This document shows, piece by piece, positions 1 through 64,000 of a DNA stretch of 64,000 bases. The stretch's first letter is position 1. Each line of letters starts with the position of its first letter. Under the pieces are notes generated by a model. It worked only from the letters and a program-made list of their open reading frames with translations, had not been told where the DNA came from and searched no databases. The stretch covers positions 124,001 through 188,000 of the forward strand of contig NZ_BNAF01000009.1 of assembly GCF_014653155.1 (NCBI RefSeq). The letters run 5' to 3'. Position numbers and translations under genes: made by a program. The stretch is from Sphingobacterium griseoflavum (GTDB lineage Bacteria; Bacteroidota; Bacteroidia; Sphingobacteriales; Sphingobacteriaceae).

Positions 1-227
1 ATGGATGGGACGCTTTCGCAGATTTCCTTTCGACACATTATTCCGGTCTTAATAAAGAGAGAAAGTTACAGTTGTCCTTTAAGATTGATGGCGGGGGGGC
101 TCCGTATGCTGTACAGGTGGAACAACCAGTTTCGCCTACAATACAGGATGAAGTGATTAAGATATTGGAATCTGGTCCGAAATGGAGGGGGCGAGAAGGT
201 CGTATAGAGATTGTATTTCCGGAGTAA
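1..227 (+). CDS. TonB C-terminal domain protein, 3' end only
   Basis: The reading frame is open from the left edge and ends at a TAA at 225-227, giving the last 74 residues of a larger protein. The piece shows the pattern of a TonB C-terminal domain: GWDAF near the start, a beta strand LQLSFKIDGGG, then EVIKILESGPKW and a terminal strand RIEIVFPE. In Bacteroidota this domain often ends carboxypeptidase-regulatory-like or M56 proteins as well as true TonB energy transducers, so the N-terminal partner cannot be told from here. A perfect bidirectional hairpin follows directly. The family call rests on the GPKW-type motif and strand order only. Confidence 0.65.
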   Translation, partial: GWDAFADFLSTHYSGLNKERKLQLSFKIDGGGAPYAVQVEQPVSPTIQDEVIKILESGPKWRGREGRIEIVFPE

Positions 228-228
228 T

Positions 229-262
229 AAAAAAACCTTAAAGCATGCTTTAAGGTTTTTTT
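229..262. terminator. Bidirectional intrinsic terminator
   Basis: A perfect inverted repeat with 17-nt arms (229-245 and 246-262) has A-runs on the left and T-runs on the right. It therefore works as a terminator for the plus-strand TonB-domain gene and for the minus-strand DUF3127 gene, whose stop lies 10 nt away. Confidence 0.9.
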
Positions 263-271
263 ATGTCTTAC

Positions 272-646
272 TTAGAACGGCAAATCGTCATCATCTGCGC
301 CAGAAGAAGAGATGTCTACGGGAGGCATATCCGCGTAGCCGGGTGCTGGTGCCGATTGTGCTGTGTTTGCTAATTTTGTTACACGCCAAGCCACTAACGA
401 GTTGAAGTAGGTTGTCACGCCGTCTTTATTTGTCCACGGACGACCACGTAAGTTGAAAGAAACCTCAATTTCATCACCTATGGCCAAATTATCAAATATG
501 TTAACGCGATCTTGCGTTGATTCAAAACGAATGTATTCTACAAATTGTGGGTTTTCAGCATACGCGACAATTAAATCTCTTTTTTTAAACGACTCGGTAA
601 CTTGTTGCGTCGCGCCTATCTCGTGAACTTTTCCTCTTATTTCCAT
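272..646 (-). CDS. DUF3127 protein, SSB-like OB-fold
   Basis: This is a 124-residue protein starting MEIRGKVHEIG; an upstream TTG extension is open but has no family support. The first 95 residues match DUF3127, a Bacteroidota family predicted to form a single-stranded-DNA-binding-type OB fold (conserved stretch SFNLRGRPW and a C-terminal YFNSLVAWRV strand). A low-complexity Ala/Pro/Ser linker follows. The protein ends in DDDDLPF, closely resembling the DDDIPF tip by which SSB recruits replication and repair proteins. What is seen is the tail and linker layout. A role in nucleic-acid binding or protein recruitment is inference. The gene is divergent from the RNA methyltransferase gene, with 66 bp between the starts. 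Confidence 0.8.
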   Translation of the reverse strand: MEIRGKVHEIGATQQVTESFKKRDLIVAYAENPQFVEYIRFESTQDRVNIFDNLAIGDEIEVSFNLRGRPWTNKDGVTTYFNSLVAWRVTKLANTAQSAPAPGYADMPPVDISSSGADDDDLPF

Positions 647-697
647 ATCAAAACTATTAAACTGTAAAATTAAGCATTTTTTGCTAAGCAGAATAAG

Positions 698-705
698 TAA
701 CTTTG
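698..705 (+). promoter_or_regulatory. TAnnTTTG promoter box, near-leaderless
   Basis: TAACTTTG matches the Bacteroidota -7 element. Its G lies only 7 nt before the ATG of the RNA methyltransferase gene, so the transcript should begin within a few bases of the start codon. Confidence 0.6.
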
Positions 706-712
706 CAAAAAT

Positions 713-1876
713 ATGATGGAAGTTTTCAACACCCCCAATAAGGTAATTATCACCTGCAACAGACGGCTGTCTCCGTATTTGGAACAAGAAGTCAAAGATT
801 TAGGATTCACGATCGTCCGTGCTTTTAACACGGGCGTCGAGATAAAGGCCTCTATAAATGAGTGTGTTCGTTTGAATCTTAACCTACGTGTAGCGAGTCA
901 GGTTCTTTACGAAGTCAAGGCTTTCCGAGCACACAATCCGGAAGAACTTTACCGCAATTTACTGACCATCGCCTGGGAGGAAATTATCCCATTCGACGGT
1001 TATTTCTCGGTAACCTCAACGGTGCATAACGAGACAATTACCACCCCCTTGTTCGCGAATGTGAAAGTGAAGGATGCCATTGTGGATCGCATAAAAGATA
1101 AAAAAGGGATACGTCCGAACAGCGGGCCAGAACTCAATCGTGCGGTTATACACTTGCATTGGATGGAAGAGCGAGCTGAAATTTTTATCGATACCTCTGG
1201 CGAGACTTTGGCTAAACACGGCTATCGTAAACATCCGGGTAAGGCACCCATGCTGGAAGCATTAGCGACCGCCACGATCTTGGCAACAGGATGGGATAAG
1301 AAATCGCCTTTTGTTAATCCGATGTGTGGATCGGGAACATTGGCTATTGAGGCCGCTTTGCTAGCACAACAACGTGTCCCTGGCTTGCAACGTATGAATT
1401 ATGCATTTATGCACTTCATCGGTTATGACGAGGCGGTTTTCTTTGAGGAGCGCCGCCGCATCAAGGAAATCACCGAGAAAACAAACTTGCCGGAGATCAT
1501 TGCCTCGGATATCGCACCAGAGGCGGTGGAGATCGCCAAATTGAATGCCCGTACAGCAGGGGTAGAGCATATCATTACGTTTGAGGTGGGCGATTTTGCA
1601 GATACGACGGTGCCGGAGGGCAATGGCGTGGTGATGTTTAATCCAGAATATGGAGAGCGCTTGGGGGTGCACAGTAAATTGGAAGAAACCTATAAGCGTG
1701 TGGGCGACTTCCTTAAGCAGCAATGCAAGGGTTATCGCGGCTATGTATTTACCGGAAATCCAGACTTGGCAAAGAAAATTGGCTTACGTGCATCACGTCG
1801 ATTTGAGTTTTTTAATGGCAAATTGGATTGTAGATTACTGCAGTACGAACTATACGAGGGAACAAAAGAAAACTAA
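713..1876 (+). CDS. THUMP-domain class I SAM-dependent RNA methyltransferase
   Basis: A 387-residue protein of the RlmL/YpsC group that methylates guanosine N2 in large-subunit rRNA. The N-terminal part (about 45-155) is a ferredoxin-like plus THUMP RNA-binding region, and the C-terminal part (about 160-375) is a Rossmann methyltransferase. The SAM-binding loop NPMCGSGTLA is near residue 202. The catalytic motif near 309-317 reads NPEYGERLG where E. coli RlmL has NPPYGER. It lacks the second methyltransferase (RlmK) domain of the E. coli fusion, as in Gram-positive homologues. Tandem ATGs at 713 and 716 both fit. The HD-hydrolase gene follows after 4 nt and is probably co-transcribed. The exact target base is not established. 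Confidence 0.88.
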   Translation: MMEVFNTPNKVIITCNRRLSPYLEQEVKDLGFTIVRAFNTGVEIKASINECVRLNLNLRVASQVLYEVKAFRAHNPEELYRNLLTIAWEEIIPFDGYFSVTSTVHNETITTPLFANVKVKDAIVDRIKDKKGIRPNSGPELNRAVIHLHWMEERAEIFIDTSGETLAKHGYRKHPGKAPMLEALATATILATGWDKKSPFVNPMCGSGTLAIEAALLAQQRVPGLQRMNYAFMHFIGYDEAVFFEERRRIKEITEKTNLPEIIASDIAPEAVEIAKLNARTAGVEHIITFEVGDFADTTVPEGNGVVMFNPEYGERLGVHSKLEETYKRVGDFLKQQCKGYRGYVFTGNPDLAKKIGLRASRRFEFFNGKLDCRLLQYELYEGTKEN

Positions 1877-1880
1877 AAAT

Positions 1881-2531
1881 ATGCAAAACTCTTTTATCGA
1901 ACAGACAGCTTCTTTCGTTAAAGAGCGTTTGAAAAATGCGGAATCGGGACACGACTGGTGGCATATACAACGGGTTTGGAACAATACGAAATTATTGTTG
2001 GAAACAGAAGATGCAGATCGTATGGTATGCGAGTTGACCGCCTTGTTGCACGATATTGCGGATAGCAAATTTCACCATGGGGATGAACAAATTGGACCGC
2101 GTATTGCCGGCGAATTTTTGTTGAGCATCGGTGTGGATGCTACGACGGTGGTGCACGTGCAACAGATTATATTAAATATGTCTTTTAAAGCTTCGCTGGG
2201 AGAAGTCAGCTTTCATTCCAAAGAACTGGAGATTGTGCAGGACGCCGATCGTTTGGATGCGATAGGTGCCATAGGCATCGCGCGAGCGTTTAATTACGGA
2301 GGGTTTAAGAACCGCGAAATCTATAACCCCGAAATTCCTGTCGAGCAGCACTTGACGAAAGAGGCTTACAAGAATACACAGGCGCCAACGATCAATCATT
2401 TTTACGAAAAGCTGCTTTTGTTGCGTGATAAGATGAATACCCCAACCGGGCGCGAAATTGCTGCCGAAAGACACCGATTTATGGAGTCTTTTCTGCAACA
2501 ATTCTATGGGGAATGGAATGGGGAGCGCTAA
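1881..2531 (+). CDS. HD-domain phosphohydrolase, YedJ-like
   Basis: A 216-residue cytosolic HD-superfamily hydrolase. The metal-binding signature is complete: H24 and H28 in GHDWWH, the H57-D58 pair in LLHDIADSKF, and D121 to D126 in DADRLDAIGAIG. Length and motif order fit the YedJ/YpgQ-type uncharacterised HD hydrolases, some of which act on nucleotides; the substrate here is unknown. The ATG at 1881 is preferred to longer upstream starts, which would overlap the preceding methyltransferase gene. The 4-nt gap implies one operon, but a functional link to rRNA methylation is not shown. Confidence 0.85.
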   Translation: MQNSFIEQTASFVKERLKNAESGHDWWHIQRVWNNTKLLLETEDADRMVCELTALLHDIADSKFHHGDEQIGPRIAGEFLLSIGVDATTVVHVQQIILNMSFKASLGEVSFHSKELEIVQDADRLDAIGAIGIARAFNYGGFKNREIYNPEIPVEQHLTKEAYKNTQAPTINHFYEKLLLLRDKMNTPTGREIAAERHRFMESFLQQFYGEWNGER

Positions 2532-2609
2532 TTTAATATTGCCTTAACTTGAATTTGGTATATTCGTCTGGTAAATAAAACGCTATATACAGAACATAAG
2601 TAGATTACA

Positions 2610-3371
2610 ATGAAGAAATCGCTGGTTATACTAACACTTTTTTCGGCTATGGGTCTAGTCTCTTTTGCACAAACGAAGGTCATCGCTCACCGTGGAGCAT
2701 GGAAAAACACCAAGATGCCACAAAATTCCCTAGCTTCGTTGAACGAAGCAGCAAAGCTCCATGTTTGGGGAAGCGAGTTTGATGTACATGTCACCAAGGA
2801 TGATATTTTGGTGGTGAACCACGACGACGATTTTTATGGGCTAGACATCGCAACTTCCACCTATGAAGAGCTGCTTGCAAAAAAGCACCCTAATGGCGAG
2901 TCGATTCCTACCGCAGAAGCCTACCTCAAAGAGGGGATGAAGCACAAGCACATGAAGCTGATATTCGAATTAAAGACGAATAAACTTGGCACGGAGCGGA
3001 CATTAAAGTCGGCAGAGCTATCTGTAGCGCTGGTCAAGAAGTTGAAAGCGCAAAAATGGGTTGAATACATTGCCTTTAGTTACGATGCTTGTTTGAAGTT
3101 AAGGGAGTTGGATAAATCGGCCATGGTGCATTACTTGTCGGGGGATAAAACACCGCAAGAAATCAAGGACGCGACATTGAGCGGTATAGATTACCATCTA
3201 TCGGTTTACCAAAAAAAACCAACTTGGATCAGCGAAGCAAACGGTTTGAAGTTGAAGACGAATGTGTGGACCGTAAATAAAGAGGATGATATGAAATACT
3301 TCATCGATCATAAAATTGATTACATTTCTACCGACGAACCGGAAAAATTAAATGGGTTATTAGGTAAGTAG
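2610..3371 (+). CDS. Secreted glycerophosphodiester phosphodiesterase
   Basis: A 253-residue GDPD-family enzyme with a cleavable signal peptide (about residues 1-20, ending SFA-Q), so probably periplasmic. It would release glycerol-3-phosphate and an alcohol from deacylated phospholipids. Active-site features are present: H27-R28 in HRGAW, E56 and D58 in EFDVHVTKD, and H71 in NHDDD. The usual PENT segment reads PQNS, which removes one conserved acidic position, although the metal-binding residues E56/D58 remain. A strong terminator follows, so it is the last gene of its unit. The secreted EEP phosphodiesterase gene lies next to it but is transcribed separately. Confidence 0.88.
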   Translation: MKKSLVILTLFSAMGLVSFAQTKVIAHRGAWKNTKMPQNSLASLNEAAKLHVWGSEFDVHVTKDDILVVNHDDDFYGLDIATSTYEELLAKKHPNGESIPTAEAYLKEGMKHKHMKLIFELKTNKLGTERTLKSAELSVALVKKLKAQKWVEYIAFSYDACLKLRELDKSAMVHYLSGDKTPQEIKDATLSGIDYHLSVYQKKPTWISEANGLKLKTNVWTVNKEDDMKYFIDHKIDYISTDEPEKLNGLLGK

Positions 3372-3385
3372 TTACGGCTAACAAC

Positions 3386-3428
3386 AAAGAAAACCTGCAT
3401 CGATGTTCGAATAGCAGGTTTTCTTTTT
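3386..3428 (+). terminator. Intrinsic terminator after GDPD gene
   Basis: 13-bp perfect stem (3386-3398 with 3414-3426) capped by a 15-nt loop. The right arm runs into a T-rich tail, and the left arm starts AAAGAAAA, so it may also work in reverse. Confidence 0.9.
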
Positions 3429-3443
3429 ATTTATTGCAAAAAC

Positions 3444-4286
3444 ATGTTTTCTATGGGACGTATTATTCTATCTTGCTTTTTTTCGATCTTGTTGCTTGTT
3501 GTCCAAGCGCAGGATATGACGGTCGCTTCGTTTAACATTCGTATGAAGACGAATGCCGATACCGGCAACCTATGGGATAATCGGAAGGCGGCATTGACCA
3601 ACCTGATCAAGTTCCATGGGTTTGAGGTTTTTGGTATCCAGGAAGGGTTTTATGCGCAAGTTCAAGACATGAAGCAATTGTTGCCAGGTTTTAATTATGT
3701 AGGCGTAGGACGGGATGATGGTAAACAAGAGGGTGAGCATTCCGCTATATTTTATAATGAGAAGCGATTCAAGGTGCTAAAAGATGGTACCTTTTGGCTT
3801 TCTGCCACCGATACAGGAAAACCTAATAAAGGATGGGATGCTGTGCTGCCGCGTATTTGTACGTGGGCCATTTTTGAAGATCGAGAACATGGGAAGAGAT
3901 TCATCTTTATGAATACACATTTTGACCATGTAGGTGTCGTCGCTCGCCGCGAGAGTGCGAAGCTTATTTTAGCTAAAGCAAAAGAATTTGCGCAAGATCT
4001 GCCACTGATTCTTACAGGCGACTTCAACGTGGATGAAACAAATGAAGCCTATCATACGCTAGCCAATAGTGGTATTGTGCAAGATGTATACGACCTAGCA
4101 AAAGTTGTTTATGCGCCAAATTCAACGTTTAACGGTTGGGGAAAAGCACTGAAAGCTGCAGAGCGGATTGATCATATTTTTATTACGAAGCCGTTCACGG
4201 TGTATAGATATGGCATCCTTACCGATACGTATTTGGGAAAATTTCCTTCGGATCATTTTCCGGTCATGTCCGAATTGTCTTGGTAA
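3444..4286 (+). CDS. Secreted endonuclease/exonuclease/phosphatase-family protein
   Basis: A 280-residue EEP-fold phosphodiesterase with an N-terminal signal peptide (hydrophobic residues 6-21, then AQD). Conserved catalytic blocks are present: SFNIRM near 29-34, E67 in FGIQEGFY, NTHFDHVG, the GDFNVD block near 192-197, and the terminal SDHFP near 269-273. It should be a metal-dependent phosphodiesterase acting outside the cytoplasm. Substrates in this family range from nucleic acids to phospholipid and sugar phosphates, and the sequence does not decide between them. Either ATG 3444 or ATG 3453 could be the start; both keep the signal peptide. Confidence 0.85.
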   Translation: MFSMGRIILSCFFSILLLVVQAQDMTVASFNIRMKTNADTGNLWDNRKAALTNLIKFHGFEVFGIQEGFYAQVQDMKQLLPGFNYVGVGRDDGKQEGEHSAIFYNEKRFKVLKDGTFWLSATDTGKPNKGWDAVLPRICTWAIFEDREHGKRFIFMNTHFDHVGVVARRESAKLILAKAKEFAQDLPLILTGDFNVDETNEAYHTLANSGIVQDVYDLAKVVYAPNSTFNGWGKALKAAERIDHIFITKPFTVYRYGILTDTYLGKFPSDHFPVMSELSW

Positions 4287-4417
4287 GACCGTCGTATGTG
4301 TTCTTGAGAAAGAAGCCGGTAATGAATGGGGCCCATCAGTACCAGGTCTGGATATATCATATCTGTCTTGTCGACAGGTAATTGCATAATAAGCTTACAT
4401 AATCGTGCAGAACTTGT

Positions 4418-4425
4418 TATTTTTG
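4418..4425 (+). promoter_or_regulatory. TAnnTTTG promoter box for pepT
   Basis: TATTTTTG lies 21 nt before ATG 4447. It is downstream of the alternative GTG start at 4405, which argues that the GTG is not used. Confidence 0.5.
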
Positions 4426-4446
4426 GAGCATCAAATCAAAGAGAGT

Positions 4447-5709
4447 ATGCGATCATTTTCTATCAATGCTATAAAGGATTTCGAAGTGGCGGCGCGCTTT
4501 ATGCGTTATGTGCAGATCGATACCGAGTCAGATGCTTCCTCCAGTTCTTTCCCTTCTACTGCGAAACAGAAGGACTTGAGTCGTCTGCTTGTTGACGAAC
4601 TACAGCAACTCGGCATAGCCGATGCACACCTAGACGATTACGGTTATGTGTACGCCACGATACCATCCAACTCGGACAAGGATGTGCCGACCATTTGTTT
4701 TTGTTCACATGTGGACACATCTCCCGACTGTTCTGGGGCTCATGTAAAACCATTGCTGCACGCAAATTATCAAGGCCAGGATTTGGTGTTACCCGACGAT
4801 CCTGCTGTTGTGATCCGGTGCGATGAGCATCCTGACCTTAAAAATCAGCTTGGTAACGATGTGATTACCGCTAGTGGAACCACTTTGCTGGGCGCAGATG
4901 ATAAAGCTGGCGTAGCGGAGATTATGGATGCAGCCCGTTTACTGATGCGCCATCCGGAAATCAAACATGGGACGATTAAGATATTGTTTACGCCGGACGA
5001 AGAAATAGGTAGGGGCGTGAACCATGTTGATCTCGACAAATTGGCCGCGGATTTCGGCTACACCATGGATGGAGAGAAAGCTGGCACAATTGAAGATGAA
5101 ACCTTCTCTGCAGATGGCGTTCAGGTTACTATTCAAGGTGTTTCGGTGCATCCTGGCTTCGCTAAAGACAAGATGGTAAGTGCGCTCAAGGTGGCTGCAG
5201 AGATCATCCACGCGCTTCCGAAAGATCGACTTTCACCAGAAACAACGTCCCAAAAAGAAGGTTTCGTTCACCCCAACCAGATTCAGGGTGGTGTGGATAA
5301 AGCAGAAATCGATTTCATCGTGCGTGATCATAAAACCGCGAATTTGGAGAAGCATGAAGCGGAACTGCGAACGATCATTGACGGCGTTGTTGGCCGGTAT
5401 CCGGCGGTGACCTATCAGTTCAAGGTCAGCGAGCAGTACCGAAATATGAAAGAAGTGCTGGATCAATATCCCCAGATTATGGAAATTGGGTTGGAGGCAA
5501 TTGCTCGCACAGGTATTGTCGCCGAGCGGCGCAGCATTCGCGGCGGCACGGATGGTTCGCGACTCTCGTTTATGGGGCTTCCCTGTCCGAACGTCTTTGC
5601 CGGAGGTCACGCGTTTCATGGTAAAATGGAATGGGTAAGTCGACAAGATATGGAGCTTGCAGTGCGCACCATCTTGCACATCGCGACAATCTGGGAAGAA
5701 CGCGCATAG
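4447..5709 (+). CDS. pepT: Peptidase T (tripeptide aminopeptidase)
   Basis: A 420-residue M20B metallopeptidase that removes the N-terminal residue from tripeptides in the cytosol. Metal-binding motifs are intact: SHVDTSPD near residue 87, GADDKAG near 149 and DEEIGRG near 184, with the lid domain in between and RGGTDGSRLS toward the C-terminus. Length fits the usual PepT of about 410 residues. ATG 4447 was chosen over GTG 4405 because a TAnnTTTG box lies between them and because MRSFSINAIKDF aligns with the family N-terminus. It appears to be a single-gene unit. Confidence 0.93.
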   Translation: MRSFSINAIKDFEVAARFMRYVQIDTESDASSSSFPSTAKQKDLSRLLVDELQQLGIADAHLDDYGYVYATIPSNSDKDVPTICFCSHVDTSPDCSGAHVKPLLHANYQGQDLVLPDDPAVVIRCDEHPDLKNQLGNDVITASGTTLLGADDKAGVAEIMDAARLLMRHPEIKHGTIKILFTPDEEIGRGVNHVDLDKLAADFGYTMDGEKAGTIEDETFSADGVQVTIQGVSVHPGFAKDKMVSALKVAAEIIHALPKDRLSPETTSQKEGFVHPNQIQGGVDKAEIDFIVRDHKTANLEKHEAELRTIIDGVVGRYPAVTYQFKVSEQYRNMKEVLDQYPQIMEIGLEAIARTGIVAERRSIRGGTDGSRLSFMGLPCPNVFAGGHAFHGKMEWVSRQDMELAVRTILHIATIWEERA

Positions 5710-5840
5710 GATCCTATTTCGTAGCACATTACATGGACAGCACGATTGACATCACATATGACGTCGTTGTGCCTCCAAAATGCCAAAAACATACATAGAT
5801 CCGCCAACTGGTGGAAGTCAGCTAAAAATTAAGTAAACAT

Positions 5841-6404
5841 ATGGAAAACGAGGTATTAAAAGCGATACAGTACAGAAGAACCGTAACGCAAAATAATTTT
5901 ACGGAACAGGATATCAGCCGAGACGAGCTAATAACCATTTTAGAAGCTGCAAACGCAGCGCCCACGCACAAACGCACACAACCTTGGCGTTTTGTAGTTT
6001 TTCAAAAAGACGGTTTGCAGCGATTGGGTACAGCGCTGCGTGCAATCTACAAAGACATTACGCCCGCGGAGAAATATAGCGAAGCAACGGAGCTGAATAT
6101 GGGAAAGAAAGCTACAACGGCTAATGTGGCTATTGCAATTGTGGTGAACTATACGGGTGAGCTTCCCGAATGGGAAGAGCTTGCAGCGACCTCCTGTGCT
6201 GTGCAGAACCTTTGGCTCGCAGCACATTCGCTCGGAATCGGGGGCTATTGGGCTACTCCAGGGTTGATCAATCACCTCAGCGCTTTTCTAAAGCTGGATG
6301 AAAACCAAAAGTGTATCGGTTTATTTTACCTCGGGCATCACGAAACCGAACCGCGTGAGCCTGTGCGTAGCGCAATCGAAGAGAAAATACGTTGGGAAGA
6401 ATAA
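5841..6404 (+). CDS. Nitroreductase-family FMN oxidoreductase, YdjA-like
   Basis: A 187-residue small nitroreductase. YRRT near residues 12-15 and the block APTHKRTQPWRF near 41-52 match the FMN-phosphate and dimer-interface signatures of the YdjA subgroup, which is shorter than NfsA/NfsB. The segment LGIGGYWATPG near 137 matches the re-face FMN loop. It should be a cytosolic homodimer that reduces nitro or quinone-like compounds with NAD(P)H; the physiological substrate is unknown. It stands alone between pepT and the NlpE-like gene, with over 100 bp on either side. Confidence 0.88.
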   Translation: MENEVLKAIQYRRTVTQNNFTEQDISRDELITILEAANAAPTHKRTQPWRFVVFQKDGLQRLGTALRAIYKDITPAEKYSEATELNMGKKATTANVAIAIVVNYTGELPEWEELAATSCAVQNLWLAAHSLGIGGYWATPGLINHLSAFLKLDENQKCIGLFYLGHHETEPREPVRSAIEEKIRWEE

Positions 6405-6525
6405 GTCGAAAGCTTTTCCAATGCGGAAGATAAGGCTTTAAGAGATTCTTATCTTTTTGAAACTTTCTTTCAGACAAAATGTTCGTAAAGTACGCATTTA
6501 TGTTCAATACTTTAAAAACGTTGTT

Positions 6526-6975
6526 ATGAAAAAACTATTTGGATTGCTTGTCGTGGGCGCTTTTTTGATATCGTGTGTTGATTTGTCATCTTCTGGAGAA
6601 AGTGAAGCAGTTGATACCTCATCTGTCGAATCAGGCCCTTCTACGACCGGTGACAACTCTCAAACATCGATTGATTGGGTTGGGACTTATGAGGGCACCA
6701 TTCCATGCGCCGATTGTCCGGGAATCAAGACTACCATCGTTATTAATAACGATGAAACTTTCCGGATTCGTAGTGAATATCTGGATCGTGGAGAGACAAT
6801 CGAGGATAACGGAAAGATCATGTGGCATGAAAACGGCTCTGTTGTGCACTTAAAAGGGAAGGATACAGACCTGAAATTAAAGGTAGGTGAAAATCAATTG
6901 TTCCACTTGGATAAGGATGGAAAAGTGATCGAAGGCGATTTAGCCTCCAATTATATCTATAAAAAGAAAGCGTAA
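6526..6975 (+). CDS. NlpE N-terminal-domain lipoprotein
   Basis: A 149-residue lipoprotein: MKKLFGLLVVGAFLISC gives a lipobox with C17. A Ser/Thr-rich spacer follows, then a small beta-barrel starting WVGTYEGTIPCADCPG. The CxxC at 61-64 and the TYEGTIPCADC pattern are diagnostic of the copper-resistance NlpE N-terminal domain. E. coli NlpE has a second OB-fold domain that contacts CpxA; that domain is missing here, and no CpxAR-like pair lies nearby. Surface sensing or metal binding is therefore only a possibility. ATG 6526 was chosen because the frame upstream would put non-hydrophobic sequence before the signal peptide. Confidence 0.85.
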   Translation: MKKLFGLLVVGAFLISCVDLSSSGESEAVDTSSVESGPSTTGDNSQTSIDWVGTYEGTIPCADCPGIKTTIVINNDETFRIRSEYLDRGETIEDNGKIMWHENGSVVHLKGKDTDLKLKVGENQLFHLDKDGKVIEGDLASNYIYKKKA

Positions 6976-6991
6976 TGTAAAATTACGATAG

Positions 6992-7022
6992 AAAGCCTGC
7001 ACATTCGTTGCGGGCTTTTTGT
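6992..7022 (+). terminator. Intrinsic terminator after NlpE-like gene
   Basis: 9-bp stem (6992-7000 with 7010-7018, one G-U pair) around a 9-nt loop, followed by a T-run. Confidence 0.88.
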
Positions 7023-7057
7023 TTATTAACTACCTTGGCAGTCCTAGAATTCGCCGT

Positions 7058-8257
7058 ATGCAAACCGTAGACACAAAACCTCAACTTAATTCCACTGCGC
7101 TGTGGTTGATGGCCATTTTATCAGGCTTGGTTGTTGCCAACAATTATTACAACCAACCTTTACTGGGGCTAATAGCGAATGATTTTCAGGTCGAAGAAGG
7201 CACCGTCAGCAAGATCTCGGTCCTTACGCAGCTAGGGTATGCCTGCGGTCTTTTGTTTGTTGTCCCCCTTGGCGATAAGGTGCTTCGCAAGCGACTGATA
7301 TTGATTGATCTGCTATTTGTTGTAGGCGCTTTGCTGTTGATGGCATTTGCCCAGCAATTGTGGCTGCTTTACGTAGCGAGTTTCTTCATCGGTTTTACGT
7401 CAATCATCCCACAAATTTTTGTACCTATGGCTGCCGCTTTGTCTACAGCAGATAGGAAGTCGTCTAACATTGGTCTGGTAATGTCCGGTTTGTTGCTTGG
7501 CATTCTACTGTCGCGCTTCTTGAGCGGTATTATCGGTGAGTTTTGGGGCTGGCGGTCGATGTTTGAACTGGCAGCGGGTCTCATGGTCATGACCTGGCTA
7601 TTGGTTTGGTTTTATTTACCCGAGTTGAAACCGAACTTTATGGGGTCATATGTTTCCCTCATGAAATCAGTCTGGCATTTTGCCAAAACAGAACCCAAGT
7701 TGCAGCTTGCATCCTTCCGTGGCGCCATGGGCTTCGGCGCGATGTCAGCGGTTTTCACCACACTTGTTTTTCATCTGGAAGGTGCACCATTTTATGCGGG
7801 AGCATCCGTGGTCGGAAGTTTCGGGCTTATTGGCGCGGTGGGTGCATTAGCCGCGGCGTTTGTAGGACGTCTCCAGCAACGCTTTTCGGTGTATCAATTG
7901 ATCTTTGGTGGAATACTCATCCTGCTAGTTAGCTGGGGATTCATTTACTTTGGGCAGCACAGTTATGCGGGTCTAATCATAGGTATTATTTTAATTGATC
8001 TCGGTTTACAAAGCTCACATATCATGAATCAAACCGACTACTTTTCTATCCCGACAGATGCGACGAGCCGTCTCAACACGGTGTATATGGTTAGCTACTT
8101 CTTGGGTGGGTCGTTAGGCACTTACCTGGCGGCTGTCGCTTGGCAGTACGCGGGTTGGGAGGGGGTCTGTCTTGTCGGGACTACATTCAGTACACTGGCA
8201 TTTGCCGCCCATATTTTATTTGGGAAGAATCGTGTTAGCTCCCCGGGGACAGCATAG
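7058..8257 (+). CDS. MFS transporter, 12 transmembrane segments
   Basis: A 399-residue major facilitator with about twelve hydrophobic helices and the signature NNYYNQPLLGLIA in the first helix, typical of a drug/metabolite exporter subgroup of the MFS. The loop after helix 2 carries GDKVLRKR, matching the MFS motif A pattern GD+xGRR/K. The substrate cannot be named. ATG 7058 was chosen because the longer TTG start at 7019 falls inside the terminator of the previous gene. It converges on the acyltransferase gene with only 5 bp between the stop codons and no obvious terminator. Confidence 0.88.
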   Translation: MQTVDTKPQLNSTALWLMAILSGLVVANNYYNQPLLGLIANDFQVEEGTVSKISVLTQLGYACGLLFVVPLGDKVLRKRLILIDLLFVVGALLLMAFAQQLWLLYVASFFIGFTSIIPQIFVPMAAALSTADRKSSNIGLVMSGLLLGILLSRFLSGIIGEFWGWRSMFELAAGLMVMTWLLVWFYLPELKPNFMGSYVSLMKSVWHFAKTEPKLQLASFRGAMGFGAMSAVFTTLVFHLEGAPFYAGASVVGSFGLIGAVGALAAAFVGRLQQRFSVYQLIFGGILILLVSWGFIYFGQHSYAGLIIGIILIDLGLQSSHIMNQTDYFSIPTDATSRLNTVYMVSYFLGGSLGTYLAAVAWQYAGWEGVCLVGTTFSTLAFAAHILFGKNRVSSPGTA

Positions 8258-8262
8258 CTCGA

Positions 8263-9264
8263 TTAGCCACTGATATAGTGACCATAAGGGATCTTGCGCA
8301 ATAGGAATATTATCGCAAATGAGGCCAGCATAGTGAGCAATGCCGCCACCGGAATTTTGTATAGCGTTGGAAGGTCTACAAGGGGATGTACGTAATTCAA
8401 TACAATAATGTGTACCAGATAGATGCCGAAACTATGTCTGTCCAATGCCTGTAACCATGCGGGAGGCGGTTTTATCAATAGATTTTTACAGAGGAGAAAT
8501 ACCAAACTGGCGAGAAGAGCATTGTTGAGGGCAAGGTAGCCATAAAATGCAGGAGAGAATCCGTGGACCGACTGGCTGTAAAGCCTTGTCCCGTAGGTAT
8601 TGAAAAGAATCACAACGATAATGAGTATGGCAAGCGTGCCGTTGGTAACACGGAATGCTTTTTTAGCCAGCATGTATCCAAGGACGGTATAGCCGGCATA
8701 ACCGTAAAAAAAAGACAGGTCTAATTTTGGCATATATGCCGCGTAGCTTTTATTCATGATGAGTAACGAAGCGGCCCATAGGGATAATAACATGTACATT
8801 TCCTTTTCGGACGCGTGGCGCACCAGGATGCGGATGAACGGTATAGCGAGGTACACCCCTATGATCATGTACAGAAACCATAGATGGGCACTCGGTCCAT
8901 GCAATATTTTTTCTATGCTTATTTCTAGAACGCGGTCGGCTGGCAATACCTCCACATTGGTGTAGCGGTAGAAATAATATACCAAATAAACCGTAATCCA
9001 AAAGAGAAAGGGCCATAAAATCCGAGTCACGCGCTTCTGATAAAAGACAAAAATGTCTTCCTTTTTGTCTAATAGCAGCGCGCCAGAGATCAGGAGGAAA
9101 AGCGGAACGGAAAATCGTGACATACTGTTTAAGATATTGGCATAGCTCCAATCCAAGGAGTTGGCACTAAACGTATGCAGATACCCCGTAGAGGCATGAA
9201 TAAGAATAACCAAAAATGTTGCCAGTACACGAAGGGTGACAAGATATGGAATGGATTGTTGCAT
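8263..9264 (-). CDS. Acyltransferase-3 family integral membrane protein
   Basis: A 333-residue polytopic membrane protein of the acyltransferase-3 (OafA/WecH) family, with about ten helices. The first segment carries the conserved histidine (H23 in LVILIHAS) that the family uses for acyl transfer. A second family hallmark is HLWFLYMIIGVYLAIP near residue 130. Members O-acetylate or succinylate cell-surface polysaccharides, lipids or osmolytes; the acceptor here is unknown and no glycan-synthesis genes adjoin it. A near-match promoter TAACTTTA ends 3 nt before the ATG. Confidence 0.85.
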   Translation of the reverse strand: MQQSIPYLVTLRVLATFLVILIHASTGYLHTFSANSLDWSYANILNSMSRFSVPLFLLISGALLLDKKEDIFVFYQKRVTRILWPFLFWITVYLVYYFYRYTNVEVLPADRVLEISIEKILHGPSAHLWFLYMIIGVYLAIPFIRILVRHASEKEMYMLLSLWAASLLIMNKSYAAYMPKLDLSFFYGYAGYTVLGYMLAKKAFRVTNGTLAILIIVVILFNTYGTRLYSQSVHGFSPAFYGYLALNNALLASLVFLLCKNLLIKPPPAWLQALDRHSFGIYLVHIIVLNYVHPLVDLPTLYKIPVAALLTMLASFAIIFLLRKIPYGHYISG

Positions 9265-9477
9265 AGCTAAAGTTACTTTATTTTTCGTTCGATGAGCCTG
9301 CTATTTTTTCTGCTGTATCGATTAAAAAAAACGCAATAGTGGCAACTTTGTCTTGCTATTTTTCACAGTGTGCTATTCGGAAGGCCATAATAGGGATGTA
9401 TGTAGCATTGGAATGAGAATTGTTGGATCCTACAAAGTTATCACATAAGGAATTAAAAAAAATAAGTAAATTGCAGA

Positions 9478-10266
9478 ATGGGATTCGCCACTAAGAAATC
9501 TAGACGCTGGGAGCTACAACAACTGACTTGGACCTTCATATCCATCGTGATGTTTATTCCGTTGCCGATCCATATCTTTCCCTTTGTTATGCTGACACAG
9601 GCGCGAAAAAGTAAAATAAGATCGTGGTATGTTACCGGCATGGTGCTTTTGTTGATTGAGCTGGGGCTTTTCGCATCTTTTATTTATTTTTTTGGAACGC
9701 TTTCTCAAGCTATGCTGCTCACACTAAGCGGTTCGGTGACGTCCTATATTGTCGGTAATGGTTTACTGCTAAATCGAGCAAAACCCTATTTGCAACGTTT
9801 GGAGCTCGCAGAAATCCGGCCGTTGGCATGGATTCCAACAGCTGCATCCCGAAACAAGGTTCAGCAATTGCCACAGGCGGCATTAGATACACCACAGTTG
9901 TTTATTGAGCGACTCATTCACTGGCGGAAAGAGATCGGCAACCGTACCATTCATCAAAATATAGATAAGATTATTCACCTGTTTCAGCTATTGGAAAGAA
10001 GTGATAAGATGGAAGCGGAGCGGTTTCTTGTCCGGCACGCCACAGTCGTCAATGTATTAATGAAATATGATGAGATTGAGAACTCTAGATTGAATAACAG
10101 CGTAACGATAGCATCTAAGAAGAAATTAGAAGATGTAATCGCGAAGGCGGCAATAGCGATTGAGCAAGAGGTAACCAACCAGTTTAAATCTGGAATTTTA
10201 GATGTTTCTGCGGAAACAGACGTATATATTCAAAGCTTAAAAAATAGAAACCTTTTAAACGAATAG
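9478..10266 (+). CDS. XpaC-like membrane protein, partner of TelA
   Basis: A 262-residue protein with about three hydrophobic segments in the first 105 residues (TFISIVMFIPLPIHIFPF, a second from about 58, and a weaker third near 80-95) and a cytosolic helical C-terminal part. The stretch from LLERSDKMEAERFLVRH through VLMKYDEIENS resembles XpaC, the 5-bromo-4-chloroindolyl phosphate hydrolysis family, which typically precedes TelA. Here the TelA gene follows after 3 nt, supporting the assignment by context. The name derives from an X-phos phenotype in Bacillus and does not prove phosphatase activity; no phosphatase active site was seen. Role: probably membrane-stress or toxic-anion tolerance with TelA. 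Confidence 0.68.
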   Translation: MGFATKKSRRWELQQLTWTFISIVMFIPLPIHIFPFVMLTQARKSKIRSWYVTGMVLLLIELGLFASFIYFFGTLSQAMLLTLSGSVTSYIVGNGLLLNRAKPYLQRLELAEIRPLAWIPTAASRNKVQQLPQAALDTPQLFIERLIHWRKEIGNRTIHQNIDKIIHLFQLLERSDKMEAERFLVRHATVVNVLMKYDEIENSRLNNSVTIASKKKLEDVIAKAAIAIEQEVTNQFKSGILDVSAETDVYIQSLKNRNLLNE

Positions 10267-10269
10267 CTG

Positions 10270-11376
10270 ATGGCAAATCTAGACTTAACGACATACGAAG
10301 ACAACCAAGAAGATAAAAGCAAATCGGTAGCCCCGAACTTTACTGCGGAAGAGAAGTCCCAGATCGAACAGTATAAAAGTAAGATCAATTTGACGTCTAC
10401 CACCGATATAATTCAATATGGAGTTGGTAGTCAAACGAAGGTAAGCAACTTCTCCAATGAGATTTTGAAGCAGGTGCGGACCAAGGATATGGGCGGGGCA
10501 GAAGATATTCTGTTAAACCTTCGTTCAGACATTAAATCGTTTGACGAAAACTTGAATAAAAAGCCGCTGATTCCATTTTTCGACAACTTGAAGAAAAAGG
10601 TACAGCGTATGCGCACCGAATACCAAAGTGTGGAGAAGAACATCCATCAGATCGAACTTAAGCTGGAGGGGCATTACAAAAATTTGGCGAAGGATGTGCA
10701 TATCTTCGACAAGTTGTTTGTGGAGAATCAGCATTTCTTTAAGGAGCTGTCTTTGTATATTGCGGCGGGCGAGGAAAAGTTGGAAGAGGTGCATAACGTT
10801 ACCTTGCCGCAGATGAAGGCAGAGGCTGAAAGCTCTGGCGATCAACAGAAAATTCAGCAGTACAAGGACATGGAGCAACATGTCGTGCGTTTCGAGCGCA
10901 AAGTACACGATTTGAAGTTGACGCGTATGGTTGTTTTGCAAACTGCACCTCAGATCAGATTGATCCAGAACAATAGCTCGTCCCTTATGGAAAAGATCCA
11001 ATCTTCTTTGGTGAACACGATACCCTTATGGAAAAACCAAATGGTCTTGACACTGGGCATCGCCCACTCCCAAAAGGCGCTGGAGGCGCAAAAGGCGGTA
11101 ACCGATGCCACCAATGAGCTGCTTCGCCGAAATTCAGAGATGTTGAAAGAATCAACGGTGAATATTGCCAAAGAAACGGAGCGTGGTATTGTCGATATAG
11201 AGACTATCAAGAAAGCGAACCAAGACATTGTGTCGACGATTGAACAAGTGTTGCAGATCCAGCGTGAAGGGCGTGAAAAGCGCAAGGTTGTAGAGCAGGA
11301 ATTGATCCAAGCCGAGAGTGATCTCAAAACAAACCTATTGAAATCGTCCACGGACGACAATAAACTGATTAATTAG
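10270..11376 (+). CDS. TelA/KlaA-family toxic anion resistance protein
   Basis: A 368-residue, highly helical and charged cytosolic protein of the TelA family, linked to tellurite resistance on plasmids and to membrane stress in chromosomes. Supporting features are the N-terminal YGVGSQTKVSNFSNEILKQV, coiled coil through the middle, and the C-terminal ETERGIVDIETIKKANQDI followed by a heptad-rich end. It forms an operon with the XpaC-like gene (3-nt gap) and ends at a strong terminator. Comparative genomics of Ter-type systems places TelA/XpaC with membrane-linked stress modules. The biochemical function remains unknown. Confidence 0.85.
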   Translation: MANLDLTTYEDNQEDKSKSVAPNFTAEEKSQIEQYKSKINLTSTTDIIQYGVGSQTKVSNFSNEILKQVRTKDMGGAEDILLNLRSDIKSFDENLNKKPLIPFFDNLKKKVQRMRTEYQSVEKNIHQIELKLEGHYKNLAKDVHIFDKLFVENQHFFKELSLYIAAGEEKLEEVHNVTLPQMKAEAESSGDQQKIQQYKDMEQHVVRFERKVHDLKLTRMVVLQTAPQIRLIQNNSSSLMEKIQSSLVNTIPLWKNQMVLTLGIAHSQKALEAQKAVTDATNELLRRNSEMLKESTVNIAKETERGIVDIETIKKANQDIVSTIEQVLQIQREGREKRKVVEQELIQAESDLKTNLLKSSTDDNKLIN

Positions 11377-11408
11377 GTCGTTGTAACCAAAGGTCGAGAT
11401 CCCGCAAT

Positions 11409-11442
11409 AAAAAAGCGTTTGTCGTGACACAAACGCTTTTTT
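11409..11442. terminator. Bidirectional intrinsic terminator
   Basis: 14-bp perfect stem (11409-11422 with 11429-11442), 6-nt loop, A-run before and T-run after. It serves the TelA operon on plus and the lipoprotein gene on minus, whose stop is 16 nt further. Confidence 0.93.
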
Positions 11443-11457
11443 ATTGATCTTGTTCTG

Positions 11458-11991
11458 CTAATCTTCCCAACGTCTTTTCGGAAGACAGGATATGCTATGT
11501 ATTTTGCGTAGGACTACAGGTCTTTGATCAAAGCGGCTTTCTAGCACTAACGAGTCCGCATCGTGATAGGCCACGCGATAGCGCGGAAGGTATGTTCCGG
11601 TTTTGTAGCAACCGGCCGTTTTATACTTTCCGTTTTCTTTGGTATAGATGCCTTCTCCGATCAAACTATCCCCACGCATCACGTAGACTCCCTTCGCGTA
11701 TTCGTTCCACTCACCGTTCTTATAACAAGAGTCTGGTATGCGCTTCATTTTGGCATGAACGTGCATTGTGGTATACACCGAATCGCAAATGAACTTGAAT
11801 TCGTGCAAAGTGTAATCCATCATTTGCGTTTGATGGGGGATGCTGTCTTGCACCCATACACCTTGTAGGAACGCTGCACCTTCCGTTTGCATCTCGGAGT
11901 GTCGCACGCAGCTGTTTGTAGCAAACAGCATGCTCGCCAAAAGTGCCCAGCATGCCGTTCTTTTGATATTTTGCTCGGGTAGATTTATCAC
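11458..11991 (-). CDS. Small lipoprotein downstream of fumarase
   Basis: A 177-residue predicted lipoprotein of unknown function. The N-terminus has a positively charged start, a hydrophobic run ACWALLASMLFA and a lipobox-like TNSC at C28. The mature part has a possible beta-repeat flavour (KNGEWNEYAKGVYVMRGDS then KENGKYKTAGCYKTG). The start codon is a GTG only 4 nt after the fumC stop, and no earlier in-frame ATG exists, so the two are probably translationally linked. Such proteins next to fumC in this family are sometimes labelled fumarate hydratase by neighbourhood, but no fumarase motif is present. Confidence 0.65.
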   Translation of the reverse strand: MINLPEQNIKRTACWALLASMLFATNSCVRHSEMQTEGAAFLQGVWVQDSIPHQTQMMDYTLHEFKFICDSVYTTMHVHAKMKRIPDSCYKNGEWNEYAKGVYVMRGDSLIGEGIYTKENGKYKTAGCYKTGTYLPRYRVAYHDADSLVLESRFDQRPVVLRKIHSISCLPKRRWED

Positions 11992-11995
11992 CTAA

Positions 11996-13393
11996 TTATT
12001 TTAAGCTTCCAACCATTTCTTCTGGCTTCACCCATGCATCAAATTCTTCCGCGGTTACGTAACCCAAAGCAATAGCCGTTTCCTTCAACGTCGAATTGTT
12101 TTTATGGGCAGTTTGCGCGATTTCCGCAGCTTTGTAATAACCGATTTTGGTGTTCAATGCGGTAACAAGCATCAAGGAGTTGTTTACAAGTTCCTCTATG
12201 CGTGCGTAATTGGGTTCGATACCTACCGCGCAGTGCTCTTCGAAAGACACGCAAGCATCCCCGATTAATCGGGCCGACTGTAGGAAATTAGCAGCCATAA
12301 GCGGCTTGAACACATTCAATTCGTAATGCCCCTGCGTACCGCCAATGGTGATGGCAACATCATTGCCCATGACTTGTGCGGCCACCATTGTTAATGCCTC
12401 ACATTGGGTCGGATTGACTTTGCCGGGCATGATGGAAGATCCGGGTTCATTCTCTGGAATCAGAATTTCGCCAATGCCCGAACGTGGACCAGATGCTAAC
12501 ATGCGAATATCGTTGGCAATCTTATTTAATGAAACAGCAAGTTGCTTCAAGGCTCCGTGGGATTCCACGATAGCATCATGGGCCGCTAACGCCTCAAATT
12601 TGTTGGGTGCCGTAACGAAAGGCAATCCGGTGAACTCGGCAATATATTTTGCGACTAAAACATCATATCCTTTAGGCGTATTCAAGCCCGTTCCTACAGC
12701 GGTTCCGCCCAAAGCAAGTTCGGCTAAGTGTAGCAAGGTATTTTTGACGGCTTTGATGCCATAGTTTAGCTGAGCAACATAGCCAGACAGTTCTTGTCCC
12801 AAGGTAACTGGGGTTGCGTCCATCAAATGTGTACGGCCAATTTTTACGACGCTCATGAACTCTTCGGATTTACGCTGCAAGGTGTCGCGCAATTTTTCTA
12901 CGCCTGGAATGGTAACCTCAACAACTGCTTTGTATGCTGCGATATGCATCCCCGTAGGAAAGGTGTCGTTGGACGACTGTGATTTATTTACATCATCGTT
13001 TGCTTTGAGAACAGGATCGCCTTCACCGATTTTTCCGCCAGCCAATACCTGCGCACGGTTTGCAATGACCTCATTGACATTCATATTAGATTGCGTTCCG
13101 GATCCCGTTTGCCAAATAACCAATGGGAATTCATCCGTAAGTTTTCCGGCTAGGATTTCATCACAGACCGCCGCTATGGCATCTCGTTTCTCTATAGACA
13201 GCACGCCGAGATCGTGATTTGCAAAGGCGGCAGCTTTCTTGAGATAGGCAAAACCTGCTATGATTTCTGTAGGCATGGATGCCGAAGGCCCAATCTTAAA
13301 ATTGTTACGTGAACGCTCAGTCTGTGCTCCCCAGTATTTATCTGCAGGAACTTGCACTTCGCCCATCGTGTCTTTTTCTATTCTGAATGACAT
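11996..13393 (-). CDS. fumC: Fumarate hydratase class II
   Basis: A 465-residue, oxygen-stable, iron-independent fumarase that converts fumarate to L-malate in the TCA cycle. The lyase-1 signature [13 protein letters not shown] near residue 320 is complete, as are [14 protein letters not shown] near 97 and [11 protein letters not shown] near 185. Length matches FumC exactly, and the homotetramer-forming central helices are intact. A TAnnTTTG box 23 nt upstream gives a short leader. The following lipoprotein gene is probably co-transcribed. Confidence 0.96.
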
Positions 13394-13416
13394 AATTAAA
13401 CGTATTTATTTACGTG

Positions 13417-13424
13417 CAAAGTTA
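13417..13424 (-). promoter_or_regulatory. TAnnTTTG promoter box for fumC
   Basis: TAACTTTG on the minus strand, 23 nt before the fumC ATG. Confidence 0.6.
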
Positions 13425-13476
13425 ATGAAAATTATAGAGAAGCTGTGCGGATTGCCTGACTGAATTGCTTTTGTGG

Positions 13477-14046
13477 TTACATGCCAAGCCTCTTATCAAT
13501 TCGCTCTTGGACATGATGATAAAGCTGTTTGGGCTTAAGCGTTCGCCAAGGAAAGCTGTTCAGTTCGCCTCCAAAATGTATGTAATAGTCTATGCCGTGC
13601 GATTTGAACTCTTGAATCACATGTTCCCTAAAATTCAGCGCTACGATCCATCCATCGCTGCTGTCTTCATACCACTCTTCATAATAGGAGTCGTCTGATC
13701 CATGGAAATTTAATACATTCTCGCCGATCAGCAGAAATTTATCGACGCCCTCTGCTGCCAGCATATCGATTACCTCTCTTTTGAGCAACATAATATCGTT
13801 GTAAATAGCGTCGTTCCATTCGCCAATAAGCTCTATGATGGCGTATCCTTTTTCATAATCCACATAGAGCACTTTGAGGTATAGGGTTTGGGAACCAAAA
13901 TCATCCCACTGGGGATGGAGCAAAAAGTTATAGATCTTCTTATCAAACTCAAATTCGCTATAAACCACGCCATAAAATGGCGATCGCTCATCATCTGCAG
14001 CGACGTAATCGTCACGCCAATTGTAGTAGGGTTCTATCTCGTGCAA
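13477..14046 (-). CDS. Uncharacterised acidic protein, TTG start
   Basis: A 189-residue cytosolic protein that I do not recognise. It is rich in Asp, Glu, Tyr and Trp, with no signal peptide or membrane helix. Features include MHEIEPYYNWRDDY at the start, a central DVDYEKGY-like strand region (VLYVDYEKGYAIIELIGEW), and HGSDDSYYEEWYEDSSDGW near 122-140. The only usable start is a TTG at 14046, since a stop lies four codons upstream and the next ATG is deep inside. A near-match box TAACTTTA is 30 nt upstream. It sits 83 bp upstream of fumC on the same strand, which does not show a link. Confidence 0.6.
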   Translation of the reverse strand: MHEIEPYYNWRDDYVAADDERSPFYGVVYSEFEFDKKIYNFLLHPQWDDFGSQTLYLKVLYVDYEKGYAIIELIGEWNDAIYNDIMLLKREVIDMLAAEGVDKFLLIGENVLNFHGSDDSYYEEWYEDSSDGWIVALNFREHVIQEFKSHGIDYYIHFGGELNSFPWRTLKPKQLYHHVQERIDKRLGM

Positions 14047-14231
14047 AACGGATTTGTTTTAGTTGTCCAGCAGCTATAAAGTTACATGGAATTTGTATAT
14101 GTATAACTCAACATGCTAATTACTTCGGTAGCCTATTCCATATGACATAAAAATTATGAAACATTAGCCGCTTTTAAGTGTATTTTAAGCAAATACCTGT
14201 TGATTTAGCATGCAAATTGAAGAAAACTATT

Positions 14232-14239
14232 TAATTTTG
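14232..14239 (+). promoter_or_regulatory. TAnnTTTG promoter box for S41 protease
   Basis: TAATTTTG, 16 nt before ATG 14256. Confidence 0.55.
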
Positions 14240-14255
14240 CAAACGAATTTTATAC

Positions 14256-15860
14256 ATGCAGAAAGGTACAAAAAGAAATCTATTTGTCGCAGCGACATAT
14301 GCCGCCGTCTTGCTATTGGGGATCCTTTTAGGGCAAAACTATGTGGATGAGCAGGGGAGCAAGCCGGGGAATAGTTTGGTTCCGATCGGTTTGTCTAATA
14401 ATACGTGGAAAATACAGCAACTGTTGGATTTGGTGGCTGACAGTTACGTAGACAGCGTAAATGTAGATTCTGTACAAAATGGGGCGATCAATCATATCAT
14501 TTCACATTTGGATCCGTATTCAAGTTATCTCGTTCCCAATGAGTCGCAGCGGCAGACCGAAATTTTGGAGGGCACTTTTGAAGGCATCGGCATGGAGTAC
14601 TTCAATTTGAACGATACCTTGATGATTGTGTCGCTGATCAATGGGGGACCTGCCGATAAGGCTGGATTTCGCGTGGGCGATAAGCTATTGAAGATCGGCA
14701 ACCAAACGGTGGCTGGGATCAATATATCAAGAGAACGTGTAGAAAAGTTGATCCGAGGGCGCCGAGGTACATCCCTACATATCCATGTCAAGCGTGACTT
14801 TGAAGAACTGGCCGCACCGATTAAGGTCGTGCGCGATCAAGTTACGGTAAGTTCTTTGGACGTCGTGTATATGATTCGGCCAGGAATAGGCTATGTGAAA
14901 GTGCGTCGCTTCGGTATCAATACAGGCGACGAATTTCGCCAAGCGGTGGTGGAATTGAGGAAGCAGGGCGCGACCAAGTTGATCCTCGATCTTCGTGACA
15001 ACGGAGGCGGGTACTTTCATATGGCAATCAAAATGGCTAGTGAGTTTTTTAGTGATCGGAGGTTGGTGGTCTATACGGAGGGGGCACATGAAGAGAAACA
15101 AACGTATTATTCTGATGAAGGTGGAAACTTTTCTACGGGCGAACTGGTCGTTTTGATCAATGAAAATACGGCATCAGCCAGTGAAATTGTTGCGGGAGCT
15201 GTTCAGGATTGGGATCGAGGAACGATCATTGGGCGGCGCTCTTATGGTAAGGGTATCGTTCAGGAACAGTATGATTTTTCTGACGGGTCTACAGTCAATC
15301 TTAGTATTGCGCGCTATTTTACGCCACTTGGAAGAAGTATCCAAAAAAAGTACAGCCCCAATTGGTCCAACATGGTTGATTTCAACAATATGTACGAAGG
15401 GCTTTGGGCGTTGGATACGCTTTATGCGCACGGCAAAACGTTCAAGACGCTCGGCGGTAAACCCGTCTACAGCGGCGGGGGTATCCTCCCGGATATTGTA
15501 GTTCCAGTCGATTCCAACGCGTTGAGTTTATTTTACCAGGATTTGATTCAGTATAGCTTTATTGAACAATTTGTTTATACACGTTTCACCAAAAAACTAC
15601 CTGCATACTCTATAGACAACTTTTTGCAAGGCTACCACTTGCCTGACAATGAGTATCACCGATTTATTGACTTTGTACGTGCGGAAGGCTTTTTAATTTC
15701 GGATCGGAAGAAGAACGACCTTCGGCGGGTCATTGAAAGCGATATCGAAGCTTTGGTTGGCCGATATTATTTTGGTAGAGAAGCGTATTTCAAGGTGAAG
15801 AACAGAAGTGACGCTTTTGTGCGGCGCGGATTGGAATTTTTGGAGGCCGCGCAGCTTTAA
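14256..15860 (+). CDS. S41 carboxyl-terminal processing protease
   Basis: A 534-residue periplasmic serine protease of the CtpA/Prc family. A single N-terminal hydrophobic segment (residues 9-25) anchors or exports it. A PDZ domain spans about 95-180 (GIGMEYFNLND, GGPADKAGFRVGDKLL), then the S41 fold follows. The Ser/Lys dyad is visible: S309 in NTASASEIVAG and K332 in SYGKGIVQ. A helical C-terminal extension of about 130 residues follows the catalytic core. It should trim or degrade C-termini of envelope proteins. It is a single-gene unit convergent with the membrane EEP gene. Confidence 0.92.
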   Translation: MQKGTKRNLFVAATYAAVLLLGILLGQNYVDEQGSKPGNSLVPIGLSNNTWKIQQLLDLVADSYVDSVNVDSVQNGAINHIISHLDPYSSYLVPNESQRQTEILEGTFEGIGMEYFNLNDTLMIVSLINGGPADKAGFRVGDKLLKIGNQTVAGINISRERVEKLIRGRRGTSLHIHVKRDFEELAAPIKVVRDQVTVSSLDVVYMIRPGIGYVKVRRFGINTGDEFRQAVVELRKQGATKLILDLRDNGGGYFHMAIKMASEFFSDRRLVVYTEGAHEEKQTYYSDEGGNFSTGELVVLINENTASASEIVAGAVQDWDRGTIIGRRSYGKGIVQEQYDFSDGSTVNLSIARYFTPLGRSIQKKYSPNWSNMVDFNNMYEGLWALDTLYAHGKTFKTLGGKPVYSGGGILPDIVVPVDSNALSLFYQDLIQYSFIEQFVYTRFTKKLPAYSIDNFLQGYHLPDNEYHRFIDFVRAEGFLISDRKKNDLRRVIESDIEALVGRYYFGREAYFKVKNRSDAFVRRGLEFLEAAQL

Positions 15861-15883
15861 GAGATTCCGCTACACTTTCTTCG

Positions 15884-16993
15884 TCAGAAGGTTATGTCGG
15901 CCCACACGGGATAATGGTCGGACAGCTTTTCCTTGACCACTTCATAGTGTTTCACACGAAATTTCGTACTGCATAGAATGTAGTCTATTTGAAAAAGCGG
16001 GAGCATTTCATAGTGGGTCACACCCCAGCCGCTTCCTTTCTCACGGAAGGTGTTCTTTAGTCCATTCCGCACTAGGTTTACGCTATAGGACATTGGCGTA
16101 TCGTTGAAGTCGCCCATCACGAAGATGGGGTAGCGTGTGGCGTTCATGTGATCGCGTAGAGCTTCGGCTTGTTTGCTGCGTCCCTCAAAAGCATATTTCA
16201 ATTTTCTTCCGACCCGTCGTGTTGCACGCTCTTCATTGGTTACATTCGAAGGATTTTGGATAAACTCTTTATCTTCTGTTTGCAGGCCGAAGGAGCGTAA
16301 ATGAACATTGTAAACACGAATGGTATCGTTGGCGCGGACAACGTCGGCAAAAATAATCCGATTGATGCCATATTCGTTTTTAGTAATGGTGCCAGCGTTG
16401 ATAATGGGAAATTTAGAAAAGATAATTTGTCCGTACGCTTCATGCTCCGTTTTCATGGCCGGTTCAAAATAATAATCTTTGAAACCTGCTTCGTCCAAAA
16501 TCCGGCTGGTCATTTTTTTGGTACCTTTTATTTTAGAAAAAAACTCTTGAAAGCACAGGATGTCAGGATTCGTGTTTTTTATCAGTCGGATGACATCGCC
16601 TTTCAGATCCGTAGCGGGCAGTTGATCTATTTCAGTAAAAAGGTGTGCATTAAAGGTCATCACTCGTATGGTGCTATCTGTTTTCTCCGGACTTTTAACT
16701 TGCTTGCGAAAGCCCATATGCTGATTTAACAGATTCCAACCCAGAAAAATAGGAACTGCCATAACGAATGCATACTTCGGTTTGCGTAGCAGCCAGTAGC
16801 CTACAAAGCCTATGTTGACAAGGAGTATAGGCAGATAGCCCAATCCGAAAAATGCGATAGGCCAAAAAGTCTTCGGATTGATGTAGGCCGCGGAATAGCT
16901 TAACAACAACAACACTATCGCGATAGTGTTGCAAATTAATATTGTTTTGCTAAAAAACCCGAGATCTTTCCTGAACAAACTGTTTTTCGCCAT
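15884..16993 (-). CDS. Membrane-anchored EEP-family phosphodiesterase
   Basis: A 369-residue protein with three N-terminal membrane helices (about 15-100), then an EEP catalytic domain. Blocks present are MTFNAHLF, ILCFQEFF with its glutamate, VYNVHLRSF, VMGDFNDTPMSYS, DYILCS and the terminal SDHYPVWADI. It differs from the secreted EEP protein at 3444 in lacking a cleaved signal. ATG 16993 is 1 nt after the stop of the degenerate rhomboid gene, so the pair is tightly coupled; an upstream GTG at 17011 would overlap. Its position behind two rhomboids suggests a membrane-associated function, but the substrate is unknown. Confidence 0.85.
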   Translation of the reverse strand: MAKNSLFRKDLGFFSKTILICNTIAIVLLLLSYSAAYINPKTFWPIAFFGLGYLPILLVNIGFVGYWLLRKPKYAFVMAVPIFLGWNLLNQHMGFRKQVKSPEKTDSTIRVMTFNAHLFTEIDQLPATDLKGDVIRLIKNTNPDILCFQEFFSKIKGTKKMTSRILDEAGFKDYYFEPAMKTEHEAYGQIIFSKFPIINAGTITKNEYGINRIIFADVVRANDTIRVYNVHLRSFGLQTEDKEFIQNPSNVTNEERATRRVGRKLKYAFEGRSKQAEALRDHMNATRYPIFVMGDFNDTPMSYSVNLVRNGLKNTFREKGSGWGVTHYEMLPLFQIDYILCSTKFRVKHYEVVKEKLSDHYPVWADITF

Positions 16994-16994
16994 G

Positions 16995-17870
16995 TTATCG
17001 CTCGCTATCACTTGCTTTAAAAAGCACTTCTTTTTCTTGCGAAGTTAAGCTTTCGTAGCCTTCTACGGAAATTTTATCTAAAATCTCGTCGATCTCCTCT
17101 TGGTTGGGGAGGTCGGATTGATGTCTGTACTTCATGGTTGACTTGAAGGCCTTACCATGATGGACGACCTTCAGCTTAGATCTTTTCTGTAGCTGAAAAA
17201 ATGAGCTGAAATCATTTCCTTGCTGCAGGGCTCGTGTGACGACAAGCCCCCAAAGAGCGGCAAAGAGGAAGGATACTGCGCCGGCCTTATTGACCATACC
17301 GATGAAGATCACGGACAACGCAACATAAGCAATGGCCAAGTTTTTTAACGATATGTTTCCGATCAAAAAAAGACGAATCTCGGAACGCGGAACTAATGCC
17401 GCAATTGATGTGACGAGCGCAGCCAAAGCAAATGACACTCCTTGGTAGGATACCTGGGCGCTATTTTGGAAAGCCGGAATCGTCCCGAATATGGGGTACG
17501 AAAGCCCTCCTAAAAGTACGGCAGAGATAAAAATAAATAAAAACTGCCGTCGATTTAAAAAGTTAAGAAAGGTGTTGCCCATCCAGAACAGCCACAGGCA
17601 GTCAAACAGGAGGGACAGTAGGCCGGTGTATACAAAGGGGTAAGAAATAAGGCTCCAAGGCTGTTGCAAAAATTGAAGGAAGGAAAGCGGTAAGGTGAAA
17701 TCACGGACCACATAGTTGTACAGGGAAAAGTTGATCAATCCCAGGTCCTGGATCAGGTCGAAAAGATGAATGGCTACAAATAAAAGAACTTGAGCCGATA
17801 TGATATACGGGACAGGCGATGGACCTTGATACGTATCCCGCCAAAATGCTTTTAACACACTTTCTTTCAT
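16995..17870 (-). CDS. Degenerate rhomboid-fold protein, likely inactive
   Basis: A 291-residue six-helix rhomboid-superfamily protein. At the place of the GxSGxxxG motif it has SYQGVSFA, and the region of the catalytic histidine helix reads VNKAGAVSFLFAALWG without histidine. The usual HGGFxHxxxN loop-helix is YTGLLSLLFDCLWLFWMG. Both catalytic residues therefore appear missing, as in iRhom-type pseudoproteases. The C-terminal cytosolic tail contains ILDKISVEGYESLTSQE, a DUF6576-like motif frequent on Bacteroidota rhomboids. It lies between the active rhomboid and the EEP gene in one operon. A scaffolding or adaptor role is inference. Confidence 0.8.
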   Translation of the reverse strand: MKESVLKAFWRDTYQGPSPVPYIISAQVLLFVAIHLFDLIQDLGLINFSLYNYVVRDFTLPLSFLQFLQQPWSLISYPFVYTGLLSLLFDCLWLFWMGNTFLNFLNRRQFLFIFISAVLLGGLSYPIFGTIPAFQNSAQVSYQGVSFALAALVTSIAALVPRSEIRLFLIGNISLKNLAIAYVALSVIFIGMVNKAGAVSFLFAALWGLVVTRALQQGNDFSSFFQLQKRSKLKVVHHGKAFKSTMKYRHQSDLPNQEEIDEILDKISVEGYESLTSQEKEVLFKASDSER

Positions 17871-17912
17871 CTTTTTCGTTTTATTACATCGTCCATTTTA
17901 TTTGCAGAAAAG

Positions 17913-18623
17913 TTAGATACCTCGTCTGATTCGCCATGCTTTAATGAGTATATATCCGAAAAGTGCACCACCTACGTGAGCCAAATGGGCAATTGAACCG
18001 CCAGCATGTGAAAATCCCAAATATATCTCGATAAGAATCAGTATAGGGATGAAGACTTTTGCTTTGATGGGCACAGGGATGAAAAATAAATAAAGCGGCA
18101 TATTTGGAAATAGATAAGCAAAGGCTAAAAGTAGTCCGTATATAGCACCCGAAGCACCAACTAGTGGGGTTCCGTAAATAGAAGCTAAGGTCGAAAATTG
18201 CTCTTGGGTAACTTGCAGGCTGGATGAAACACGGTCATTTAAAAAGTCGAATTGTAAGAGTGATGAGGCTTTTACTGTTCCGGCGATTTGATAAACCTCG
18301 AAAGCTTGCACGCCATATTGCAAGATCAGAGCACCTATCCCACAAATCAGGTAGAAATTTAGAAAGCGCTTAGAGCCAAACATGTGCTCTATAATAGGGC
18401 CGAACATAACTAAGGAAAACATATTGAAAAAGATATGGCTAAAACCTCCATGCATAAACATGTAGGTAATGATTTGCCACACATTGAAAAAAGGCGAATC
18501 GGGATAGAATACGCCGAAAAAGCGGATAGACTGGTCAAAAACTGCAGAGCCAATAAAACAAATCACGTTGATGATTAATAGGTTTTTGACGACTGGTGTA
18601 AGATTTGAAAATATACTGTTCAT
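17913..18623 (-). CDS. Rhomboid intramembrane serine protease
   Basis: A 236-residue six-helix rhomboid with all active-site features: HGGFSHIFFNMFSL near 58-71, the nucleophile S158 in GASGAIYG and H216 in AHLAHVGG. It should cleave transmembrane substrates in the inner membrane. It starts 32 bp after the mutL stop and is followed after 42 bp by the degenerate rhomboid gene, so mutL, rhomboid, pseudo-rhomboid and EEP could be one transcript. The substrates are unknown. Confidence 0.93.
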   Translation of the reverse strand: MNSIFSNLTPVVKNLLIINVICFIGSAVFDQSIRFFGVFYPDSPFFNVWQIITYMFMHGGFSHIFFNMFSLVMFGPIIEHMFGSKRFLNFYLICGIGALILQYGVQAFEVYQIAGTVKASSLLQFDFLNDRVSSSLQVTQEQFSTLASIYGTPLVGASGAIYGLLLAFAYLFPNMPLYLFFIPVPIKAKVFIPILILIEIYLGFSHAGGSIAHLAHVGGALFGYILIKAWRIRRGI

Positions 18624-18654
18624 ATGTGTTCCTGACGATGTTGTATTTATGTTC

Positions 18655-20535
18655 TTAATTTTTATTAAATCGCTCCATAAGTTCTTGCAAGGTTATGGTA
18701 ACGATAATTGGTTTTCCAAAAATGGAGACGCTGGGTGATTCCGTTGCGAAGAGGTTGTCGATGAGTTCTGCCATTTCTTGATTATCCAAGGAGGTGCCTG
18801 GTTTGATGGCTGCACTTTTTGCTAAGCTGCGCGCCAAATTGTCCCTTTTGTTAAGTTGTAGAGCATCCTTATTATTTTTAAAATCTTCCAAAAGTTGTTC
18901 CAAGATTTTAGCTTCGTTAATACCGGATCCCAAGTCTGCAGGAAGGCCATCGACAATAAAGGTTGTCTTCCCGAAAGGACGCAGCTGAAAACCTAGGGTT
19001 TGTATCTCGGACAGCATATCTTCCATGAGGGCGAAGTCAGCACTGCTTAATTCCACGGTTTGCGGGAAAAGGCTCTGCTGGCTGCTTCCTTGATTGTTTT
19101 CGAGCTGTTGTATGTATTGTTCGTAAAGAATGCGTTCATGTGCCGCTTGTTGATCGATCAGCATAAAACCCGAATGGATTTGGGAAACGATGAAGCGGCT
19201 ATGCAGCTGAAAAAACTGCTTTTTGTTTTCCACGGAGTTTCCTTTTGCAAGTCTGCTTTCAGGCGCTGTGGTCGTTTCGCCTTCCGTCGAATGCAGGGAT
19301 GCCTGTTCGCTCTCTTTCTGTTGGGAGATCTGGTAGAGTGTATCCCAATTTTGAGGAATTCCAGCCTTTTTCTCAAAGCCCTCCGCATAAGCCGATGTGC
19401 GGGATTTGGATGAAGCCTTGGCATCTTCAAAAGGGTTAAAATTAGGGTTGAACGATATCGTGGGCGCCTGTATTTCGTCCAAGGGTTTGCTGGTAATCAA
19501 GTTTGTAAAACTTGTTTCTTGGTCGAAATCCAAGGTTGGCGCAATGTTATAGCGTCCGATAGACCGTTTCAAGGCCGAGCGTAGAATGGCATAGATTGCC
19601 TTATCATCTTCGTACTTGATCTCCGTTTTTGTAGGGTGTACATTGATATCGATTTTGGCGGGGTCAATATCAATAAAGAGTACATATAAGGGAAACGTCT
19701 CCGCCGGCAGAATATCCTCGTAGGCATTCATCACGGCGTGGTTCAGATAGGGGTCTTTAACAAAGCGATTGTTGACAAAGAAAAATTGTTCACCACGGGT
19801 CTTTTTCGCATACTCTGGTTTACCAATGAAACCGCGAAGCGCGATGATCGTTGTCTCTTCCTCTACCGGCACGAGGCGTTGGTTATAGCTATTCCCGAAT
19901 AAGTGTACAATGCGTTGTTTCAACGTTTCGGATGGCAGGTGGAAGATCTCATTTCCATCGCTATGCAGACTAAAAAATATGTTGGGGTGCGCTAAAGCTA
20001 TACGTTGAAACTCATCAATAATATGCCGCATCTCTACAGCGTTACTTTTGAGGAAATTGCGTCGAGCAGGTATGTTGTAAAAGAGGTTTTTTACGCAGAT
20101 CGTAGTTCCTGAGGGTAAGGCTTCCGGATATTGTTTGATCACTCTTGATCCTTCAATTTCCACTATGGTGCCCAGCTCATCTTCCACACGGCGTGTTTTG
20201 AGCTCCACTTGAGCAATTGCGGCAATAGAAGCCATCGCTTCACCGCGAAAGCCCATTGTACGTATTGCAAAAAGATCCTCGGCGCGGCGTATTTTCGACG
20301 TGGCATGTCGTTCAAAACACAAACGGGCGTCCGTTACACTCATGCCACAACCATTGTCGATTATCTGGATGAGCGATTTCCCTGCATCCTTTACGATAAT
20401 CTTGATTTTATCTGCTCCTGCATCAATAGCATTCTCCACCAATTCCTTCACCGCTGAAGCGGGGCGTTGAACCACCTCTCCTGCAGCAATTTGGTTGGCT
20501 ACCGAATCGGGCAACAACTGAATAATATCTGACAT
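18655..20535 (-). CDS. mutL: DNA mismatch repair protein MutL
   Basis: A 626-residue MutL. The GHKL ATPase half is standard: ELVENAIDAGA, DNGCGM and GFRGEAMASIAAIA, followed by the transducer domain NVHPTKTEI. After a linker, the C-terminal dimerisation domain carries DQQAAHERILYE near residue 460, where endonuclease MutLs have DQHAxxExxxxE. The other metal-site motifs also deviate: AKSAAIKPG for ACxxAxK and SIFGKP for CPHGRP. The protein surely works in mismatch repair; whether it nicks DNA itself is uncertain. A TAnnTTTG box 7 nt before the ATG predicts an almost leaderless mRNA. Confidence 0.96.
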   Translation of the reverse strand: MSDIIQLLPDSVANQIAAGEVVQRPASAVKELVENAIDAGADKIKIIVKDAGKSLIQIIDNGCGMSVTDARLCFERHATSKIRRAEDLFAIRTMGFRGEAMASIAAIAQVELKTRRVEDELGTIVEIEGSRVIKQYPEALPSGTTICVKNLFYNIPARRNFLKSNAVEMRHIIDEFQRIALAHPNIFFSLHSDGNEIFHLPSETLKQRIVHLFGNSYNQRLVPVEEETTIIALRGFIGKPEYAKKTRGEQFFFVNNRFVKDPYLNHAVMNAYEDILPAETFPLYVLFIDIDPAKIDINVHPTKTEIKYEDDKAIYAILRSALKRSIGRYNIAPTLDFDQETSFTNLITSKPLDEIQAPTISFNPNFNPFEDAKASSKSRTSAYAEGFEKKAGIPQNWDTLYQISQQKESEQASLHSTEGETTTAPESRLAKGNSVENKKQFFQLHSRFIVSQIHSGFMLIDQQAAHERILYEQYIQQLENNQGSSQQSLFPQTVELSSADFALMEDMLSEIQTLGFQLRPFGKTTFIVDGLPADLGSGINEAKILEQLLEDFKNNKDALQLNKRDNLARSLAKSAAIKPGTSLDNQEMAELIDNLFATESPSVSIFGKPIIVTITLQELMERFNKN

Positions 20536-20542
20536 ACAGGAA

Positions 20543-20550
20543 CAAAGTTA
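20543..20550 (-). promoter_or_regulatory. TAnnTTTG promoter box for mutL, near-leaderless
   Basis: TAACTTTG on minus, 7 nt before the mutL ATG. This separates mutL transcription from the ATPase operon upstream. Confidence 0.6.
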
Positions 20551-20719
20551 CGAAAATGCTTGCGAAACTGGTACGCTTATCCGAACTTCAAAACCCCGTT
20601 CTTCGTCAAAATTAGGCTAAGCTCGTGCAAGATTTTTCCAGATGGATGCAGCAACCCTAATACCCACGAGATGAACACCAATCTGGACCTGCTTTGCACC
20701 GACCAGGGGGCATGCTAGT

Positions 20720-20750
20720 GAAAACAAAAGGGCACTGCCCCTTTGTTTCA
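20720..20750 (-). terminator. Terminator of the PspA-flotillin-ATPase operon
   Basis: An imperfect stem pairs GAAACAAAGGGGC with GCCCTTTTGTTTTC (minus sense, bulged) and ends in a T-rich arm. It overlaps the stop codon of the 1614-aa ATPase gene. Confidence 0.65.
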
Positions 20751-23700
20751 ATCTTTGTTTTGAATGGCCTTGATTATTCCCTCTAGATTTTCATTGAAAG
20801 AGAGGAGTTGTGCGAAGACCTTTTCGTCTTTCCCAAGCCCACCATGTTTGTTGTTTTTACGAAAAATTTCAACAATTTCTTTCCATCGTGCTTCTTCACT
20901 TGGCGTTTGCAGGCCTGCCAGTCCCTTTAACTTGAGTAGATTGCTCTCGGTGTCGGCGGTCAGTGTTTGCGATTCACTCTCATAATGTGCCAATACCACC
21001 TGCTCGATTTCTTTCGTATTCATCATAGGCACCACTTGGGCCACTAGCTTGCTCATGTTTCTGTAGGAGCCTTGCATTTTAAATGGTGGTTCCGTTCTGT
21101 AGCTGTCCTGCATCGCCGCACTGCGTATGTAGCTTTGGTTTACTTTAACCACCGTGTCTCGAATGGTCAGCACGTGTCGCAGCACCGAAAGGAAGTCGTC
21201 GATTTCTTGTTTAAGGTAGTTGCCCTCAAGATCAGGAAGCTGGTCAGCATCGGTTTCCACGTAGCGGATAAGTGCATAGAAATCGGCGAAAGACTTTCCT
21301 GATATTTTTGCAAGATAGCTATTTTCCATGGCTGCATTTTCGACGAGGCTGAGGTTGAAAAGGTGTTCGGTGTCGCCGATCACATCACCGAGGTTATATA
21401 CATCTGCACGGTTGGCCAACATGTCAGGTATCTGAAATTTTGCACCGCTCTCGGTATAGGGGTTTCCAGCCATCACGATACAAAAACGCTTACCTCGCAG
21501 ATCGTACGTTTTACTCTCGCCGTCAAAGATACCGTCGATCTTGCGTTGCCCATCCGCTAGGGATATGAATTTTTGGAGAAATTCGGCACTCAAATGCTGG
21601 ATATCATCGAGATAAAGCATCACGTTGTCTGCCATTTCTAAGGCTAAGTTTACCTTCTTTAACTCCTCCCGCTCGCCCGATGTTCTTGCCTCAACTGGAT
21701 CTATAGAGGTGATATGGTGACCAATCGTTGGGCCATTGACCTTAACAAAATGCAGGCCCATGGTTTTGGCTAAGTATTCCATCAGCGTAGTTTTCCCATA
21801 TCCTGGGGGTGATATCAACAGAAGCATCCCCATGCGTGCGGTACGTTTGTTGTCGCCTGCGGCCCCCAGTTGCTTAGCCAAATTGTTTCCTATCAGCGGG
21901 AAGTACACCTCATTAATCAGTTTGTTGCGAACGAAGGAAGTTAATATTTTTGGTTCAAACTCGTTGATCTTGAGCTCTTTTTCGTAGGCCTTGCTAATTT
22001 GTTCTTTTAGCGTGGTGAAAGCTGCGTAACGCGGTACGCTTTCTTTGGTAAAAGCGCTCAATTTTTTGATAAAGACATGATAGGGTATACTGTAGCTTCC
22101 GTTTTGCAAGGCTGCATGATTACCTTTAAGATTTTCCAACTGTATTCCCTCGTGTGCGAAGACGAGTTGATAGTTGTCGTTCGGAAAGAGGAGGGCAGAG
22201 GCCGTTTCAGGTATTAAATGTATCAGTTTATCCCCATTCTTTTGTTGATCGACATACGAATGCAACCAGTTAAGGGCCAAATAAAAGCGATCCATAAGAT
22301 CAAAATCGTTGCTTTGCACGTCGCTTTCAAAATCTTTGTGAGCTTTCTTTTCGCTTAAAAATCGCAGGAATTCCTGACGTAAATGATCCGCTTGCTCCGC
22401 TAGGGCAAACTTTCCGTATTGTGTGAAGGTTTCAAATAAATAAGCTGCCAGTTCGGAAGCTTCAACAGTCGTAACCTCCGTTGGTGTCGGCTTTTTAAGG
22501 AGCTGTTTTGATATTTCCGTAATCGTCGACTGGTAGTGGGTGGAGTTTGGAAACGCTTTTAAGACACGGTGCGCGGACTGAATTAAATGTGCTAAGCGCG
22601 AGCGCTCCTCTTCGGGAAGACTATGGTAGAAAAGTTGTGCAGAAGCACGTACAGAGCCCTCATAACGTAACAGTTCCAGCTTTTTATCCAGTTTTTGCAG
22701 CGCGTGGAATATAGCCAAGGCATCGATGTTGTGCACGCCTTTCATGTAGCTTTCCGAATATTGCTGTTCTACCATTTGATTGATGTAGCTTTCCACATCG
22801 AAATTCGACGTATTTTGTGCGGTCAAAAAAGCTTTGTAAGCAAGATACTCTCCGCGGTAAACGGTTTTATTTTCTGAGATCAACTCCTGGTCCCAGATAT
22901 CCGCATAGGCCAAAAATTCTTCATTCCGTACTTTTTGATAGAAGCTTGTGCCGGTCAGATGGTAGAAAAGCTCTTCGTTTCTCCTTACCAAGGTCAGGCT
23001 CAACGATTGCTTGTTGACCGTAAATTTATGTTTGCCAAGGGCGATGATGTTTTCGCCATCCACGTATAGCTCGGACTTATCACGCAGCGTCCGCAACGCA
23101 TCTTCCTGTGATTTCTTGAGCAAGTTTTCCAAGTTCTCGGCTTTGGAAATATCGTTCAGCGCTTGCAGTTCAGCCACGAGTTGGCGCACCTTGTCGATCA
23201 TGAGATCCGCCGCATAAAAGCTGAAGATCTCTTCCCGACTTTTGAAGGTGTTGGATTTGTTTTCGACGTTTTTTAACACCCTTAGGCCAATCTGTTCTAA
23301 AGCAATTGTACGCTTGTTGATCTGTTCAACAATTTGCTCACGTTTGCTGTTGAAAGCTTTGATGATTTCATCGCGCTTATCTGCAATTTTAAGGGCAAAG
23401 TCGTCAAATTCGGAAAACCGGCTCTCCAGTTCCTCAAGTTGTACCAAGGTTTTGGTATAGTATTCTTCTACCTTTTCGGCGGAGGAAGACAGTTCCAAAT
23501 AATTGGTTACCGATTGTTCGAGTAAGGTGAGCTGCGCAGAAAATTCAGCCGTAGCTTCCTTGCTCTTCAAGGACTGTAGCTTGCGCGTCAGTTGGGCGCG
23601 TACCTCATTGAGCGAAGCGAAGATGACCGATATCTTCTCTACAATTTGTGTCGTCTGGGTTGCATCATCGATCTTTAGGCTATGCAGGATGTCTATGAGC

Positions 23701-25592
23701 AATTCCAATTCGTTGGAGATAGCCGAATTGCCTTCTTCAATGGCTTTGGCATCAAAGGCTTTTTCGATAGCGCCAACAGATTGACGTTGCGCGACGACGC
23801 GCTTTTCGTAGCTGTCAAGCGCATCGTCCTTTAAAAGGAACGTAATGGTTTTTTCCGACAGCATCTCAATGATGCTATTTAGATTGGCCAGTATGGCTTC
23901 GACCTGATCCAGGTCAATATAGCGGACGTTTTTTAGCTCGATTACTTCACCTAGATGTCTGCGTGCATCGGCAAGTTGGTTCACTAATTGGTCCAACAGG
24001 GTGACTGTCGTGCTATCGACTATAAATTGTAATGCTTCCAGCTTCTTCTTTGCTGCGGATAGCTGTTCTTCTGCATGCTTGCGTTGTGCCTGTACTTTGA
24101 TAAATTCATCGATGGCCGTGTTGGCCACTTCCCGGATTTGCTTGAGTGGATGGGCAAGGTTTTTTAATGCGTCGTCTTCGATCCAAAAATACGAATCCAG
24201 TAAGCTAGTGGATTTCTTCAGGATGTCCTCATAAAGCCCTTCGTAACTATCTTCTTTGTACAGTAGTTGGATCACTTCCTGCGCTTCGGCCATAGCCTGC
24301 ACAATCTGCTTGTTGCCGACCTTGTAAAGCGGGTCGTTTTTCTTTTCTTCGTTTTCCTTCAGGGTGGCCATGTAGGGCGTGTCCCAAATTTGCACCTGAT
24401 GGTGACGGGTCGCTTCGGCCTCCGTCCGGAAGTAGGTTAAGCTTCCGTCTTGAAATATGGTAAATCCGTTACAGATAATCGGCGTTTCGACCGCCTGCTG
24501 AATGATGTTATAGGACATCAAAATGTAGGTGTTCGTTTCCGTTTGCGTGAAGACATATAAAAAGTCTTCGCCATTGGGCGACACAATCTTGCGTAGGAAG
24601 GTAACATGCTCGAAGTTTCCCTCGAATAGTTTGTGTGTGCCATTTTGTAGGTAGTAGCCGTTGGCGAATATAATACCTTGGTTGTCCGGTAGCAAGATCG
24701 CGGAGTCGTTCAGCGATTTAAGGTTGACCACCTCCTTGGTGCGCTGATTAAACACGTAGGCGCGAAACTCCTCCTGATACGGTTTGATGCGTATAGCGAT
24801 TAAATTGCCTAAATCAACGTAATGATATTCGGCGTCGTCAAGCTGCTGATCGAGATTTGTTACCTTCTCCGAATAGATACCCTTTCCACTGTCGGTGTTG
24901 TCTTCAATCTTGAACGTGATATCGCCATGTAAGGCCTCGATAAATACCTTGTCCAAAATCGATACGTGTGGATATTTCCCTAGACGGCGGTCTTCTAGTC
25001 CAGTTTTCGTCCATTCAAATTCAAATTGATCGGGCAAGCGAACTTCATGTATGCTTCGGTCGTCCTGATAGTGCAGTTTTCCATCTTTTATGAGCCACTT
25101 GAAAGCTTTCAGATCCGAAGATTTTTTGCTCGTTTGGAAAATCATGTACAGGTAATTCTCTGTCCTGCGAAACCGTGCGAAGATCGAATCTCTGTAGTAT
25201 TTGTACAGGTTTTGGTAATCGGCTATAAAGGCCGCATCATGGATAAGGTCGAGCGTCTGCGGGATAAATTGATTGTTCTCGAAGAGGTAAATACTGAATA
25301 CATCATCGAGTTTGATTTCTGAGCGAAGTCCAAAATGAACGTTGTATCCAAAGATACAGATATTCTCCAGGGCGATAATTCCACGGGCAACGCAGTTGTT
25401 GTCAGTGGTTATGCGCTGATTTGCTTTCAATACAAATGAGGTCGCATTGAAAATCTCTTTTCTAGCCTGGTTTAAGGCGTGTAACCGTTTTGATAGATCA
25501 TCCTTCTGCGTCAATAGCCTTTTACGGATGATTTCGTATGCGCCTACATCTAAGCTATTGTTTGTTGCGGTTCCTTCGTTGTTTTCTTGCAT
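20748..25592 (-). CDS. Giant AAA ATPase with DUF3686-type N-terminus ("DNA repair ATPase")
   Basis: A 1614-residue cytosolic protein. The first 400 residues are strand-rich with repeated hydrophobic/aromatic stretches and fit the DUF3686 region of proteins catalogued as ATPases involved in DNA repair. About 450-900 is long coiled coil. A AAA module lies near 1240-1500: Walker A SPPGYGKTT near 1262, Walker B NVMLYLDDIQ near 1322 and the sensor-1 type VMAGNPYTESG near 1365. The database name is historical; no nuclease or helicase motif was seen. It closes the PspA-flotillin operon, 144 bp after the flotillin gene. I infer a motor that remodels the flotillin/PspA assembly. Confidence 0.82.
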   Translation of the reverse strand: MQENNEGTATNNSLDVGAYEIIRKRLLTQKDDLSKRLHALNQARKEIFNATSFVLKANQRITTDNNCVARGIIALENICIFGYNVHFGLRSEIKLDDVFSIYLFENNQFIPQTLDLIHDAAFIADYQNLYKYYRDSIFARFRRTENYLYMIFQTSKKSSDLKAFKWLIKDGKLHYQDDRSIHEVRLPDQFEFEWTKTGLEDRRLGKYPHVSILDKVFIEALHGDITFKIEDNTDSGKGIYSEKVTNLDQQLDDAEYHYVDLGNLIAIRIKPYQEEFRAYVFNQRTKEVVNLKSLNDSAILLPDNQGIIFANGYYLQNGTHKLFEGNFEHVTFLRKIVSPNGEDFLYVFTQTETNTYILMSYNIIQQAVETPIICNGFTIFQDGSLTYFRTEAEATRHHQVQIWDTPYMATLKENEEKKNDPLYKVGNKQIVQAMAEAQEVIQLLYKEDSYEGLYEDILKKSTSLLDSYFWIEDDALKNLAHPLKQIREVANTAIDEFIKVQAQRKHAEEQLSAAKKKLEALQFIVDSTTVTLLDQLVNQLADARRHLGEVIELKNVRYIDLDQVEAILANLNSIIEMLSEKTITFLLKDDALDSYEKRVVAQRQSVGAIEKAFDAKAIEEGNSAISNELELLIDILHSLKIDDATQTTQIVEKISVIFASLNEVRAQLTRKLQSLKSKEATAEFSAQLTLLEQSVTNYLELSSSAEKVEEYYTKTLVQLEELESRFSEFDDFALKIADKRDEIIKAFNSKREQIVEQINKRTIALEQIGLRVLKNVENKSNTFKSREEIFSFYAADLMIDKVRQLVAELQALNDISKAENLENLLKKSQEDALRTLRDKSELYVDGENIIALGKHKFTVNKQSLSLTLVRRNEELFYHLTGTSFYQKVRNEEFLAYADIWDQELISENKTVYRGEYLAYKAFLTAQNTSNFDVESYINQMVEQQYSESYMKGVHNIDALAIFHALQKLDKKLELLRYEGSVRASAQLFYHSLPEEERSRLAHLIQSAHRVLKAFPNSTHYQSTITEISKQLLKKPTPTEVTTVEASELAAYLFETFTQYGKFALAEQADHLRQEFLRFLSEKKAHKDFESDVQSNDFDLMDRFYLALNWLHSYVDQQKNGDKLIHLIPETASALLFPNDNYQLVFAHEGIQLENLKGNHAALQNGSYSIPYHVFIKKLSAFTKESVPRYAAFTTLKEQISKAYEKELKINEFEPKILTSFVRNKLINEVYFPLIGNNLAKQLGAAGDNKRTARMGMLLLISPPGYGKTTLMEYLAKTMGLHFVKVNGPTIGHHITSIDPVEARTSGEREELKKVNLALEMADNVMLYLDDIQHLSAEFLQKFISLADGQRKIDGIFDGESKTYDLRGKRFCIVMAGNPYTESGAKFQIPDMLANRADVYNLGDVIGDTEHLFNLSLVENAAMENSYLAKISGKSFADFYALIRYVETDADQLPDLEGNYLKQEIDDFLSVLRHVLTIRDTVVKVNQSYIRSAAMQDSYRTEPPFKMQGSYRNMSKLVAQVVPMMNTKEIEQVVLAHYESESQTLTADTESNLLKLKGLAGLQTPSEEARWKEIVEIFRKNNKHGGLGKDEKVFAQLLSFNENLEGIIKAIQNKD

Positions 25593-25665
25593 TCGTGTAC
25601 GTAGTCTTGGGTTGCTATCCTTGTTAAATCGTTAAGTATTACGCTTGTCGATTTTGTCCTTCTTG

Positions 25666-25704
25666 AAATGCTGTTCAGGCGCTATGAGCGCCCGAACAGC
25701 ATTT
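25666..25704 (-). repeat. Long intercistronic stem-loop between flotillin and ATPase genes
   Basis: Arms of 18 nt (25666-25683 and 25687-25704) pair with a single A-C mismatch around a 3-nt loop. On the minus strand no T-tract follows, so it is not a classical terminator. An RNA-stability or partial-attenuation element setting the ratio of flotillin to ATPase is likely. Confidence 0.75.
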
Positions 25705-25736
25705 TAAATTTTGGGTAAGCCGGTCGCGACCTTGTT

Positions 25737-27851
25737 TTATAAGCTTATTTTTTTGTTGGAAACGCCTAAATTGTTGGCCAACGAAAATAAGGAGTTGATA
25801 AAACCGCTATCTTCCTTATCGGCTGAAGCAGCCTGCTGTAGCTTCAGTAAAGCGGCCGATACGGTCAGGTTTTTGATGTCGTTCGAGGAAATTCCGTATT
25901 TGTCTGCTAAGCTCTTTATTTTCTCACCGAGGTCGCCATCGCCATGCTCGCCAATCAATGCATTTTTGATCGCTGTTGCGTGTTTGGAGTTGTCAATCAA
26001 TTGATCAAAACCCTTCGAGTTTGAAACCTGCCGAACGATGTTCTCGAAGAACATCGTCTCTCCACCAACGATATCGATCTTGGCCGACTTTAGGGCTTCT
26101 GACAACACCCCTGCTTGCGCGGTAGCGATATCTTTTTGGATGTTGATATGAGCCATTTCGATATCACGTTCTTTTTGCAGTTGCAATTTAAACTCTTCGT
26201 GTTCTTTCCCTACTCCGTCAAGTTGTTTCATTGCAGCCGCTTTTTCTTCGATTCCTTTTGCTTCTGCCAAAGCTTTTTCGCGCACCACTTCTGCCTGGGC
26301 CAATCCTTCGGTACGTAAGGCTGCGGCTTTCTTCTCGATAACACTGGCTTCTACGGTGCCTTGCTTTTCTTCGGCTTCCGCTTTTGCGATCATCACTTCC
26401 GCTTCTGATAGACCGATAGCAGCCTCTTCTTTCGCTTGCGCTTCGGCGATAATTTTGCGGGCTTCCGCTTCTTTCGATGATGCTTCTTTCTTTGCCTCGG
26501 CCTCAATTAGCAACTCTTGTGCTTTTTTCTCGGCGATCTGGCGTGCTGCCTCGGCATCGATCACTTTCTTCGCGGCTTCTTGTTCTGCTGCAATCTTGGC
26601 AGCTTCGGCTGCTTTGACCGTAGCAATCAAGCGTTCCTCAGCTTCTTGTGAGGCTGCGATGACCCCAGCTTGCTTCTTACGCTCCACTTCACGGAAGGTT
26701 TCCACATCTTTAACCGACTGCTGTTCTTCCACCACGCCTTTTTCTAGTTGGACGCGCTCTTTGATTACATTCTGTATACCTTTTTTCTCCGTTTCGATGG
26801 ATCGTTCTTTATCTATCTGTGCCAAAGTCACGATGCGCTCCCGCTCTGTTGCTTCCAATGCACGATCTTTTTCCACGCGTTCAGTTTCTACGGCGTCAGT
26901 CCTCAATTTAGCTTTCTCGGCAATGATAATCTGGCGCAACTTGTTTTCTTCCTGTATTGCGAGCTGTTCTTCCGTTGCAATGCGTACGGTTTCCGACTTC
27001 AGGCGCTCTTCTTCGCGCACTTTCGTGATCTCGGCGTCCTCACGCGCTTTGATGTTGTCGATCTCCCGGCGTTGCCTTTCTTCTTTCTCTGCCAGTTGCC
27101 TGTCGAGTTCCAAGATTGCTTCCCGCGCTTCCACATTTTGTTTGCGAATAACTTTCTCCTCGTCTCGGCGTATCAAGTTGGCGTGGATGTTCTGCTGGGC
27201 AGTAAGTTCTGTTATTTTCTTGATACCTGCAGAATCCAAGATGTTGTCCGGGCTCAAAAATTTCAGCTCCGTTTGTTCCAAATAGTCGATGGCGCAGTCG
27301 TCCAAGATATAACCGTTTAGATCTGTGCCGATAATATTTAAGATCTCTTCCCGAAATTCACGGCGTGCTTCGTACAGTTCGATAAAATCGAATTTCTTAC
27401 CCACTGTTTTCAGTGCTTCGGAGAATTTGGATTCAAAAATGTTTTTCAAGGTTTCCGGCTCGCTCGCGCGGTCGCAGCCCAAATTCTGCGCGACATTGAT
27501 GACGTCGTCAACGGATTTGTTCACTCGTACGAAGAAGGCCACCTTGATATCCGCACGGATATTATCTTTACAGATAAGTCCGTCATGCTGCATACGAGCG
27601 ATTTCGATTTTTTTGACGGAGATGTCCATGATCTCCATTTTGTGGAATACGGGTACCACATACATTCCTTTGTTAAAGGCCACACTGGAGCCCCCAACAC
27701 CGGTCCTCACGATAGCTTTTCCTTGTGGGATTTTTTTATAGAACATACTGAGTACCACAAAAAATGCCAAAACAAGGAATACGACTACGCCGACGGCGAT
27801 CAAAACTAATCCCGTAAGTCCGTCTACAAATAATAAAGTGCTGCTTGTCAT
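25737..27851 (-). CDS. Flotillin-family SPFH protein, YqiK-like
   Basis: A 704-residue flotillin. One N-terminal membrane segment (about 11-37, GLVLIAVGVVVFLVLAFFVV) is followed by an SPFH/PHB domain (about 40-225, including KKIPQGKAIVRTG and MYVVPVFHKMEI). A very long Glu/Ala/Lys coiled coil occupies about 230-590, and a C-terminal globular tail includes GGETMFFENIV. Flotillins oligomerise into cage-like membrane microdomains. The preceding gene, 13 bp away, encodes a YqiJ-type OB-fold membrane protein, the usual partner of this subgroup. The coiled coil produces long antisense open frames that are not genes. Confidence 0.93.
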   Translation of the reverse strand: MTSSTLLFVDGLTGLVLIAVGVVVFLVLAFFVVLSMFYKKIPQGKAIVRTGVGGSSVAFNKGMYVVPVFHKMEIMDISVKKIEIARMQHDGLICKDNIRADIKVAFFVRVNKSVDDVINVAQNLGCDRASEPETLKNIFESKFSEALKTVGKKFDFIELYEARREFREEILNIIGTDLNGYILDDCAIDYLEQTELKFLSPDNILDSAGIKKITELTAQQNIHANLIRRDEEKVIRKQNVEAREAILELDRQLAEKEERQRREIDNIKAREDAEITKVREEERLKSETVRIATEEQLAIQEENKLRQIIIAEKAKLRTDAVETERVEKDRALEATERERIVTLAQIDKERSIETEKKGIQNVIKERVQLEKGVVEEQQSVKDVETFREVERKKQAGVIAASQEAEERLIATVKAAEAAKIAAEQEAAKKVIDAEAARQIAEKKAQELLIEAEAKKEASSKEAEARKIIAEAQAKEEAAIGLSEAEVMIAKAEAEEKQGTVEASVIEKKAAALRTEGLAQAEVVREKALAEAKGIEEKAAAMKQLDGVGKEHEEFKLQLQKERDIEMAHINIQKDIATAQAGVLSEALKSAKIDIVGGETMFFENIVRQVSNSKGFDQLIDNSKHATAIKNALIGEHGDGDLGEKIKSLADKYGISSNDIKNLTVSAALLKLQQAASADKEDSGFINSLFSLANNLGVSNKKISL

Positions 27852-27864
27852 TGATTCAGATAAT

Positions 27865-28548
27865 TTAGATGCTGTGTAAGTTTATTTCTTTTTTAACGTA
27901 ATAGATTTTTCTGTCCGCTGTTTCGCCTGTAATAACCACTTGCTCGCCGTAAGCGATTTGGTCACCATTATGGCTTTTCACCGGTAGCCGTATCACATCG
28001 CCAGCAATAATGATCTCTACGGATCCGATGCGGTCTTCTGCTACAGAGGTGCGCATGGTGCCCGAGCGCCCTAAGAAATCGTGCGGCTCTTCGCCCGCAT
28101 AGCCGACCTTTTTGTATAGCTTGGCGACAGGGATGGTAACGTAGTGCATGAGCATGTAGGTCAGGATGAAGATCGGGATCAAGATAAGCACCGACTTCCA
28201 TCCAAATTGGGCGAGGTTCAAGGCTATCGAGGAGGCGATGGTGATCAGCCAACCGATGAATTTGAACAAGGTGACAATCACCATAAAAGGTGCTTTTCCA
28301 ATATTGATAAAGTTCATCGCTTTTGATAGTAAGGTAGTTTCGCCATCGCGCTGCATATCTGGATCGTCGGGGCTGTCCACTTCGTGGACGTCTGCACCGT
28401 CAAAGTCTATGTCTGCATCTGCATCGCCAAAATCAAAGCCGTCGCCGATCAGCATGGTAAAAAGCCAATAGACGAGCGAGATGCCTGTCAGCACGGTCAT
28501 GATGGCGTTTGGTAGCGGGTTAAAGAGCAAATGTAAGATAGCGTCCAT
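27865..28548 (-). CDS. YqiJ/NfeD-like OB-fold membrane protein
   Basis: A 227-residue inner-membrane protein. A helix near 15-35 is followed by a strikingly acidic segment (about 37-67, beginning GFDFGDADADID), then two or three helices between 80 and 145. A C-terminal soluble OB-fold, about 150-225, contains LGRSGTMRTSVAEDRIGSVE and GEQVVITGE. NfeD-type OB folds bind flotillin-family partners, and the flotillin gene follows directly. The acidic loop may bind cations or basic partners; this is inference. Confidence 0.85.
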   Translation of the reverse strand: MDAILHLLFNPLPNAIMTVLTGISLVYWLFTMLIGDGFDFGDADADIDFDGADVHEVDSPDDPDMQRDGETTLLSKAMNFINIGKAPFMVIVTLFKFIGWLITIASSIALNLAQFGWKSVLILIPIFILTYMLMHYVTIPVAKLYKKVGYAGEEPHDFLGRSGTMRTSVAEDRIGSVEIIIAGDVIRLPVKSHNGDQIAYGEQVVITGETADRKIYYVKKEINLHSI

Positions 28549-28562
28549 GTGAACTGAAAGAT

Positions 28563-28763
28563 TTAGTTAATGGGTCGTTTAAATGTATAGTGAAACGTCC
28601 AAGACGTGCCGCTCACAGCAAGGTCTTGCATAGCGACAAGTTCCCATCCCTCTTGGCCGAGCGTATTCAGGATGTTATCCAGTTCTTGCGGATCCAGTTT
28701 CTTTTGCCAAAAACCCTTTGGCTCTACTTTTACGGTTTTGTATTCAAATCTTTTCATCATCAT
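28563..28763 (-). CDS. DUF4177 small protein
   Basis: A 66-residue protein with the DUF4177 pattern: FEYKTVKVEPKGF, then LDNILNTLGQEGWELVAMQD and a terminal FHYTFKRP strand. Three ATG codons in a row begin at 28763, and the first overlaps the pspA TGA (ATGA), which indicates translational coupling. The function is unknown. Its constant place between pspA and the OB-fold gene suggests a small regulator or adaptor of the complex. Confidence 0.85.
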   Translation of the reverse strand: MMMKRFEYKTVKVEPKGFWQKKLDPQELDNILNTLGQEGWELVAMQDLAVSGTSWTFHYTFKRPIN

Positions 28764-29437
28764 TTAATTCCCATTTGTTTTTTTAATGCTGTTAGTTCGT
28801 CTTGTATAGCCTGCTGTTCATCCGGGAGTTCGCTCTTGTTTTGTGCCATCTCGGCGTATGCTTCTGCCAAAGCTTCATCGTTGGCTACCTTACGTTTTAC
28901 TCGCTGCAACATATCAAGCGTACTGTTGCTGTCCATGTTGGCCATCTGCTGGTTGGCTAAGGAGGCGGCCTCGTTTACCTTTTGCTTGGCACGGAGGGTG
29001 GTCAGCTCTTTTTCCCATTTCGCAATATTGTATTTCAGCACGTCGATATGCTTGTGTACTTCCTGCAGCTTGCTAGTTTGTTCCAGCAGTTCTGCCTGCA
29101 GCTCCTGCGTATCTTCCACGAGTCTTTTCTTAGTGAGTAGGGCCTCGCTAGCCATTTTTTCACCTTCCGTTGCGGTGAGTTCGCCTGCTTGAGCCTTGGC
29201 TAATGCGCGTTTTGCCTTTTCGGCAAGCGTATTTGCTTCCTGCTCTTTGTCGCGGACGCGGCTTTCCGTGCGGATAATCGTCGCCCGTACTTTAGCGGCA
29301 GATTCCACCGTGTCACTGAGCTGCTTTTTCATATCACGAATGCCCTGTTCACTCAGGCTGATAGGGTCTTCCATTCGTTCCACAAGAGCATGGATTTCGG
29401 CTTGCCCGATTTTTAAGAGTCTTTTGAAAATGTTCAT
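28760..29437 (-). CDS. PspA/IM30-family membrane-stress protein
   Basis: A 225-residue, almost wholly helical PspA/IM30 (ESCRT-III superfamily) protein. The N-terminus MNIFKRLLKIGQAEIHALVERMEDP has the amphipathic helix and ME(D)P element that bind anionic membranes. Long coiled-coil hairpin helices cover 25-180. PspA oligomers protect or remodel a leaky inner membrane. The start was taken at ATG 29437; a GTG directly before it is also possible. The YbjN-like stop lies 5 nt upstream, and the DUF4177 gene overlaps the stop. There is no PspBC or PspF, so control must differ from the E. coli Psp system. Confidence 0.9.
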   Translation of the reverse strand: MNIFKRLLKIGQAEIHALVERMEDPISLSEQGIRDMKKQLSDTVESAAKVRATIIRTESRVRDKEQEANTLAEKAKRALAKAQAGELTATEGEKMASEALLTKKRLVEDTQELQAELLEQTSKLQEVHKHIDVLKYNIAKWEKELTTLRAKQKVNEAASLANQQMANMDSNSTLDMLQRVKRKVANDEALAEAYAEMAQNKSELPDEQQAIQDELTALKKQMGIK

Positions 29438-29442
29438 CACAT

Positions 29443-29832
29443 CTATGGTTTTGAAAATTGTATAAGTTGTTCATAATACTCGCTAAGCAATAGGGACAAT
29501 GAATTGATTGCCGCGTCAAATTCGTTTTGATCAAGGTTATGCACCTGTAGGGTGTAGCGGTAGATCACTTTTTTGCCGTCTTCGGTCAGTGCAAAGCCTC
29601 CATGGATAATATCACGGTTCTTGATAAGTAAAGCTTTGAAGACTTCCGACCTTTCATCAACGAGCGTAAAAAGATACAATTCGAAAATAATAACTGGGGG
29701 CGCGACGCCAATGATGAGGTTTCGTATGCCGTCGGCATCGCTCTCGATCATGAAAAAGCCTTCTTGCTCGTCTTTTTTGCTGATGCTGAATCCACTGTTT
29801 TCTATATATTTTTCGACCTTACTAAATTGCAT
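29443..29832 (-). CDS. YbjN-like (type III chaperone-fold) protein
   Basis: A 129-residue acidic protein, first gene of the operon. The segment ALLIKNRDIIHGGFALTED with the following YRYTLQVHNLDQNEFD strand-helix matches the YbjN/T3SS-chaperone-like fold, often labelled molecular chaperone Tir in Bacteroidota. Such proteins commonly precede PspA genes. It probably acts as an accessory chaperone or stress-response factor. The leader is about 50 nt from the predicted promoter box inside the palindrome at 29885. Confidence 0.72.
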   Translation of the reverse strand: MQFSKVEKYIENSGFSISKKDEQEGFFMIESDADGIRNLIIGVAPPVIIFELYLFTLVDERSEVFKALLIKNRDIIHGGFALTEDGKKVIYRYTLQVHNLDQNEFDAAINSLSLLLSEYYEQLIQFSKP

Positions 29833-29851
29833 TGGCTAATTAAATTGTATA

Positions 29852-29899
29852 TTTGCTTATATTCTTTGCATAAAGATAGTTAATGCAAAATTATTTTGC
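29852..29899. promoter_or_regulatory. Palindromic operator region between PspA operon and XRE gene
   Basis: GCAAAATTATTTTGC at 29885-29899 is a perfect inverted repeat (GCAAAA/TTTTGC, 3-nt centre). Its minus strand holds a TAATTTTG promoter box (29893-29886) for the PspA operon. A second inverted pair, TTTGCAT at 29865 and ATGCAAA at 29883, overlaps it, and a further TTTGC half-site lies at 29852. The arrangement suggests a multi-site operator for the divergent XRE regulator; binding has not been shown. Confidence 0.6.
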
Positions 29900-29929
29900 A
29901 AAAAAAAGTACGATTTCTTTTTAAAATAA

Positions 29930-30595
29930 ATGACGATGAGCCAAATTGGAAACAATATTAAGAAGTTGAGAAGTGTGAAGGGGCTGAGCCAGCAGGCATT
30001 TGCAGACCTGTTTGGATTAACTAGGGGCAATATTTCATCGTACGAGGAACGGCGCGCTGAACCAAAAATCGAAGTGATGCTGCAGGTTGCAAAATATTTT
30101 AGCATACCGATTGCTGAATTGTTGGAAAAGCAGCTTACCGTAAATGAAATTTTGAATTTTGAAGATTATTTTCCGTCGGACCCGCTCACGATAGAGACGG
30201 GAACCTTGGCCAAAATTCCGTTTTTAGATCGGGATTATTTTCGGCATTACGATGGCTCTGCTGCAAGCTTGGATAGCCGGCCGTCTATATACCTGCCACT
30301 CGATAGTAACAATAAATTTCTTGCAATAGAGAATAGTTCTTTCATTCCCCACCCAGTTGGTTTTGCCTTCGAGGAACATATGATTTTGTTCTTTGAGCAG
30401 GTTAGGGTAGATATCCTACATACTTTAGGTGATCATTTCGGCTACTTTGGTGGCGATACGCCCTTTTTCGGTCGATACGATTTGGCAGGGAAGGAGATTG
30501 GCCTGGTGCTGAATGATTGGAAGAAGGAGGTGTATACCGCTGAGACAGCTCCGCACTTTTGGAAGCTGTTTGGGAAGTTTGAACGGGTGATGTAG
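29930..30595 (+). CDS. XRE-family regulator with degenerate S24-like C-terminus
   Basis: A 221-residue transcription factor. Residues about 5-62 form an HTH-XRE domain (LSQQAFADLFGLTRGNISSYE). After a linker beginning LTVNEILNF, the C-terminal half resembles the LexA/S24 fold: LAIENSSFIPHPVGFAFEE aligns with the GDSMxP region, with a serine in place. No matching catalytic lysine is obvious, so it is probably a sensor or dimerisation domain. It is divergent from the PspA-flotillin operon across 97 bp full of TTTGC half-sites and is the natural candidate for its control. ATG 29936 is an alternative start. Confidence 0.85.
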   Translation: MTMSQIGNNIKKLRSVKGLSQQAFADLFGLTRGNISSYEERRAEPKIEVMLQVAKYFSIPIAELLEKQLTVNEILNFEDYFPSDPLTIETGTLAKIPFLDRDYFRHYDGSAASLDSRPSIYLPLDSNNKFLAIENSSFIPHPVGFAFEEHMILFFEQVRVDILHTLGDHFGYFGGDTPFFGRYDLAGKEIGLVLNDWKKEVYTAETAPHFWKLFGKFERVM

Positions 30596-30605
30596 TAGAA
30601 ATAAC

Positions 30606-30627
30606 GGAGATGGCTTAAGCCATCTCC
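30606..30627. terminator. Palindromic hairpin between XRE gene and uvrA
   Basis: 9-bp perfect stem (30606-30614 with 30619-30627) with a TTAA loop that contains the uvrA stop codon. The plus-strand tail is T-rich, so it mainly ends the XRE transcript. Confidence 0.75.
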
Positions 30628-33464
30628 AGTTTTAAAAATCGTGCTGTTTCGTTTTTCTTTTGTTTAATGAGGTCTTCTGGAACTCCGGCAAACATCAACT
30701 GTCCGCCATTTTTGCCGCCCTCAGGCCCCATGTCAATTACCCAATCGGCGGTTTTTACGACGTCGAGGTTGTGCTCGATAATCAATACCGTGTTTCCACG
30801 GTCAACCAAGCGGTTGATTACGCCAAGCAATACATTGACGTCTTCAAAATGAAGTCCGGTGGTGGGTTCATCTAAGATGTAAAAAGTGTTTCCAGTATCT
30901 TTTTTTGAAAGCTCTGTTGCTAATTTCACACGCTGTGCCTCACCGCCAGATAGCGTCGTCGAGGATTGTCCGAGTGTGATATAACCTAAGCCCACGTCTT
31001 GGAGGGTTTTGATTTTTCTGTAGATCGATGGAATATTCTCAAAAAAAGTTACCGCTTCGTCGATGCTCATATCCAACACATCGGAAATCGATTTTCCACG
31101 GTAGCGTACTTCCAGCGTTTCTCGGTTATAACGTTTTCCTTGACACGTCTCGCAAGGTACCTGCACGTCCGGCAAGAAATTCATTTCGATAATTTTCATA
31201 CCGGCACCTTGGCAGGTTTCGCAACGTCCACCTTTAACGTTGAATGAGAAACGTCCCGGCTTATAGCCGCGGATTTTCGCTTCAGGAAGCTGCACATATA
31301 AGGTGCGGATATCTGAAAAGACCCCAGTATAGGTCGATGGGTTTGATCGTGGCGTGCGTCCAATAGGGCTTTGATCGATCTCAATAACCTTGTCGATATG
31401 CTTCAAGCCCTCGATAGATTTATAGGGCATTGGTGCAGTCTTCGCACGGAAGAAATGTTTGTTCAAGATGGGGTATAAGGTCCCAGTGATGAGGCTGGAT
31501 TTCCCTGATCCGGAAACACCAGTTACCAAGATTAACTTTCCTAAAGGGAAATCGACGCTGACGTTTCGCAGGTTATTTCCGGAAGCCCCTTTTAAGGAAA
31601 GCGTATGTCCGCTTCCGGCGCGACGTTCTTTAGGAATCGCTACCTCGCGCTGTCCATTGAGATAACTCGCCGTAAGGGAGTCGGCTTTCATAATTTCTTT
31701 TGGTGTGCCTTGTGCCACTACTTCTCCGCCATGTACACCTGCTTCAGGCCCCATGTCAATCACGTAGTCGGCGTGCAAGATCATATCTTTGTCATGCTCT
31801 ACTACCAGTACCGAGTTGCCGATATCACGCAGATTCTTAAGGGAGTTGATCAGCCGTTCGTTATCACGTTGGTGTAGCCCAATGCTAGGCTCGTCCAGTA
31901 TGTACAGCACATTGACCAGTTGCGAACCGATCTGCGTGGCCAAGCGTATACGCTGGGCCTCTCCGCCCGACAGCGTTTTCGAGGAGCGATCAAGCGTCAG
32001 ATAGCTCAACCCAACGTCCAATAGGAAGCCAATTCGTGCACGAATCTCTTTTAAGATCTCTACTGCGATCGTTCGTTGACGTTCATGGAGACGTTCCTCA
32101 ATGCCATTGAACCACTCCTTCAAGCTACTGATATCTAAAGCTGCCAGCTCGGAAATATTCTTGTCGTCTATTTTAAAATGCAAGGATTCTTTTTTAAGCC
32201 GCGCTCCATGGCAGACGGGACAAGTAACTTTTGTGCGAAAGTCATCCAACACTGGTGCATCGTCGCTGCTTTTGCCATTTATCTCCTCCAACATCTTAAA
32301 GATGCCGGAGAACTGTACTTGGTATTCGCGGGATCCATAACTGCCGTAAGAAACTGTGAGGCTCATTGGCTCGTCCCCGCCGAACAGCAAGGTATTTAGC
32401 TGTTCATCGGACAATTTCTCTACCGCTGTGCTGAGACTGAAGTCCATTTTCTTGGCGACGGCTTTAATCACCTGGAACGACCACGATTCCCGAACGGGGC
32501 CTAAAGGTAAAATTGCACCTTTTTGTATACTCAGTTTTTTGTCGGGCACCACGATATCCTTATCAATTTCGAAGATGTAGCCTAACCCATCACATTTAGC
32601 ACAGGCGCCATAGGGCGAGTTGAATGAAAAGGTGTTAGGTTGCGGTTCGTCGTAGGATATTCCAGATTCCGCATCCATCAGGTAGCGGCTAAAGAAATGT
32701 TCGCGGCCTTCTTTGTTTGCTATTTTAATGATCCCTTTTGCTGTCTTCATCGCTTGCATCACGGAAGTATAGAGCCTTTTGCGGTCACCTTCAGACGCAT
32801 AGAGACGATCTACCACGGTTTCTATATCGTGTATTTTATAGCGGTCGACTTGCATCTTGGGCGCGATATCCAAGATCTCGCCATCCACGCGAACCTTTGT
32901 GTAGCCCTGTTTACGGATTTGCTCAAAAAGCTCGCGGTAATGTCCTTTTCGGCCTTTTACAACGGGAGCCAAAATGTATATGGGCTCGTCTTTGAATTCC
33001 TCCATGATCTTTTCGACAATCTGCTCCTCCGACATCCGTTGCATAAGTTTACCCGTCGCATAGGAGTATGCTTCGCTTGCCCGCGCATATAGCAAGCGCA
33101 AAAAGTCATAGATTTCGGTGATTGTACCCACCGTGGATCTTGGGTTTTTGTTGGTGGTTTTTTGTTCGATGGAAATTACCGGGCTTAATCCAGCTATCTT
33201 GTCTACATCCGGACGTTCCATTCCACCCAAAAACTGCCTGCTGTATGCAGAAAAAGTTTCCATGTATCGACGTTGGCCCTCCGCATAGATCGTATCAAAG
33301 GCTAAAGAAGATTTTCCGCTGCCACTTAATCCGGTGATAACGACCAATTCGTTGCGCGGGAAGCTAACATCAATGTTTTTAAGGTTGTGTGCTCGCGCAC
33401 CAAAAACTTCGATTTCATGCTGTTCACCTAAATCTATATGGGTTTTCTGCTTGGAGGAACTCAT
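30615..33464 (-). CDS. uvrA: Excinuclease ABC subunit A
   Basis: A 949-residue UvrA, the damage-recognition ATPase of nucleotide excision repair. It has two ABC modules: Walker A GLSGSGKSSLAF near 48, a second GVSGSGKSSLITG, and two LSGGEAQR signature motifs. Zinc modules are visible as CAKCDGLG, CPVCHGARL and CETCQGAG/CETCQGKR. ATG 33464 is preferred over TTG 33488, because the promoter box TACCTTTG at 33500-33493 would place the TTG at or before the transcription start. It is a single-gene unit. Confidence 0.96.
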   Translation of the reverse strand: MSSSKQKTHIDLGEQHEIEVFGARAHNLKNIDVSFPRNELVVITGLSGSGKSSLAFDTIYAEGQRRYMETFSAYSRQFLGGMERPDVDKIAGLSPVISIEQKTTNKNPRSTVGTITEIYDFLRLLYARASEAYSYATGKLMQRMSEEQIVEKIMEEFKDEPIYILAPVVKGRKGHYRELFEQIRKQGYTKVRVDGEILDIAPKMQVDRYKIHDIETVVDRLYASEGDRKRLYTSVMQAMKTAKGIIKIANKEGREHFFSRYLMDAESGISYDEPQPNTFSFNSPYGACAKCDGLGYIFEIDKDIVVPDKKLSIQKGAILPLGPVRESWSFQVIKAVAKKMDFSLSTAVEKLSDEQLNTLLFGGDEPMSLTVSYGSYGSREYQVQFSGIFKMLEEINGKSSDDAPVLDDFRTKVTCPVCHGARLKKESLHFKIDDKNISELAALDISSLKEWFNGIEERLHERQRTIAVEILKEIRARIGFLLDVGLSYLTLDRSSKTLSGGEAQRIRLATQIGSQLVNVLYILDEPSIGLHQRDNERLINSLKNLRDIGNSVLVVEHDKDMILHADYVIDMGPEAGVHGGEVVAQGTPKEIMKADSLTASYLNGQREVAIPKERRAGSGHTLSLKGASGNNLRNVSVDFPLGKLILVTGVSGSGKSSLITGTLYPILNKHFFRAKTAPMPYKSIEGLKHIDKVIEIDQSPIGRTPRSNPSTYTGVFSDIRTLYVQLPEAKIRGYKPGRFSFNVKGGRCETCQGAGMKIIEMNFLPDVQVPCETCQGKRYNRETLEVRYRGKSISDVLDMSIDEAVTFFENIPSIYRKIKTLQDVGLGYITLGQSSTTLSGGEAQRVKLATELSKKDTGNTFYILDEPTTGLHFEDVNVLLGVINRLVDRGNTVLIIEHNLDVVKTADWVIDMGPEGGKNGGQLMFAGVPEDLIKQKKNETARFLKLEMA

Positions 33465-33492
33465 GCCGTTTTGTTCTGAATTTTGCAAGTGA

Positions 33493-33500
33493 CAAAGGTA
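33493..33500 (-). promoter_or_regulatory. TAnnTTTG promoter box for uvrA
   Basis: TACCTTTG on minus, 28 nt before ATG 33464. No LexA-type palindrome was recognised beside it. Confidence 0.55.
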
Positions 33501-33597
33501 CAGAAATTTAAGCGGAGTAGTCGCAAGGGCAAGTGCCGAAATGATAAAATTTGATTTTTAAATGATAGCTGAACTCTTTGGCCAGTAATTTGTATTA

Positions 33598-34677
33598 TTG
33601 AATGTATTAAACGGGGAAATAATTTTGAAAAAACTAGACCTGACAAAGCAAGATAAAGAGGTGGTGGAACAAGCGTTGACCTATTGGAGAGATCACGCTA
33701 TGTTAGACGAGCAGAAAGTAGAAGAGCTCAAAAGAAGCATTGATGAGAAAGGGTTCGAATGGAAGATTCTCGCGCGCTACGCTTTTTGGGTCGCCTTGGT
33801 GTCGCTTGTTTTTTCTGTCCTTTCCTTATTTGCCGACGATGCGCTGGTACGCTTCGTGGAGCGGTTCTATGAAACACCTAACATCGTCTTCTGCCTATTT
33901 TTTGCGGGGTTGGCTATTGTTTTTTACATGCTGGGATTTCGAAATAAAAAGAAATACCCGGCAAACACTTTTTCCAATGAAACGATGATGTTGGCAGGAT
34001 CTTTTTCTACGGCGGCGTGCATAGGCTTTCTAGGGCAGGTGCTCGATCGTAGTACAAGTCAATATACCTTCTTATTCCTCCTTTCAATTTTCGTCTATGC
34101 GGTTTTATCAGTCAAGTTGAATTCCAAACTTATTTGGGTGTTTACACTGGTGGCATTAGGAGTTTGGTTTGCCACGGAGACGGGCTATCATAGTAATTGG
34201 GGGTTCAAATTTTGGGGGATGAATTACCCGTTACGATTTACGTTGTTCGGCCTTTTGCTTACCGCCTTCTCGATTTGGGGTCAGCCAAAAGTGCAGGTGC
34301 TCCAGCCTTTCCAACCGACGAGTTATGTGGTGGGTCTCCTGTATAGTATGATTGCACTTTGGTGTTTGTCCATTTTTGGAAACTACAGTAGTTTTGACGC
34401 TTGGACACAGGTGCGGCAATACCATATTTTGTATTGGGGCGTTTTGGCCACAGCGCTTTCGTTGGGTTTGGCACTATATGGAATGAAAATGAAAGATACA
34501 ATATCGCGTGACATAGGTTTTGTTTTTTTTATCCTCAACCTATACACGCGATTTGTTGAATATCTCTGGGACAACATTAACCGGACGGTTTTCTTCCTCC
34601 TACTGGCTGTCTCCTTTTGGTTTGTCGGTCGGTGGGCCGAAAAGGTATGGAGTAACGATCAGACTAGCCGAAGTTAA
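33598..34677 (+). CDS. Polytopic membrane protein, DUF2157-like
   Basis: A 359-residue protein with a charged N-terminal helical part of about 55 residues (DKEVVEQALTYWRDHAMLDEQ) followed by ten or so membrane helices. Architecture and the terminal FFLLLAVSFWFVGRWAEK resemble DUF2157 proteins, whose function is unknown. No ATG exists before residue 39; TTG 33598 and TTG 33625 are both possible, and the second gives the more usual short N-terminus beginning KKLDLTKQD. The 3' end overlaps the convergent OsmC gene by 14 bp. Confidence 0.65.
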   Translation: MNVLNGEIILKKLDLTKQDKEVVEQALTYWRDHAMLDEQKVEELKRSIDEKGFEWKILARYAFWVALVSLVFSVLSLFADDALVRFVERFYETPNIVFCLFFAGLAIVFYMLGFRNKKKYPANTFSNETMMLAGSFSTAACIGFLGQVLDRSTSQYTFLFLLSIFVYAVLSVKLNSKLIWVFTLVALGVWFATETGYHSNWGFKFWGMNYPLRFTLFGLLLTAFSIWGQPKVQVLQPFQPTSYVVGLLYSMIALWCLSIFGNYSSFDAWTQVRQYHILYWGVLATALSLGLALYGMKMKDTISRDIGFVFFILNLYTRFVEYLWDNINRTVFFLLLAVSFWFVGRWAEKVWSNDQTSRS

Positions 34678-35080
34678 TGCTATAGGTGATATCCACGCCG
34701 CCTGCGGCCAACATATCGTGTACCGAGCAATATTTTTTCACGGCCAATTCAGCTGCTTTCTGGGCCTTTTCTTCGTCAATTTTTCCTGTTAGCGCGAAGG
34801 TTATGTGAATATGGGTAAAGATATTTGGAATTTCTTCGCGGCGTTTTCCTTCCACTTCTACACTGATATCCGTAATTTCTTGCCGCTGTTTTTTGAGGAT
34901 GCTGCTCAGGTCAAATACGCTGCATGATCCTAGGGCCATGAGCACCAATTCCATTGGGCGCACGCCTTTTCCTTCTCCACCGATGCTCTCCGATCCATCG
35001 ATGTTTACTTTAACTGAAGAAAGCGCACTTGACGCTTCAAAGTGTACCGCCTGGTTTTGGCGGTTTAGTTGTATTTTCAT
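34664..35080 (-). CDS. OsmC-family peroxide-detoxifying protein
   Basis: A 138-residue OsmC/YhfA-type protein. The two redox cysteines are at C53 in LGSCSVFDL and C118 in KKYCSVHDML, on the helix positions expected for the OsmC fold. Family members are cytosolic dimers that reduce organic hydroperoxides, so a role in oxidative stress is likely. The gene has a possible TAnnTTTG box 84 nt upstream. Its 3' end overlaps the convergent membrane-protein gene. Confidence 0.9.
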   Translation of the reverse strand: MKIQLNRQNQAVHFEASSALSSVKVNIDGSESIGGEGKGVRPMELVLMALGSCSVFDLSSILKKQRQEITDISVEVEGKRREEIPNIFTHIHITFALTGKIDEEKAQKAAELAVKKYCSVHDMLAAGGVDITYSINFG

Positions 35081-35164
35081 GCCATTTCGGATTTAATGCC
35101 TTGTCAGATCAGCGCTGTTTTGCAAACTCTTCTATAGGCTACTTTTTCATAAAGGACCTTTGTT

Positions 35165-35172
35165 CAAAGATA
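35165..35172 (-). promoter_or_regulatory. TAnnTTTG box upstream of OsmC gene
   Basis: TATCTTTG on minus, 84 nt before the OsmC ATG, next to the short palindrome CTTTGTTCAAAG. It would give the longest leader among the boxes seen here. Confidence 0.4.
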
Positions 35173-35278
35173 GGCTTTACAAGTAACAAAAGAAAGTTGT
35201 CCTAACCGGTTTTGATAAGGCTCCTTGGTATCCATGTTAAGGGGTTGAGATTTCCAGATGCATGCAATAATATGCAAT

Positions 35279-35305
35279 AGCCCAGCCGTTCTTAAGAGCT
35301 GGGCT
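35279..35305 (-). terminator. Hairpin after SGNH lipoprotein gene
   Basis: 8-bp stem AGCCCAGC/GCTGGGCT around an 11-nt loop, 29 nt past the stop, without a strong T-run. Confidence 0.5.
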
Positions 35306-35333
35306 TTGACAGGCTACATGTCTGCGCGCAGTA

Positions 35334-36626
35334 TTAGGGGAATTTTACACCGCGGTATTTTGTTGCATCCACCTTGGGGATACGACTTTTGTATTTGCTA
35401 TTGATCGCGTCAATGAAAAGATTAGCTATGAGCGCATTGCCCATTGGTGTTAAATGTATGCCGTCCAATGAAAATGCATTGCCGGTAATAAAAGATGCAT
35501 TGACGCCTATACCGTTATAGAGGATGCCGGGACTTTTCACACGGTTCAGATAAGCTTGAGCATCCGCGAGTGCCAAATTTTTGTTATTGGCGGTCGTCTT
35601 AATGATGTCATTGAACGCTGTCACGCGTGCCGCAATTTCGGAAACTTCATCCTTATCGAGCACAAATCGATCAGCTAACGGATTCTGCGGAATCAAACCA
35701 TAACCGGGGATACCATTGCTGGTCTTGCCCAAGGTGTCCGTAGGGAATCGAAGCGTAAAGAGATCTTCACTGGTTGCTTGCCTCGGGCCTGCTGCGGTTT
35801 GGATATAGATTTTAGTAAACTGGCCACCGGTGCTGGCGGATACACCGGCCTCTAAGCGGGCCGTTGTTACTGTATTGAAAAACGGAATGCTCGTGACGGT
35901 GGGGATGGTTGCCACTACACCTTTGCGATTGTTCTCCGTTAATTTGTCGATGAATGTTGTGTATCGAGCACTAAATGTGTTTATGCTGGTCAACGTTGTG
36001 GTAGGGTCTTGTGGGTTTTCAAAAGCTCCGTTCATGGCATAGCCAAGTACATCATTATTGCCTAGCCAAAAACTGAAAAACGTGTGGTTTTTAGTAGAGA
36101 CGAAGTCAAAGTAAGTTCTTTGATTAACCTCAGTGTCGGTCAGTAGGCGTTCGAAATACATGTTCAGCGAACCAAAAGGCGGGGCGAAGGCAAGGTCCAA
36201 ACGCATCCCCGGCACGCCAAGATTTTCTATTTCTCCGGTGAATTTAGCTAACCTATTTTCTGCGCGATAAGCTAAGTTTGTCGTGACATTAGTCGTTTGC
36301 GGTTGTCCATCTACCAAGGCGGTCAACTGCAGATAACCCGAACCATTTCGTTGTTCTTGGGAAAAGAAGGGGCTGCGAAATTCGCCACCGCCAACCTGTT
36401 TGAGCTGTTCTGCAATCAAATTGGGATAAGCAACCTCTTGTCCCTCGAGATAGAGACCACCGTCCGCAAATCCTGCGGTTAGCGAATTTCCAATGGCGAC
36501 GTATTTGGTGAAATCTGCTTCTCCTGCCTGCGCTTCGAAGCTATCTATTTCCGGTTTACAGGAGTAGGCCAGCGCCAAGACGGTGAAACCGATATATAAC
36601 GACGTGTAATTTAATGCTCTTTTCAT
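35334..36626 (-). CDS. SGNH/GDSL-hydrolase lipoprotein
   Basis: A 430-residue lipoprotein (MKRALNYTSLYIGFTVLALAYSC, lipobox cysteine C23). The SGNH block I serine lies in AIGNSLTAGFADGG, block III-type WLGNNDVLG follows mid-sequence, and block V is DGIHLTPMGNAL near the C-terminus. It should be an ester hydrolase on the outer-membrane or periplasmic face. ATG 36626 lies 5 nt after the stop of the FadL gene, so the two are one operon; the longer ATG at 36638 overlaps that stop. The pairing suggests release and uptake of hydrophobic acyl compounds. Confidence 0.87.
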   Translation of the reverse strand: MKRALNYTSLYIGFTVLALAYSCKPEIDSFEAQAGEADFTKYVAIGNSLTAGFADGGLYLEGQEVAYPNLIAEQLKQVGGGEFRSPFFSQEQRNGSGYLQLTALVDGQPQTTNVTTNLAYRAENRLAKFTGEIENLGVPGMRLDLAFAPPFGSLNMYFERLLTDTEVNQRTYFDFVSTKNHTFFSFWLGNNDVLGYAMNGAFENPQDPTTTLTSINTFSARYTTFIDKLTENNRKGVVATIPTVTSIPFFNTVTTARLEAGVSASTGGQFTKIYIQTAAGPRQATSEDLFTLRFPTDTLGKTSNGIPGYGLIPQNPLADRFVLDKDEVSEIAARVTAFNDIIKTTANNKNLALADAQAYLNRVKSPGILYNGIGVNASFITGNAFSLDGIHLTPMGNALIANLFIDAINSKYKSRIPKVDATKYRGVKFP

Positions 36627-36631
36627 GTTGA

Positions 36632-37852
36632 TTACCATTTATAAGTTAGCGATAAGCCTGGTGCATGGATATTTGTTTTGTACGTTCCTGAAAGGCCAGT
36701 AGCAGCGCTCGTGACAGAGCGTTCCAAAAGATGCTGAAAAACGTAGGCTCCCGTGATGTCCCATCGATCGTTGATGTCGTAGGTGAATCCCACAGATCCC
36801 ATCACCCGGTTATTGTCCGGTGTTTCCGGGGAGACATAGGGGCCTCGCACGGGCGAGTAGACATAGCCCGCACCTGCCCGAAGGGCTAGGTTATCAGTAG
36901 TCTGGTAATTTATACCCACCTTCCCAGAGAAGGCGTTTTCGTAATTTTTCTCTTGTCTGGTATCTTGTAGGAGAGGGGTGTTGTCTTTGTAATCGAATAC
37001 CAGTTCCTTATAGATGTCGTATCCAATCAGCGTGGCGTCAGCTGCGATATCCACTTTTTCGCCGACAGGAAATGCCAAGCCTAGATTAAACGATGCAGGT
37101 AATGGTAGTTCGGCATCAAATGTCGTGTTGGGGAAAGATGCTGCAACTGCTGCGGGTACCGTAAACTCAGCATCCCCATCCCTCAATTTAGTAACGACTT
37201 TTGAGCGGTAGCTCAACGATATGGCAAACTCATTCTCCAAGTGGTAGTGCACACCTACATTAAATCCCATGCCAGTACCTACGCCTGTAAGCTGTGCTTG
37301 TGCAGGCTGTCCGTCGTTGCCAGCAATTGGGAGGGAACGCGACAGATCCACTTGCCCGAAATTGTACACAAATCCACCACCGATACCGAAGTTTTCGGTG
37401 ATTTTAAAGCTCAGGGTAGGTTGAATGAATATGGCTCGCAATTGCAAATGATTTAGTTCATAGCGGCCAGGCCATTCGTTTCCCCAATCTACAGACCCGC
37501 CAAAAGGGGTGTACACGCCTAGGCCGGCTTTCCACCAGCTGTTGCTGGGGCCGAAGGTAGCGAAGGCCGCGAAAGGCGGCGTGATCCTAAATTTCGTGTT
37601 GTGCACATCGCTACTGCCGCGTTCTTGGAACGCAGATCGGTACATCACGCCACTCGCACCAACGGTGATCGCGTTGTGATCCATTTTCGACAAAGCCCCT
37701 GGACTATAGAAAATAGAGGCCTCATCAATAAAAAGTGCGGAACCGGCGCCTGACATGCCTACGGCTTTTTGGCTTTGTGTGTTTACTTGCGACCCTTGTG
37801 CCCATAGCAGGCTAGGGCTGGCTAGCATCAATCCGAGTAGTAATCTTTTCAT
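36632..37852 (-). CDS. OmpP1/FadL-family outer-membrane transporter
   Basis: A 406-residue beta-barrel with a signal peptide cleaved near residue 19 (SLLWAQ). The N-terminus NTQSQKAVGMSGAGSALFIDEASIFYSPGA is in parts typical of FadL (the N-terminal hatch and NPA-like element). The C-terminus ends in an aromatic strand LSLTYKW. FadL proteins move long-chain fatty acids or other hydrophobic molecules across the outer membrane. It is first in a two-gene operon with the SGNH lipoprotein. Confidence 0.9.
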   Translation of the reverse strand: MKRLLLGLMLASPSLLWAQGSQVNTQSQKAVGMSGAGSALFIDEASIFYSPGALSKMDHNAITVGASGVMYRSAFQERGSSDVHNTKFRITPPFAAFATFGPSNSWWKAGLGVYTPFGGSVDWGNEWPGRYELNHLQLRAIFIQPTLSFKITENFGIGGGFVYNFGQVDLSRSLPIAGNDGQPAQAQLTGVGTGMGFNVGVHYHLENEFAISLSYRSKVVTKLRDGDAEFTVPAAVAASFPNTTFDAELPLPASFNLGLAFPVGEKVDIAADATLIGYDIYKELVFDYKDNTPLLQDTRQEKNYENAFSGKVGINYQTTDNLALRAGAGYVYSPVRGPYVSPETPDNNRVMGSVGFTYDINDRWDITGAYVFQHLLERSVTSAATGLSGTYKTNIHAPGLSLTYKW

Positions 37853-38253
37853 ACAAATACTTTTTGGTTAGCGGATTTTGTACCGTTAAAATAATATGCT
37901 AACATAGTATTTTAAATATAAGAAAGCAAATGTTTGGCTAAAATAAATACATCGATTTTAGCGGTTTTCAAGATTCTTTAAATGAAAAACAGTTGTTTGT
38001 AAAATGGTTGCCTAATTATTGTACCTATCCACGTTTTTTTATAGGTGCAAAAATCATTCCCTAAAATTTGAAAAACAATCATCATCGGTCGTTAAGCAGG
38101 CAAAACAGCCGTTGTTTATGCTGGAGGTTTGTGTCCGTGTATTATCCTGGTATGTAACGTTTGGCGATGCAGTAGGCTGAAAGCAGCATTTCTGTGCGAA
38201 AAAAACAAAAAACATACTAAAGTACTAGACTAAAAAAATTAAATTTGCTCATC
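37853..38253. other. Intergenic region between FadL operon and metZ
   Basis: About 400 bp separate divergent genes and contain no supportable open frame. An inverted repeat ACCTAT (38023) / ATAGGT (38041) spans a T-run, and the metZ promoter box is at the right end. I found no SAM-riboswitch signature. The rest is AT-rich and without visible structure. Confidence 0.6.
38240..38247 (+). promoter_or_regulatory. TAnnTTTG promoter box for metZ, near-leaderless
   Basis: TAAATTTG, 6 nt before ATG 38254. The in-frame TTG at 38245 is part of the box, so it is not the start codon. Confidence 0.6.
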
Positions 38254-39426
38254 ATGGAAAAAGATCAATCTAAAGTTATCCGGGAGCAGGCTCCAAGATC
38301 GGCAACGCGCGAGCATTCCGTCCCGCTATATTTGACATCAAGTTTTATTTTCGACAGTGCTGAGCAGGGAAGGGCGGTTTTTGCGGAGGAGGAAGAAGGG
38401 ATGGTGTATTCGCGCTATGCAAATCCGAATACCACCGAGTTTATTAACAAAGTTTGTATCTTGGAAGAAGCGGAGGCTGGCTTGGCATTTTCATCAGGGA
38501 TGGCGGCCGTGTTCGCATCTTTTGCGGGCTTTATCCGCAGCGGTGATCATATTGTTTCTTCCCGCGCTATTTTCGGATCCACTCATCAGTTGTTTACACA
38601 GCTATTTCCGAGATGGGGGGTAACACATACCTATGTGGATGCGATAGACAACGATGCTTGGGAAAGCGCGATACAGCCCAATACCAAGATTTTATTCTTA
38701 GAATCACCGTCAAACCCGGGATTGGAATTAGCAGATCTATCGTTTTTGGGTGCATTGAAGTCGAAATATCCCCATATTATTTTTGCCATTGACAATTGCT
38801 TTGCCACACCATATTTGCAGAAGCCTTTACAATACGGTTTTGACCTGTCTATCCATTCGGCAACGAAGTATATGGATGGACAGGGACGTGTGCTTGGCGG
38901 TGTAATCGTCGGTAAAAAAGAACTTATTGAGCAACTGATGTTTTTTATACGGCATACCGGTCCTGCCATGTCTCCATTCAATGCCTGGGTGCTGTCCAAA
39001 AGTATAGACACTTTGGGTTTGCGTATGGACAGGCACTGCAGCAACGCGTTAGCACTTGCTGAATCTTTGGAAAAGCATGCGGAAATTGTGGATGTCAAAT
39101 ATCCTTTTTTAGCATCTCATCCGCAGCATGAATTGGCGATGAGGCAGATGAAGGCAGGTGGTGGTATTGTGACGTTCGAGGTGGCAGGTGGCAAAGAGCG
39201 GGCTTACAGGTTTTTGGACGCGTTGAAAATGATTCTATATACCTCCAATTTGGGCGATGCCCGTTCAATCGCCACACATCCCGGATCGACAACGCATTCA
39301 AAATTATCAGAGCAAGAGCGCCTTGATCTTGGTATCAAGCCTGGGAGCATTCGGCTTTCGGTAGGCATTGAGGATAAAGATGATATTATTGGGGACATTC
39401 TGCAAGCATTGGAAGAAACGAAATAG
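38254..39426 (+). CDS. metZ: O-succinylhomoserine sulfhydrylase-type trans-sulfuration enzyme
   Basis: A 390-residue PLP enzyme of the Cys/Met metabolism family. The PLP lysine is in SATKYMDGQGRVLGG near residue 208; the DGQGRVLGG context is typical of MetZ rather than MetB or MetC. YSRYANPN near 51 and the SSGMAA phosphate loop near 87 are also present. It should form homocysteine from an activated homoserine and sulfide. Cystathionine gamma-synthase or gamma-lyase activity cannot be excluded from sequence alone. It is a single-gene unit with its own terminator. Confidence 0.85.
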   Translation: MEKDQSKVIREQAPRSATREHSVPLYLTSSFIFDSAEQGRAVFAEEEEGMVYSRYANPNTTEFINKVCILEEAEAGLAFSSGMAAVFASFAGFIRSGDHIVSSRAIFGSTHQLFTQLFPRWGVTHTYVDAIDNDAWESAIQPNTKILFLESPSNPGLELADLSFLGALKSKYPHIIFAIDNCFATPYLQKPLQYGFDLSIHSATKYMDGQGRVLGGVIVGKKELIEQLMFFIRHTGPAMSPFNAWVLSKSIDTLGLRMDRHCSNALALAESLEKHAEIVDVKYPFLASHPQHELAMRQMKAGGGIVTFEVAGGKERAYRFLDALKMILYTSNLGDARSIATHPGSTTHSKLSEQERLDLGIKPGSIRLSVGIEDKDDIIGDILQALEETK

Positions 39427-39452
39427 GGAAGATTATTTTCCTTCCCTATTTT
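39423..39452. terminator. Terminator between convergent metZ and tpx
   Basis: 9-bp stem ATAGGGAAG/CTTCCCTAT overlapping the metZ stop, then a T-run on the plus strand. Confidence 0.8.
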
Positions 39453-39463
39453 AAATAGGCCTG

Positions 39464-39961
39464 TTACAAGGCAGCCAATGCTTTTTCGTAGTTTGGCTCT
39501 TCTGTTGTTTCAGGTACCTGTTCGGTGTACGTTACATTTCCGTTTTCGTCAATTACCACAACGGACCTGCTTAATAGACCTGCCAAGGGGCCGTCCGATA
39601 TTTTAAGCTGGTAAGCGTCAGAAAAATTACTGTCTTTATATTCAGAAAGGGATACCACATTTTCTATACCTTCTGCTGCACAAAAGCGACCCTGTGCAAA
39701 AGGTAAGTCGCGGGAGATGCATAGCACAACTGTGTTGTCCAATCCGGCGGCTTTTTCATTGAATGTACGTACCGAGGCGGCACATGTTCCGGTATCCACA
39801 CTAGGGAAGATGTTCAAAATGATTTTTTTTCCTTTGAAGTCACTTAACGTTTTCTCTGACAGGTCTCCTGCGGTCAACTTAAAATCTGGTGCGGTTGTAC
39901 CCACCGCCGGCAATTCACCCTGCGTATTGATTGCCGTACCTTTGAATGTTATTTTTGCCAT
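39464..39961 (-). CDS. tpx: Thiol peroxidase, atypical 2-Cys peroxiredoxin
   Basis: A 165-residue Tpx that reduces hydroperoxides with thioredoxin. Peroxidatic C60 is in SVDTGTCAASVRTFNE and resolving C94 is in RFCAAEG, matching the E. coli Tpx positions 61 and 95. Length is normal. A perfect 12-bp palindrome, TACAAATTTGTA, lies 4 nt upstream of the ATG and may be an operator for redox control. Confidence 0.95.
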   Translation of the reverse strand: MAKITFKGTAINTQGELPAVGTTAPDFKLTAGDLSEKTLSDFKGKKIILNIFPSVDTGTCAASVRTFNEKAAGLDNTVVLCISRDLPFAQGRFCAAEGIENVVSLSEYKDSNFSDAYQLKISDGPLAGLLSRSVVVIDENGNVTYTEQVPETTEEPNYEKALAAL

Positions 39962-39965
39962 TTTT

Positions 39966-39977
39966 TACAAATTTGTA
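39966..39977. promoter_or_regulatory. 12-bp palindrome upstream of tpx
   Basis: TACAAATTTGTA is perfectly self-complementary and begins 4 nt before the tpx ATG. It could be a repressor site or a chance AT-rich palindrome. Confidence 0.4.
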
Positions 39978-40271
39978 TAATGTGCATTAAGGTACAAAAT
40001 ATAATTTACATGGCATGAGCCACGCCTGCTGTATCAATCATAAGCGTCTCTTTTTGGAGAATTATCATAAGTGATTTGTGTTGTTCCTTTTCGGATAGAT
40101 GCTTGGTGATTTGTTGATTAATCCATTGTTGTATTAACTTAGCTTGCTATCGAATTGACTATTCCACCGGTTTTTTTGCTCATGACATAATCTTGCTTTT
40201 TTAATGTTCTGAAAAAGTACTTGCCATATCTCATCAATTATTATTATTTTAACCCGTTCAACTACGCTCTC
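39978..40271. other. Intergenic region between tpx and GH29 gene
   Basis: Just under 300 bp (310 with the palindrome) between divergent genes. Short overlapping frames lack support, and no promoter box matching TAnnTTTG was found for the fucosidase gene. Confidence 0.5.
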
Positions 40272-42158
40272 ATGAAAAGATATAAATTGTTTTTGTTTTC
40301 GTTCATGTTGCCATGTTGCTTGCTGGCACAAGAGGCGCCCAAGCCATATGGTGCTTTACCTTCTGAACGGCAGTTACGGTGGCATGAAATGGAGACTTAC
40401 TGTTTGATACATTTTACCCCGACGACGTTCCAGAATAAAGAATGGGGTTATGGCGATGCCGATCCAGCGATTTTTAATCCACAGCATTTCGATGCACAGC
40501 AGATTGCTGCCGCTGCGGCGGCGGGTGGATTTAAGGGGCTTATTTCGGTTGCAAAGCACCATGATGGATTTTGCCTCTGGCCAACAGAAACAACTAGCTA
40601 CAGCATTGCAAGCTCGCCGTACAAGAATGGACAGGGCGATATGGTCAAAGACTTTATGTTGGCAACTCGTGGGCAAAACATGCAGTTCGGCGTTTACCTC
40701 TCTGCTTGGGATAGAAATGATGTGCGCTACGGAACACCCGCTTACGCAGATGCCTATCGCACGCAACTGACCGAATTGATGACGCTATATGGCCCGCTGT
40801 TCACATCGTGGCACGACGGCGCCAACGGAGGAGATGGGTACTATGGTGGGCGGAATGAGAAGCGGATCATCGACCGTACTACCTACTATGCTTGGTATGA
40901 AAAGACTTGGCCTATCGTGCGGGAGAAACAACCTATGGCGATGATTTTTTCGGATGTGGGACCAGATATGCGCTGGGTGGGAAATGAGCATGGTTTTGCG
41001 GCGGAGACCAGTTGGGCAACCTTTACGCCCAAGGGAATCGATGGGAAGCCTCCCGTGCCCGGACAATCTGATTATTCAGAGTCTCCATCTGGAACCCGGA
41101 ACGGCAAGTATTGGATCCCAGCAGAATGTGATGTGCCCCAGCGTCCAGGGTGGTTTTATCATGCAGATCAAGACAATAAAGTGAAAACGCCAAATGAGCT
41201 TTTTGAAATTTATCTGAAATCAGTCGGTCGCGGAGCAAATATGAACCTCGGTCTAGCTCCGATGCCGGATGGATACCTGCATGCCAATGATGTAAAGTCG
41301 CTGAAGGCATTTGGCAAAAAAGTGAAAGCCACCTTTGCCAAAAATTTAGCAAAGGATGCGACGGTTGTCGCTTCCAACGTACGTGCAAATGTTGAAAGCT
41401 TTGCTCCAAAATGGATATTGGACGAGGATCGTTACAGTTATTATGCATCAGACGATACCGTGTTGAATCCCACGTTGACTTTGTCGCTGGACGGAGAGAA
41501 AACCTTTGACATTATTCGTTTAAGAGAAAACATCAAACTTGGTCAAAGGATTGATAGTGTCTCGGTTGCTGTGTATCAAGATCGGGGATGGCGACATTTA
41601 GCTTCCGCTACCAGCATAGGAGCTAACAGGTTGATCAAATTGCCGCAGCCTGTGAAGGCGTCCAAATTGCAGGTAAGGCTGTATGCCCCTGTAGCACCAA
41701 CACTGAGTGATTTCGGTCTTTTCTATGAATTTGTGGAGGATTTTGCCTACGATCAGACCGTCGAGGCCGAGCGTAGATTGACGACAAAGGATTTCAGGAT
41801 AAAGAATTTTAAAGGTCTACCAAAGGCGATTGACGGGCGTAATGAAACTTTTGAAGCAATCAGTTCCCCAGCGAGCGGCGTCGTATTTGAATTGAAGCAA
41901 CCGATCTCTGCCATCGCATACTTGCCACGGCAAGATGGCAAAACAGATGGTGTGGTGTTGCGCTATGAAATAGCGAGCAGTAGCGACGGTAAGAATTGGA
42001 CGTTGCTGAAAGCTGGCGAGTATGCCAACATCAAAGCAAACCCCATCGAACAAGTTGTTACTTTTGAGATGCCTGTATCGGCTAAATTTGTTCGGTTTAT
42101 GCCGAAGGAAACGGTTGGTGGAACCTTTTCGGTGGCTGCTTTTTCACTTTTTAAATAG
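40272..42158 (+). CDS. GH29 alpha-L-fucosidase
   Basis: A 628-residue secreted glycosidase (signal peptide ending CLLAQ, about residue 20). The GH29 barrel runs about 30-370: HFTPTTFQNKEWGYGDADP, AKHHDGFCLWPT and SDVGPDMRWVGNE, whose aspartate fits the catalytic nucleophile. The C-terminal 250 residues form one or two beta-sandwich domains of F5/8-type carbohydrate binding. It should cleave terminal alpha-L-fucose from glycans in the periplasm. ATG 40272 was chosen because it begins the signal peptide. The GH95 gene follows after 6 nt, so they form one operon. Confidence 0.92.
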   Translation: MKRYKLFLFSFMLPCCLLAQEAPKPYGALPSERQLRWHEMETYCLIHFTPTTFQNKEWGYGDADPAIFNPQHFDAQQIAAAAAAGGFKGLISVAKHHDGFCLWPTETTSYSIASSPYKNGQGDMVKDFMLATRGQNMQFGVYLSAWDRNDVRYGTPAYADAYRTQLTELMTLYGPLFTSWHDGANGGDGYYGGRNEKRIIDRTTYYAWYEKTWPIVREKQPMAMIFSDVGPDMRWVGNEHGFAAETSWATFTPKGIDGKPPVPGQSDYSESPSGTRNGKYWIPAECDVPQRPGWFYHADQDNKVKTPNELFEIYLKSVGRGANMNLGLAPMPDGYLHANDVKSLKAFGKKVKATFAKNLAKDATVVASNVRANVESFAPKWILDEDRYSYYASDDTVLNPTLTLSLDGEKTFDIIRLRENIKLGQRIDSVSVAVYQDRGWRHLASATSIGANRLIKLPQPVKASKLQVRLYAPVAPTLSDFGLFYEFVEDFAYDQTVEAERRLTTKDFRIKNFKGLPKAIDGRNETFEAISSPASGVVFELKQPISAIAYLPRQDGKTDGVVLRYEIASSSDGKNWTLLKAGEYANIKANPIEQVVTFEMPVSAKFVRFMPKETVGGTFSVAAFSLFK

Positions 42159-42164
42159 ATCAAG

Positions 42165-44498
42165 ATGATACGTTTCTCTATTTTTTTACTGCTCGCAGCG
42201 GGTTCTTTTGTAAACATGGAACTGAAAGGGCAATCCCTGACCATGTGGTACGATAAGGCTGCCGAACGGTGGGAGGAGCATGTCCCCTTGGGCAACGGCC
42301 GTCTTGGGATGATGCCAAGCGGAAAGGTGCATGACGAATCTATTGTGCTCAATGAAATCTCTATGTGGTCGGGAAGCCCAGAAGATGCCAACAATTATGA
42401 GGCATACAAAAGCGTTTCTCCGATACAGGAGCTGTTGTTTGCCGGAAAAAATGATGAGGCGGAGCGTTTGGTCAACCAGTATTTCGTGTGTCGCGGCGCC
42501 GGATCTGGACATGGGCGAGGCGCCACTGTTCCGTATGGTTCTTTTCAGAATTTCGGTTACCTCAATTTTCTGCACGACATCCCTGGTACAGTGTCTGACT
42601 ATACACGTACGCTAGACATATCGCAAGCCCTGTCCACAACAGCATTTAAAGCTGGCAACGTACGTTACCAACGAGAATACTTCACCTCGTTTGACAAAAA
42701 TATCGGGGTGATTCGGTTGACGGCCACTAAGAAAAAAGCAGTTAGCTTTGCGACTCATTTTTACCGCGACGAGCGTATACGGGATATGCATGTGACGAAA
42801 GACGGGTTCAATTGGTGGGGTACATTGCCTGATGGGAAAGGTGGCGATGGCCTCCAATTCGCGGGACAAGTTCGCATCGAATCAAAGGGTGGTACGCGAA
42901 AAGTCTACGACAATCAACTCATTGTCCAAGGGGCCGATGAGGTTTTAATTTATATCACCGCATCTACCGATTATTATGAACACGATCCAATCCAGGTCAA
43001 TCAATCGGTGCTCCACAATGCTGACCGCTGGCGGTTCAAGAGCTTGTTGGCTCAACATCAAAAAAAGTATAAGCAGGTGTTCGATCGTGTCGCTATAGAC
43101 CTCAGAGACGCGCAACGCAAAGACACGGTTCCTACAGATGTCCGCATCAAACGGTTTTTTGAGAACCCTGCACAAGACAATGGGATGGCCGCTTTGTATT
43201 ACCAGTTTGGTCGTTATTTAAGTATTTCAAGCACCGCACCGCAAATAGAGAAAGCCCTACCACCTAATCTGCAAGGATTGTGGGCGCATGAAATACAAAC
43301 GCCTTGGAATGGTGACTACCACCTCAACATCAACGCACAAATGAACCATTGGGGCGTTGAAACGGGTAATCTTTCCGAGTACCATCGCCCATTCATTGAT
43401 TTGATCAAACGCATCGCAAAATCTGGAGAGCTTACAGCAAAGGCCTATTACAATGCACCCGGCTGGGTTGTATACATGATGACCAATGTATGGGGATATT
43501 CTGCTCCGGGCGAACAAGCATCTTGGGGCGCAAGTACCGCTTCTGGCTGGCTTTGTAACCATTTATGGCAACACTACCTTTTTACGCAAGACAAAGATTA
43601 TCTGGCTGAAATCTATCCTGTTCTGAAGGGTGCTGCGGTATTTTACGAGGCCACACTGGTACGGGATCCAAAAACCGGATGGTGGGTAACCTCTCCCTCT
43701 GTTTCTCCGGAAAACGCATTCCGGATGGCGAATGGTAACACCGCTGCTGTGGTAATGGGTCCTACTATCGACAATCAGATCGTGCGGGAACTATATGAGT
43801 CGGTTTTAGAGGCTGACAAGATTCTGCACTTGCAAGACCCTTTTGTTACCAAATTAAAAGAACAGTTGAAGCATGTACCGCCTCCCGTTGTTATCAGCTC
43901 ATCTGGTAGGGTGATGGAATGGCTGGAAGATTATCCGGAAGTCGAGCCTCGACATCGGCATGTCTCCCATTTATATGGACTTTATCCAGCACATTTTATA
44001 TCGCCAACCAGCACGCCTGCTTGGGCAGATGCAGCGCGCAAAACGCTGGAAACAAGGGGTGATGAAGGTACAGGCTGGTCGAGAGCCTGGAAAATACTTT
44101 TTTGGGCTCGTTTGCATGATGGTGACCATGCACTTGAGATCTTGCGACAACTATTGAAACCTGCATTTGTCGACGGTACGAGCTACAGCGGCGTTGGTGC
44201 AGGAACTTATCCAAACATGTTTTGCGCTCATCCACCCTTCCAAATAGATGGAAATTTTGGGGGATCGGCCGGCATTGCGGAAATGTTATTGCAATCGCAT
44301 GATGGCTACATTCACCTCCTGCCTGCATTGCCGAAAGCATGGAAAGATGGTTCGGTAAAAGGGCTAAAAGCCCGTGGCAACTACCTGGTCGATATCACAT
44401 GGGCAGACGGTGTCGTCACCGATTATCGGATTGCAGGCAAGCAAGGTCAATCGGTGACAGTCATGGTGAACGGCGAAAAGATCGTCAAGAAAATATAA
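42165..44498 (+). CDS. GH95 alpha-L-fucosidase (or alpha-L-galactosidase)
   Basis: A 777-residue secreted enzyme with a signal peptide. The N-terminal beta-sandwich begins WYDKAAERWEEHVPLGNGRLG. The (alpha/alpha)6 barrel contains PPNLQGLWAHEIQTPWNGDYH, INAQMNHWGVE with the paired asparagines used in catalysis, and HRHVSHLYGLYP. The C-terminal sandwich closes the fold. GH95 inverts alpha-1,2-fucosyl bonds, for example in xyloglucan or host glycans; some members prefer L-galactose. Together with the GH29 gene it gives complementary linkage coverage. A terminator follows. Confidence 0.93.
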   Translation: MIRFSIFLLLAAGSFVNMELKGQSLTMWYDKAAERWEEHVPLGNGRLGMMPSGKVHDESIVLNEISMWSGSPEDANNYEAYKSVSPIQELLFAGKNDEAERLVNQYFVCRGAGSGHGRGATVPYGSFQNFGYLNFLHDIPGTVSDYTRTLDISQALSTTAFKAGNVRYQREYFTSFDKNIGVIRLTATKKKAVSFATHFYRDERIRDMHVTKDGFNWWGTLPDGKGGDGLQFAGQVRIESKGGTRKVYDNQLIVQGADEVLIYITASTDYYEHDPIQVNQSVLHNADRWRFKSLLAQHQKKYKQVFDRVAIDLRDAQRKDTVPTDVRIKRFFENPAQDNGMAALYYQFGRYLSISSTAPQIEKALPPNLQGLWAHEIQTPWNGDYHLNINAQMNHWGVETGNLSEYHRPFIDLIKRIAKSGELTAKAYYNAPGWVVYMMTNVWGYSAPGEQASWGASTASGWLCNHLWQHYLFTQDKDYLAEIYPVLKGAAVFYEATLVRDPKTGWWVTSPSVSPENAFRMANGNTAAVVMGPTIDNQIVRELYESVLEADKILHLQDPFVTKLKEQLKHVPPPVVISSSGRVMEWLEDYPEVEPRHRHVSHLYGLYPAHFISPTSTPAWADAARKTLETRGDEGTGWSRAWKILFWARLHDGDHALEILRQLLKPAFVDGTSYSGVGAGTYPNMFCAHPPFQIDGNFGGSAGIAEMLLQSHDGYIHLLPALPKAWKDGSVKGLKARGNYLVDITWADGVVTDYRIAGKQGQSVTVMVNGEKIVKKI

Positions 44499-44500
44499 GA

Positions 44501-44530
44501 AAATAGCGAAGGATCGCTATTTTTTTTCTT
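44501..44530 (+). terminator. Terminator after fucosidase operon
   Basis: 9-bp stem AAATAGCGA/TCGCTATTT with a 4-nt loop, then a long T-rich run. Confidence 0.92.
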
Positions 44531-44555
44531 TTTTTTCCAAATAAATAAATCAATT

Positions 44556-45728
44556 ATGAATAGTTCTTCCTTTCTTGTTCTTTTGTCGGTAGCCTATCTA
44601 TTAACGGCTTGCCATAGCGGTGTAAAGCAATCTTCCGAGCAGCGGGACGCTGCTTTTTACCCCAACTTAGTTCATGTGCATCTAACGGGTAAGGTAGATC
44701 TACCGGACAGCACGCGCATTTATATCAACACGCAGGAGAATACGATGCAGCCCCTACTTGCTACAAGGGTATTGAATGGATCTTTCACATTGGAAGGTGA
44801 GCTGGAAGAACCTAATTTTTATAACCTTGTCATACAAAAGGAAAAATTTAGTGTATACCTTGAAAATGCGAAGGATTATCATTTTGAAGCAAACGTGTCA
44901 GGTGGAAAGGTGCAATCTGGAAATTTTAAGACGAATTCCGCCACACAGCAGCATTATCAGGCAATGGAACGCACGCGTCAACAGGAAATGAAAGCTTTGG
45001 GTGACAAGGCAGCGAAGCTTCGTACGTTATTCGATAACCCTAAAACTTACCAAGCGGCGGTAGACCAGTACGAAAGGCTATCGAAGCAACGTGCAAGCTA
45101 CCCTGAACAGCTACAGCAAAAATATCTAGACGATCCGGCCGTGGCGCCAGCAATAAAAATCTACCTGATAAAAAATGCGTCAATCGGTGCAGATAACCAT
45201 GATGCATACCATCGGCTTTTGTTGGGGATACCGGATAGTTTAAAAAGCATATCACTGTATCGACAGGCTTTGGCTAAGGTCGAACAAGTACATGATTTTT
45301 TTACGAATATGCCCGATTTTCCTGATATCCAACCGCGCAATTTGGCAGGAGATAGTTTGAATTTAGCAGATTTTCGGGCGGCTGGTCGTTTACTTTTTGT
45401 CTTTTGGGGCAGTTGGAACAAGGAGGCCAGAGCCGATATCCAACAAATAAAAAGTAAGGCCGCCGCACTCGCAAAACTGGGAGTACAACCTATATTTCTT
45501 ACTTGGGAGAAAGACTTTGCGGCCTGGGAGAAAGCGAGTGCCGATCTTTCTTTAGGCAAGCATAATTATCGGTTGAATGCTCATGACCAGGATTTTATGG
45601 TTAAGCATTACGCTGTTCGGAAGTTACCACACTATATGCTGGTCAACGCCAAGGATCTCCAGATTCTTAACTATCATTTCACCTATCCACTCGACGGCCA
45701 GCTGGAGCGCGACCTGCGGAAAGAGTAA
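44556..45728 (+). CDS. DUF4369 lipoprotein with cysteine-less thioredoxin-like domain
   Basis: A 390-residue lipoprotein (LLTAC, C19). Residues about 40-125 match DUF4369, a beta-sandwich found before TlpA-like domains. A helical linker follows. The C-terminal part, about 260-385, has the TlpA-like strand-helix pattern LLFVFWGSWNKEARADIQQ, but the WCxxC active site reads WNKEA, with no redox cysteines. FLTWEKDFAAWEK and KLPHYMLVN (cis-proline region) support the fold. It cannot catalyse disulfide exchange; a structural or ligand-binding role is inferred. It lies between two terminators, so it is monocistronic. Confidence 0.8.
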   Translation: MNSSSFLVLLSVAYLLTACHSGVKQSSEQRDAAFYPNLVHVHLTGKVDLPDSTRIYINTQENTMQPLLATRVLNGSFTLEGELEEPNFYNLVIQKEKFSVYLENAKDYHFEANVSGGKVQSGNFKTNSATQQHYQAMERTRQQEMKALGDKAAKLRTLFDNPKTYQAAVDQYERLSKQRASYPEQLQQKYLDDPAVAPAIKIYLIKNASIGADNHDAYHRLLLGIPDSLKSISLYRQALAKVEQVHDFFTNMPDFPDIQPRNLAGDSLNLADFRAAGRLLFVFWGSWNKEARADIQQIKSKAAALAKLGVQPIFLTWEKDFAAWEKASADLSLGKHNYRLNAHDQDFMVKHYAVRKLPHYMLVNAKDLQILNYHFTYPLDGQLERDLRKE

Positions 45729-45777
45729 CAAAAATCGCGTTCTAACCGTTTTTATTCATTTAATATCACATAAGATT

Positions 45778-45805
45778 GAAATACGTTTTTTCGTATTTCT
45801 TTTTT
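45778..45805 (+). terminator. Terminator after DUF4369 lipoprotein gene
   Basis: 8-bp stem GAAATACG/CGTATTTC with a six-T loop and a T-run after it. Confidence 0.88.
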
Positions 45806-45847
45806 GATCTATCTTAGCCTTACCGATTAAAACTTGCTCGGCGTATT

Positions 45848-47326
45848 ATGAAAAATTTTACCTACATGTTTTGGTATGGCTTTTCATTGTTGTTCATCAT
45901 CTATGCCTGTTCCTGTCAGCGGGAAACCTATCCAGATGATGACATGAGGGAAAGCTATACGGTTGCGGTCAAGTTCAAGGAATTTGATCAGACTATCCGC
46001 GAGTTAAAGAATAACCAACGGACACAGTTGGCTCAGGCCAAAAAGAGGGGTATGATGAACGGCCTTCGTGCAGCAGAGGGGGACTTTGTCTACTTTTGGT
46101 CGTTTAATCAAGGGACACTTGAGCCTGATATATTTGCGACGGAAGGAGCGACATTGACTTACAATCAAGGGCTTACTCCCTTTTCATTTGCAGGAGGCTG
46201 GAGCTTCGAGAGCTACACCGCCGGTTTCGGGCTAACCATCACAGGAGCCAACGAAATTTTGTTGAAAATCCCGCTCGAGGGGATCACCGCTGTCCAAGAC
46301 TTTGGCCTAGATATGGGATCTTCAGGGACAGGGCCAAAATCCTTCTCCCTATCTTATGGACAGAATGGACAGGATTATACCTTACTTTCTGAAGACAATC
46401 AGTTTAGTAACACAAATACGGCTCACGCGAAGAATACGTTTGTTTTTTCTTTGCAAGATGTTGAACTGGATAAGCGTCGCGATTTATATATAAAAATAAT
46501 CCCGAAAGCAGGTTTTCGTGGTGAAGCCAGTGATTACCGCGCCTCTACAGGTGTTATTAAGTTGGATAACATCCGGTTGACAGGGGAGAAAGGTGTTTCA
46601 GAAGCTAGCAGCGTCAAAGCGTTGCATTATCACGTTTTTGATGCCGAAAACAAAGATCTGATTACCTTTGGTACCTATGACTACGCTGTCGAGAACTTAA
46701 CGGACTTTTCGCTTTCGCTTCCTCTCGGCAGATATATTGTTTCTTTTGTTGCCAATGAATCTGACAGCACGCTTGTTTTACCTTCCGCACCATCGTTTTC
46801 GAACTGGTATGTCGGCAATCGTTTTGCTAACTACACTGCGCGTGTCTTTGGGCTTTTAGATACATTTACGGTCTCTGGCCACATGGAGCGTGAACTGATA
46901 CTCAAGCGCTATTTTAGCCAGATCAAATTCGAATTTACAGATCCGGGCGATCTAACATCTGTTGGAAAAATTGTGATCAGGAGAATGCATGAACCGGAAT
47001 TTTATGCTCCGTTCAACCGCACGTTAGCCAATCCCATTTTGGATCAATCCCAGATTGTGATCTTTCCAACATTTATGTCAGGGGATAAAACTATCTTCTT
47101 CAATCAGTTTATCGGAAACGTGATGGAACCGTTTGATATAGCTTATAGAATCGACGTTTACAGTCGTGTAGACACCTTGTTGCGAACTTTTGAGCTAACA
47201 AGTGCCATTCGAAATAATATGCAACTGGTATTTCGCGGGCCTTTGTTGGGTGATACTGGGACGGGTTCTTCGTTTTCGATTCTGTTTAAGGAAGACTGGG
47301 ATGGACACGATATCATCAGTTTTTGA
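45848..47326 (+). CDS. Two-domain surface lipoprotein of unknown function
   Basis: A 492-residue lipoprotein (lipobox IIYAC/SC, C21 or C23) followed by an acidic PDDDMRES spacer, which could favour export to the cell surface in Bacteroidota. Residues about 70-245 form a beta-rich, probably jelly-roll domain that begins FVYFWSFNQGTLEPD and ends STGVIKLDNIRLTG, as in discoidin/choice-of-anchor folds. Residues 255-490 begin ALHYHVFDAENKDLITFG and resemble Mfa2/FimB-type fimbrial anchor folds, but only weakly. No known enzyme motif. Monocistronic between a terminator and a convergent hairpin. Confidence 0.6.
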   Translation: MKNFTYMFWYGFSLLFIIYACSCQRETYPDDDMRESYTVAVKFKEFDQTIRELKNNQRTQLAQAKKRGMMNGLRAAEGDFVYFWSFNQGTLEPDIFATEGATLTYNQGLTPFSFAGGWSFESYTAGFGLTITGANEILLKIPLEGITAVQDFGLDMGSSGTGPKSFSLSYGQNGQDYTLLSEDNQFSNTNTAHAKNTFVFSLQDVELDKRRDLYIKIIPKAGFRGEASDYRASTGVIKLDNIRLTGEKGVSEASSVKALHYHVFDAENKDLITFGTYDYAVENLTDFSLSLPLGRYIVSFVANESDSTLVLPSAPSFSNWYVGNRFANYTARVFGLLDTFTVSGHMERELILKRYFSQIKFEFTDPGDLTSVGKIVIRRMHEPEFYAPFNRTLANPILDQSQIVIFPTFMSGDKTIFFNQFIGNVMEPFDIAYRIDVYSRVDTLLRTFELTSAIRNNMQLVFRGPLLGDTGTGSSFSILFKEDWDGHDIISF

Positions 47327-47382
47327 TGTAGCCCTTTCGCGGCTTAGATCTCGATCCTATTAAAATGGGGTTGAAACACGAT

Positions 47383-47419
47383 GTCCTGCTGCTGCCGACG
47401 GGTGGGCAGCAAGCAGGAC
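47383..47419. terminator. GC-rich hairpin between convergent genes
   Basis: 14-bp stem GTCCTGCTGCTGCC with GGCAGCAAGCAGGAC (one bulged A) and an 8-nt loop, between the lipoprotein and glyS stops. No strong T-run. Confidence 0.7.
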
Positions 47420-47428
47420 GTCTTATTA

Positions 47429-48898
47429 TTAAACGAGCTTTTCCAAAAGGCTGGTCCAGCTCACTAAATTACCTATAATCTTATCGAGATCAGCGGCCGA
47501 CACGCGTTCTTGTTCCATGCTATCTCGGTGACGTATCGTGACGGTATTATCCGTTAACGTTTGGTAGTCCACGGTGATACAAAACGGCGTTCCAATTGCA
47601 TCTTGACGGCGGTAACGTTTTCCAATGGCGTCCTTTTCGTCATACTGTACATTGAAATCAAATTTAAGCTTGGTCATGATTTCGCGTGCTTTTTCCGGAA
47701 GCCCATCTTTTTTGGTAAGGGGTAATATTGCCGCTTTGACAGGCGCAATCGCTGGATGAAATTTAAGCACAACACGTGAATCTTGTTTGTCGGTGGTCGA
47801 TAAATCTTCCTCAACCAATGAATTTGCCAAAACGGTTAAGAATAGGCGATCTAAGCCAATAGACGTTTCGATTACATAAGGAATATAGTTTTGATTGATC
47901 TCTGGATCGAAATACTGCATCTTCTTTTTCGAAAAGGCCTGATGTTGTTTCAAATCAAAGTCTGTGCGTGAATGGATGCCTTCTACCTCTTTGAATCCAA
48001 AAGGAAATTTAAATTCAATATCCACAGCTGCGTTAGCATAATGTGCTAGCTTGGCGTGATCGTGATAACGATATTTTGCAGGATCAGATCCTAGTGCCAG
48101 GTGCCATTTTAAGCGTGTTTCTTTCCATTTCGAGTACCACTCCAGCTCGGAGCCCGGGCGTACGAAGAATTGCATTTCCATTTGCTCAAACTCGCGCATA
48201 CGCATGATAAATTGACGTGCAATTACTTCATTCCGGAATGCCTTTCCAATCTGAGCAATCCCGAAAGGGATTTTCATACGACCGGTTTTTTGCACATTCA
48301 GGAAATTTACGAAGATACCTTGTGCGGTTTCAGGCCGTAAGTAAACCTGCTCTGCGCCGTCAGCCATTGCACCCATTTGCGTAGCAAACATCAGGTTAAA
48401 CTGACGTACGTCGGTCCAGTTTTTCGTGCCAGATATGGGGCATACGATATTATGGTCTTCAATAATTGTTTTCAGGCGAGCCAAGTCGTCCGCATTCAGT
48501 GCCGCATCGAGATCTTGCTGAAGTTGCGCTGCCTTATCTGTTTTGCCATCTTTTTCGTAACGGTCTATTTTGTCTTCGATAAGTTGGTCTGCACGGTAGC
48601 GTTTTTTGGAGTCTTTGTTGTCGATCATAGGATCATTAAACCCGTCCACATGCCCTGAAGCCTTCCACGTAGTTGGGTGCATAAAAATTGCGGCATCGAT
48701 CCCCACAATATTCTCATGCAACTGCACCATGGATTTCCACCAATAGGTCTTTAAGTTGTTCTTCAATTCGGACCCCAATTGTCCATAATCGTAGACGGCA
48801 CTTAAGCCATCATATATTTCACTTGATGGAAATACGAAACCATACTCTTTGGCGTGTCCAATTATATTTTTAAAAAAATCGTCTGTTTGCTTACTCAT
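47429..48898 (-). CDS. glyS: Glycine--tRNA ligase
   Basis: A 489-residue homodimeric (alpha2) class II glycyl-tRNA synthetase, the single-chain type related to archaeal/eukaryotic enzymes. Motif 1-like GFVFPSSEIYDGLSAVYDYG, the motif 2 region FRNEVIARQFIMRMREFEQ and motif 3 IGLDRLFLTVL are present, then an anticodon-binding domain from about 385. ATG 48898 was chosen over TTG 48907, which is part of the promoter box TATATTTG. Confidence 0.95.
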   Translation of the reverse strand: MSKQTDDFFKNIIGHAKEYGFVFPSSEIYDGLSAVYDYGQLGSELKNNLKTYWWKSMVQLHENIVGIDAAIFMHPTTWKASGHVDGFNDPMIDNKDSKKRYRADQLIEDKIDRYEKDGKTDKAAQLQQDLDAALNADDLARLKTIIEDHNIVCPISGTKNWTDVRQFNLMFATQMGAMADGAEQVYLRPETAQGIFVNFLNVQKTGRMKIPFGIAQIGKAFRNEVIARQFIMRMREFEQMEMQFFVRPGSELEWYSKWKETRLKWHLALGSDPAKYRYHDHAKLAHYANAAVDIEFKFPFGFKEVEGIHSRTDFDLKQHQAFSKKKMQYFDPEINQNYIPYVIETSIGLDRLFLTVLANSLVEEDLSTTDKQDSRVVLKFHPAIAPVKAAILPLTKKDGLPEKAREIMTKLKFDFNVQYDEKDAIGKRYRRQDAIGTPFCITVDYQTLTDNTVTIRHRDSMEQERVSAADLDKIIGNLVSWTSLLEKLV

Positions 48899-48904
48899 AA
48901 GAGG

Positions 48905-48912
48905 CAAATATA
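48905..48912 (-). promoter_or_regulatory. TAnnTTTG promoter box for glyS, near-leaderless
   Basis: TATATTTG on minus, 6 nt before the glyS ATG. Confidence 0.6.
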
Positions 48913-48973
48913 AAAATTAGTAATTAGATATGTGCGGCAACCTGCAGTATTTACGAAACGCGTTAGGTTTGTT

Positions 48974-49438
48974 TTAGCCCTTGTACAGATCGCGAACCTG
49001 CTGACTAGCGTTTTTATTGTCTACCTTTTTGATGATATGCGCTATTACACCATTTTCATCGATGATGAAGGTTGTACGTGCCGTACCCATATATTTCTTT
49101 CCGTACATGTTTTTTTCCACCCATACGCCGTAATCCTCAACAATTTTTTGATCGACATCTGCCAACAGATGAAAGGGGAGGTCGAACTTGCTGATAAACT
49201 TTTGATGGGACTGTTCGCTGTCTATGCTTACACCGATAACTTCGAAACCGTCCTTTAACAAGGACTGGTAGTTATCGCGAAAGTTGCATGCCTCAGTTGT
49301 ACATCCCGGAGTATTGTCTTTTGGGTAAAAATAAAGGATTACTTTCTTTCCAAGAAAGGAAGACAGCTCCACCGTTTCTCCATTTTGGTTTTTTGCACGA
49401 AGTGCTGGTGCTTTATCGCCCACATTTAATTCTGCCAT
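48974..49438 (-). CDS. bcp: Bcp-type thioredoxin-dependent peroxiredoxin
   Basis: A 154-residue BCP/PrxQ. Peroxidatic C46 and resolving C51 lie in DNTPGCTTEACNFRDNY, the five-residue spacing of the E. coli enzyme. It reduces alkyl hydroperoxides in the cytosol. ATG 49438 begins the family N-terminus MAELNVGDKAP; the longer TTG-type extension has no support. It may be transcribed with the M23 peptidase gene 75 bp upstream, although a small inverted repeat (49473-49491) lies between them. Confidence 0.95.
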   Translation of the reverse strand: MAELNVGDKAPALRAKNQNGETVELSSFLGKKVILYFYPKDNTPGCTTEACNFRDNYQSLLKDGFEVIGVSIDSEQSHQKFISKFDLPFHLLADVDQKIVEDYGVWVEKNMYGKKYMGTARTTFIIDENGVIAHIIKKVDNKNASQQVRDLYKG

Positions 49439-49513
49439 AATCGTAATTTTTATTTTGTTGACCGGATTGAGAAGGATCAAGTGTAGATCCTGTTGATCGT
49501 CATTCTTGTCGTT

Positions 49514-51235
49514 TTATTTAGTAAATGATGCCTCGTATACCTTTTCGTTGTCTTTCCAATCGGTAACCACTAATTTAAATCGATGCGAACCTTTAGCCAA
49601 GTTCGGATCGAATCGATGCCATAGATGTCGATTTTTCGAGTCGTATTCCATCAATACCCATTGATCGTCGATGTATGCATGAAAGGATTGTATGCCCGAA
49701 AAGTTGTCTCGGATCGTGAAATCAATCTTGGCCTGCCCGCCGATATGTTTGCCGTTGCTGAAATTTCGAGGGAGAATCGTAGGTGCTATGGTGTCTACGG
49801 CAATATAGAAACGTCCGAAGTTTCGTGTATTGACCGTTACATATCCATTTTCGAATTTGCCACCTTCGGAACCATTTTCTACGGAAGCAATCAGCGCTTT
49901 GTCTTGCAAGTGCTGGGGAAGATTTGTTGGCTTTATGCGGAGCGTAAACGTGGAAAATAGTGGGATAAAACTATTATGTACAGCGTGGGTTAGCGAATAA
50001 CCGCCTGTAGGCTGTGCAGACGTCGCATACTCAAAGTCTAGGTCGTCATACAGCACACCCTTAGGCATGTGGAGCTGGATGTCATTTCGTTCGAAGGTGT
50101 TCGCTCTATCCCAGCTAAACAGCTGTATGCCTCTCCTGCTCGCGATGGTGGTATTGGGCTTGGCGATGTTCTTTATTTGGAAGTTAAGCTCGCTACAATT
50201 TCCGCGAACGTCCTTAACGACATACTTGATATCGTGCACCGCGTTGTCCGTTAGTTCAATAACACCGCGATCCTTTAATACATGGAAGATTTCTATGGGG
50301 TTGCCGGGATCTTTAAAGCTCTTTTGAATCTTCGCTTTTTTCGTTTTCCAGTATGGGTAGTCGATATAGGAATGTATGGCGCGCGATGTATTGAAATCTA
50401 ATTCCTCGAACAGGACGGTAGAGATTGCCTTGCCATCAAGAAATAGTTCGATAGAGTAGACGCCATTTTGGAATCCTCCCGCGCGATGTCTGTCGATAGT
50501 GCTGATACCTAGCCCAAACTTTCCCGACACGGAGATCGGATTTCCTGAACTTAATCCGTAGCGCCCCTGTTGTATGATTTGTGCTGGAAATGGACGTCTC
50601 GGCGTATGCTCATTAAAAAGTTCATCATTCAGGTCATAAACGAGCATGCTGTTTATGGTCGGTTTAAAATTGTCATTGAACCGAAGGCCAAAAAGCTGGG
50701 GGTTTAGTGGGTGCTGTGTTTTGGTATCTCGGATCTCGAAATGCAAGTGAGGACCAGCAGACCCTCCGGTATTGCCGGCCTTGCCGATAAACTGACCTTT
50801 GGCCAGTTTAACCTGCTCGGGAGCAACGGTCACGTCCACGTCAAAGCGCTTTTGCTTGTACTGCTCGGCCCGGATGATGTTCGTCAAAGCGTCGTTAAAG
50901 CTATCCATATGAAGGTATACCGTTGTATATCCATTCGGGTGGTCGATGTACACGGAATTTCCACCACCTCCAATTTGTACCCTGACGCGTGATACGAAAC
51001 CTGCCGCCGCAGCATGTAACGGCAATCCGATTCTTTGCTGGGTACGATAATCGTCGCCAGCGTGGAAGTGTGTAGAGCGAAGCTCTCCAAAAGTTCCTGA
51101 TGCATCCATCGCTATGTTTAGTGGATTCCTAAAATAGCCTTGCGGATAAGATCGTGAGGTGATGATATCGCTGTCTTGGGCAGCCCCCAAGAAAAACATA
51201 CCCATATAGATCAATAAAGTTCCGTAAACCTTCAT
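49514..51235 (-). CDS. M23-family metallopeptidase with long C-terminal beta region
   Basis: A 573-residue periplasmic protein with a signal peptide (residues 1-19). The LytM/M23 zinc site is complete: H58 and D62 in HFHAGDD, H109 in VYLHM, and H163/H165 in PHLHFEIRD. The first histidine is followed by a domain that is normal for peptidoglycan endopeptidases. The 370-residue remainder is strand-rich with several sandwich-like units (TDNAVHDIKYVVKDVRGN, FTIRDNFSGIQSFHAYI) and probably anchors or targets the enzyme. It should cut cell-wall peptide cross-links. Confidence 0.9.
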   Translation of the reverse strand: MKVYGTLLIYMGMFFLGAAQDSDIITSRSYPQGYFRNPLNIAMDASGTFGELRSTHFHAGDDYRTQQRIGLPLHAAAAGFVSRVRVQIGGGGNSVYIDHPNGYTTVYLHMDSFNDALTNIIRAEQYKQKRFDVDVTVAPEQVKLAKGQFIGKAGNTGGSAGPHLHFEIRDTKTQHPLNPQLFGLRFNDNFKPTINSMLVYDLNDELFNEHTPRRPFPAQIIQQGRYGLSSGNPISVSGKFGLGISTIDRHRAGGFQNGVYSIELFLDGKAISTVLFEELDFNTSRAIHSYIDYPYWKTKKAKIQKSFKDPGNPIEIFHVLKDRGVIELTDNAVHDIKYVVKDVRGNCSELNFQIKNIAKPNTTIASRRGIQLFSWDRANTFERNDIQLHMPKGVLYDDLDFEYATSAQPTGGYSLTHAVHNSFIPLFSTFTLRIKPTNLPQHLQDKALIASVENGSEGGKFENGYVTVNTRNFGRFYIAVDTIAPTILPRNFSNGKHIGGQAKIDFTIRDNFSGIQSFHAYIDDQWVLMEYDSKNRHLWHRFDPNLAKGSHRFKLVVTDWKDNEKVYEASFTK

Positions 51236-51288
51236 CTGCTCTTTGTTTTGTGGATCATGGTGACTTGACTCATGTCTGGTTAAGACGT

Positions 51289-51900
51289 TTATTTGATGTT
51301 ACAGGTGAACATGGTTCGATCAGCAATGCGTCCTTCGAAAGCGTCACCAATAGCTATGGGGCCTACACCCACCGGCGTACCTGTATAGATTAGGTCCCCT
51401 TTGCGCAGTGTGATATATTTTGATATGAATACGATAAGCGTTTCAAAATCAAAAATCATATCTCGGGTATTCCCCGCTTGCACGACCTCTCCGTTCTTCA
51501 GCATGGAAAAGGCTATTTGCTTCATGTCTGTAAAATCTTCCTTCGGTACTAACGGACTAATTACCGCAGAGTGGTCAAAGGCCTTGGCCAGCTCCCAAGG
51601 TAAGCCTTGTTTCTTATGCTCGGCTTGTATATCCCTAGCAGTGAAGTCAATGCCCAAGCCGATAGCATCGTAATATTTATGCGCAAATTTAGAGGAAACA
51701 TGTTTGCCTTCATTGCAGATACGGATCACGATCTCGACCTCATAATGTATATCGTTCGAAAAATCGGGATAATAGAAGTCTTTGTTGTCTTTCAAGATGG
51801 CCGTATCGGGCTTCATGAAAATTACCGGCGTCGAGGGCACGGGGTTATTTAGTTCTTTCGCATGATCTATATAGTTTCTCCCTACTGCAATTACTTTCAT
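51289..51900 (-). CDS. Fumarylacetoacetate hydrolase-family protein
   Basis: A 203-residue short FAH protein. Metal ligands sit in HYEVEIVIRI (two glutamates) and GIDFTARDIQ (aspartate), and GLPWELAKAFDHSAV contains the conserved KxxD segment. Length and sequence are near FAHD1-type acylpyruvate hydrolases/oxaloacetate decarboxylases rather than the 420-residue tyrosine-pathway FAH. The substrate is uncertain. It lies 53 bp upstream of the M23 gene on the same strand. Confidence 0.9.
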   Translation of the reverse strand: MKVIAVGRNYIDHAKELNNPVPSTPVIFMKPDTAILKDNKDFYYPDFSNDIHYEVEIVIRICNEGKHVSSKFAHKYYDAIGLGIDFTARDIQAEHKKQGLPWELAKAFDHSAVISPLVPKEDFTDMKQIAFSMLKNGEVVQAGNTRDMIFDFETLIVFISKYITLRKGDLIYTGTPVGVGPIAIGDAFEGRIADRTMFTCNIK

Positions 51901-52145
51901 CTTTTTAATAGCTATGTACCGGCCGTTGTTGCCGCGGCGGCCTCTTTACGTTATTTTAACAAACGATATCGCTTGATGTTTAAAAAAAATGCGGCTAGAT
52001 TTGTTGTTTAACAAACTTAATAAAATACATAGGCATTTACAAGCGCCTCGATCTAAAGCTAATTTGGGAAGTACGTTATACGAGGTAAAGGTACGAAGTG
52101 TGCTGCCGGTTTTCTTGTTTGGTGAATTACTGTTACATTTATGCG

Positions 52146-52796
52146 ATGGAACAAATAGAGGCCGTCCTTTTTGATCTTGACGGAACATTAATAGATTCAG
52201 AACATTTTTACTATAGCAATTGGCAACCAATATTGGCGGAGCATTTCGATCTGACGATTACTTTTGAGGATTGGTTGGCGCTATTTGCCGGTCATACGCT
52301 GGCGCGCAATGTACATTTTCTTAAGAAAAACTGGGGAATAGAGACATCCGAAGCCTTTATGTGGAAGGAGACACGGGCAGCTTACGCGCGAGCGGATATG
52401 CGGACGATTTCACTGATGCCCTTTGCGCGGGAGATTTTACAGAACTTACATGCGGCCGGGAAACGCATTGGTTTGGTGACGTCTAGCTACCAAACGACGG
52501 TAGACACTGTTTTAGGACACCATGGTTTGCTGGGATTTTTTGAGTTTTTCGTCACACGGGAGAAAGTCGTCCAGGCCAAACCCAATGCCGAACCCTATTT
52601 GATGGCTACAAAATTGATGGGACTTGCTCCAGTGAACTTGTTGGCGGTGGAAGATACCGCAACAGGGCTACGTGCCGCCCAGGATGCTGGGTTGCGTTGT
52701 GTTGCAGTGTCTCGACAAGCCGTCGAACGCGCTCGACTGACGTCGGCAGACTACATGATGGAAAATTTATTTGAAGTAAATGAAATGTTGCTTTAG
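52146..52796 (+). CDS. HAD-superfamily phosphatase, beta-phosphoglucomutase-like
   Basis: A 216-residue HAD hydrolase. Motif I is VLFDLDGTLIDSE with nucleophile D10 and D12, motif II is LVTSS near 108, the lysine is in VQAKPNAEPY, and motif III is VEDTATGLRAAQDAG near 176. The four-helix cap between motifs I and II fits subfamily IA. The substrate is probably a small phosphorylated sugar or nucleotide. ATG 52146 is in frame; the ATG at 52141 is out of frame. Confidence 0.92.
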   Translation: MEQIEAVLFDLDGTLIDSEHFYYSNWQPILAEHFDLTITFEDWLALFAGHTLARNVHFLKKNWGIETSEAFMWKETRAAYARADMRTISLMPFAREILQNLHAAGKRIGLVTSSYQTTVDTVLGHHGLLGFFEFFVTREKVVQAKPNAEPYLMATKLMGLAPVNLLAVEDTATGLRAAQDAGLRCVAVSRQAVERARLTSADYMMENLFEVNEMLL

Positions 52797-52859
52797 TCGA
52801 CTGGCGGAGTGGAATTGCATAATTATTATTAAATTAGAGACCTTAATTACACCAACGAT

Positions 52860-53339
52860 ATGGATAGAAGATCAGCCATCAAGCAGATGTTTGTTTTGGC
52901 AGGGGGTATGATGATTGCCACGTCTTGCTCGACGGATGGGAATGCGACCTCTATTATACTAAACAATATCAAAATGAGCGCTTCCGATGAGGCTTTGCTT
53001 GCCGATATTGTAGAAGCCATTATCCCGGAAACGGATAGCCCGGGTGCGAAAACGCTCCAGTTACATTTATTTGTGATGAAGATGGTGGACGATTGCCATA
53101 GTCCAGAAGACCAAGAACTTTTTCTGAAAGGGCTTAAAGATGCCAAAGACCTATCTGGTAAGTCCATCGCGGAAACGGCTACATACATGCAGCAACTTGG
53201 GCCAAAAGATGGTTTTGCAAAGATGATAAAAGAACGTACTGTCCAAGGCTATCTGAATTCGGAGTATGTGATGAAGAATAAATTGATTTATGAATTAGTT
53301 CCAGGTCGATATGATGGAGCGGTAAAAGTAAATAGTTAA
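52860..53339 (+). CDS. Gluconate 2-dehydrogenase subunit-3-like protein
   Basis: A 159-residue small subunit. The N-terminus MDRRSAIKQMFVLAGG is Tat-like (RRSAIK) and is followed by ATSC, a possible lipobox at C23, so it is exported folded with its partner. The segment LADIVEAIIPETDSPGAKT is the hallmark of the family. It is essential for export or assembly of the GMC flavoprotein encoded 2 nt downstream, which has no signal peptide of its own. Confidence 0.9.
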   Translation: MDRRSAIKQMFVLAGGMMIATSCSTDGNATSIILNNIKMSASDEALLADIVEAIIPETDSPGAKTLQLHLFVMKMVDDCHSPEDQELFLKGLKDAKDLSGKSIAETATYMQQLGPKDGFAKMIKERTVQGYLNSEYVMKNKLIYELVPGRYDGAVKVNS

Positions 53340-53341
53340 GG

Positions 53342-55057
53342 ATGGCAAATCTAAATATTGATTCGGAGAAGGCGCGTACGTATGACGCAATTGTGATCGG
53401 GTCGGGAATAAGCGGTGGATGGTCGGCAAAGGAGCTTACCGAGCGGGGGTTGAAGACCTTGGTGCTGGAGCGCGGTCGTGATGTGCAGCATGTGAAAGAT
53501 TACCCAACGACAAATATGTATCCTTGGGAATTTGAACATCGGGGAGAGATGCCATATGCGGTTCGACAGGAGAACCCTATTGTCAATCGCTGCTATGCGT
53601 TTCATGAAGATGCTGCTCATTTTTTTGTTAAGGACAAGGAGCATCCATACCTACAGGATAAGCCCTTCGACTGGATTAGGGGGTACCAGGTAGGAGGGAA
53701 GTCTTTGCTGTGGGCGCGACAAACACAGCGTTGGTCTGACTTTGACTTCGAAGGCCCTGCGCGCGACGGATTTGCTGTGGATTGGCCAATTCGTTATGCA
53801 GATTTAAAGCCTTGGTATGATTATGTCGAGCGTTTTGCAGGTATCTCCGGTGATCGTGACGGCTTACCGGAATTGCCGGATGGCGAGTTTTTGCCTGGCT
53901 ATCCGCTCAATGTGGTGGAAAAGTATTTTAAGCAGAAAGTCGAATCCAAATATCCGGCACGTAAAGTTATTTCTGCGCGCTGTGCACATATATCCAAACC
54001 GCAGCCCATCCATATCCAGCAAGGGCGTACGCAATGCCAAAATCGTAAACTTTGCCAAAGGGGCTGCCCGTTCGGTGGATATTTCAGCTCGAATGCTTCA
54101 ACGTTGCCTTGGGCGGCGAAGACAGGGAACATGACCCTAAGGCCTGATTCGGTTGTGCATTCAATTCTCTATGACGAAGCGAAGGGGCGGGCGATTGGCG
54201 TGAAGGTTATCGATCGCAACAGCAAGGAGGAGATGGACTTTTACGCGAAGCTTATATTCGTGAATGCAGCGGCGATCAATACCAATTTGATTTTGCTGAA
54301 TTCTCGCTCTAATCGTTTTCCAAACGGATTAGGTAACGATAGTGAAACGTTAGGTAAATATATGGCTTTTCACAACTACAGTGCGCGGATATATGGAGAA
54401 TATGACGGGCTGTTGGATTTCAAGACCGATGGTCGGAATCCCGCCGGAGGCGGATACATACCACGTTTCCGTAATCTGCATAAACAGGAAACCGATTATT
54501 TGCGCGGTTATGCCGCTGGCTTTGGTGCTTATCGGTCTGCAAGTTCTGACCGTAGCGGTTTCGGAGAAGAGTTGAAAAAATCCTTATTGAACCCCCAACT
54601 TGGCAATTGGGGTGTAGGCTCGCATATGATGGGGGAAACTATTCCCAAAGCTGCCAGTTACGTTGCATTGGATGCGCAACAACGCGACGACTGGGGTATT
54701 CCTTTGTTAAAAATTTCGATCGATTATGACGATAACGACGCGAAGATGAAGAAGGATTACCTCGATACGATGGAAGAGATGTTTCTGGAAGCTGGGTTTA
54801 CAAATATCCGTCGGGATGATCGTTGGCAACCGCCCGGGTTAGATATCCACGAGATGGGAGGCGCACGCATGGGAAATGATCCGAAGACGGCAGTGCTGAA
54901 TAAATGGAATCAGATGCATGCCGTACCTAATGTTTTTATAACGGATGGAGCCAGCATGACCTCTACGTCAACACAAAATCCATCACTCACCTATATGGCC
55001 TTCTCCGCGCGTGCAGCAGATTATGCCGTGAAAGAAATGAGGAAGGGTAATATCTAG
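53342..55057 (+). CDS. GMC-family FAD oxidoreductase, sugar/glycoside dehydrogenase
   Basis: A 571-residue flavoprotein. The FAD-binding GxGxxG is at G20 in VIGSGISGGWSAKE with a following ERG. A cysteine motif CQRGCPFGGYFSS lies mid-protein, and the catalytic region near the C-terminus has IHEMGGARMG and TQNPSLTYMA (His/Asn pair). With a subunit-3 partner it resembles gluconate, sorbitol or glucoside-3-dehydrogenases. No cytochrome-c subunit gene adjoins it, so electrons must go elsewhere. Glycoside C3 oxidation is a plausible inference for Bacteroidota. Confidence 0.9.
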   Translation: MANLNIDSEKARTYDAIVIGSGISGGWSAKELTERGLKTLVLERGRDVQHVKDYPTTNMYPWEFEHRGEMPYAVRQENPIVNRCYAFHEDAAHFFVKDKEHPYLQDKPFDWIRGYQVGGKSLLWARQTQRWSDFDFEGPARDGFAVDWPIRYADLKPWYDYVERFAGISGDRDGLPELPDGEFLPGYPLNVVEKYFKQKVESKYPARKVISARCAHISKPQPIHIQQGRTQCQNRKLCQRGCPFGGYFSSNASTLPWAAKTGNMTLRPDSVVHSILYDEAKGRAIGVKVIDRNSKEEMDFYAKLIFVNAAAINTNLILLNSRSNRFPNGLGNDSETLGKYMAFHNYSARIYGEYDGLLDFKTDGRNPAGGGYIPRFRNLHKQETDYLRGYAAGFGAYRSASSDRSGFGEELKKSLLNPQLGNWGVGSHMMGETIPKAASYVALDAQQRDDWGIPLLKISIDYDDNDAKMKKDYLDTMEEMFLEAGFTNIRRDDRWQPPGLDIHEMGGARMGNDPKTAVLNKWNQMHAVPNVFITDGASMTSTSTQNPSLTYMAFSARAADYAVKEMRKGNI

Positions 55058-55440
55058 CTATTGTTTCCCCTCATATTGATGAATTATTCGTGTCCGGCCC
55101 CGAAAAGGTCGGACATTTACCTGTCTATACGTTTTAGCAAAAAATAGTTTCACTGCTAACTGTTTTGGTAGCCTACTAACAGCACGAACCCGATTGAACG
55201 GTATTGACGATATGTTGCCTTGTGCTAATATCGTTTTAGCAAAGGTGCTAAAAGGTTTAAAATGTGTAATAAAAATCACAAAAAGTTTTTTGGTCCCAAA
55301 CTAAATGTGTTAATTAGTGTTAACGTTATACTAATTTAAACCTACCAATGTACTGTCTTTTCCCTATGTGAAGGTAGTGTTGGTCGGCATTAAAGTTGGT
55401 ATATCGTGCGGCTAAACTATACTTTACAAACATTAAATTT
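55058..55440. other. Intergenic region before susC with hairpin
   Basis: About 380 bp without a supportable gene. It holds the GMC hairpin at 55091-55115 and a direct repeat TGTTAA (near 55307 and 55319). The last 60 bp are likely the susC promoter, with a weak TATACTTTAC in place of the usual box. No sigma/anti-sigma gene is present. Confidence 0.55.
55091..55115 (+). terminator. Hairpin after GMC operon
   Basis: 9-bp stem TGTCCGGCC/GGTCGGACA (one G-U pair), 7-nt loop and a weak T tail. Confidence 0.65.
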
Positions 55441-58400
55441 ATGTGGAACATTGACAAACTAAAGCTATCCCAGGGGAAACTCTGTATGCTTTCCCTTGTG
55501 ATGTTGGCGACCAGTTATGGTTCTACCTATGCCAATATCAATTCTTCAAAACCTATCCCATCGACCGCTTTTTCAAAACAACAAACTGTTTCAGGACGCG
55601 TTACCGATGCGGCTACGGGCAGTCCTATCGCTGGGGCAACCGTTACGGTTCGTGGCACAACGACTGCGACCCAAACCGATGAAAGTGGTGCGTACAGCAT
55701 CCAAGCCGCTGCAGGCCAAATTTTGGTAGCGACATTTATAGGCTACAAGTCGTTGGAATTGCCCGTAGGCACGGCAAATGTAGACTTTCCGTTAACAGCA
55801 GATGGCGAATCGCTGGATGAAGTCGTGGTGGTAGGATATGGTACGATGCGCAAATCAGATGTAACCGGTTCCATTTCTATGGTAAAGGGGCAGGATATGA
55901 TTAAAAATCAAAATTTCAGTGCCCTGGACAATTTGCGAGGACAAGCAGCAGGTGTAAATGTATATTCCAACTCCAGCCAACCGGGGGCGTATGCCAACCG
56001 CGTGGTGATCCGCGGTACTGCTTCGATCAACTCTTCATCCAGCCCGCTTTATGTCGTGGACGGCGTGGTGATGGAAAATTTTCACTTGGTGAACCCGAAT
56101 GATATTGAGCGTATGGAAGTATTGAAAGACGCTTCTTCTGCGGCTATTTATGGTGCACGTGGTGCTAACGGGGTCATCTTGGTTACAACAAAACGAGGTT
56201 CTAAAGACGGACGTAGAACCATAAGTTACCAAGGGTCGGCCAGTGTGAGCTCTCCACAACGCTACATGGATGTCTTGAACGCAGAAGAGTGGGTACAAGC
56301 CTTTATGATCGGTTTAGAAAATGAAAATACCTACATGCCTGATAAATACAATTGGTCTTTAGATCGTAAAGATTGGTTCAATGATCCAAACTATTTTGAT
56401 GCCAATGGGAACCCATTGTATGATACCGATTGGCAAAGGGAAGCAACGCGTACGGTTGTTTCTCAAAATCATCAGCTGAATATCCAACAAGGTGATGAAA
56501 AGTCCTCGATGGGTGCATTCATTAATTATACCGATCAGCAAGGGGTTGTGAATAACACCTACAACAAACGTGTGAACGGTAAATTGGCATACGATTCGAA
56601 AGTGAAAGATTGGCTTTCTACAAGTATAAACTTAACAGCGAATCATACTTACGGTCGTTTTACACCCGAAGACGGCGGTGGGCAAGAGGCACGTCGTACG
56701 ATGATCGAGATGTTACCATGGTTGCCTGTTTACCAACCAGACGGACAGTATAGTTTTTCTGGCTCATCAACGGTCAACGGTGTTTTAGGCTTCGAAGGGA
56801 TGTCCAATCCCGTTGCTATCTTAGATCTACAAGAACGGCAGCGTGCCAATACGCAAATTTTTGGTAATGCAGCCTTGACTTTCCATTTGGCTGATGGCCT
56901 AGATTTGAAAACCCAATATGGTGTAGATAAACAACGGAGACTGTACCGTGGCTATTCTTCCGTATTGCTACATAATATTTCTCGTCCAAACGGTTGGGCA
57001 CAGATTGAAAACGAAGATATCTTCTACTGGCAGCAAGAAACCTATTTGAGCTACAATAAGCAATTTAATAATCACCGTATTAATGCGGTAGCCGGTTTAT
57101 CTTGGCAAGGACGCGAGCGCGAATTCAGTATGAATCGTACAGAAGGCTTTACCAGCGATTTCTTTAAATGGAACAATATGGCGGCGGGTTCTTTGCCGCA
57201 AGCACCAGAATCTGCTTATGAACGTTGGGGTATGAATTCTTACTTTATGCGTGCAGCTTACACATTAAATGATAAGTATTCGGCTACAGTGACAGGTCGT
57301 TATGATGGTTCATCGCGTTTCGGAGCGAATAACAAGTTCGGCTTCTTCCCATCTATGGGTCTGGCTTGGGTAGCATCTAAGGAATCATTCTTACAAGATG
57401 TCTCTTGGTTAGACAATCTGAAATTACGCAGTAGCATTGGTATCACCGGTAACTCCGAAATTGCACCTTATCAATCTATTGGTAGAGCCATTAACAATAC
57501 CCAACTGCTGGGCGGTTCGCGTATGCCAACATCTTATTTAAGGAACATACGGAATGACGACTTGAAGTGGGAGAAAACAACCACGATCGATGGTGGTTTC
57601 GAATTAGGGTTGTTTCAAAATCGCTTGAACTTTGATGTCTCGTACTACAATCGTAGAACAACAGATTTGCTTCTGGAGGCGCCACTTCCAAATGCATCCG
57701 GATTTGAGTTCGTAACACAGAATATTGGTGCGGTAAATAATAAAGGCTTTGATATTATGATCAGCGGAGCACCTGTTCGTAATGAAAATTTCCAGTGGAC
57801 ATCTACGATCAATATGAACTACAATCAGAATCGCGTCGTTCAATTGGCTAACAATAACGCAGATATTCTTCAAAATAGCTTTGTATCTGGTCCAAACAGT
57901 GTTATTCGCGTTGGGGAAAACTTAAATAGTTTCTATGGCTACCGTCGTAACGGCATTTTCACAGTAGAAGACTTTGAAAATGGCCTTATAACAAGAGAAC
58001 AGATTGGTCGACCAAACCGCTCGGCAAATCAAGAAGTTTTAGGGAAAGGCATTCCCGATTGGTCAGGAAGTTTTATCAACACATTCAACTACAAGAATTT
58101 TGATATGACAGTTGATATGCAGATTGTCTATGGTGTAGAAACATTGCAACAATTTTATCATTCCACTTACGATCGTTTTGGTATCACCAATGGTTTGAGC
58201 GAAATTTTGACGGATGCTTATAGCCCTTCAAATCCAAACACCATGCAACAGGCTATATTCTTGACTAATGGTGGTCACGCTGGTCAGGATACACGTATTG
58301 ATTCTTCTTGGATCGTGGATGGTTCATACCTACGTTTCAACCTGATTCAGCTAGGTTACTCGTTCGACTCGTCGTGGGCACAACGTTTAGGTATTTCTGG

Positions 58401-58575
58401 TTTGCGTGTGTATGCTAGTGCGAACAACCCGTGGTTAATAACTTCTAAAGACTTTAAGGGATATGATCCTGAAAGTACGTCTACCGGTGATGGAAATAAA
58501 TTTGGACAAAATGTGACGTTCTTCTCTTATCCGCGAGCAAAGACATTTACCTTCGGTTTGAACCTAACGTTATAA
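55441..58575 (+). CDS. SusC/RagA-family TonB-dependent outer-membrane transporter
   Basis: A 1044-residue SusC-type receptor. After the signal peptide (about 1-31, TSYGSTYA) comes a carboxypeptidase-D regulatory-like domain (about 49-120, VSGRVTDAATGSPIAGATV). Next are the TonB-box region LDEVVVVGYGTMRKSDVTGS, the plug, and the C-terminal barrel ending TFGLNLTL. With the SusD partner it imports oligosaccharides or other large nutrients. There is no N-terminal STN domain, so it is not of the FecR-signalling type. ATG 55441 was chosen; the upstream frame has no family support. Confidence 0.95.
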   Translation: MWNIDKLKLSQGKLCMLSLVMLATSYGSTYANINSSKPIPSTAFSKQQTVSGRVTDAATGSPIAGATVTVRGTTTATQTDESGAYSIQAAAGQILVATFIGYKSLELPVGTANVDFPLTADGESLDEVVVVGYGTMRKSDVTGSISMVKGQDMIKNQNFSALDNLRGQAAGVNVYSNSSQPGAYANRVVIRGTASINSSSSPLYVVDGVVMENFHLVNPNDIERMEVLKDASSAAIYGARGANGVILVTTKRGSKDGRRTISYQGSASVSSPQRYMDVLNAEEWVQAFMIGLENENTYMPDKYNWSLDRKDWFNDPNYFDANGNPLYDTDWQREATRTVVSQNHQLNIQQGDEKSSMGAFINYTDQQGVVNNTYNKRVNGKLAYDSKVKDWLSTSINLTANHTYGRFTPEDGGGQEARRTMIEMLPWLPVYQPDGQYSFSGSSTVNGVLGFEGMSNPVAILDLQERQRANTQIFGNAALTFHLADGLDLKTQYGVDKQRRLYRGYSSVLLHNISRPNGWAQIENEDIFYWQQETYLSYNKQFNNHRINAVAGLSWQGREREFSMNRTEGFTSDFFKWNNMAAGSLPQAPESAYERWGMNSYFMRAAYTLNDKYSATVTGRYDGSSRFGANNKFGFFPSMGLAWVASKESFLQDVSWLDNLKLRSSIGITGNSEIAPYQSIGRAINNTQLLGGSRMPTSYLRNIRNDDLKWEKTTTIDGGFELGLFQNRLNFDVSYYNRRTTDLLLEAPLPNASGFEFVTQNIGAVNNKGFDIMISGAPVRNENFQWTSTINMNYNQNRVVQLANNNADILQNSFVSGPNSVIRVGENLNSFYGYRRNGIFTVEDFENGLITREQIGRPNRSANQEVLGKGIPDWSGSFINTFNYKNFDMTVDMQIVYGVETLQQFYHSTYDRFGITNGLSEILTDAYSPSNPNTMQQAIFLTNGGHAGQDTRIDSSWIVDGSYLRFNLIQLGYSFDSSWAQRLGISGLRVYASANNPWLITSKDFKGYDPESTSTGDGNKFGQNVTFFSYPRAKTFTFGLNLTL

Positions 58576-58599
58576 TTAAACCTTTAATACTAAAGACAG

Positions 58600-60174
58600 A
58601 TGAATTTTAAATATATCATATTAGGACTTAGTTTATCAACTATGTTGTGCATGAGTTCCTGTAAAGATTTTTTAGACGAAAATCCGAGAAGTGAAGTTGG
58701 TGAAGACGACTACTACAAAACGCAGGGGCAAGCTTATGAAAACGTCAATGTGTTGTACCGTTTGGGTGCACCAACTTTTTATGGAAATGCCAACGGTGCA
58801 TACCAAGGACCGTTTGCATCGATTCCAGTCATGTTAACGGGCTATTTTGAAAATAGCTATGAAGGGCAGGAGCAGATCAACCAATACTCCCGTCTGTTAA
58901 CAAGACAGCAAAATACGCGTATCGTTTCTAACAGGGTGAATGAGATTTGGCGTACTGCTTTTCAAGCTATTAATATAGCCAATAGTGCGATCAAAAATAT
59001 TCCTAACATCGCAATGCCTGATGATTTGAAAGCCACATTAATCGGAGAGGCGAAATTCTTCCGGGCTTTTAACTACTTTTTCATGGTAAAAATGTTTGGA
59101 GGTTTACCTTTGTCTACTGATCAGTACGCAAGCTTGGATCAAGATTTCTTTTTGCCACGTAGCTCCCCGGAAGAAGTTTATGAAGTGATTGAATCCGATT
59201 TAATCGCTGCGGTGGAAACCTTGCCTGCAGCAATCTTCAATAGCAGTGGACGTCGTGTGAACAAAAATATAGCTGCAATGGCGTTGGCTAATGTATACCT
59301 TCAGCAAAACAAATTTGACGAAGCCGTGCCTTACATTGATATTGTGCTTCAGTCGGGCCATTCGTTAACTCCGAATACCGATTTGAACACCCTTAGTGCC
59401 TTTAATAGTTTGCGTACTTCGGATCTATTGGATGAAACTATATATGCGATGGAATTTGATGAGGGGACTAACTCAGGTGGATCATGGCCAACATATGGTT
59501 TTACGGCATCTGCCAATGCTATCTTCGATAAGTACACCATTTTCGAGCGTGTGTATGGTCCGACAAATAGGTTCCTCAATGTGTATGAGGCAGATGATTT
59601 GAGGATTCAACCCAGGCAGTTTTACCATTGGACATATACCAATCCAGACAATGGCAAGACTTGGAACGGGGGTAACACCGCCGGCGTATGGTATTTTGTC
59701 GAGGAGGATGCGTTGTTAAATACGGGCCGATCTACGAAAGATAGGAATATCTATCGCTATGCGGAAGCCTTGTTAATAGCTGCGGAGGTTAAAGCACGTA
59801 CCACGGGCGTTGCTTCGGCAGCAGCTCACCTGGCGGAGGTGAGAGCTCGCGCAAGCACTACAGGGGAAACGGTAGCACAGATCACCGCTCAACTACAAGG
59901 CTTGTCGGTCGATCAGTTCGTACAAGAAGTATGGAAAGAGCGTTTACGGGAATTACCTTTGGAATTTAAAATGTGGGATGATTGTTTACGGACCGGCATG
60001 TTTCCAAATATTTCAGCTGACGTAAAAGGCCAAGTTACCTTCACGCCATTGGTTGGTGCAGCAAATGGTTCGGGTGCTATTTTCAAAGAGACAGATTTAG
60101 TATACCCAATCTCTTTGGATGAGCTACAGCGAAACCCTAACCTGACCCAAAATACAGGTTATCAAACAAACTAG
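58600..60174 (+). CDS. SusD/RagB-family nutrient-binding lipoprotein
   Basis: A 524-residue surface lipoprotein (LCMSSC, C21). The N-terminal KDFLDENPRSEVGEDDYY, tetratricopeptide-like helices (NEIWRTAFQAINIANSA, LIGEAKFFRAFNYFFMVK) and the C-terminal WKERLRELPLEFKMWDDCLR are all SusD hallmarks. It caps the SusC barrel and binds the ligand. It begins 24 nt after susC and ends at a terminator; no glycosidase is in this unit. Confidence 0.95.
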   Translation: MNFKYIILGLSLSTMLCMSSCKDFLDENPRSEVGEDDYYKTQGQAYENVNVLYRLGAPTFYGNANGAYQGPFASIPVMLTGYFENSYEGQEQINQYSRLLTRQQNTRIVSNRVNEIWRTAFQAINIANSAIKNIPNIAMPDDLKATLIGEAKFFRAFNYFFMVKMFGGLPLSTDQYASLDQDFFLPRSSPEEVYEVIESDLIAAVETLPAAIFNSSGRRVNKNIAAMALANVYLQQNKFDEAVPYIDIVLQSGHSLTPNTDLNTLSAFNSLRTSDLLDETIYAMEFDEGTNSGGSWPTYGFTASANAIFDKYTIFERVYGPTNRFLNVYEADDLRIQPRQFYHWTYTNPDNGKTWNGGNTAGVWYFVEEDALLNTGRSTKDRNIYRYAEALLIAAEVKARTTGVASAAAHLAEVRARASTTGETVAQITAQLQGLSVDQFVQEVWKERLRELPLEFKMWDDCLRTGMFPNISADVKGQVTFTPLVGAANGSGAIFKETDLVYPISLDELQRNPNLTQNTGYQTN

Positions 60175-60200
60175 CTGATCCTAAAGCTAGATTTTAAGAT

Positions 60201-60234
60201 GAGCTGCGGGATTATATCCTGCAGCTCTTTTTTG
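60201..60234 (+). terminator. Terminator after susD
   Basis: Stem GAGCTGC(GGG)/(CCT)GCAGCTC with a small loop and a T-run. Confidence 0.9.
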
Positions 60235-60334
60235 TTTTGTGCATTGGGATTAGCACGAACAGATGTCCAAACCATTCTGCTGTTTCCAACTAAATCGGAA
60301 CAAGGTGTAACATTTCGTGTTAACAACGGTATAA

Positions 60335-60365
60335 AAAAAGAGCTTCAACAAAGGAAGCTCTTTTT
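60335..60365. terminator. Bidirectional terminator after nrdF
   Basis: 12-bp stem AAAAAGAGCTTC/GAAGCTCTTTTT around a 7-nt loop, 29 nt past the nrdF stop. Confidence 0.92.
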
Positions 60366-60393
60366 AAATATATTAGCGCTGGAGATCTAGTTG

Positions 60394-61380
60394 TTAAACT
60401 TCGATCGCCACTTCCATTTTGAAATCGTCGTCTCTCAGGTGTACAATTTCCATAGATTTTTCGTAGTTCGTTGACTTCTTCGAGAAAAAATCATGTTGTG
60501 TGGTTTCGGTATTTAAACCGTTCAATACAATAGGATTGACCTGCTTAACTTCAAAAATCGGGTCGAAACCGAGGTTCATGAGTGCTTTGTTACCATTGTA
60601 GCGCACATATTCCTTTACTTCAGCTGTCAATCCCACTACCGTATAGAGCTCTTCGGTATATTTCAACTCATTTTCGTATAGATCGTTCAGTAGGTTCAGG
60701 AAACGTGCTTTCACCTCTTCCTTGTTTGGAAGGCGGCTGTAGACCTCTTGCGCGATTAAACCAACGAATACACCGTGGATAGACTCGTCTGCTACGATTT
60801 TTTTAATAATATCTGCCGACGCCACCATTTGTCCCTGTCCGCATAACCACAGGGGCAAGAAGAAGCCAGAATAAAACAAAAAGGATTCCAATAACACTGA
60901 TCCGGCTAGTGCCATGAATAGTTCTTCGTCGGTTACGCGCTCTTTGTCGATCGCCCTGTAGTATTTGTCAATGGTAGCCGCCTTGTACTGCAAGAATTTA
61001 TTTTCTTTGACCCAGCCAAATACGTCATTGATTTCATTGGTCGTAGAAACCGTCGTAAAAATCGTTGAATATGATTTTGCATGGATGGCTTCCATCATAC
61101 ACATATAAGACAAAACCGCTTTATTTTGTAGGGATCCGATATGATCAATGATTTTCGGCATGCCAGTATGGCTTTGTAGGGTGTCCAAAAGGGTTAAACC
61201 TCCCAAAGCCTTTTTATAGCATTCTTTCATATCCCAGCTTAAGCCTTTCCAGCTGTCAATATCTTTGGATGGGATATATTCGGTATCGATCCAAAATTGT
61301 TTGATATTCTGTTCCCAAAACATCAATACGTAATCGTTATCTGGTGTGTTCCAGTTTACGGCGCTAAATTGTTTGCTCAT
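60394..61380 (-). CDS. nrdF: Class Ib ribonucleotide reductase small subunit
   Basis: A 328-residue R2 protein. The di-metal ligands are recognisable: D in LTLLDTLQSHTG, EAIH in YMCMMEAIHAKSYS (with the nearby tyrosine for the radical), E in LLESFLFYSGFF and DESIH in IVADESIHGVF. The neighbouring nrdI shows it is class Ib, with a dimanganese-tyrosyl cofactor activated by NrdI. It supplies the radical for dNTP synthesis. It is 161 bp after nrdE, probably the same operon. Confidence 0.93.
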   Translation of the reverse strand: MSKQFSAVNWNTPDNDYVLMFWEQNIKQFWIDTEYIPSKDIDSWKGLSWDMKECYKKALGGLTLLDTLQSHTGMPKIIDHIGSLQNKAVLSYMCMMEAIHAKSYSTIFTTVSTTNEINDVFGWVKENKFLQYKAATIDKYYRAIDKERVTDEELFMALAGSVLLESFLFYSGFFLPLWLCGQGQMVASADIIKKIVADESIHGVFVGLIAQEVYSRLPNKEEVKARFLNLLNDLYENELKYTEELYTVVGLTAEVKEYVRYNGNKALMNLGFDPIFEVKQVNPIVLNGLNTETTQHDFFSKKSTNYEKSMEIVHLRDDDFKMEVAIEV

Positions 61381-61541
61381 GCTTATTCATTTTTTGGAGT
61401 CGTAAAAAAGGTGTTCTGTGAGAAGAAACGGAAGGAGAAACGCAGATAAGTGGTGTTATCGGTTTCTCCTTTACGCGTGTTACATCCGTAACCTTTATGC
61501 TTGACTTATTCGTTTTACTATTTCTTTTTAATCATGACACG

Positions 61542-63647
61542 TTATGCCGAGCAAGAAATACACTCTTCTACGGTTGATTTGCGCGTACGGGTGTAATACA
61601 AAGATTTCAGGCCGATTTTATGGGCATAAATATAATATTTAGCCAAGTCGCGCGTCGAGTCTTTAGAATTGGTGTGCAAAATGGTCGATACACCCTGATC
61701 GATATGACGCTGTATGACGGAAATTAATTTCAATACCTTAAACTGATCCATGTCATAAGCCGATTTAAAGTAGAAGTAATTGTCATTTGTCAGGTATGGC
61801 ATCGGGTAATAGGTGGTACTATCGCCATATTCGCGAACTTCGATAATATCTACGACGGGCATCACGGAAGCTGTTGCATTCATGATGTAGGAAGTAGATT
61901 GATTAGGGGCAATGGCTAGGCGGTAAGCGTGGTAAATACCGTGCTCTTTCACTTGTGCTTTTAAATTTTCCCAATCTTGGCTTGTCGGAATGTGGATGCC
62001 TTCAAACAGTTCTTTTACCTTATCCGTGGTTGGTTGATATTCGCGTTCTGTGTAACGATCAAAATATGTACCGTCGGCATATGCTGATTTTTCAAAACCT
62101 GTAAATGTTTTGCCTCGTTCTTTGGCAATCTCCATAGATGCTTCGAGCGAATAATAATTCATCATCATAAAGAATGTATTGGCAAAATCCAGCGCTTCTG
62201 TAGATTCGTACATGATGAAGCTTTTTGCTAAGAACCCGTGAAGGTTCATGGCTCCGAGTCCGACCGAGTGCAGCTCCCTGTTCGCTTTTGCAATAGAGGG
62301 AACCATATCAATATTGGTAACATCTGTAACAACCGTCAATGCACGCATGGCTGTTTTAACGGTTTCCTTGATGCGTCCGTTGTCCATTACGGTAGCGATG
62401 TTCAACGAACCTAAATTACAGGAAATTCCGTAACGGATGGTATCTTCTTGCCCATAGATGTTGATATCAGAAACTTCGGAAACTTGCATGATCTCCGTGC
62501 ATAAATTGGAAAACTTAACTTTTCCAAGCCCGTTTAGCGCATGCGCCTTATTCGTGTTTTCTTTGAAGAAAATATAAGGATAACCCGATTCTTTTTGTGT
62601 TTGTGCTATCCGAACCAGCAAATGGCGTGCATTGATTTTTTTCTTTTTAACGTTCGGATTGGTGATCAATTCGTCGTACATCTTGTCCATATCTAACTCG
62701 TCGAGATATTGACCATATTCCTGCATGACGGTGTGGGGATAAATCAAATAACAAGCCTCGTCTTTTTCGGCAAGTTCCATAAATTTATCGGGAACAATGA
62801 TACCGATCGAAAGAGATTTGATACGCACCTTCTCATCCACATTGATTTTTTTACAATCCAAGAATTCTTCGATATCCGAATGGAAGATATTGAGGTAAAC
62901 GGCACCAGCACCAGGGCGTTGGCCCAATTGATTGGCATACGAGAAGGTATCTTCCATGATTTTCATGATCGGAAGCACGCCGCCGGCGCGACCTTCCACG
63001 CCCTTTATGGCTTCGCCACGTGCACGGATCTTGGAGATGTTGAACGATACACCCCCGCCGATCGACGATAGTTTCATAGCCGAGTCCACCGCGTATCCTA
63101 TGCCGTTCAGGTTGTCACCAATCTCATCTAAAAAGCAAGAAACTAACTCTCCAGAACGTTTTTTGCCAGCATTCAAGAATGTCGGGGTAGCGGGCTGATA
63201 CTCTTGATTGATCATAATTTCGGCATACTCGATAGCTTTTTGTACACCTTCTTTGCGCGCTAGGAAAAGCGCAACGGCCACCACACGGTCTTCGTAGCGC
63301 TCCAAGAACTTCTCTCCAGAGTCATCGCGAAGGGCATAGCTTTGGAAAAACTTGAAAGCGGCCATAAATGATTGGAAGCGGAATTTTTTCGCGTATACAA
63401 AATTAAACACCTGTTCTATTTCCTCAAAAGTGAACGACTGATAGAAATCGATGTAATAGTTGTTCTCTATTAAATAGTCGACTTTCTCTTTCAGTGTGTA
63501 AAAGAATACCGTGTTTTTGTTCACGTATTCTAGGAAATAGGCGCGTACAGCTTCTTTATCTTTATGTAAGCTGTACTCGTCATCATGCTTAATCATGATT
63601 TCATTGTTAAGCAATATCCAATTTTTTGCTACCTCGTTTGCTATCAT
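61542..63647 (-). CDS. nrdE: Class Ib ribonucleotide reductase large subunit
   Basis: A 701-residue R1 protein. It lacks the N-terminal ATP-cone typical of class Ia. The start MIANEVAKNWILLNNEIM aligns with Bacillus NrdE, so ATG 63647 is chosen although it overlaps nrdI by 41 bp. Active-site elements include QPATPTFLNAG, GELVSCFLDEIGDN, the radical-transfer tyrosines in the C-terminal region, and the swinging-arm pair ECISC at the end. It reduces NDPs to dNDPs. The redoxin NrdH is not in the window. Confidence 0.95.
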   Translation of the reverse strand: MIANEVAKNWILLNNEIMIKHDDEYSLHKDKEAVRAYFLEYVNKNTVFFYTLKEKVDYLIENNYYIDFYQSFTFEEIEQVFNFVYAKKFRFQSFMAAFKFFQSYALRDDSGEKFLERYEDRVVAVALFLARKEGVQKAIEYAEIMINQEYQPATPTFLNAGKKRSGELVSCFLDEIGDNLNGIGYAVDSAMKLSSIGGGVSFNISKIRARGEAIKGVEGRAGGVLPIMKIMEDTFSYANQLGQRPGAGAVYLNIFHSDIEEFLDCKKINVDEKVRIKSLSIGIIVPDKFMELAEKDEACYLIYPHTVMQEYGQYLDELDMDKMYDELITNPNVKKKKINARHLLVRIAQTQKESGYPYIFFKENTNKAHALNGLGKVKFSNLCTEIMQVSEVSDINIYGQEDTIRYGISCNLGSLNIATVMDNGRIKETVKTAMRALTVVTDVTNIDMVPSIAKANRELHSVGLGAMNLHGFLAKSFIMYESTEALDFANTFFMMMNYYSLEASMEIAKERGKTFTGFEKSAYADGTYFDRYTEREYQPTTDKVKELFEGIHIPTSQDWENLKAQVKEHGIYHAYRLAIAPNQSTSYIMNATASVMPVVDIIEVREYGDSTTYYPMPYLTNDNYFYFKSAYDMDQFKVLKLISVIQRHIDQGVSTILHTNSKDSTRDLAKYYIYAHKIGLKSLYYTRTRKSTVEECISCSA

Positions 63648-64000
63648 TGTATTGGTGTTTAATAATGTCAATAAATTGATTGATATCCTCCATGGTGCCC
63701 GAAAGCTCAAATTTCATCGCCAAAGGCACATCGTAATCTTCCGATATCTTGTCCGCTGCCCGTCCAAAGTTTCTGCCCCAATTTCTGTTTCCGCTGGATG
63801 TAACAGAAAAAATCTTGCCTGCATAACTATCCATAAACGACTGTGTTTTTTCTGGAACGCAGCCTAATTTCGTTGTGAAGGTAATCAAATGTCCTGCTTC
63901 CTGCACAGCAAGCCCCTCTTCAATTTTATGGGCTTGCCAGCCAGTGATTTGAATCACCTTGTTGATAAAACGTTGAACGTTTCCAGTCTTCGAATCGTAA
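63607..64000 (-). CDS. nrdI: NrdI flavodoxin-like activator, 5' end cut by window edge
   Basis: The frame is open to the right edge and shows 131 residues. YDSKTGNVQRFINKV near its visible start is the NrdI phosphate-binding loop, and SVTSSGNRNWGRNFGRAAD and FELSGTMED are the other FMN-site loops. Only a few N-terminal residues are missing. NrdI supplies oxidant to assemble the Mn2-tyrosyl cofactor of NrdF. It overlaps nrdE. Confidence 0.93.
   Translation of the reverse strand, partial: YDSKTGNVQRFINKVIQITGWQAHKIEEGLAVQEAGHLITFTTKLGCVPEKTQSFMDSYAGKIFSVTSSGNRNWGRNFGRAADKISEDYDVPLAMKFELSGTMEDINQFIDIIKHQYNDSKRGSKKLDIA

Follow-up and report, generated by a model that had tools for sequence, protein, structure and literature searches.

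A candidate flotillin-ATPase membrane-scaffold module with a PspA arm and a divergent XRE regulator in Sphingobacterium griseoflavum

In a 64,000-nt stretch of the Sphingobacterium griseoflavum genome (contig NZ_BNAF01000009.1, positions 124,001-188,000; hereafter the window), six closely spaced minus-strand genes encode a CesT/Tir-type chaperone, PspA, a DUF4177 protein, a YqiJ-type membrane protein, a flotillin-like protein and a very large ATPase. Judged by gene content and order in other genomes, these six genes are a real, conserved unit whose products probably build an ATP-driven scaffold on the inner membrane. We lean towards reading the unit as a self-contained, locally regulated membrane-scaffold module, repressed by an XRE-family regulator, in which PspA supplements a machine made of motor and flotillin. 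Gene neighbourhoods show three parts that keep company: a core (YqiJ-type protein, flotillin and DUF3686 ATPase), a PspA arm (CesT/Tir protein and PspA) and a switch (XRE regulator and DNA repeat).

Gene organization and the published operon

The six open reading frames proposed in a sequence-only reading of this DNA were confirmed on the window sequence, as were the spacings given for them. The first gene of the block encodes a CesT/Tir-YbjN-like chaperone of 129 aa (29443-29832; CesT_Tir_1, E 1.3e-44; YbjN, E 9.6e-5). It is followed, after 5 nt or 2 nt depending on whether translation starts at ATG 29437 or GTG 29440, by the gene for a 226-aa PspA/IM30 protein (28760-29440; PspA_IM30, E 1.3e-33), which overlaps by 4 nt a gene for a 66-aa DUF4177 protein (28563-28763; PF13783, E 4e-13). 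Gaps of 14, 13 and 144 nt then precede the genes for a 227-aa YqiJ/NfeD-type membrane partner (27865-28548), a 704-aa flotillin-like SPFH protein with a long coiled coil (25737-27851; Band_7/SPFH, E 3.2e-15) and a 1614-aa ATPase comprising a beta-propeller, a coiled coil and a MoxR-like AAA+ domain (20748-25592; DUF3686, E 2.9e-163; AAA, E 7.8e-8). The neighbourhood check called for by that reading found the gene order kept across Bacteroidota families.

A terminator-like hairpin lies on the minus strand 3' of the ATPase gene (20727-20744; z -2.0, with 4 of 200 shuffles as good), and another hairpin (30605-30628) separates the 3' ends of the XRE regulator gene and uvrA and is assigned to uvrA because it is listed on the minus strand. 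Single sites of this kind are weak evidence, since a terminator scan of the window returned 25 sites against 12.4 in shuffled sequence. The sigma-70 promoter scan was uninformative (11 sites against 13.8 in shuffles), and no known RNA family was found within the module at the gathering threshold.

The sequence-only reading had described each family as known in isolation, but the combination itself is in print: an operon combining CesT/Tir-PspA, band-7/flotillin, AAA+ and YqiJ/YuaF proteins was outlined by Ravi et al. (2024, mSystems; PMC11237479). The module shares the same five families, down to an AAA+ protein with a coiled coil and a beta-propeller; in the window, the CesT/Tir and PspA genes are adjacent and the Band_7 domain is likewise present. 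Abbreviated operons lacking PspA are also named in that paper (PMC11237479). No mention of LexA, XRE, peptidase, DUF4177, MoxR, inverted repeat or Sphingobacter- was found in its main text, although the supplements or figure may show some of these (PMC11237479). Added here to the outline of Ravi et al. are the XRE switch and its DNA site (not found in that main text), the all-or-none inheritance, the count of carriers without PspA, the MoxR-like fold of the motor domain, the restricted distribution of DUF4177 and the hairpin between the flotillin and motor genes.

Conservation of the individual genes was assessed in 108 loci, made up of the best 80 of 585 confirmed stretches, 8 from a plasmid collection (8 of 12 matches were opened, and several proved to be misfiled chromosomes) and 20 chosen from 58 carriers. 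Requiring at least 6 kb of upstream DNA dropped 16 loci and left a sample of 92, in which the loci are related, so the counts are not independent. Profiles made from 28 sampled loci served to score the presence of XRE, CesT, PspA, YqiJ and DUF4177, so weak relatives may be missed; one locus, L087, may carry an XRE or CesT gene that the profiles did not score.

The flotillin-ATPase core

The sampled loci, drawn partly from the best 80 of 585 stretches, come from many phyla; flotillin adjoins the motor in 90 of the 92, and a YqiJ-type homologue is present in 88. By this measure of gene neighbourhood, flotillin and the motor are the most constant part of the module. The module bears on what bacterial flotillins do and on whether they work with a motor: it places a flotillin beside a constant ATPase neighbour across phyla, in a unit whose size would let it move as a single cassette.

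Queried with the whole 704 aa of the flotillin-like protein, Pfam had nothing at E <= 1; Band_7 was detected only when residues 1-234 were scanned alone, and the C-terminal flotillin domain had no Pfam match. Searched against PDB sequences, the flotillin profile returned one weak match, QmcA (0.0031). The adjoining gene had been called YqiJ-like; the sequence match is weak (YqiJ_N, E 0.16, under the Pfam cut-off), and the homologue at locus L022 is annotated as DUF1449. The arrangement of an SPFH domain protein beside an NfeD/YuaF/YqiJ-type gene is that of the flotillin/SPFH2-NfeD pairs, and the two proteins may assemble a large scaffold on the cytoplasmic face of the membrane.

The flotillin-ATPase gap contains a strong intercistronic hairpin without a U-run (25662-25708, minus strand). 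The folding energy of the gap is -42.3 kcal/mol (z -5.8), a value matched by 0 of 200 shuffles. Of 61 flotillin-ATPase gaps tested, 47 have comparable hairpins; the two control sets have them in 6 of 33 and 12 of 108. A simple intrinsic terminator was rejected as its meaning, as only 9 of 35 hairpins with stems of at least 11 pairs are followed by at least 5 T in the next 9 bases. Its probable effect is that less motor than scaffold is made.

By predicted fold, the motor domain is closest to the MoxR AAA+ chaperones. Its ten best fold matches are MoxR proteins, including CbbQ2 (Z 17.1 over 251 residues, 3.8 A) and NorQ (Z 16.4-14.9), followed in the ranking by dynein (Z 14.0) and ClpA (Z 12.7). 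Helix 2 of the predicted AAA+ domain is interrupted by a loop, as expected for the MoxR-type helix-2 insert, and a beta-propeller (Z 10.3 in the predicted structure) lies ahead of the domain. A PDB sequence search with the ATPase profile gave P-loop matches only. The second residue of Walker B, usually Glu, is Asp in 47 of 47 aligned ATPases and in all 19 of another set, so ATP hydrolysis is not to be assumed. MoxR ATPases usually have a VWA-domain partner; no match to one was found among the module's six proteins. The MoxR chaperones NorQ, CbbQ and RavA (PMC9976466, PMC9489729, PMC13036017), the nearest solved folds of the AAA+ domain, differ from the module ATPase in that the latter has 1614 aa, a propeller and coiled coil in front of the motor, an Asp-Asp Walker B, no matched VWA partner and flotillin as constant neighbour. 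The MoxR pair RavA-ViaA is described as acting at the inner membrane, with lipid microdomains suggested as its target (PMC9489729). In the module, propeller and coiled coil would dock the MoxR-like ATPase ring on the flotillin scaffold, where the ATPase would remodel or load client membrane complexes held there.

The database names of DUF3686 proteins ("ATPase involved in DNA repair" in Pfam, "DNA repair ATPase" in PGAP) suggest instead a DNA-repair factor placed between mutL and uvrA. Among the 51 carriers in the genus, uvrA and mutL do flank the module in 11, the window and 10 other genomes, with a gap of 10-28 kb between them, and RuvB ranks first by E-value in Foldseek. However, MoxR-like chaperones outscore RuvB in a second alignment, uvrA does not adjoin the module in 35 of 51 carriers, and flotillin is the constant neighbour; none of the papers searched mentions DUF3686 or combines a DNA repair ATPase with flotillin. 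We regard a role in DNA repair as very improbable, and caution is advised with the label.

The PspA arm and DUF4177

PspA is not central to the module. The sample, taken in part from the best 80 of 585 stretches, has PspA adjoining the ATPase in 55 of 92 loci but also contains 30 loci with YqiJ-type, flotillin and ATPase genes and no adjoining PspA. Furthermore, 12 of 32 motor-carrying genomes checked, whose completeness is not stated, had no PspA match at E <= 0.001; the PspA-less carriers include named isolates of Dysgonomonas, Chryseobacterium, Hyunsoonleella and Acidaminobacter, and the 32 genomes include that of L087, where PspA adjoins the motor. The idea of a "cage plus motor" survives in part: the motor beside flotillin is constant, but PspA looks, from this pattern of occurrence, like an optional side arm and not the obligate load of the motor.

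An ESCRT-like arrangement, akin to the sequence-only reading and to that of Ravi et al., in which the ATPase would pull apart PspA polymers as Vps4 does ESCRT-III and flotillin would only position the reaction, gives PspA a larger part. It accords with the 55 loci in which PspA sits beside the ATPase, with the presence of PspA in all 51 carriers of the genus, and with the class sample, where PspA exceeds the cut-off in 18 of 18 ATPase carriers against 34 of 377 non-carriers (Fisher 7e-18, uncorrected for kinship); 6 of these 18 have PspA elsewhere than next to the ATPase. For pairs of PspA and an AAA+ protein, Ravi et al. suggest remodelling driven by ATP (PMC11237479). These 51 of 51 and 18 of 18 counts suggested an obligate dependence on PspA, which was rejected in view of the 12 genomes without a PspA match, and the MoxR proteins that fill the ten best fold matches also speak against an ESCRT-like motor; Vps4 was absent among the 50 fold matches listed, which does not exclude a match. 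We therefore consider the ESCRT-like reading unlikely and retain PspA as an add-on to the flotillin-motor core.

In the add-on reading, the CesT/Tir protein would escort PspA to the membrane, which PspA would coat and stabilise. The module PspA is the sole PspA match in its own genome. Of the classical E. coli-type Psp system, the PspA domain is present, and none of the 15 neighbouring ORFs scanned matched PspB, PspC or PspF, which the sequence-only reading had also called absent. Two other systems offer partial parallels. In Bacillus subtilis, an SPFH protein is required for placement of PspA at the membrane (PMC8581546), so that PspA-YdjG-YdjH-YdjI likewise links an SPFH protein to PspA there; it has the membrane proteins YdjG/H instead, and its abstract includes no ATPase, CesT/Tir or XRE protein (PMC8581546). 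The bac cluster of Pseudomonas aeruginosa resembles the module pair in that BacA (YjfI/DUF2170, with a CesT/Tir fold) adjoins BacB (PspA), and a strong BacA-BacB interaction is reported there as the authors' unpublished results (PMC10948618). It differs in being a four-gene cluster (pa3732 to pa3729), in which, in the part of the article that presents it, no ATPase is seen (PMC10948618).

DUF4177 is not a regular member of the module. In the sample (partly the best 80 of 585) it was found in 19 of 92 loci, of which 18 are Sphingobacterium-type, Algoriella or Empedobacter; this rules it out as a core part and, on the evidence of its distribution, DUF4177 is a lineage-restricted add-on.

Inheritance and local regulation

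Of 93 genomes from the genus, which is probably Sphingobacterium, the same 51 carry the ATPase, PspA and flotillin, and the other 42 carry none of the three. The block is conserved and its genes are not scattered, as the proposal of a single operon had implied, and because the three main families sit in the same genomes their co-occurrence is beyond chance. At the uvrA-mutL site, 20 of the 42 module-less genomes have the two genes 27-2378 nt apart. Judged from these occupied and empty sites, the six-gene block is inherited all-or-none within the genus and is gained or lost as one unit, which provides a natural contrast between 51 and 42 genomes within one genus.

Presence is patchy (51 of 93 genomes in the genus, 18 of 395 in the class and 8 of 296 in the phylum), and the module is present on a Hymenobacter plasmid and on pQBR103. 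Such patchiness, the gain or loss of a unit at one site, plasmid carriage and XRE control of a membrane-acting system would suit an anti-phage or inter-bacterial conflict system. Yet PADLOC gave no informative match: the XRE protein matched by its HTH only, and matches to the ATPase P-loop and the PspA coils were weak. A scan of 139 neighbouring ORFs, which left out 17 loci and ORFs above 900 aa, returned each PADLOC model at most twice at E <= 1e-10 and each Pfam family at most three times (first 25 families of each list), and a single-protein query found no relative in viral contigs. A defence island is not supported by these searches, and we think a conflict role improbable.

The input side of the module, missed by the sequence-only reading, appears to be encoded next to it. 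A divergent plus-strand gene (29930-30595) encodes an XRE-family regulator of 221 aa with an HTH (HTH_19, E 2.5e-10; HTH_3, E 3.1e-9) and a C-terminal domain. An orthologue is present in 53 of the 55 loci with PspA beside the motor (again partly from the best 80 of 585) and is divergent in all 53. An S24-like domain exceeds the Pfam cut-off in the orthologues of L022 and L030, and the N-terminal HTH and an inverted-repeat site at a divergent promoter region are likewise shared with CI/LexA-type S24 repressors. Unlike those, the window's regulator has no S24 match, and where the self-cleavage dyad would have its Lys, 19 of 20 long regulators have Arg and 1 has Gly, with Ser not conserved; the underlying alignment, with E. 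coli LexA as yardstick, is weak (hhalign probability 49.6, E 1.7e-4, 66 columns). Membrane trouble would accordingly be sensed through ligand or protein binding and not through LexA-type self-cleavage.

The probable operator of the XRE regulator is a 15-bp inverted repeat, GCWAA-N5-TTWGC. Of 54 intergenic regions 46 contain it, and shuffling gave 0.74 and 1.24 loci for the two sets; its spacer is always 5 bp though 3-10 were allowed. When all 5-mer arms with spacers of 0-12 were enumerated in the 34 regions that are not Sphingobacterium-type (the Sphingobacterium-type set being those with an XRE score >290 bits, picked after viewing the regions), GCTAA-N5 ranked first with 29 of 34, the best of 8 shuffles reaching 21 with A/T runs. 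In the window the repeat TGCAAAATAATTTTGCA lies within 29833-29929, between the two divergent starts, and the perfect inverted repeat TGCAAAAT-t-ATTTTGCA (29884-29900) is the probable operator. The 17-bp form TGCAAAWNNNWTTTGCA occurs at one place in the organism's own 4.42-Mb genome (reversed-pattern control, 0). Since the genome has one predicted operator, de-repression through a single repressor should switch on the whole system. An XRE dimer, assumed to act as a repressor, would bind the 15-bp repeat, cover the operon promoter and keep the unit off until membrane trouble arises. A broader picture, possible though doubtful, is that the flotillin scaffolds of a whole class of bacterial systems are not passive but have a dedicated MoxR-like motor that reads them through its beta-propeller; to this machine Bacteroidota would have added the CesT-PspA arm together with a LexA-like repressor of its own, which does not cleave itself and has one operator in the genome, making a portable, self-regulating membrane-repair cassette.

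Of the 8 regions without the operator form, 5 have a GCT-N9-AGC variant. A minus-strand promoter-like element, TTG-N20-TATCTTTA (29871-29901), identified by pattern match and taken by us to be the Bacteroidota -33/-7 promoter pattern, overlaps the operator in the window, and the same overlap is seen in only 24 of the 54 regions.

Gene content, sites and distribution of the module

The gene cluster of Sphingobacterium griseoflavum is a real, conserved and horizontally variable module, the outline of which has already been published (Ravi et al. 2024, PMC11237479). To that outline we add a regulatory switch, a MoxR-like placement of the motor ATPase, the optional status of PspA and a hairpin between the flotillin and ATPase genes. 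The main text of PMC11237479 contains none of the terms LexA, XRE, peptidase, DUF4177, MoxR, inverted repeat or Sphingobacter-. A literature search found no mention of DUF3686 and nothing on "DNA repair ATPase" together with flotillin; for MoxR and flotillin it yielded one mycobacterial paper, on prophages and whiB7 expression.

The sequence-only reading had described six minus-strand genes (20748–29832) as a PspA-flotillin-AAA module that probably serves in membrane stress, and an ORF check of the window bore out their positions and gaps. The products match the Pfam families CesT_Tir_1 (1.3e-44), PspA_IM30 (1.3e-33), DUF4177 (4e-13), Band_7 for the flotillin (3.2e-15, N-terminal 234 residues scanned alone) and, for the ATPase (20748–25592), DUF3686 (2.9e-163) and AAA (7.8e-8); the YqiJ-like protein scores below the Pfam cut-off. 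A seventh gene, for a divergent XRE regulator (29930–30595, plus strand), had been overlooked. The gene context gives no apparent support to the database names of the DUF3686 protein, "ATPase involved in DNA repair" and "DNA repair ATPase".

A genome search found one PspA and one DUF3686 protein in S. griseoflavum. DUF3686, PspA and flotillin were each present in 51 of the 93 genomes of the genus sample, in three identical sets (Fisher 1.9e-27, kinship ignored), and none of the 93 has PspA above the cut-off without the module. The named loci closest to this genus are from Sphingobacterium species. The ATPase and PspA share one contig in 50 of the 51 carriers and are split across contigs in genome G372. 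A stop codon lies within the PspA match of G334, and one within the flotillin match of G368 and of G370, possibly as a result of decay or sequencing error. The module is flanked by uvrA and mutL in S. griseoflavum and 10 further genus carriers (gap 10.1 to 28.3 kb), adjoins uvrA in 5 more and is sited elsewhere in 35. Of the 42 genus genomes that lack it, 20 have only 27 to 2378 nt between uvrA and mutL, 15 have the two genes on separate contigs and 7 have them far from each other. This comparison of occupied and empty sites indicates that the module is won or lost as a whole unit, at more than one site.

DUF3686 was found in 18/395 class genomes, 8/296 phylum genomes and none of 14 control genomes. 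PspA exceeds the cut-off in 52 of the 395 class genomes, including all 18 DUF3686 carriers; in 12 of these, PspA and the ATPase share a contig and are no more than about 5 kb apart, which does not hold for the other six (G387, G459, G566, G652, G704, G719).

A common core and an optional PspA arm

From 108 homologous loci (the best 80 of 585 stretches, 8 from a plasmid collection and 20 picked carriers), we compared the 92 that had 6 kb or more of upstream DNA, dropping 16. A flotillin homologue adjoins the ATPase in 90 of the 92 listed loci (on the opposite strand in L108) and a YqiJ-type gene is present in 88. The full block, with XRE, CesT and PspA, occurs in 53, whereas the ATPase is accompanied by YqiJ and flotillin alone in 30 and by flotillin alone in 2. 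The rest comprise PspA without scored XRE and CesT (L024, L087), XRE (L075, L079) or DUF4177 (L076) without the CesT-PspA pair, and two loci with neither (L077, L120). Among the loci listed, all 53 full blocks are from Bacteroidota (32 by NCBI name, 20 own-class genomes, one Hymenobacter plasmid), and only the core is present in 21 named loci from five other phyla and in six plasmid-collection loci of Actinomycetota, Deinococcota and Gammaproteobacteria (pQBR103 not counted). On the ATPase tree (91 rows), the full-block label requires 5 changes (mean 29.0 after shuffling). Gain of the switch and the PspA arm by the core, or their loss from it, therefore happened only a few times.

Several loci depart from these arrangements. 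In L024 (pQBR103, 980–14184), a YjfI-PspA-DUF2491-DUF350-DUF1190-glutathionylspermidine-synthase set and the flotillin-ATPase core form a single operon-like run, a plasmid-borne fusion of two of the operon classes described in PMC11237479. In L037 (6490–7923) and L051, both Sphingobacterium, a 477-aa ORF with no PADLOC match separates flotillin from the ATPase. The ATPase of L058 (Dysgonomonas capnocytophagoides) is split into two ORFs, possibly through decay or sequencing error. In the Chryseobacterium loci L075 and L079, a weakly scored XRE gene adjoins the core, with no CesT-PspA pair there and no PspA match in the genomes. In L076 (Saprospiraceae MAG), a DUF4177-like gene is downstream of the ATPase rather than at the usual place.

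PspA might be thought the chief load of the motor. However, among 32 motor-bearing genomes reached from the loci, outside the class sample, of which 31 lack PspA next to the motor and one (L087) has it there, 12 gave no match to PspA at E ≤ 0.001, and in 16 no match exceeded the cut-off. The motor-flotillin pair thus persists where PspA is not found, which makes that role less likely. In the arrangement that we favour, the flotillin part would form a scaffold, the motor would dock through its propeller and coils and remodel clients, and CesT may deliver PspA. An SPFH-PspA link has a precedent in Bacillus subtilis (PMC8581546), as does membrane-level MoxR action in RavA-ViaA (PMC9489729).

The regulator and a conserved inverted repeat beside its gene

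In each of the 53 loci, the XRE gene is oriented divergently from the CesT gene. In the intergenic regions of the two genes, extended by 90 nt on each side, GCWAA-N5-TTWGC is present in 20/20 Sphingobacterium-type regions and 26/34 others (means of 0.74 and 1.24 loci, respectively, in dinucleotide shuffles). When spacers of 0–15 were counted singly, only spacer 5 was prominent within 0–10 (20 and 26 loci; others 0); spacer 12, seen in 11 Sphingobacterium-type regions and 1 other, is due to a second half-site. Enumeration of arms and spacers placed GCTAA-N5 at the top of the non-Sphingobacterium-type set (29/34). The 17-bp form of the repeat occurs once in the 4.42 Mb S. griseoflavum genome, at 29884–29900 of the window. 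The repeat is overlapped in 24 of 54 regions by TTG-N17-22-TAnnTTTR, which we take to be the Bacteroidota promoter element.

The 8 regions without GCWAA-N5-TTWGC all belong to one regulator group; 7 of their regulators carry the recognition-helix sequence SVG, the eighth being unparsed, and GCT-N9-AGC is present in 5 of these regions (Markov resamples: mean 0.75, maximum 3). From the position of its gene, we infer that the XRE regulator represses the module, for which the trigger would be a membrane signal. Long XRE regulators have an S24-like domain, above the Pfam cut-off in L022 and L030. In alignment with LexA, 19/20 of them have Arg and 1/20 has Gly in place of the lysine K156, which makes self-cleavage unlikely.

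The motor ATPase and the hairpin before its gene

Predicted models of ATPase residues 1–830 (pLDDT 86.6, pTM 0.64) and 830–1614 (pLDDT 85.3, pTM 0.71) indicate an N-terminal beta-propeller (residues 51–406) and an AAA+ part. The propeller, already named by Ravi et al. (PMC11237479), with which the model agrees, gave middling fold matches to the DCAF1 WD40 domain (Z 10.3, 223 residues, 6.0 Å) and YncE (8.9). For the AAA+ part, Foldseek retrieved RuvB (3.9e-6) and NorQ (1.6e-5), and VIA-align placed CbbQ2 (Z 17.1, 251 residues, 3.8 Å) and NorQ (16.4 to 14.9) ahead of cso-CbbQ (14.1), dynein (14.0) and ClpA (12.7). Walker A (GPPGYGKT) and the Walker B Asp-Asp are invariant in the aligned ATPases. 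The usual Walker B catalytic residue is glutamate (PMC9976466); its position is Asp in 47/47 aligned ATPases, which calls for caution in any claim of ATP hydrolysis.

In flotillin-ATPase gaps of 50–400 nt, 47/61 loci have a best 45-nt fold that is stronger than in any of 20 dinucleotide shuffles (median z −4.4), against 6/33 for the YqiJ-flotillin gap, 10/100 for the last 150 nt of flotillin, 12/108 for the first 150 nt of the ATPase gene and 43/107 for the 150 nt downstream of it, where terminators are expected. Most of these hairpins lack a T-run; they may lower motor output relative to the scaffold or shield the upstream message. Among loci, the position of the hairpin is conserved and its sequence is variable.
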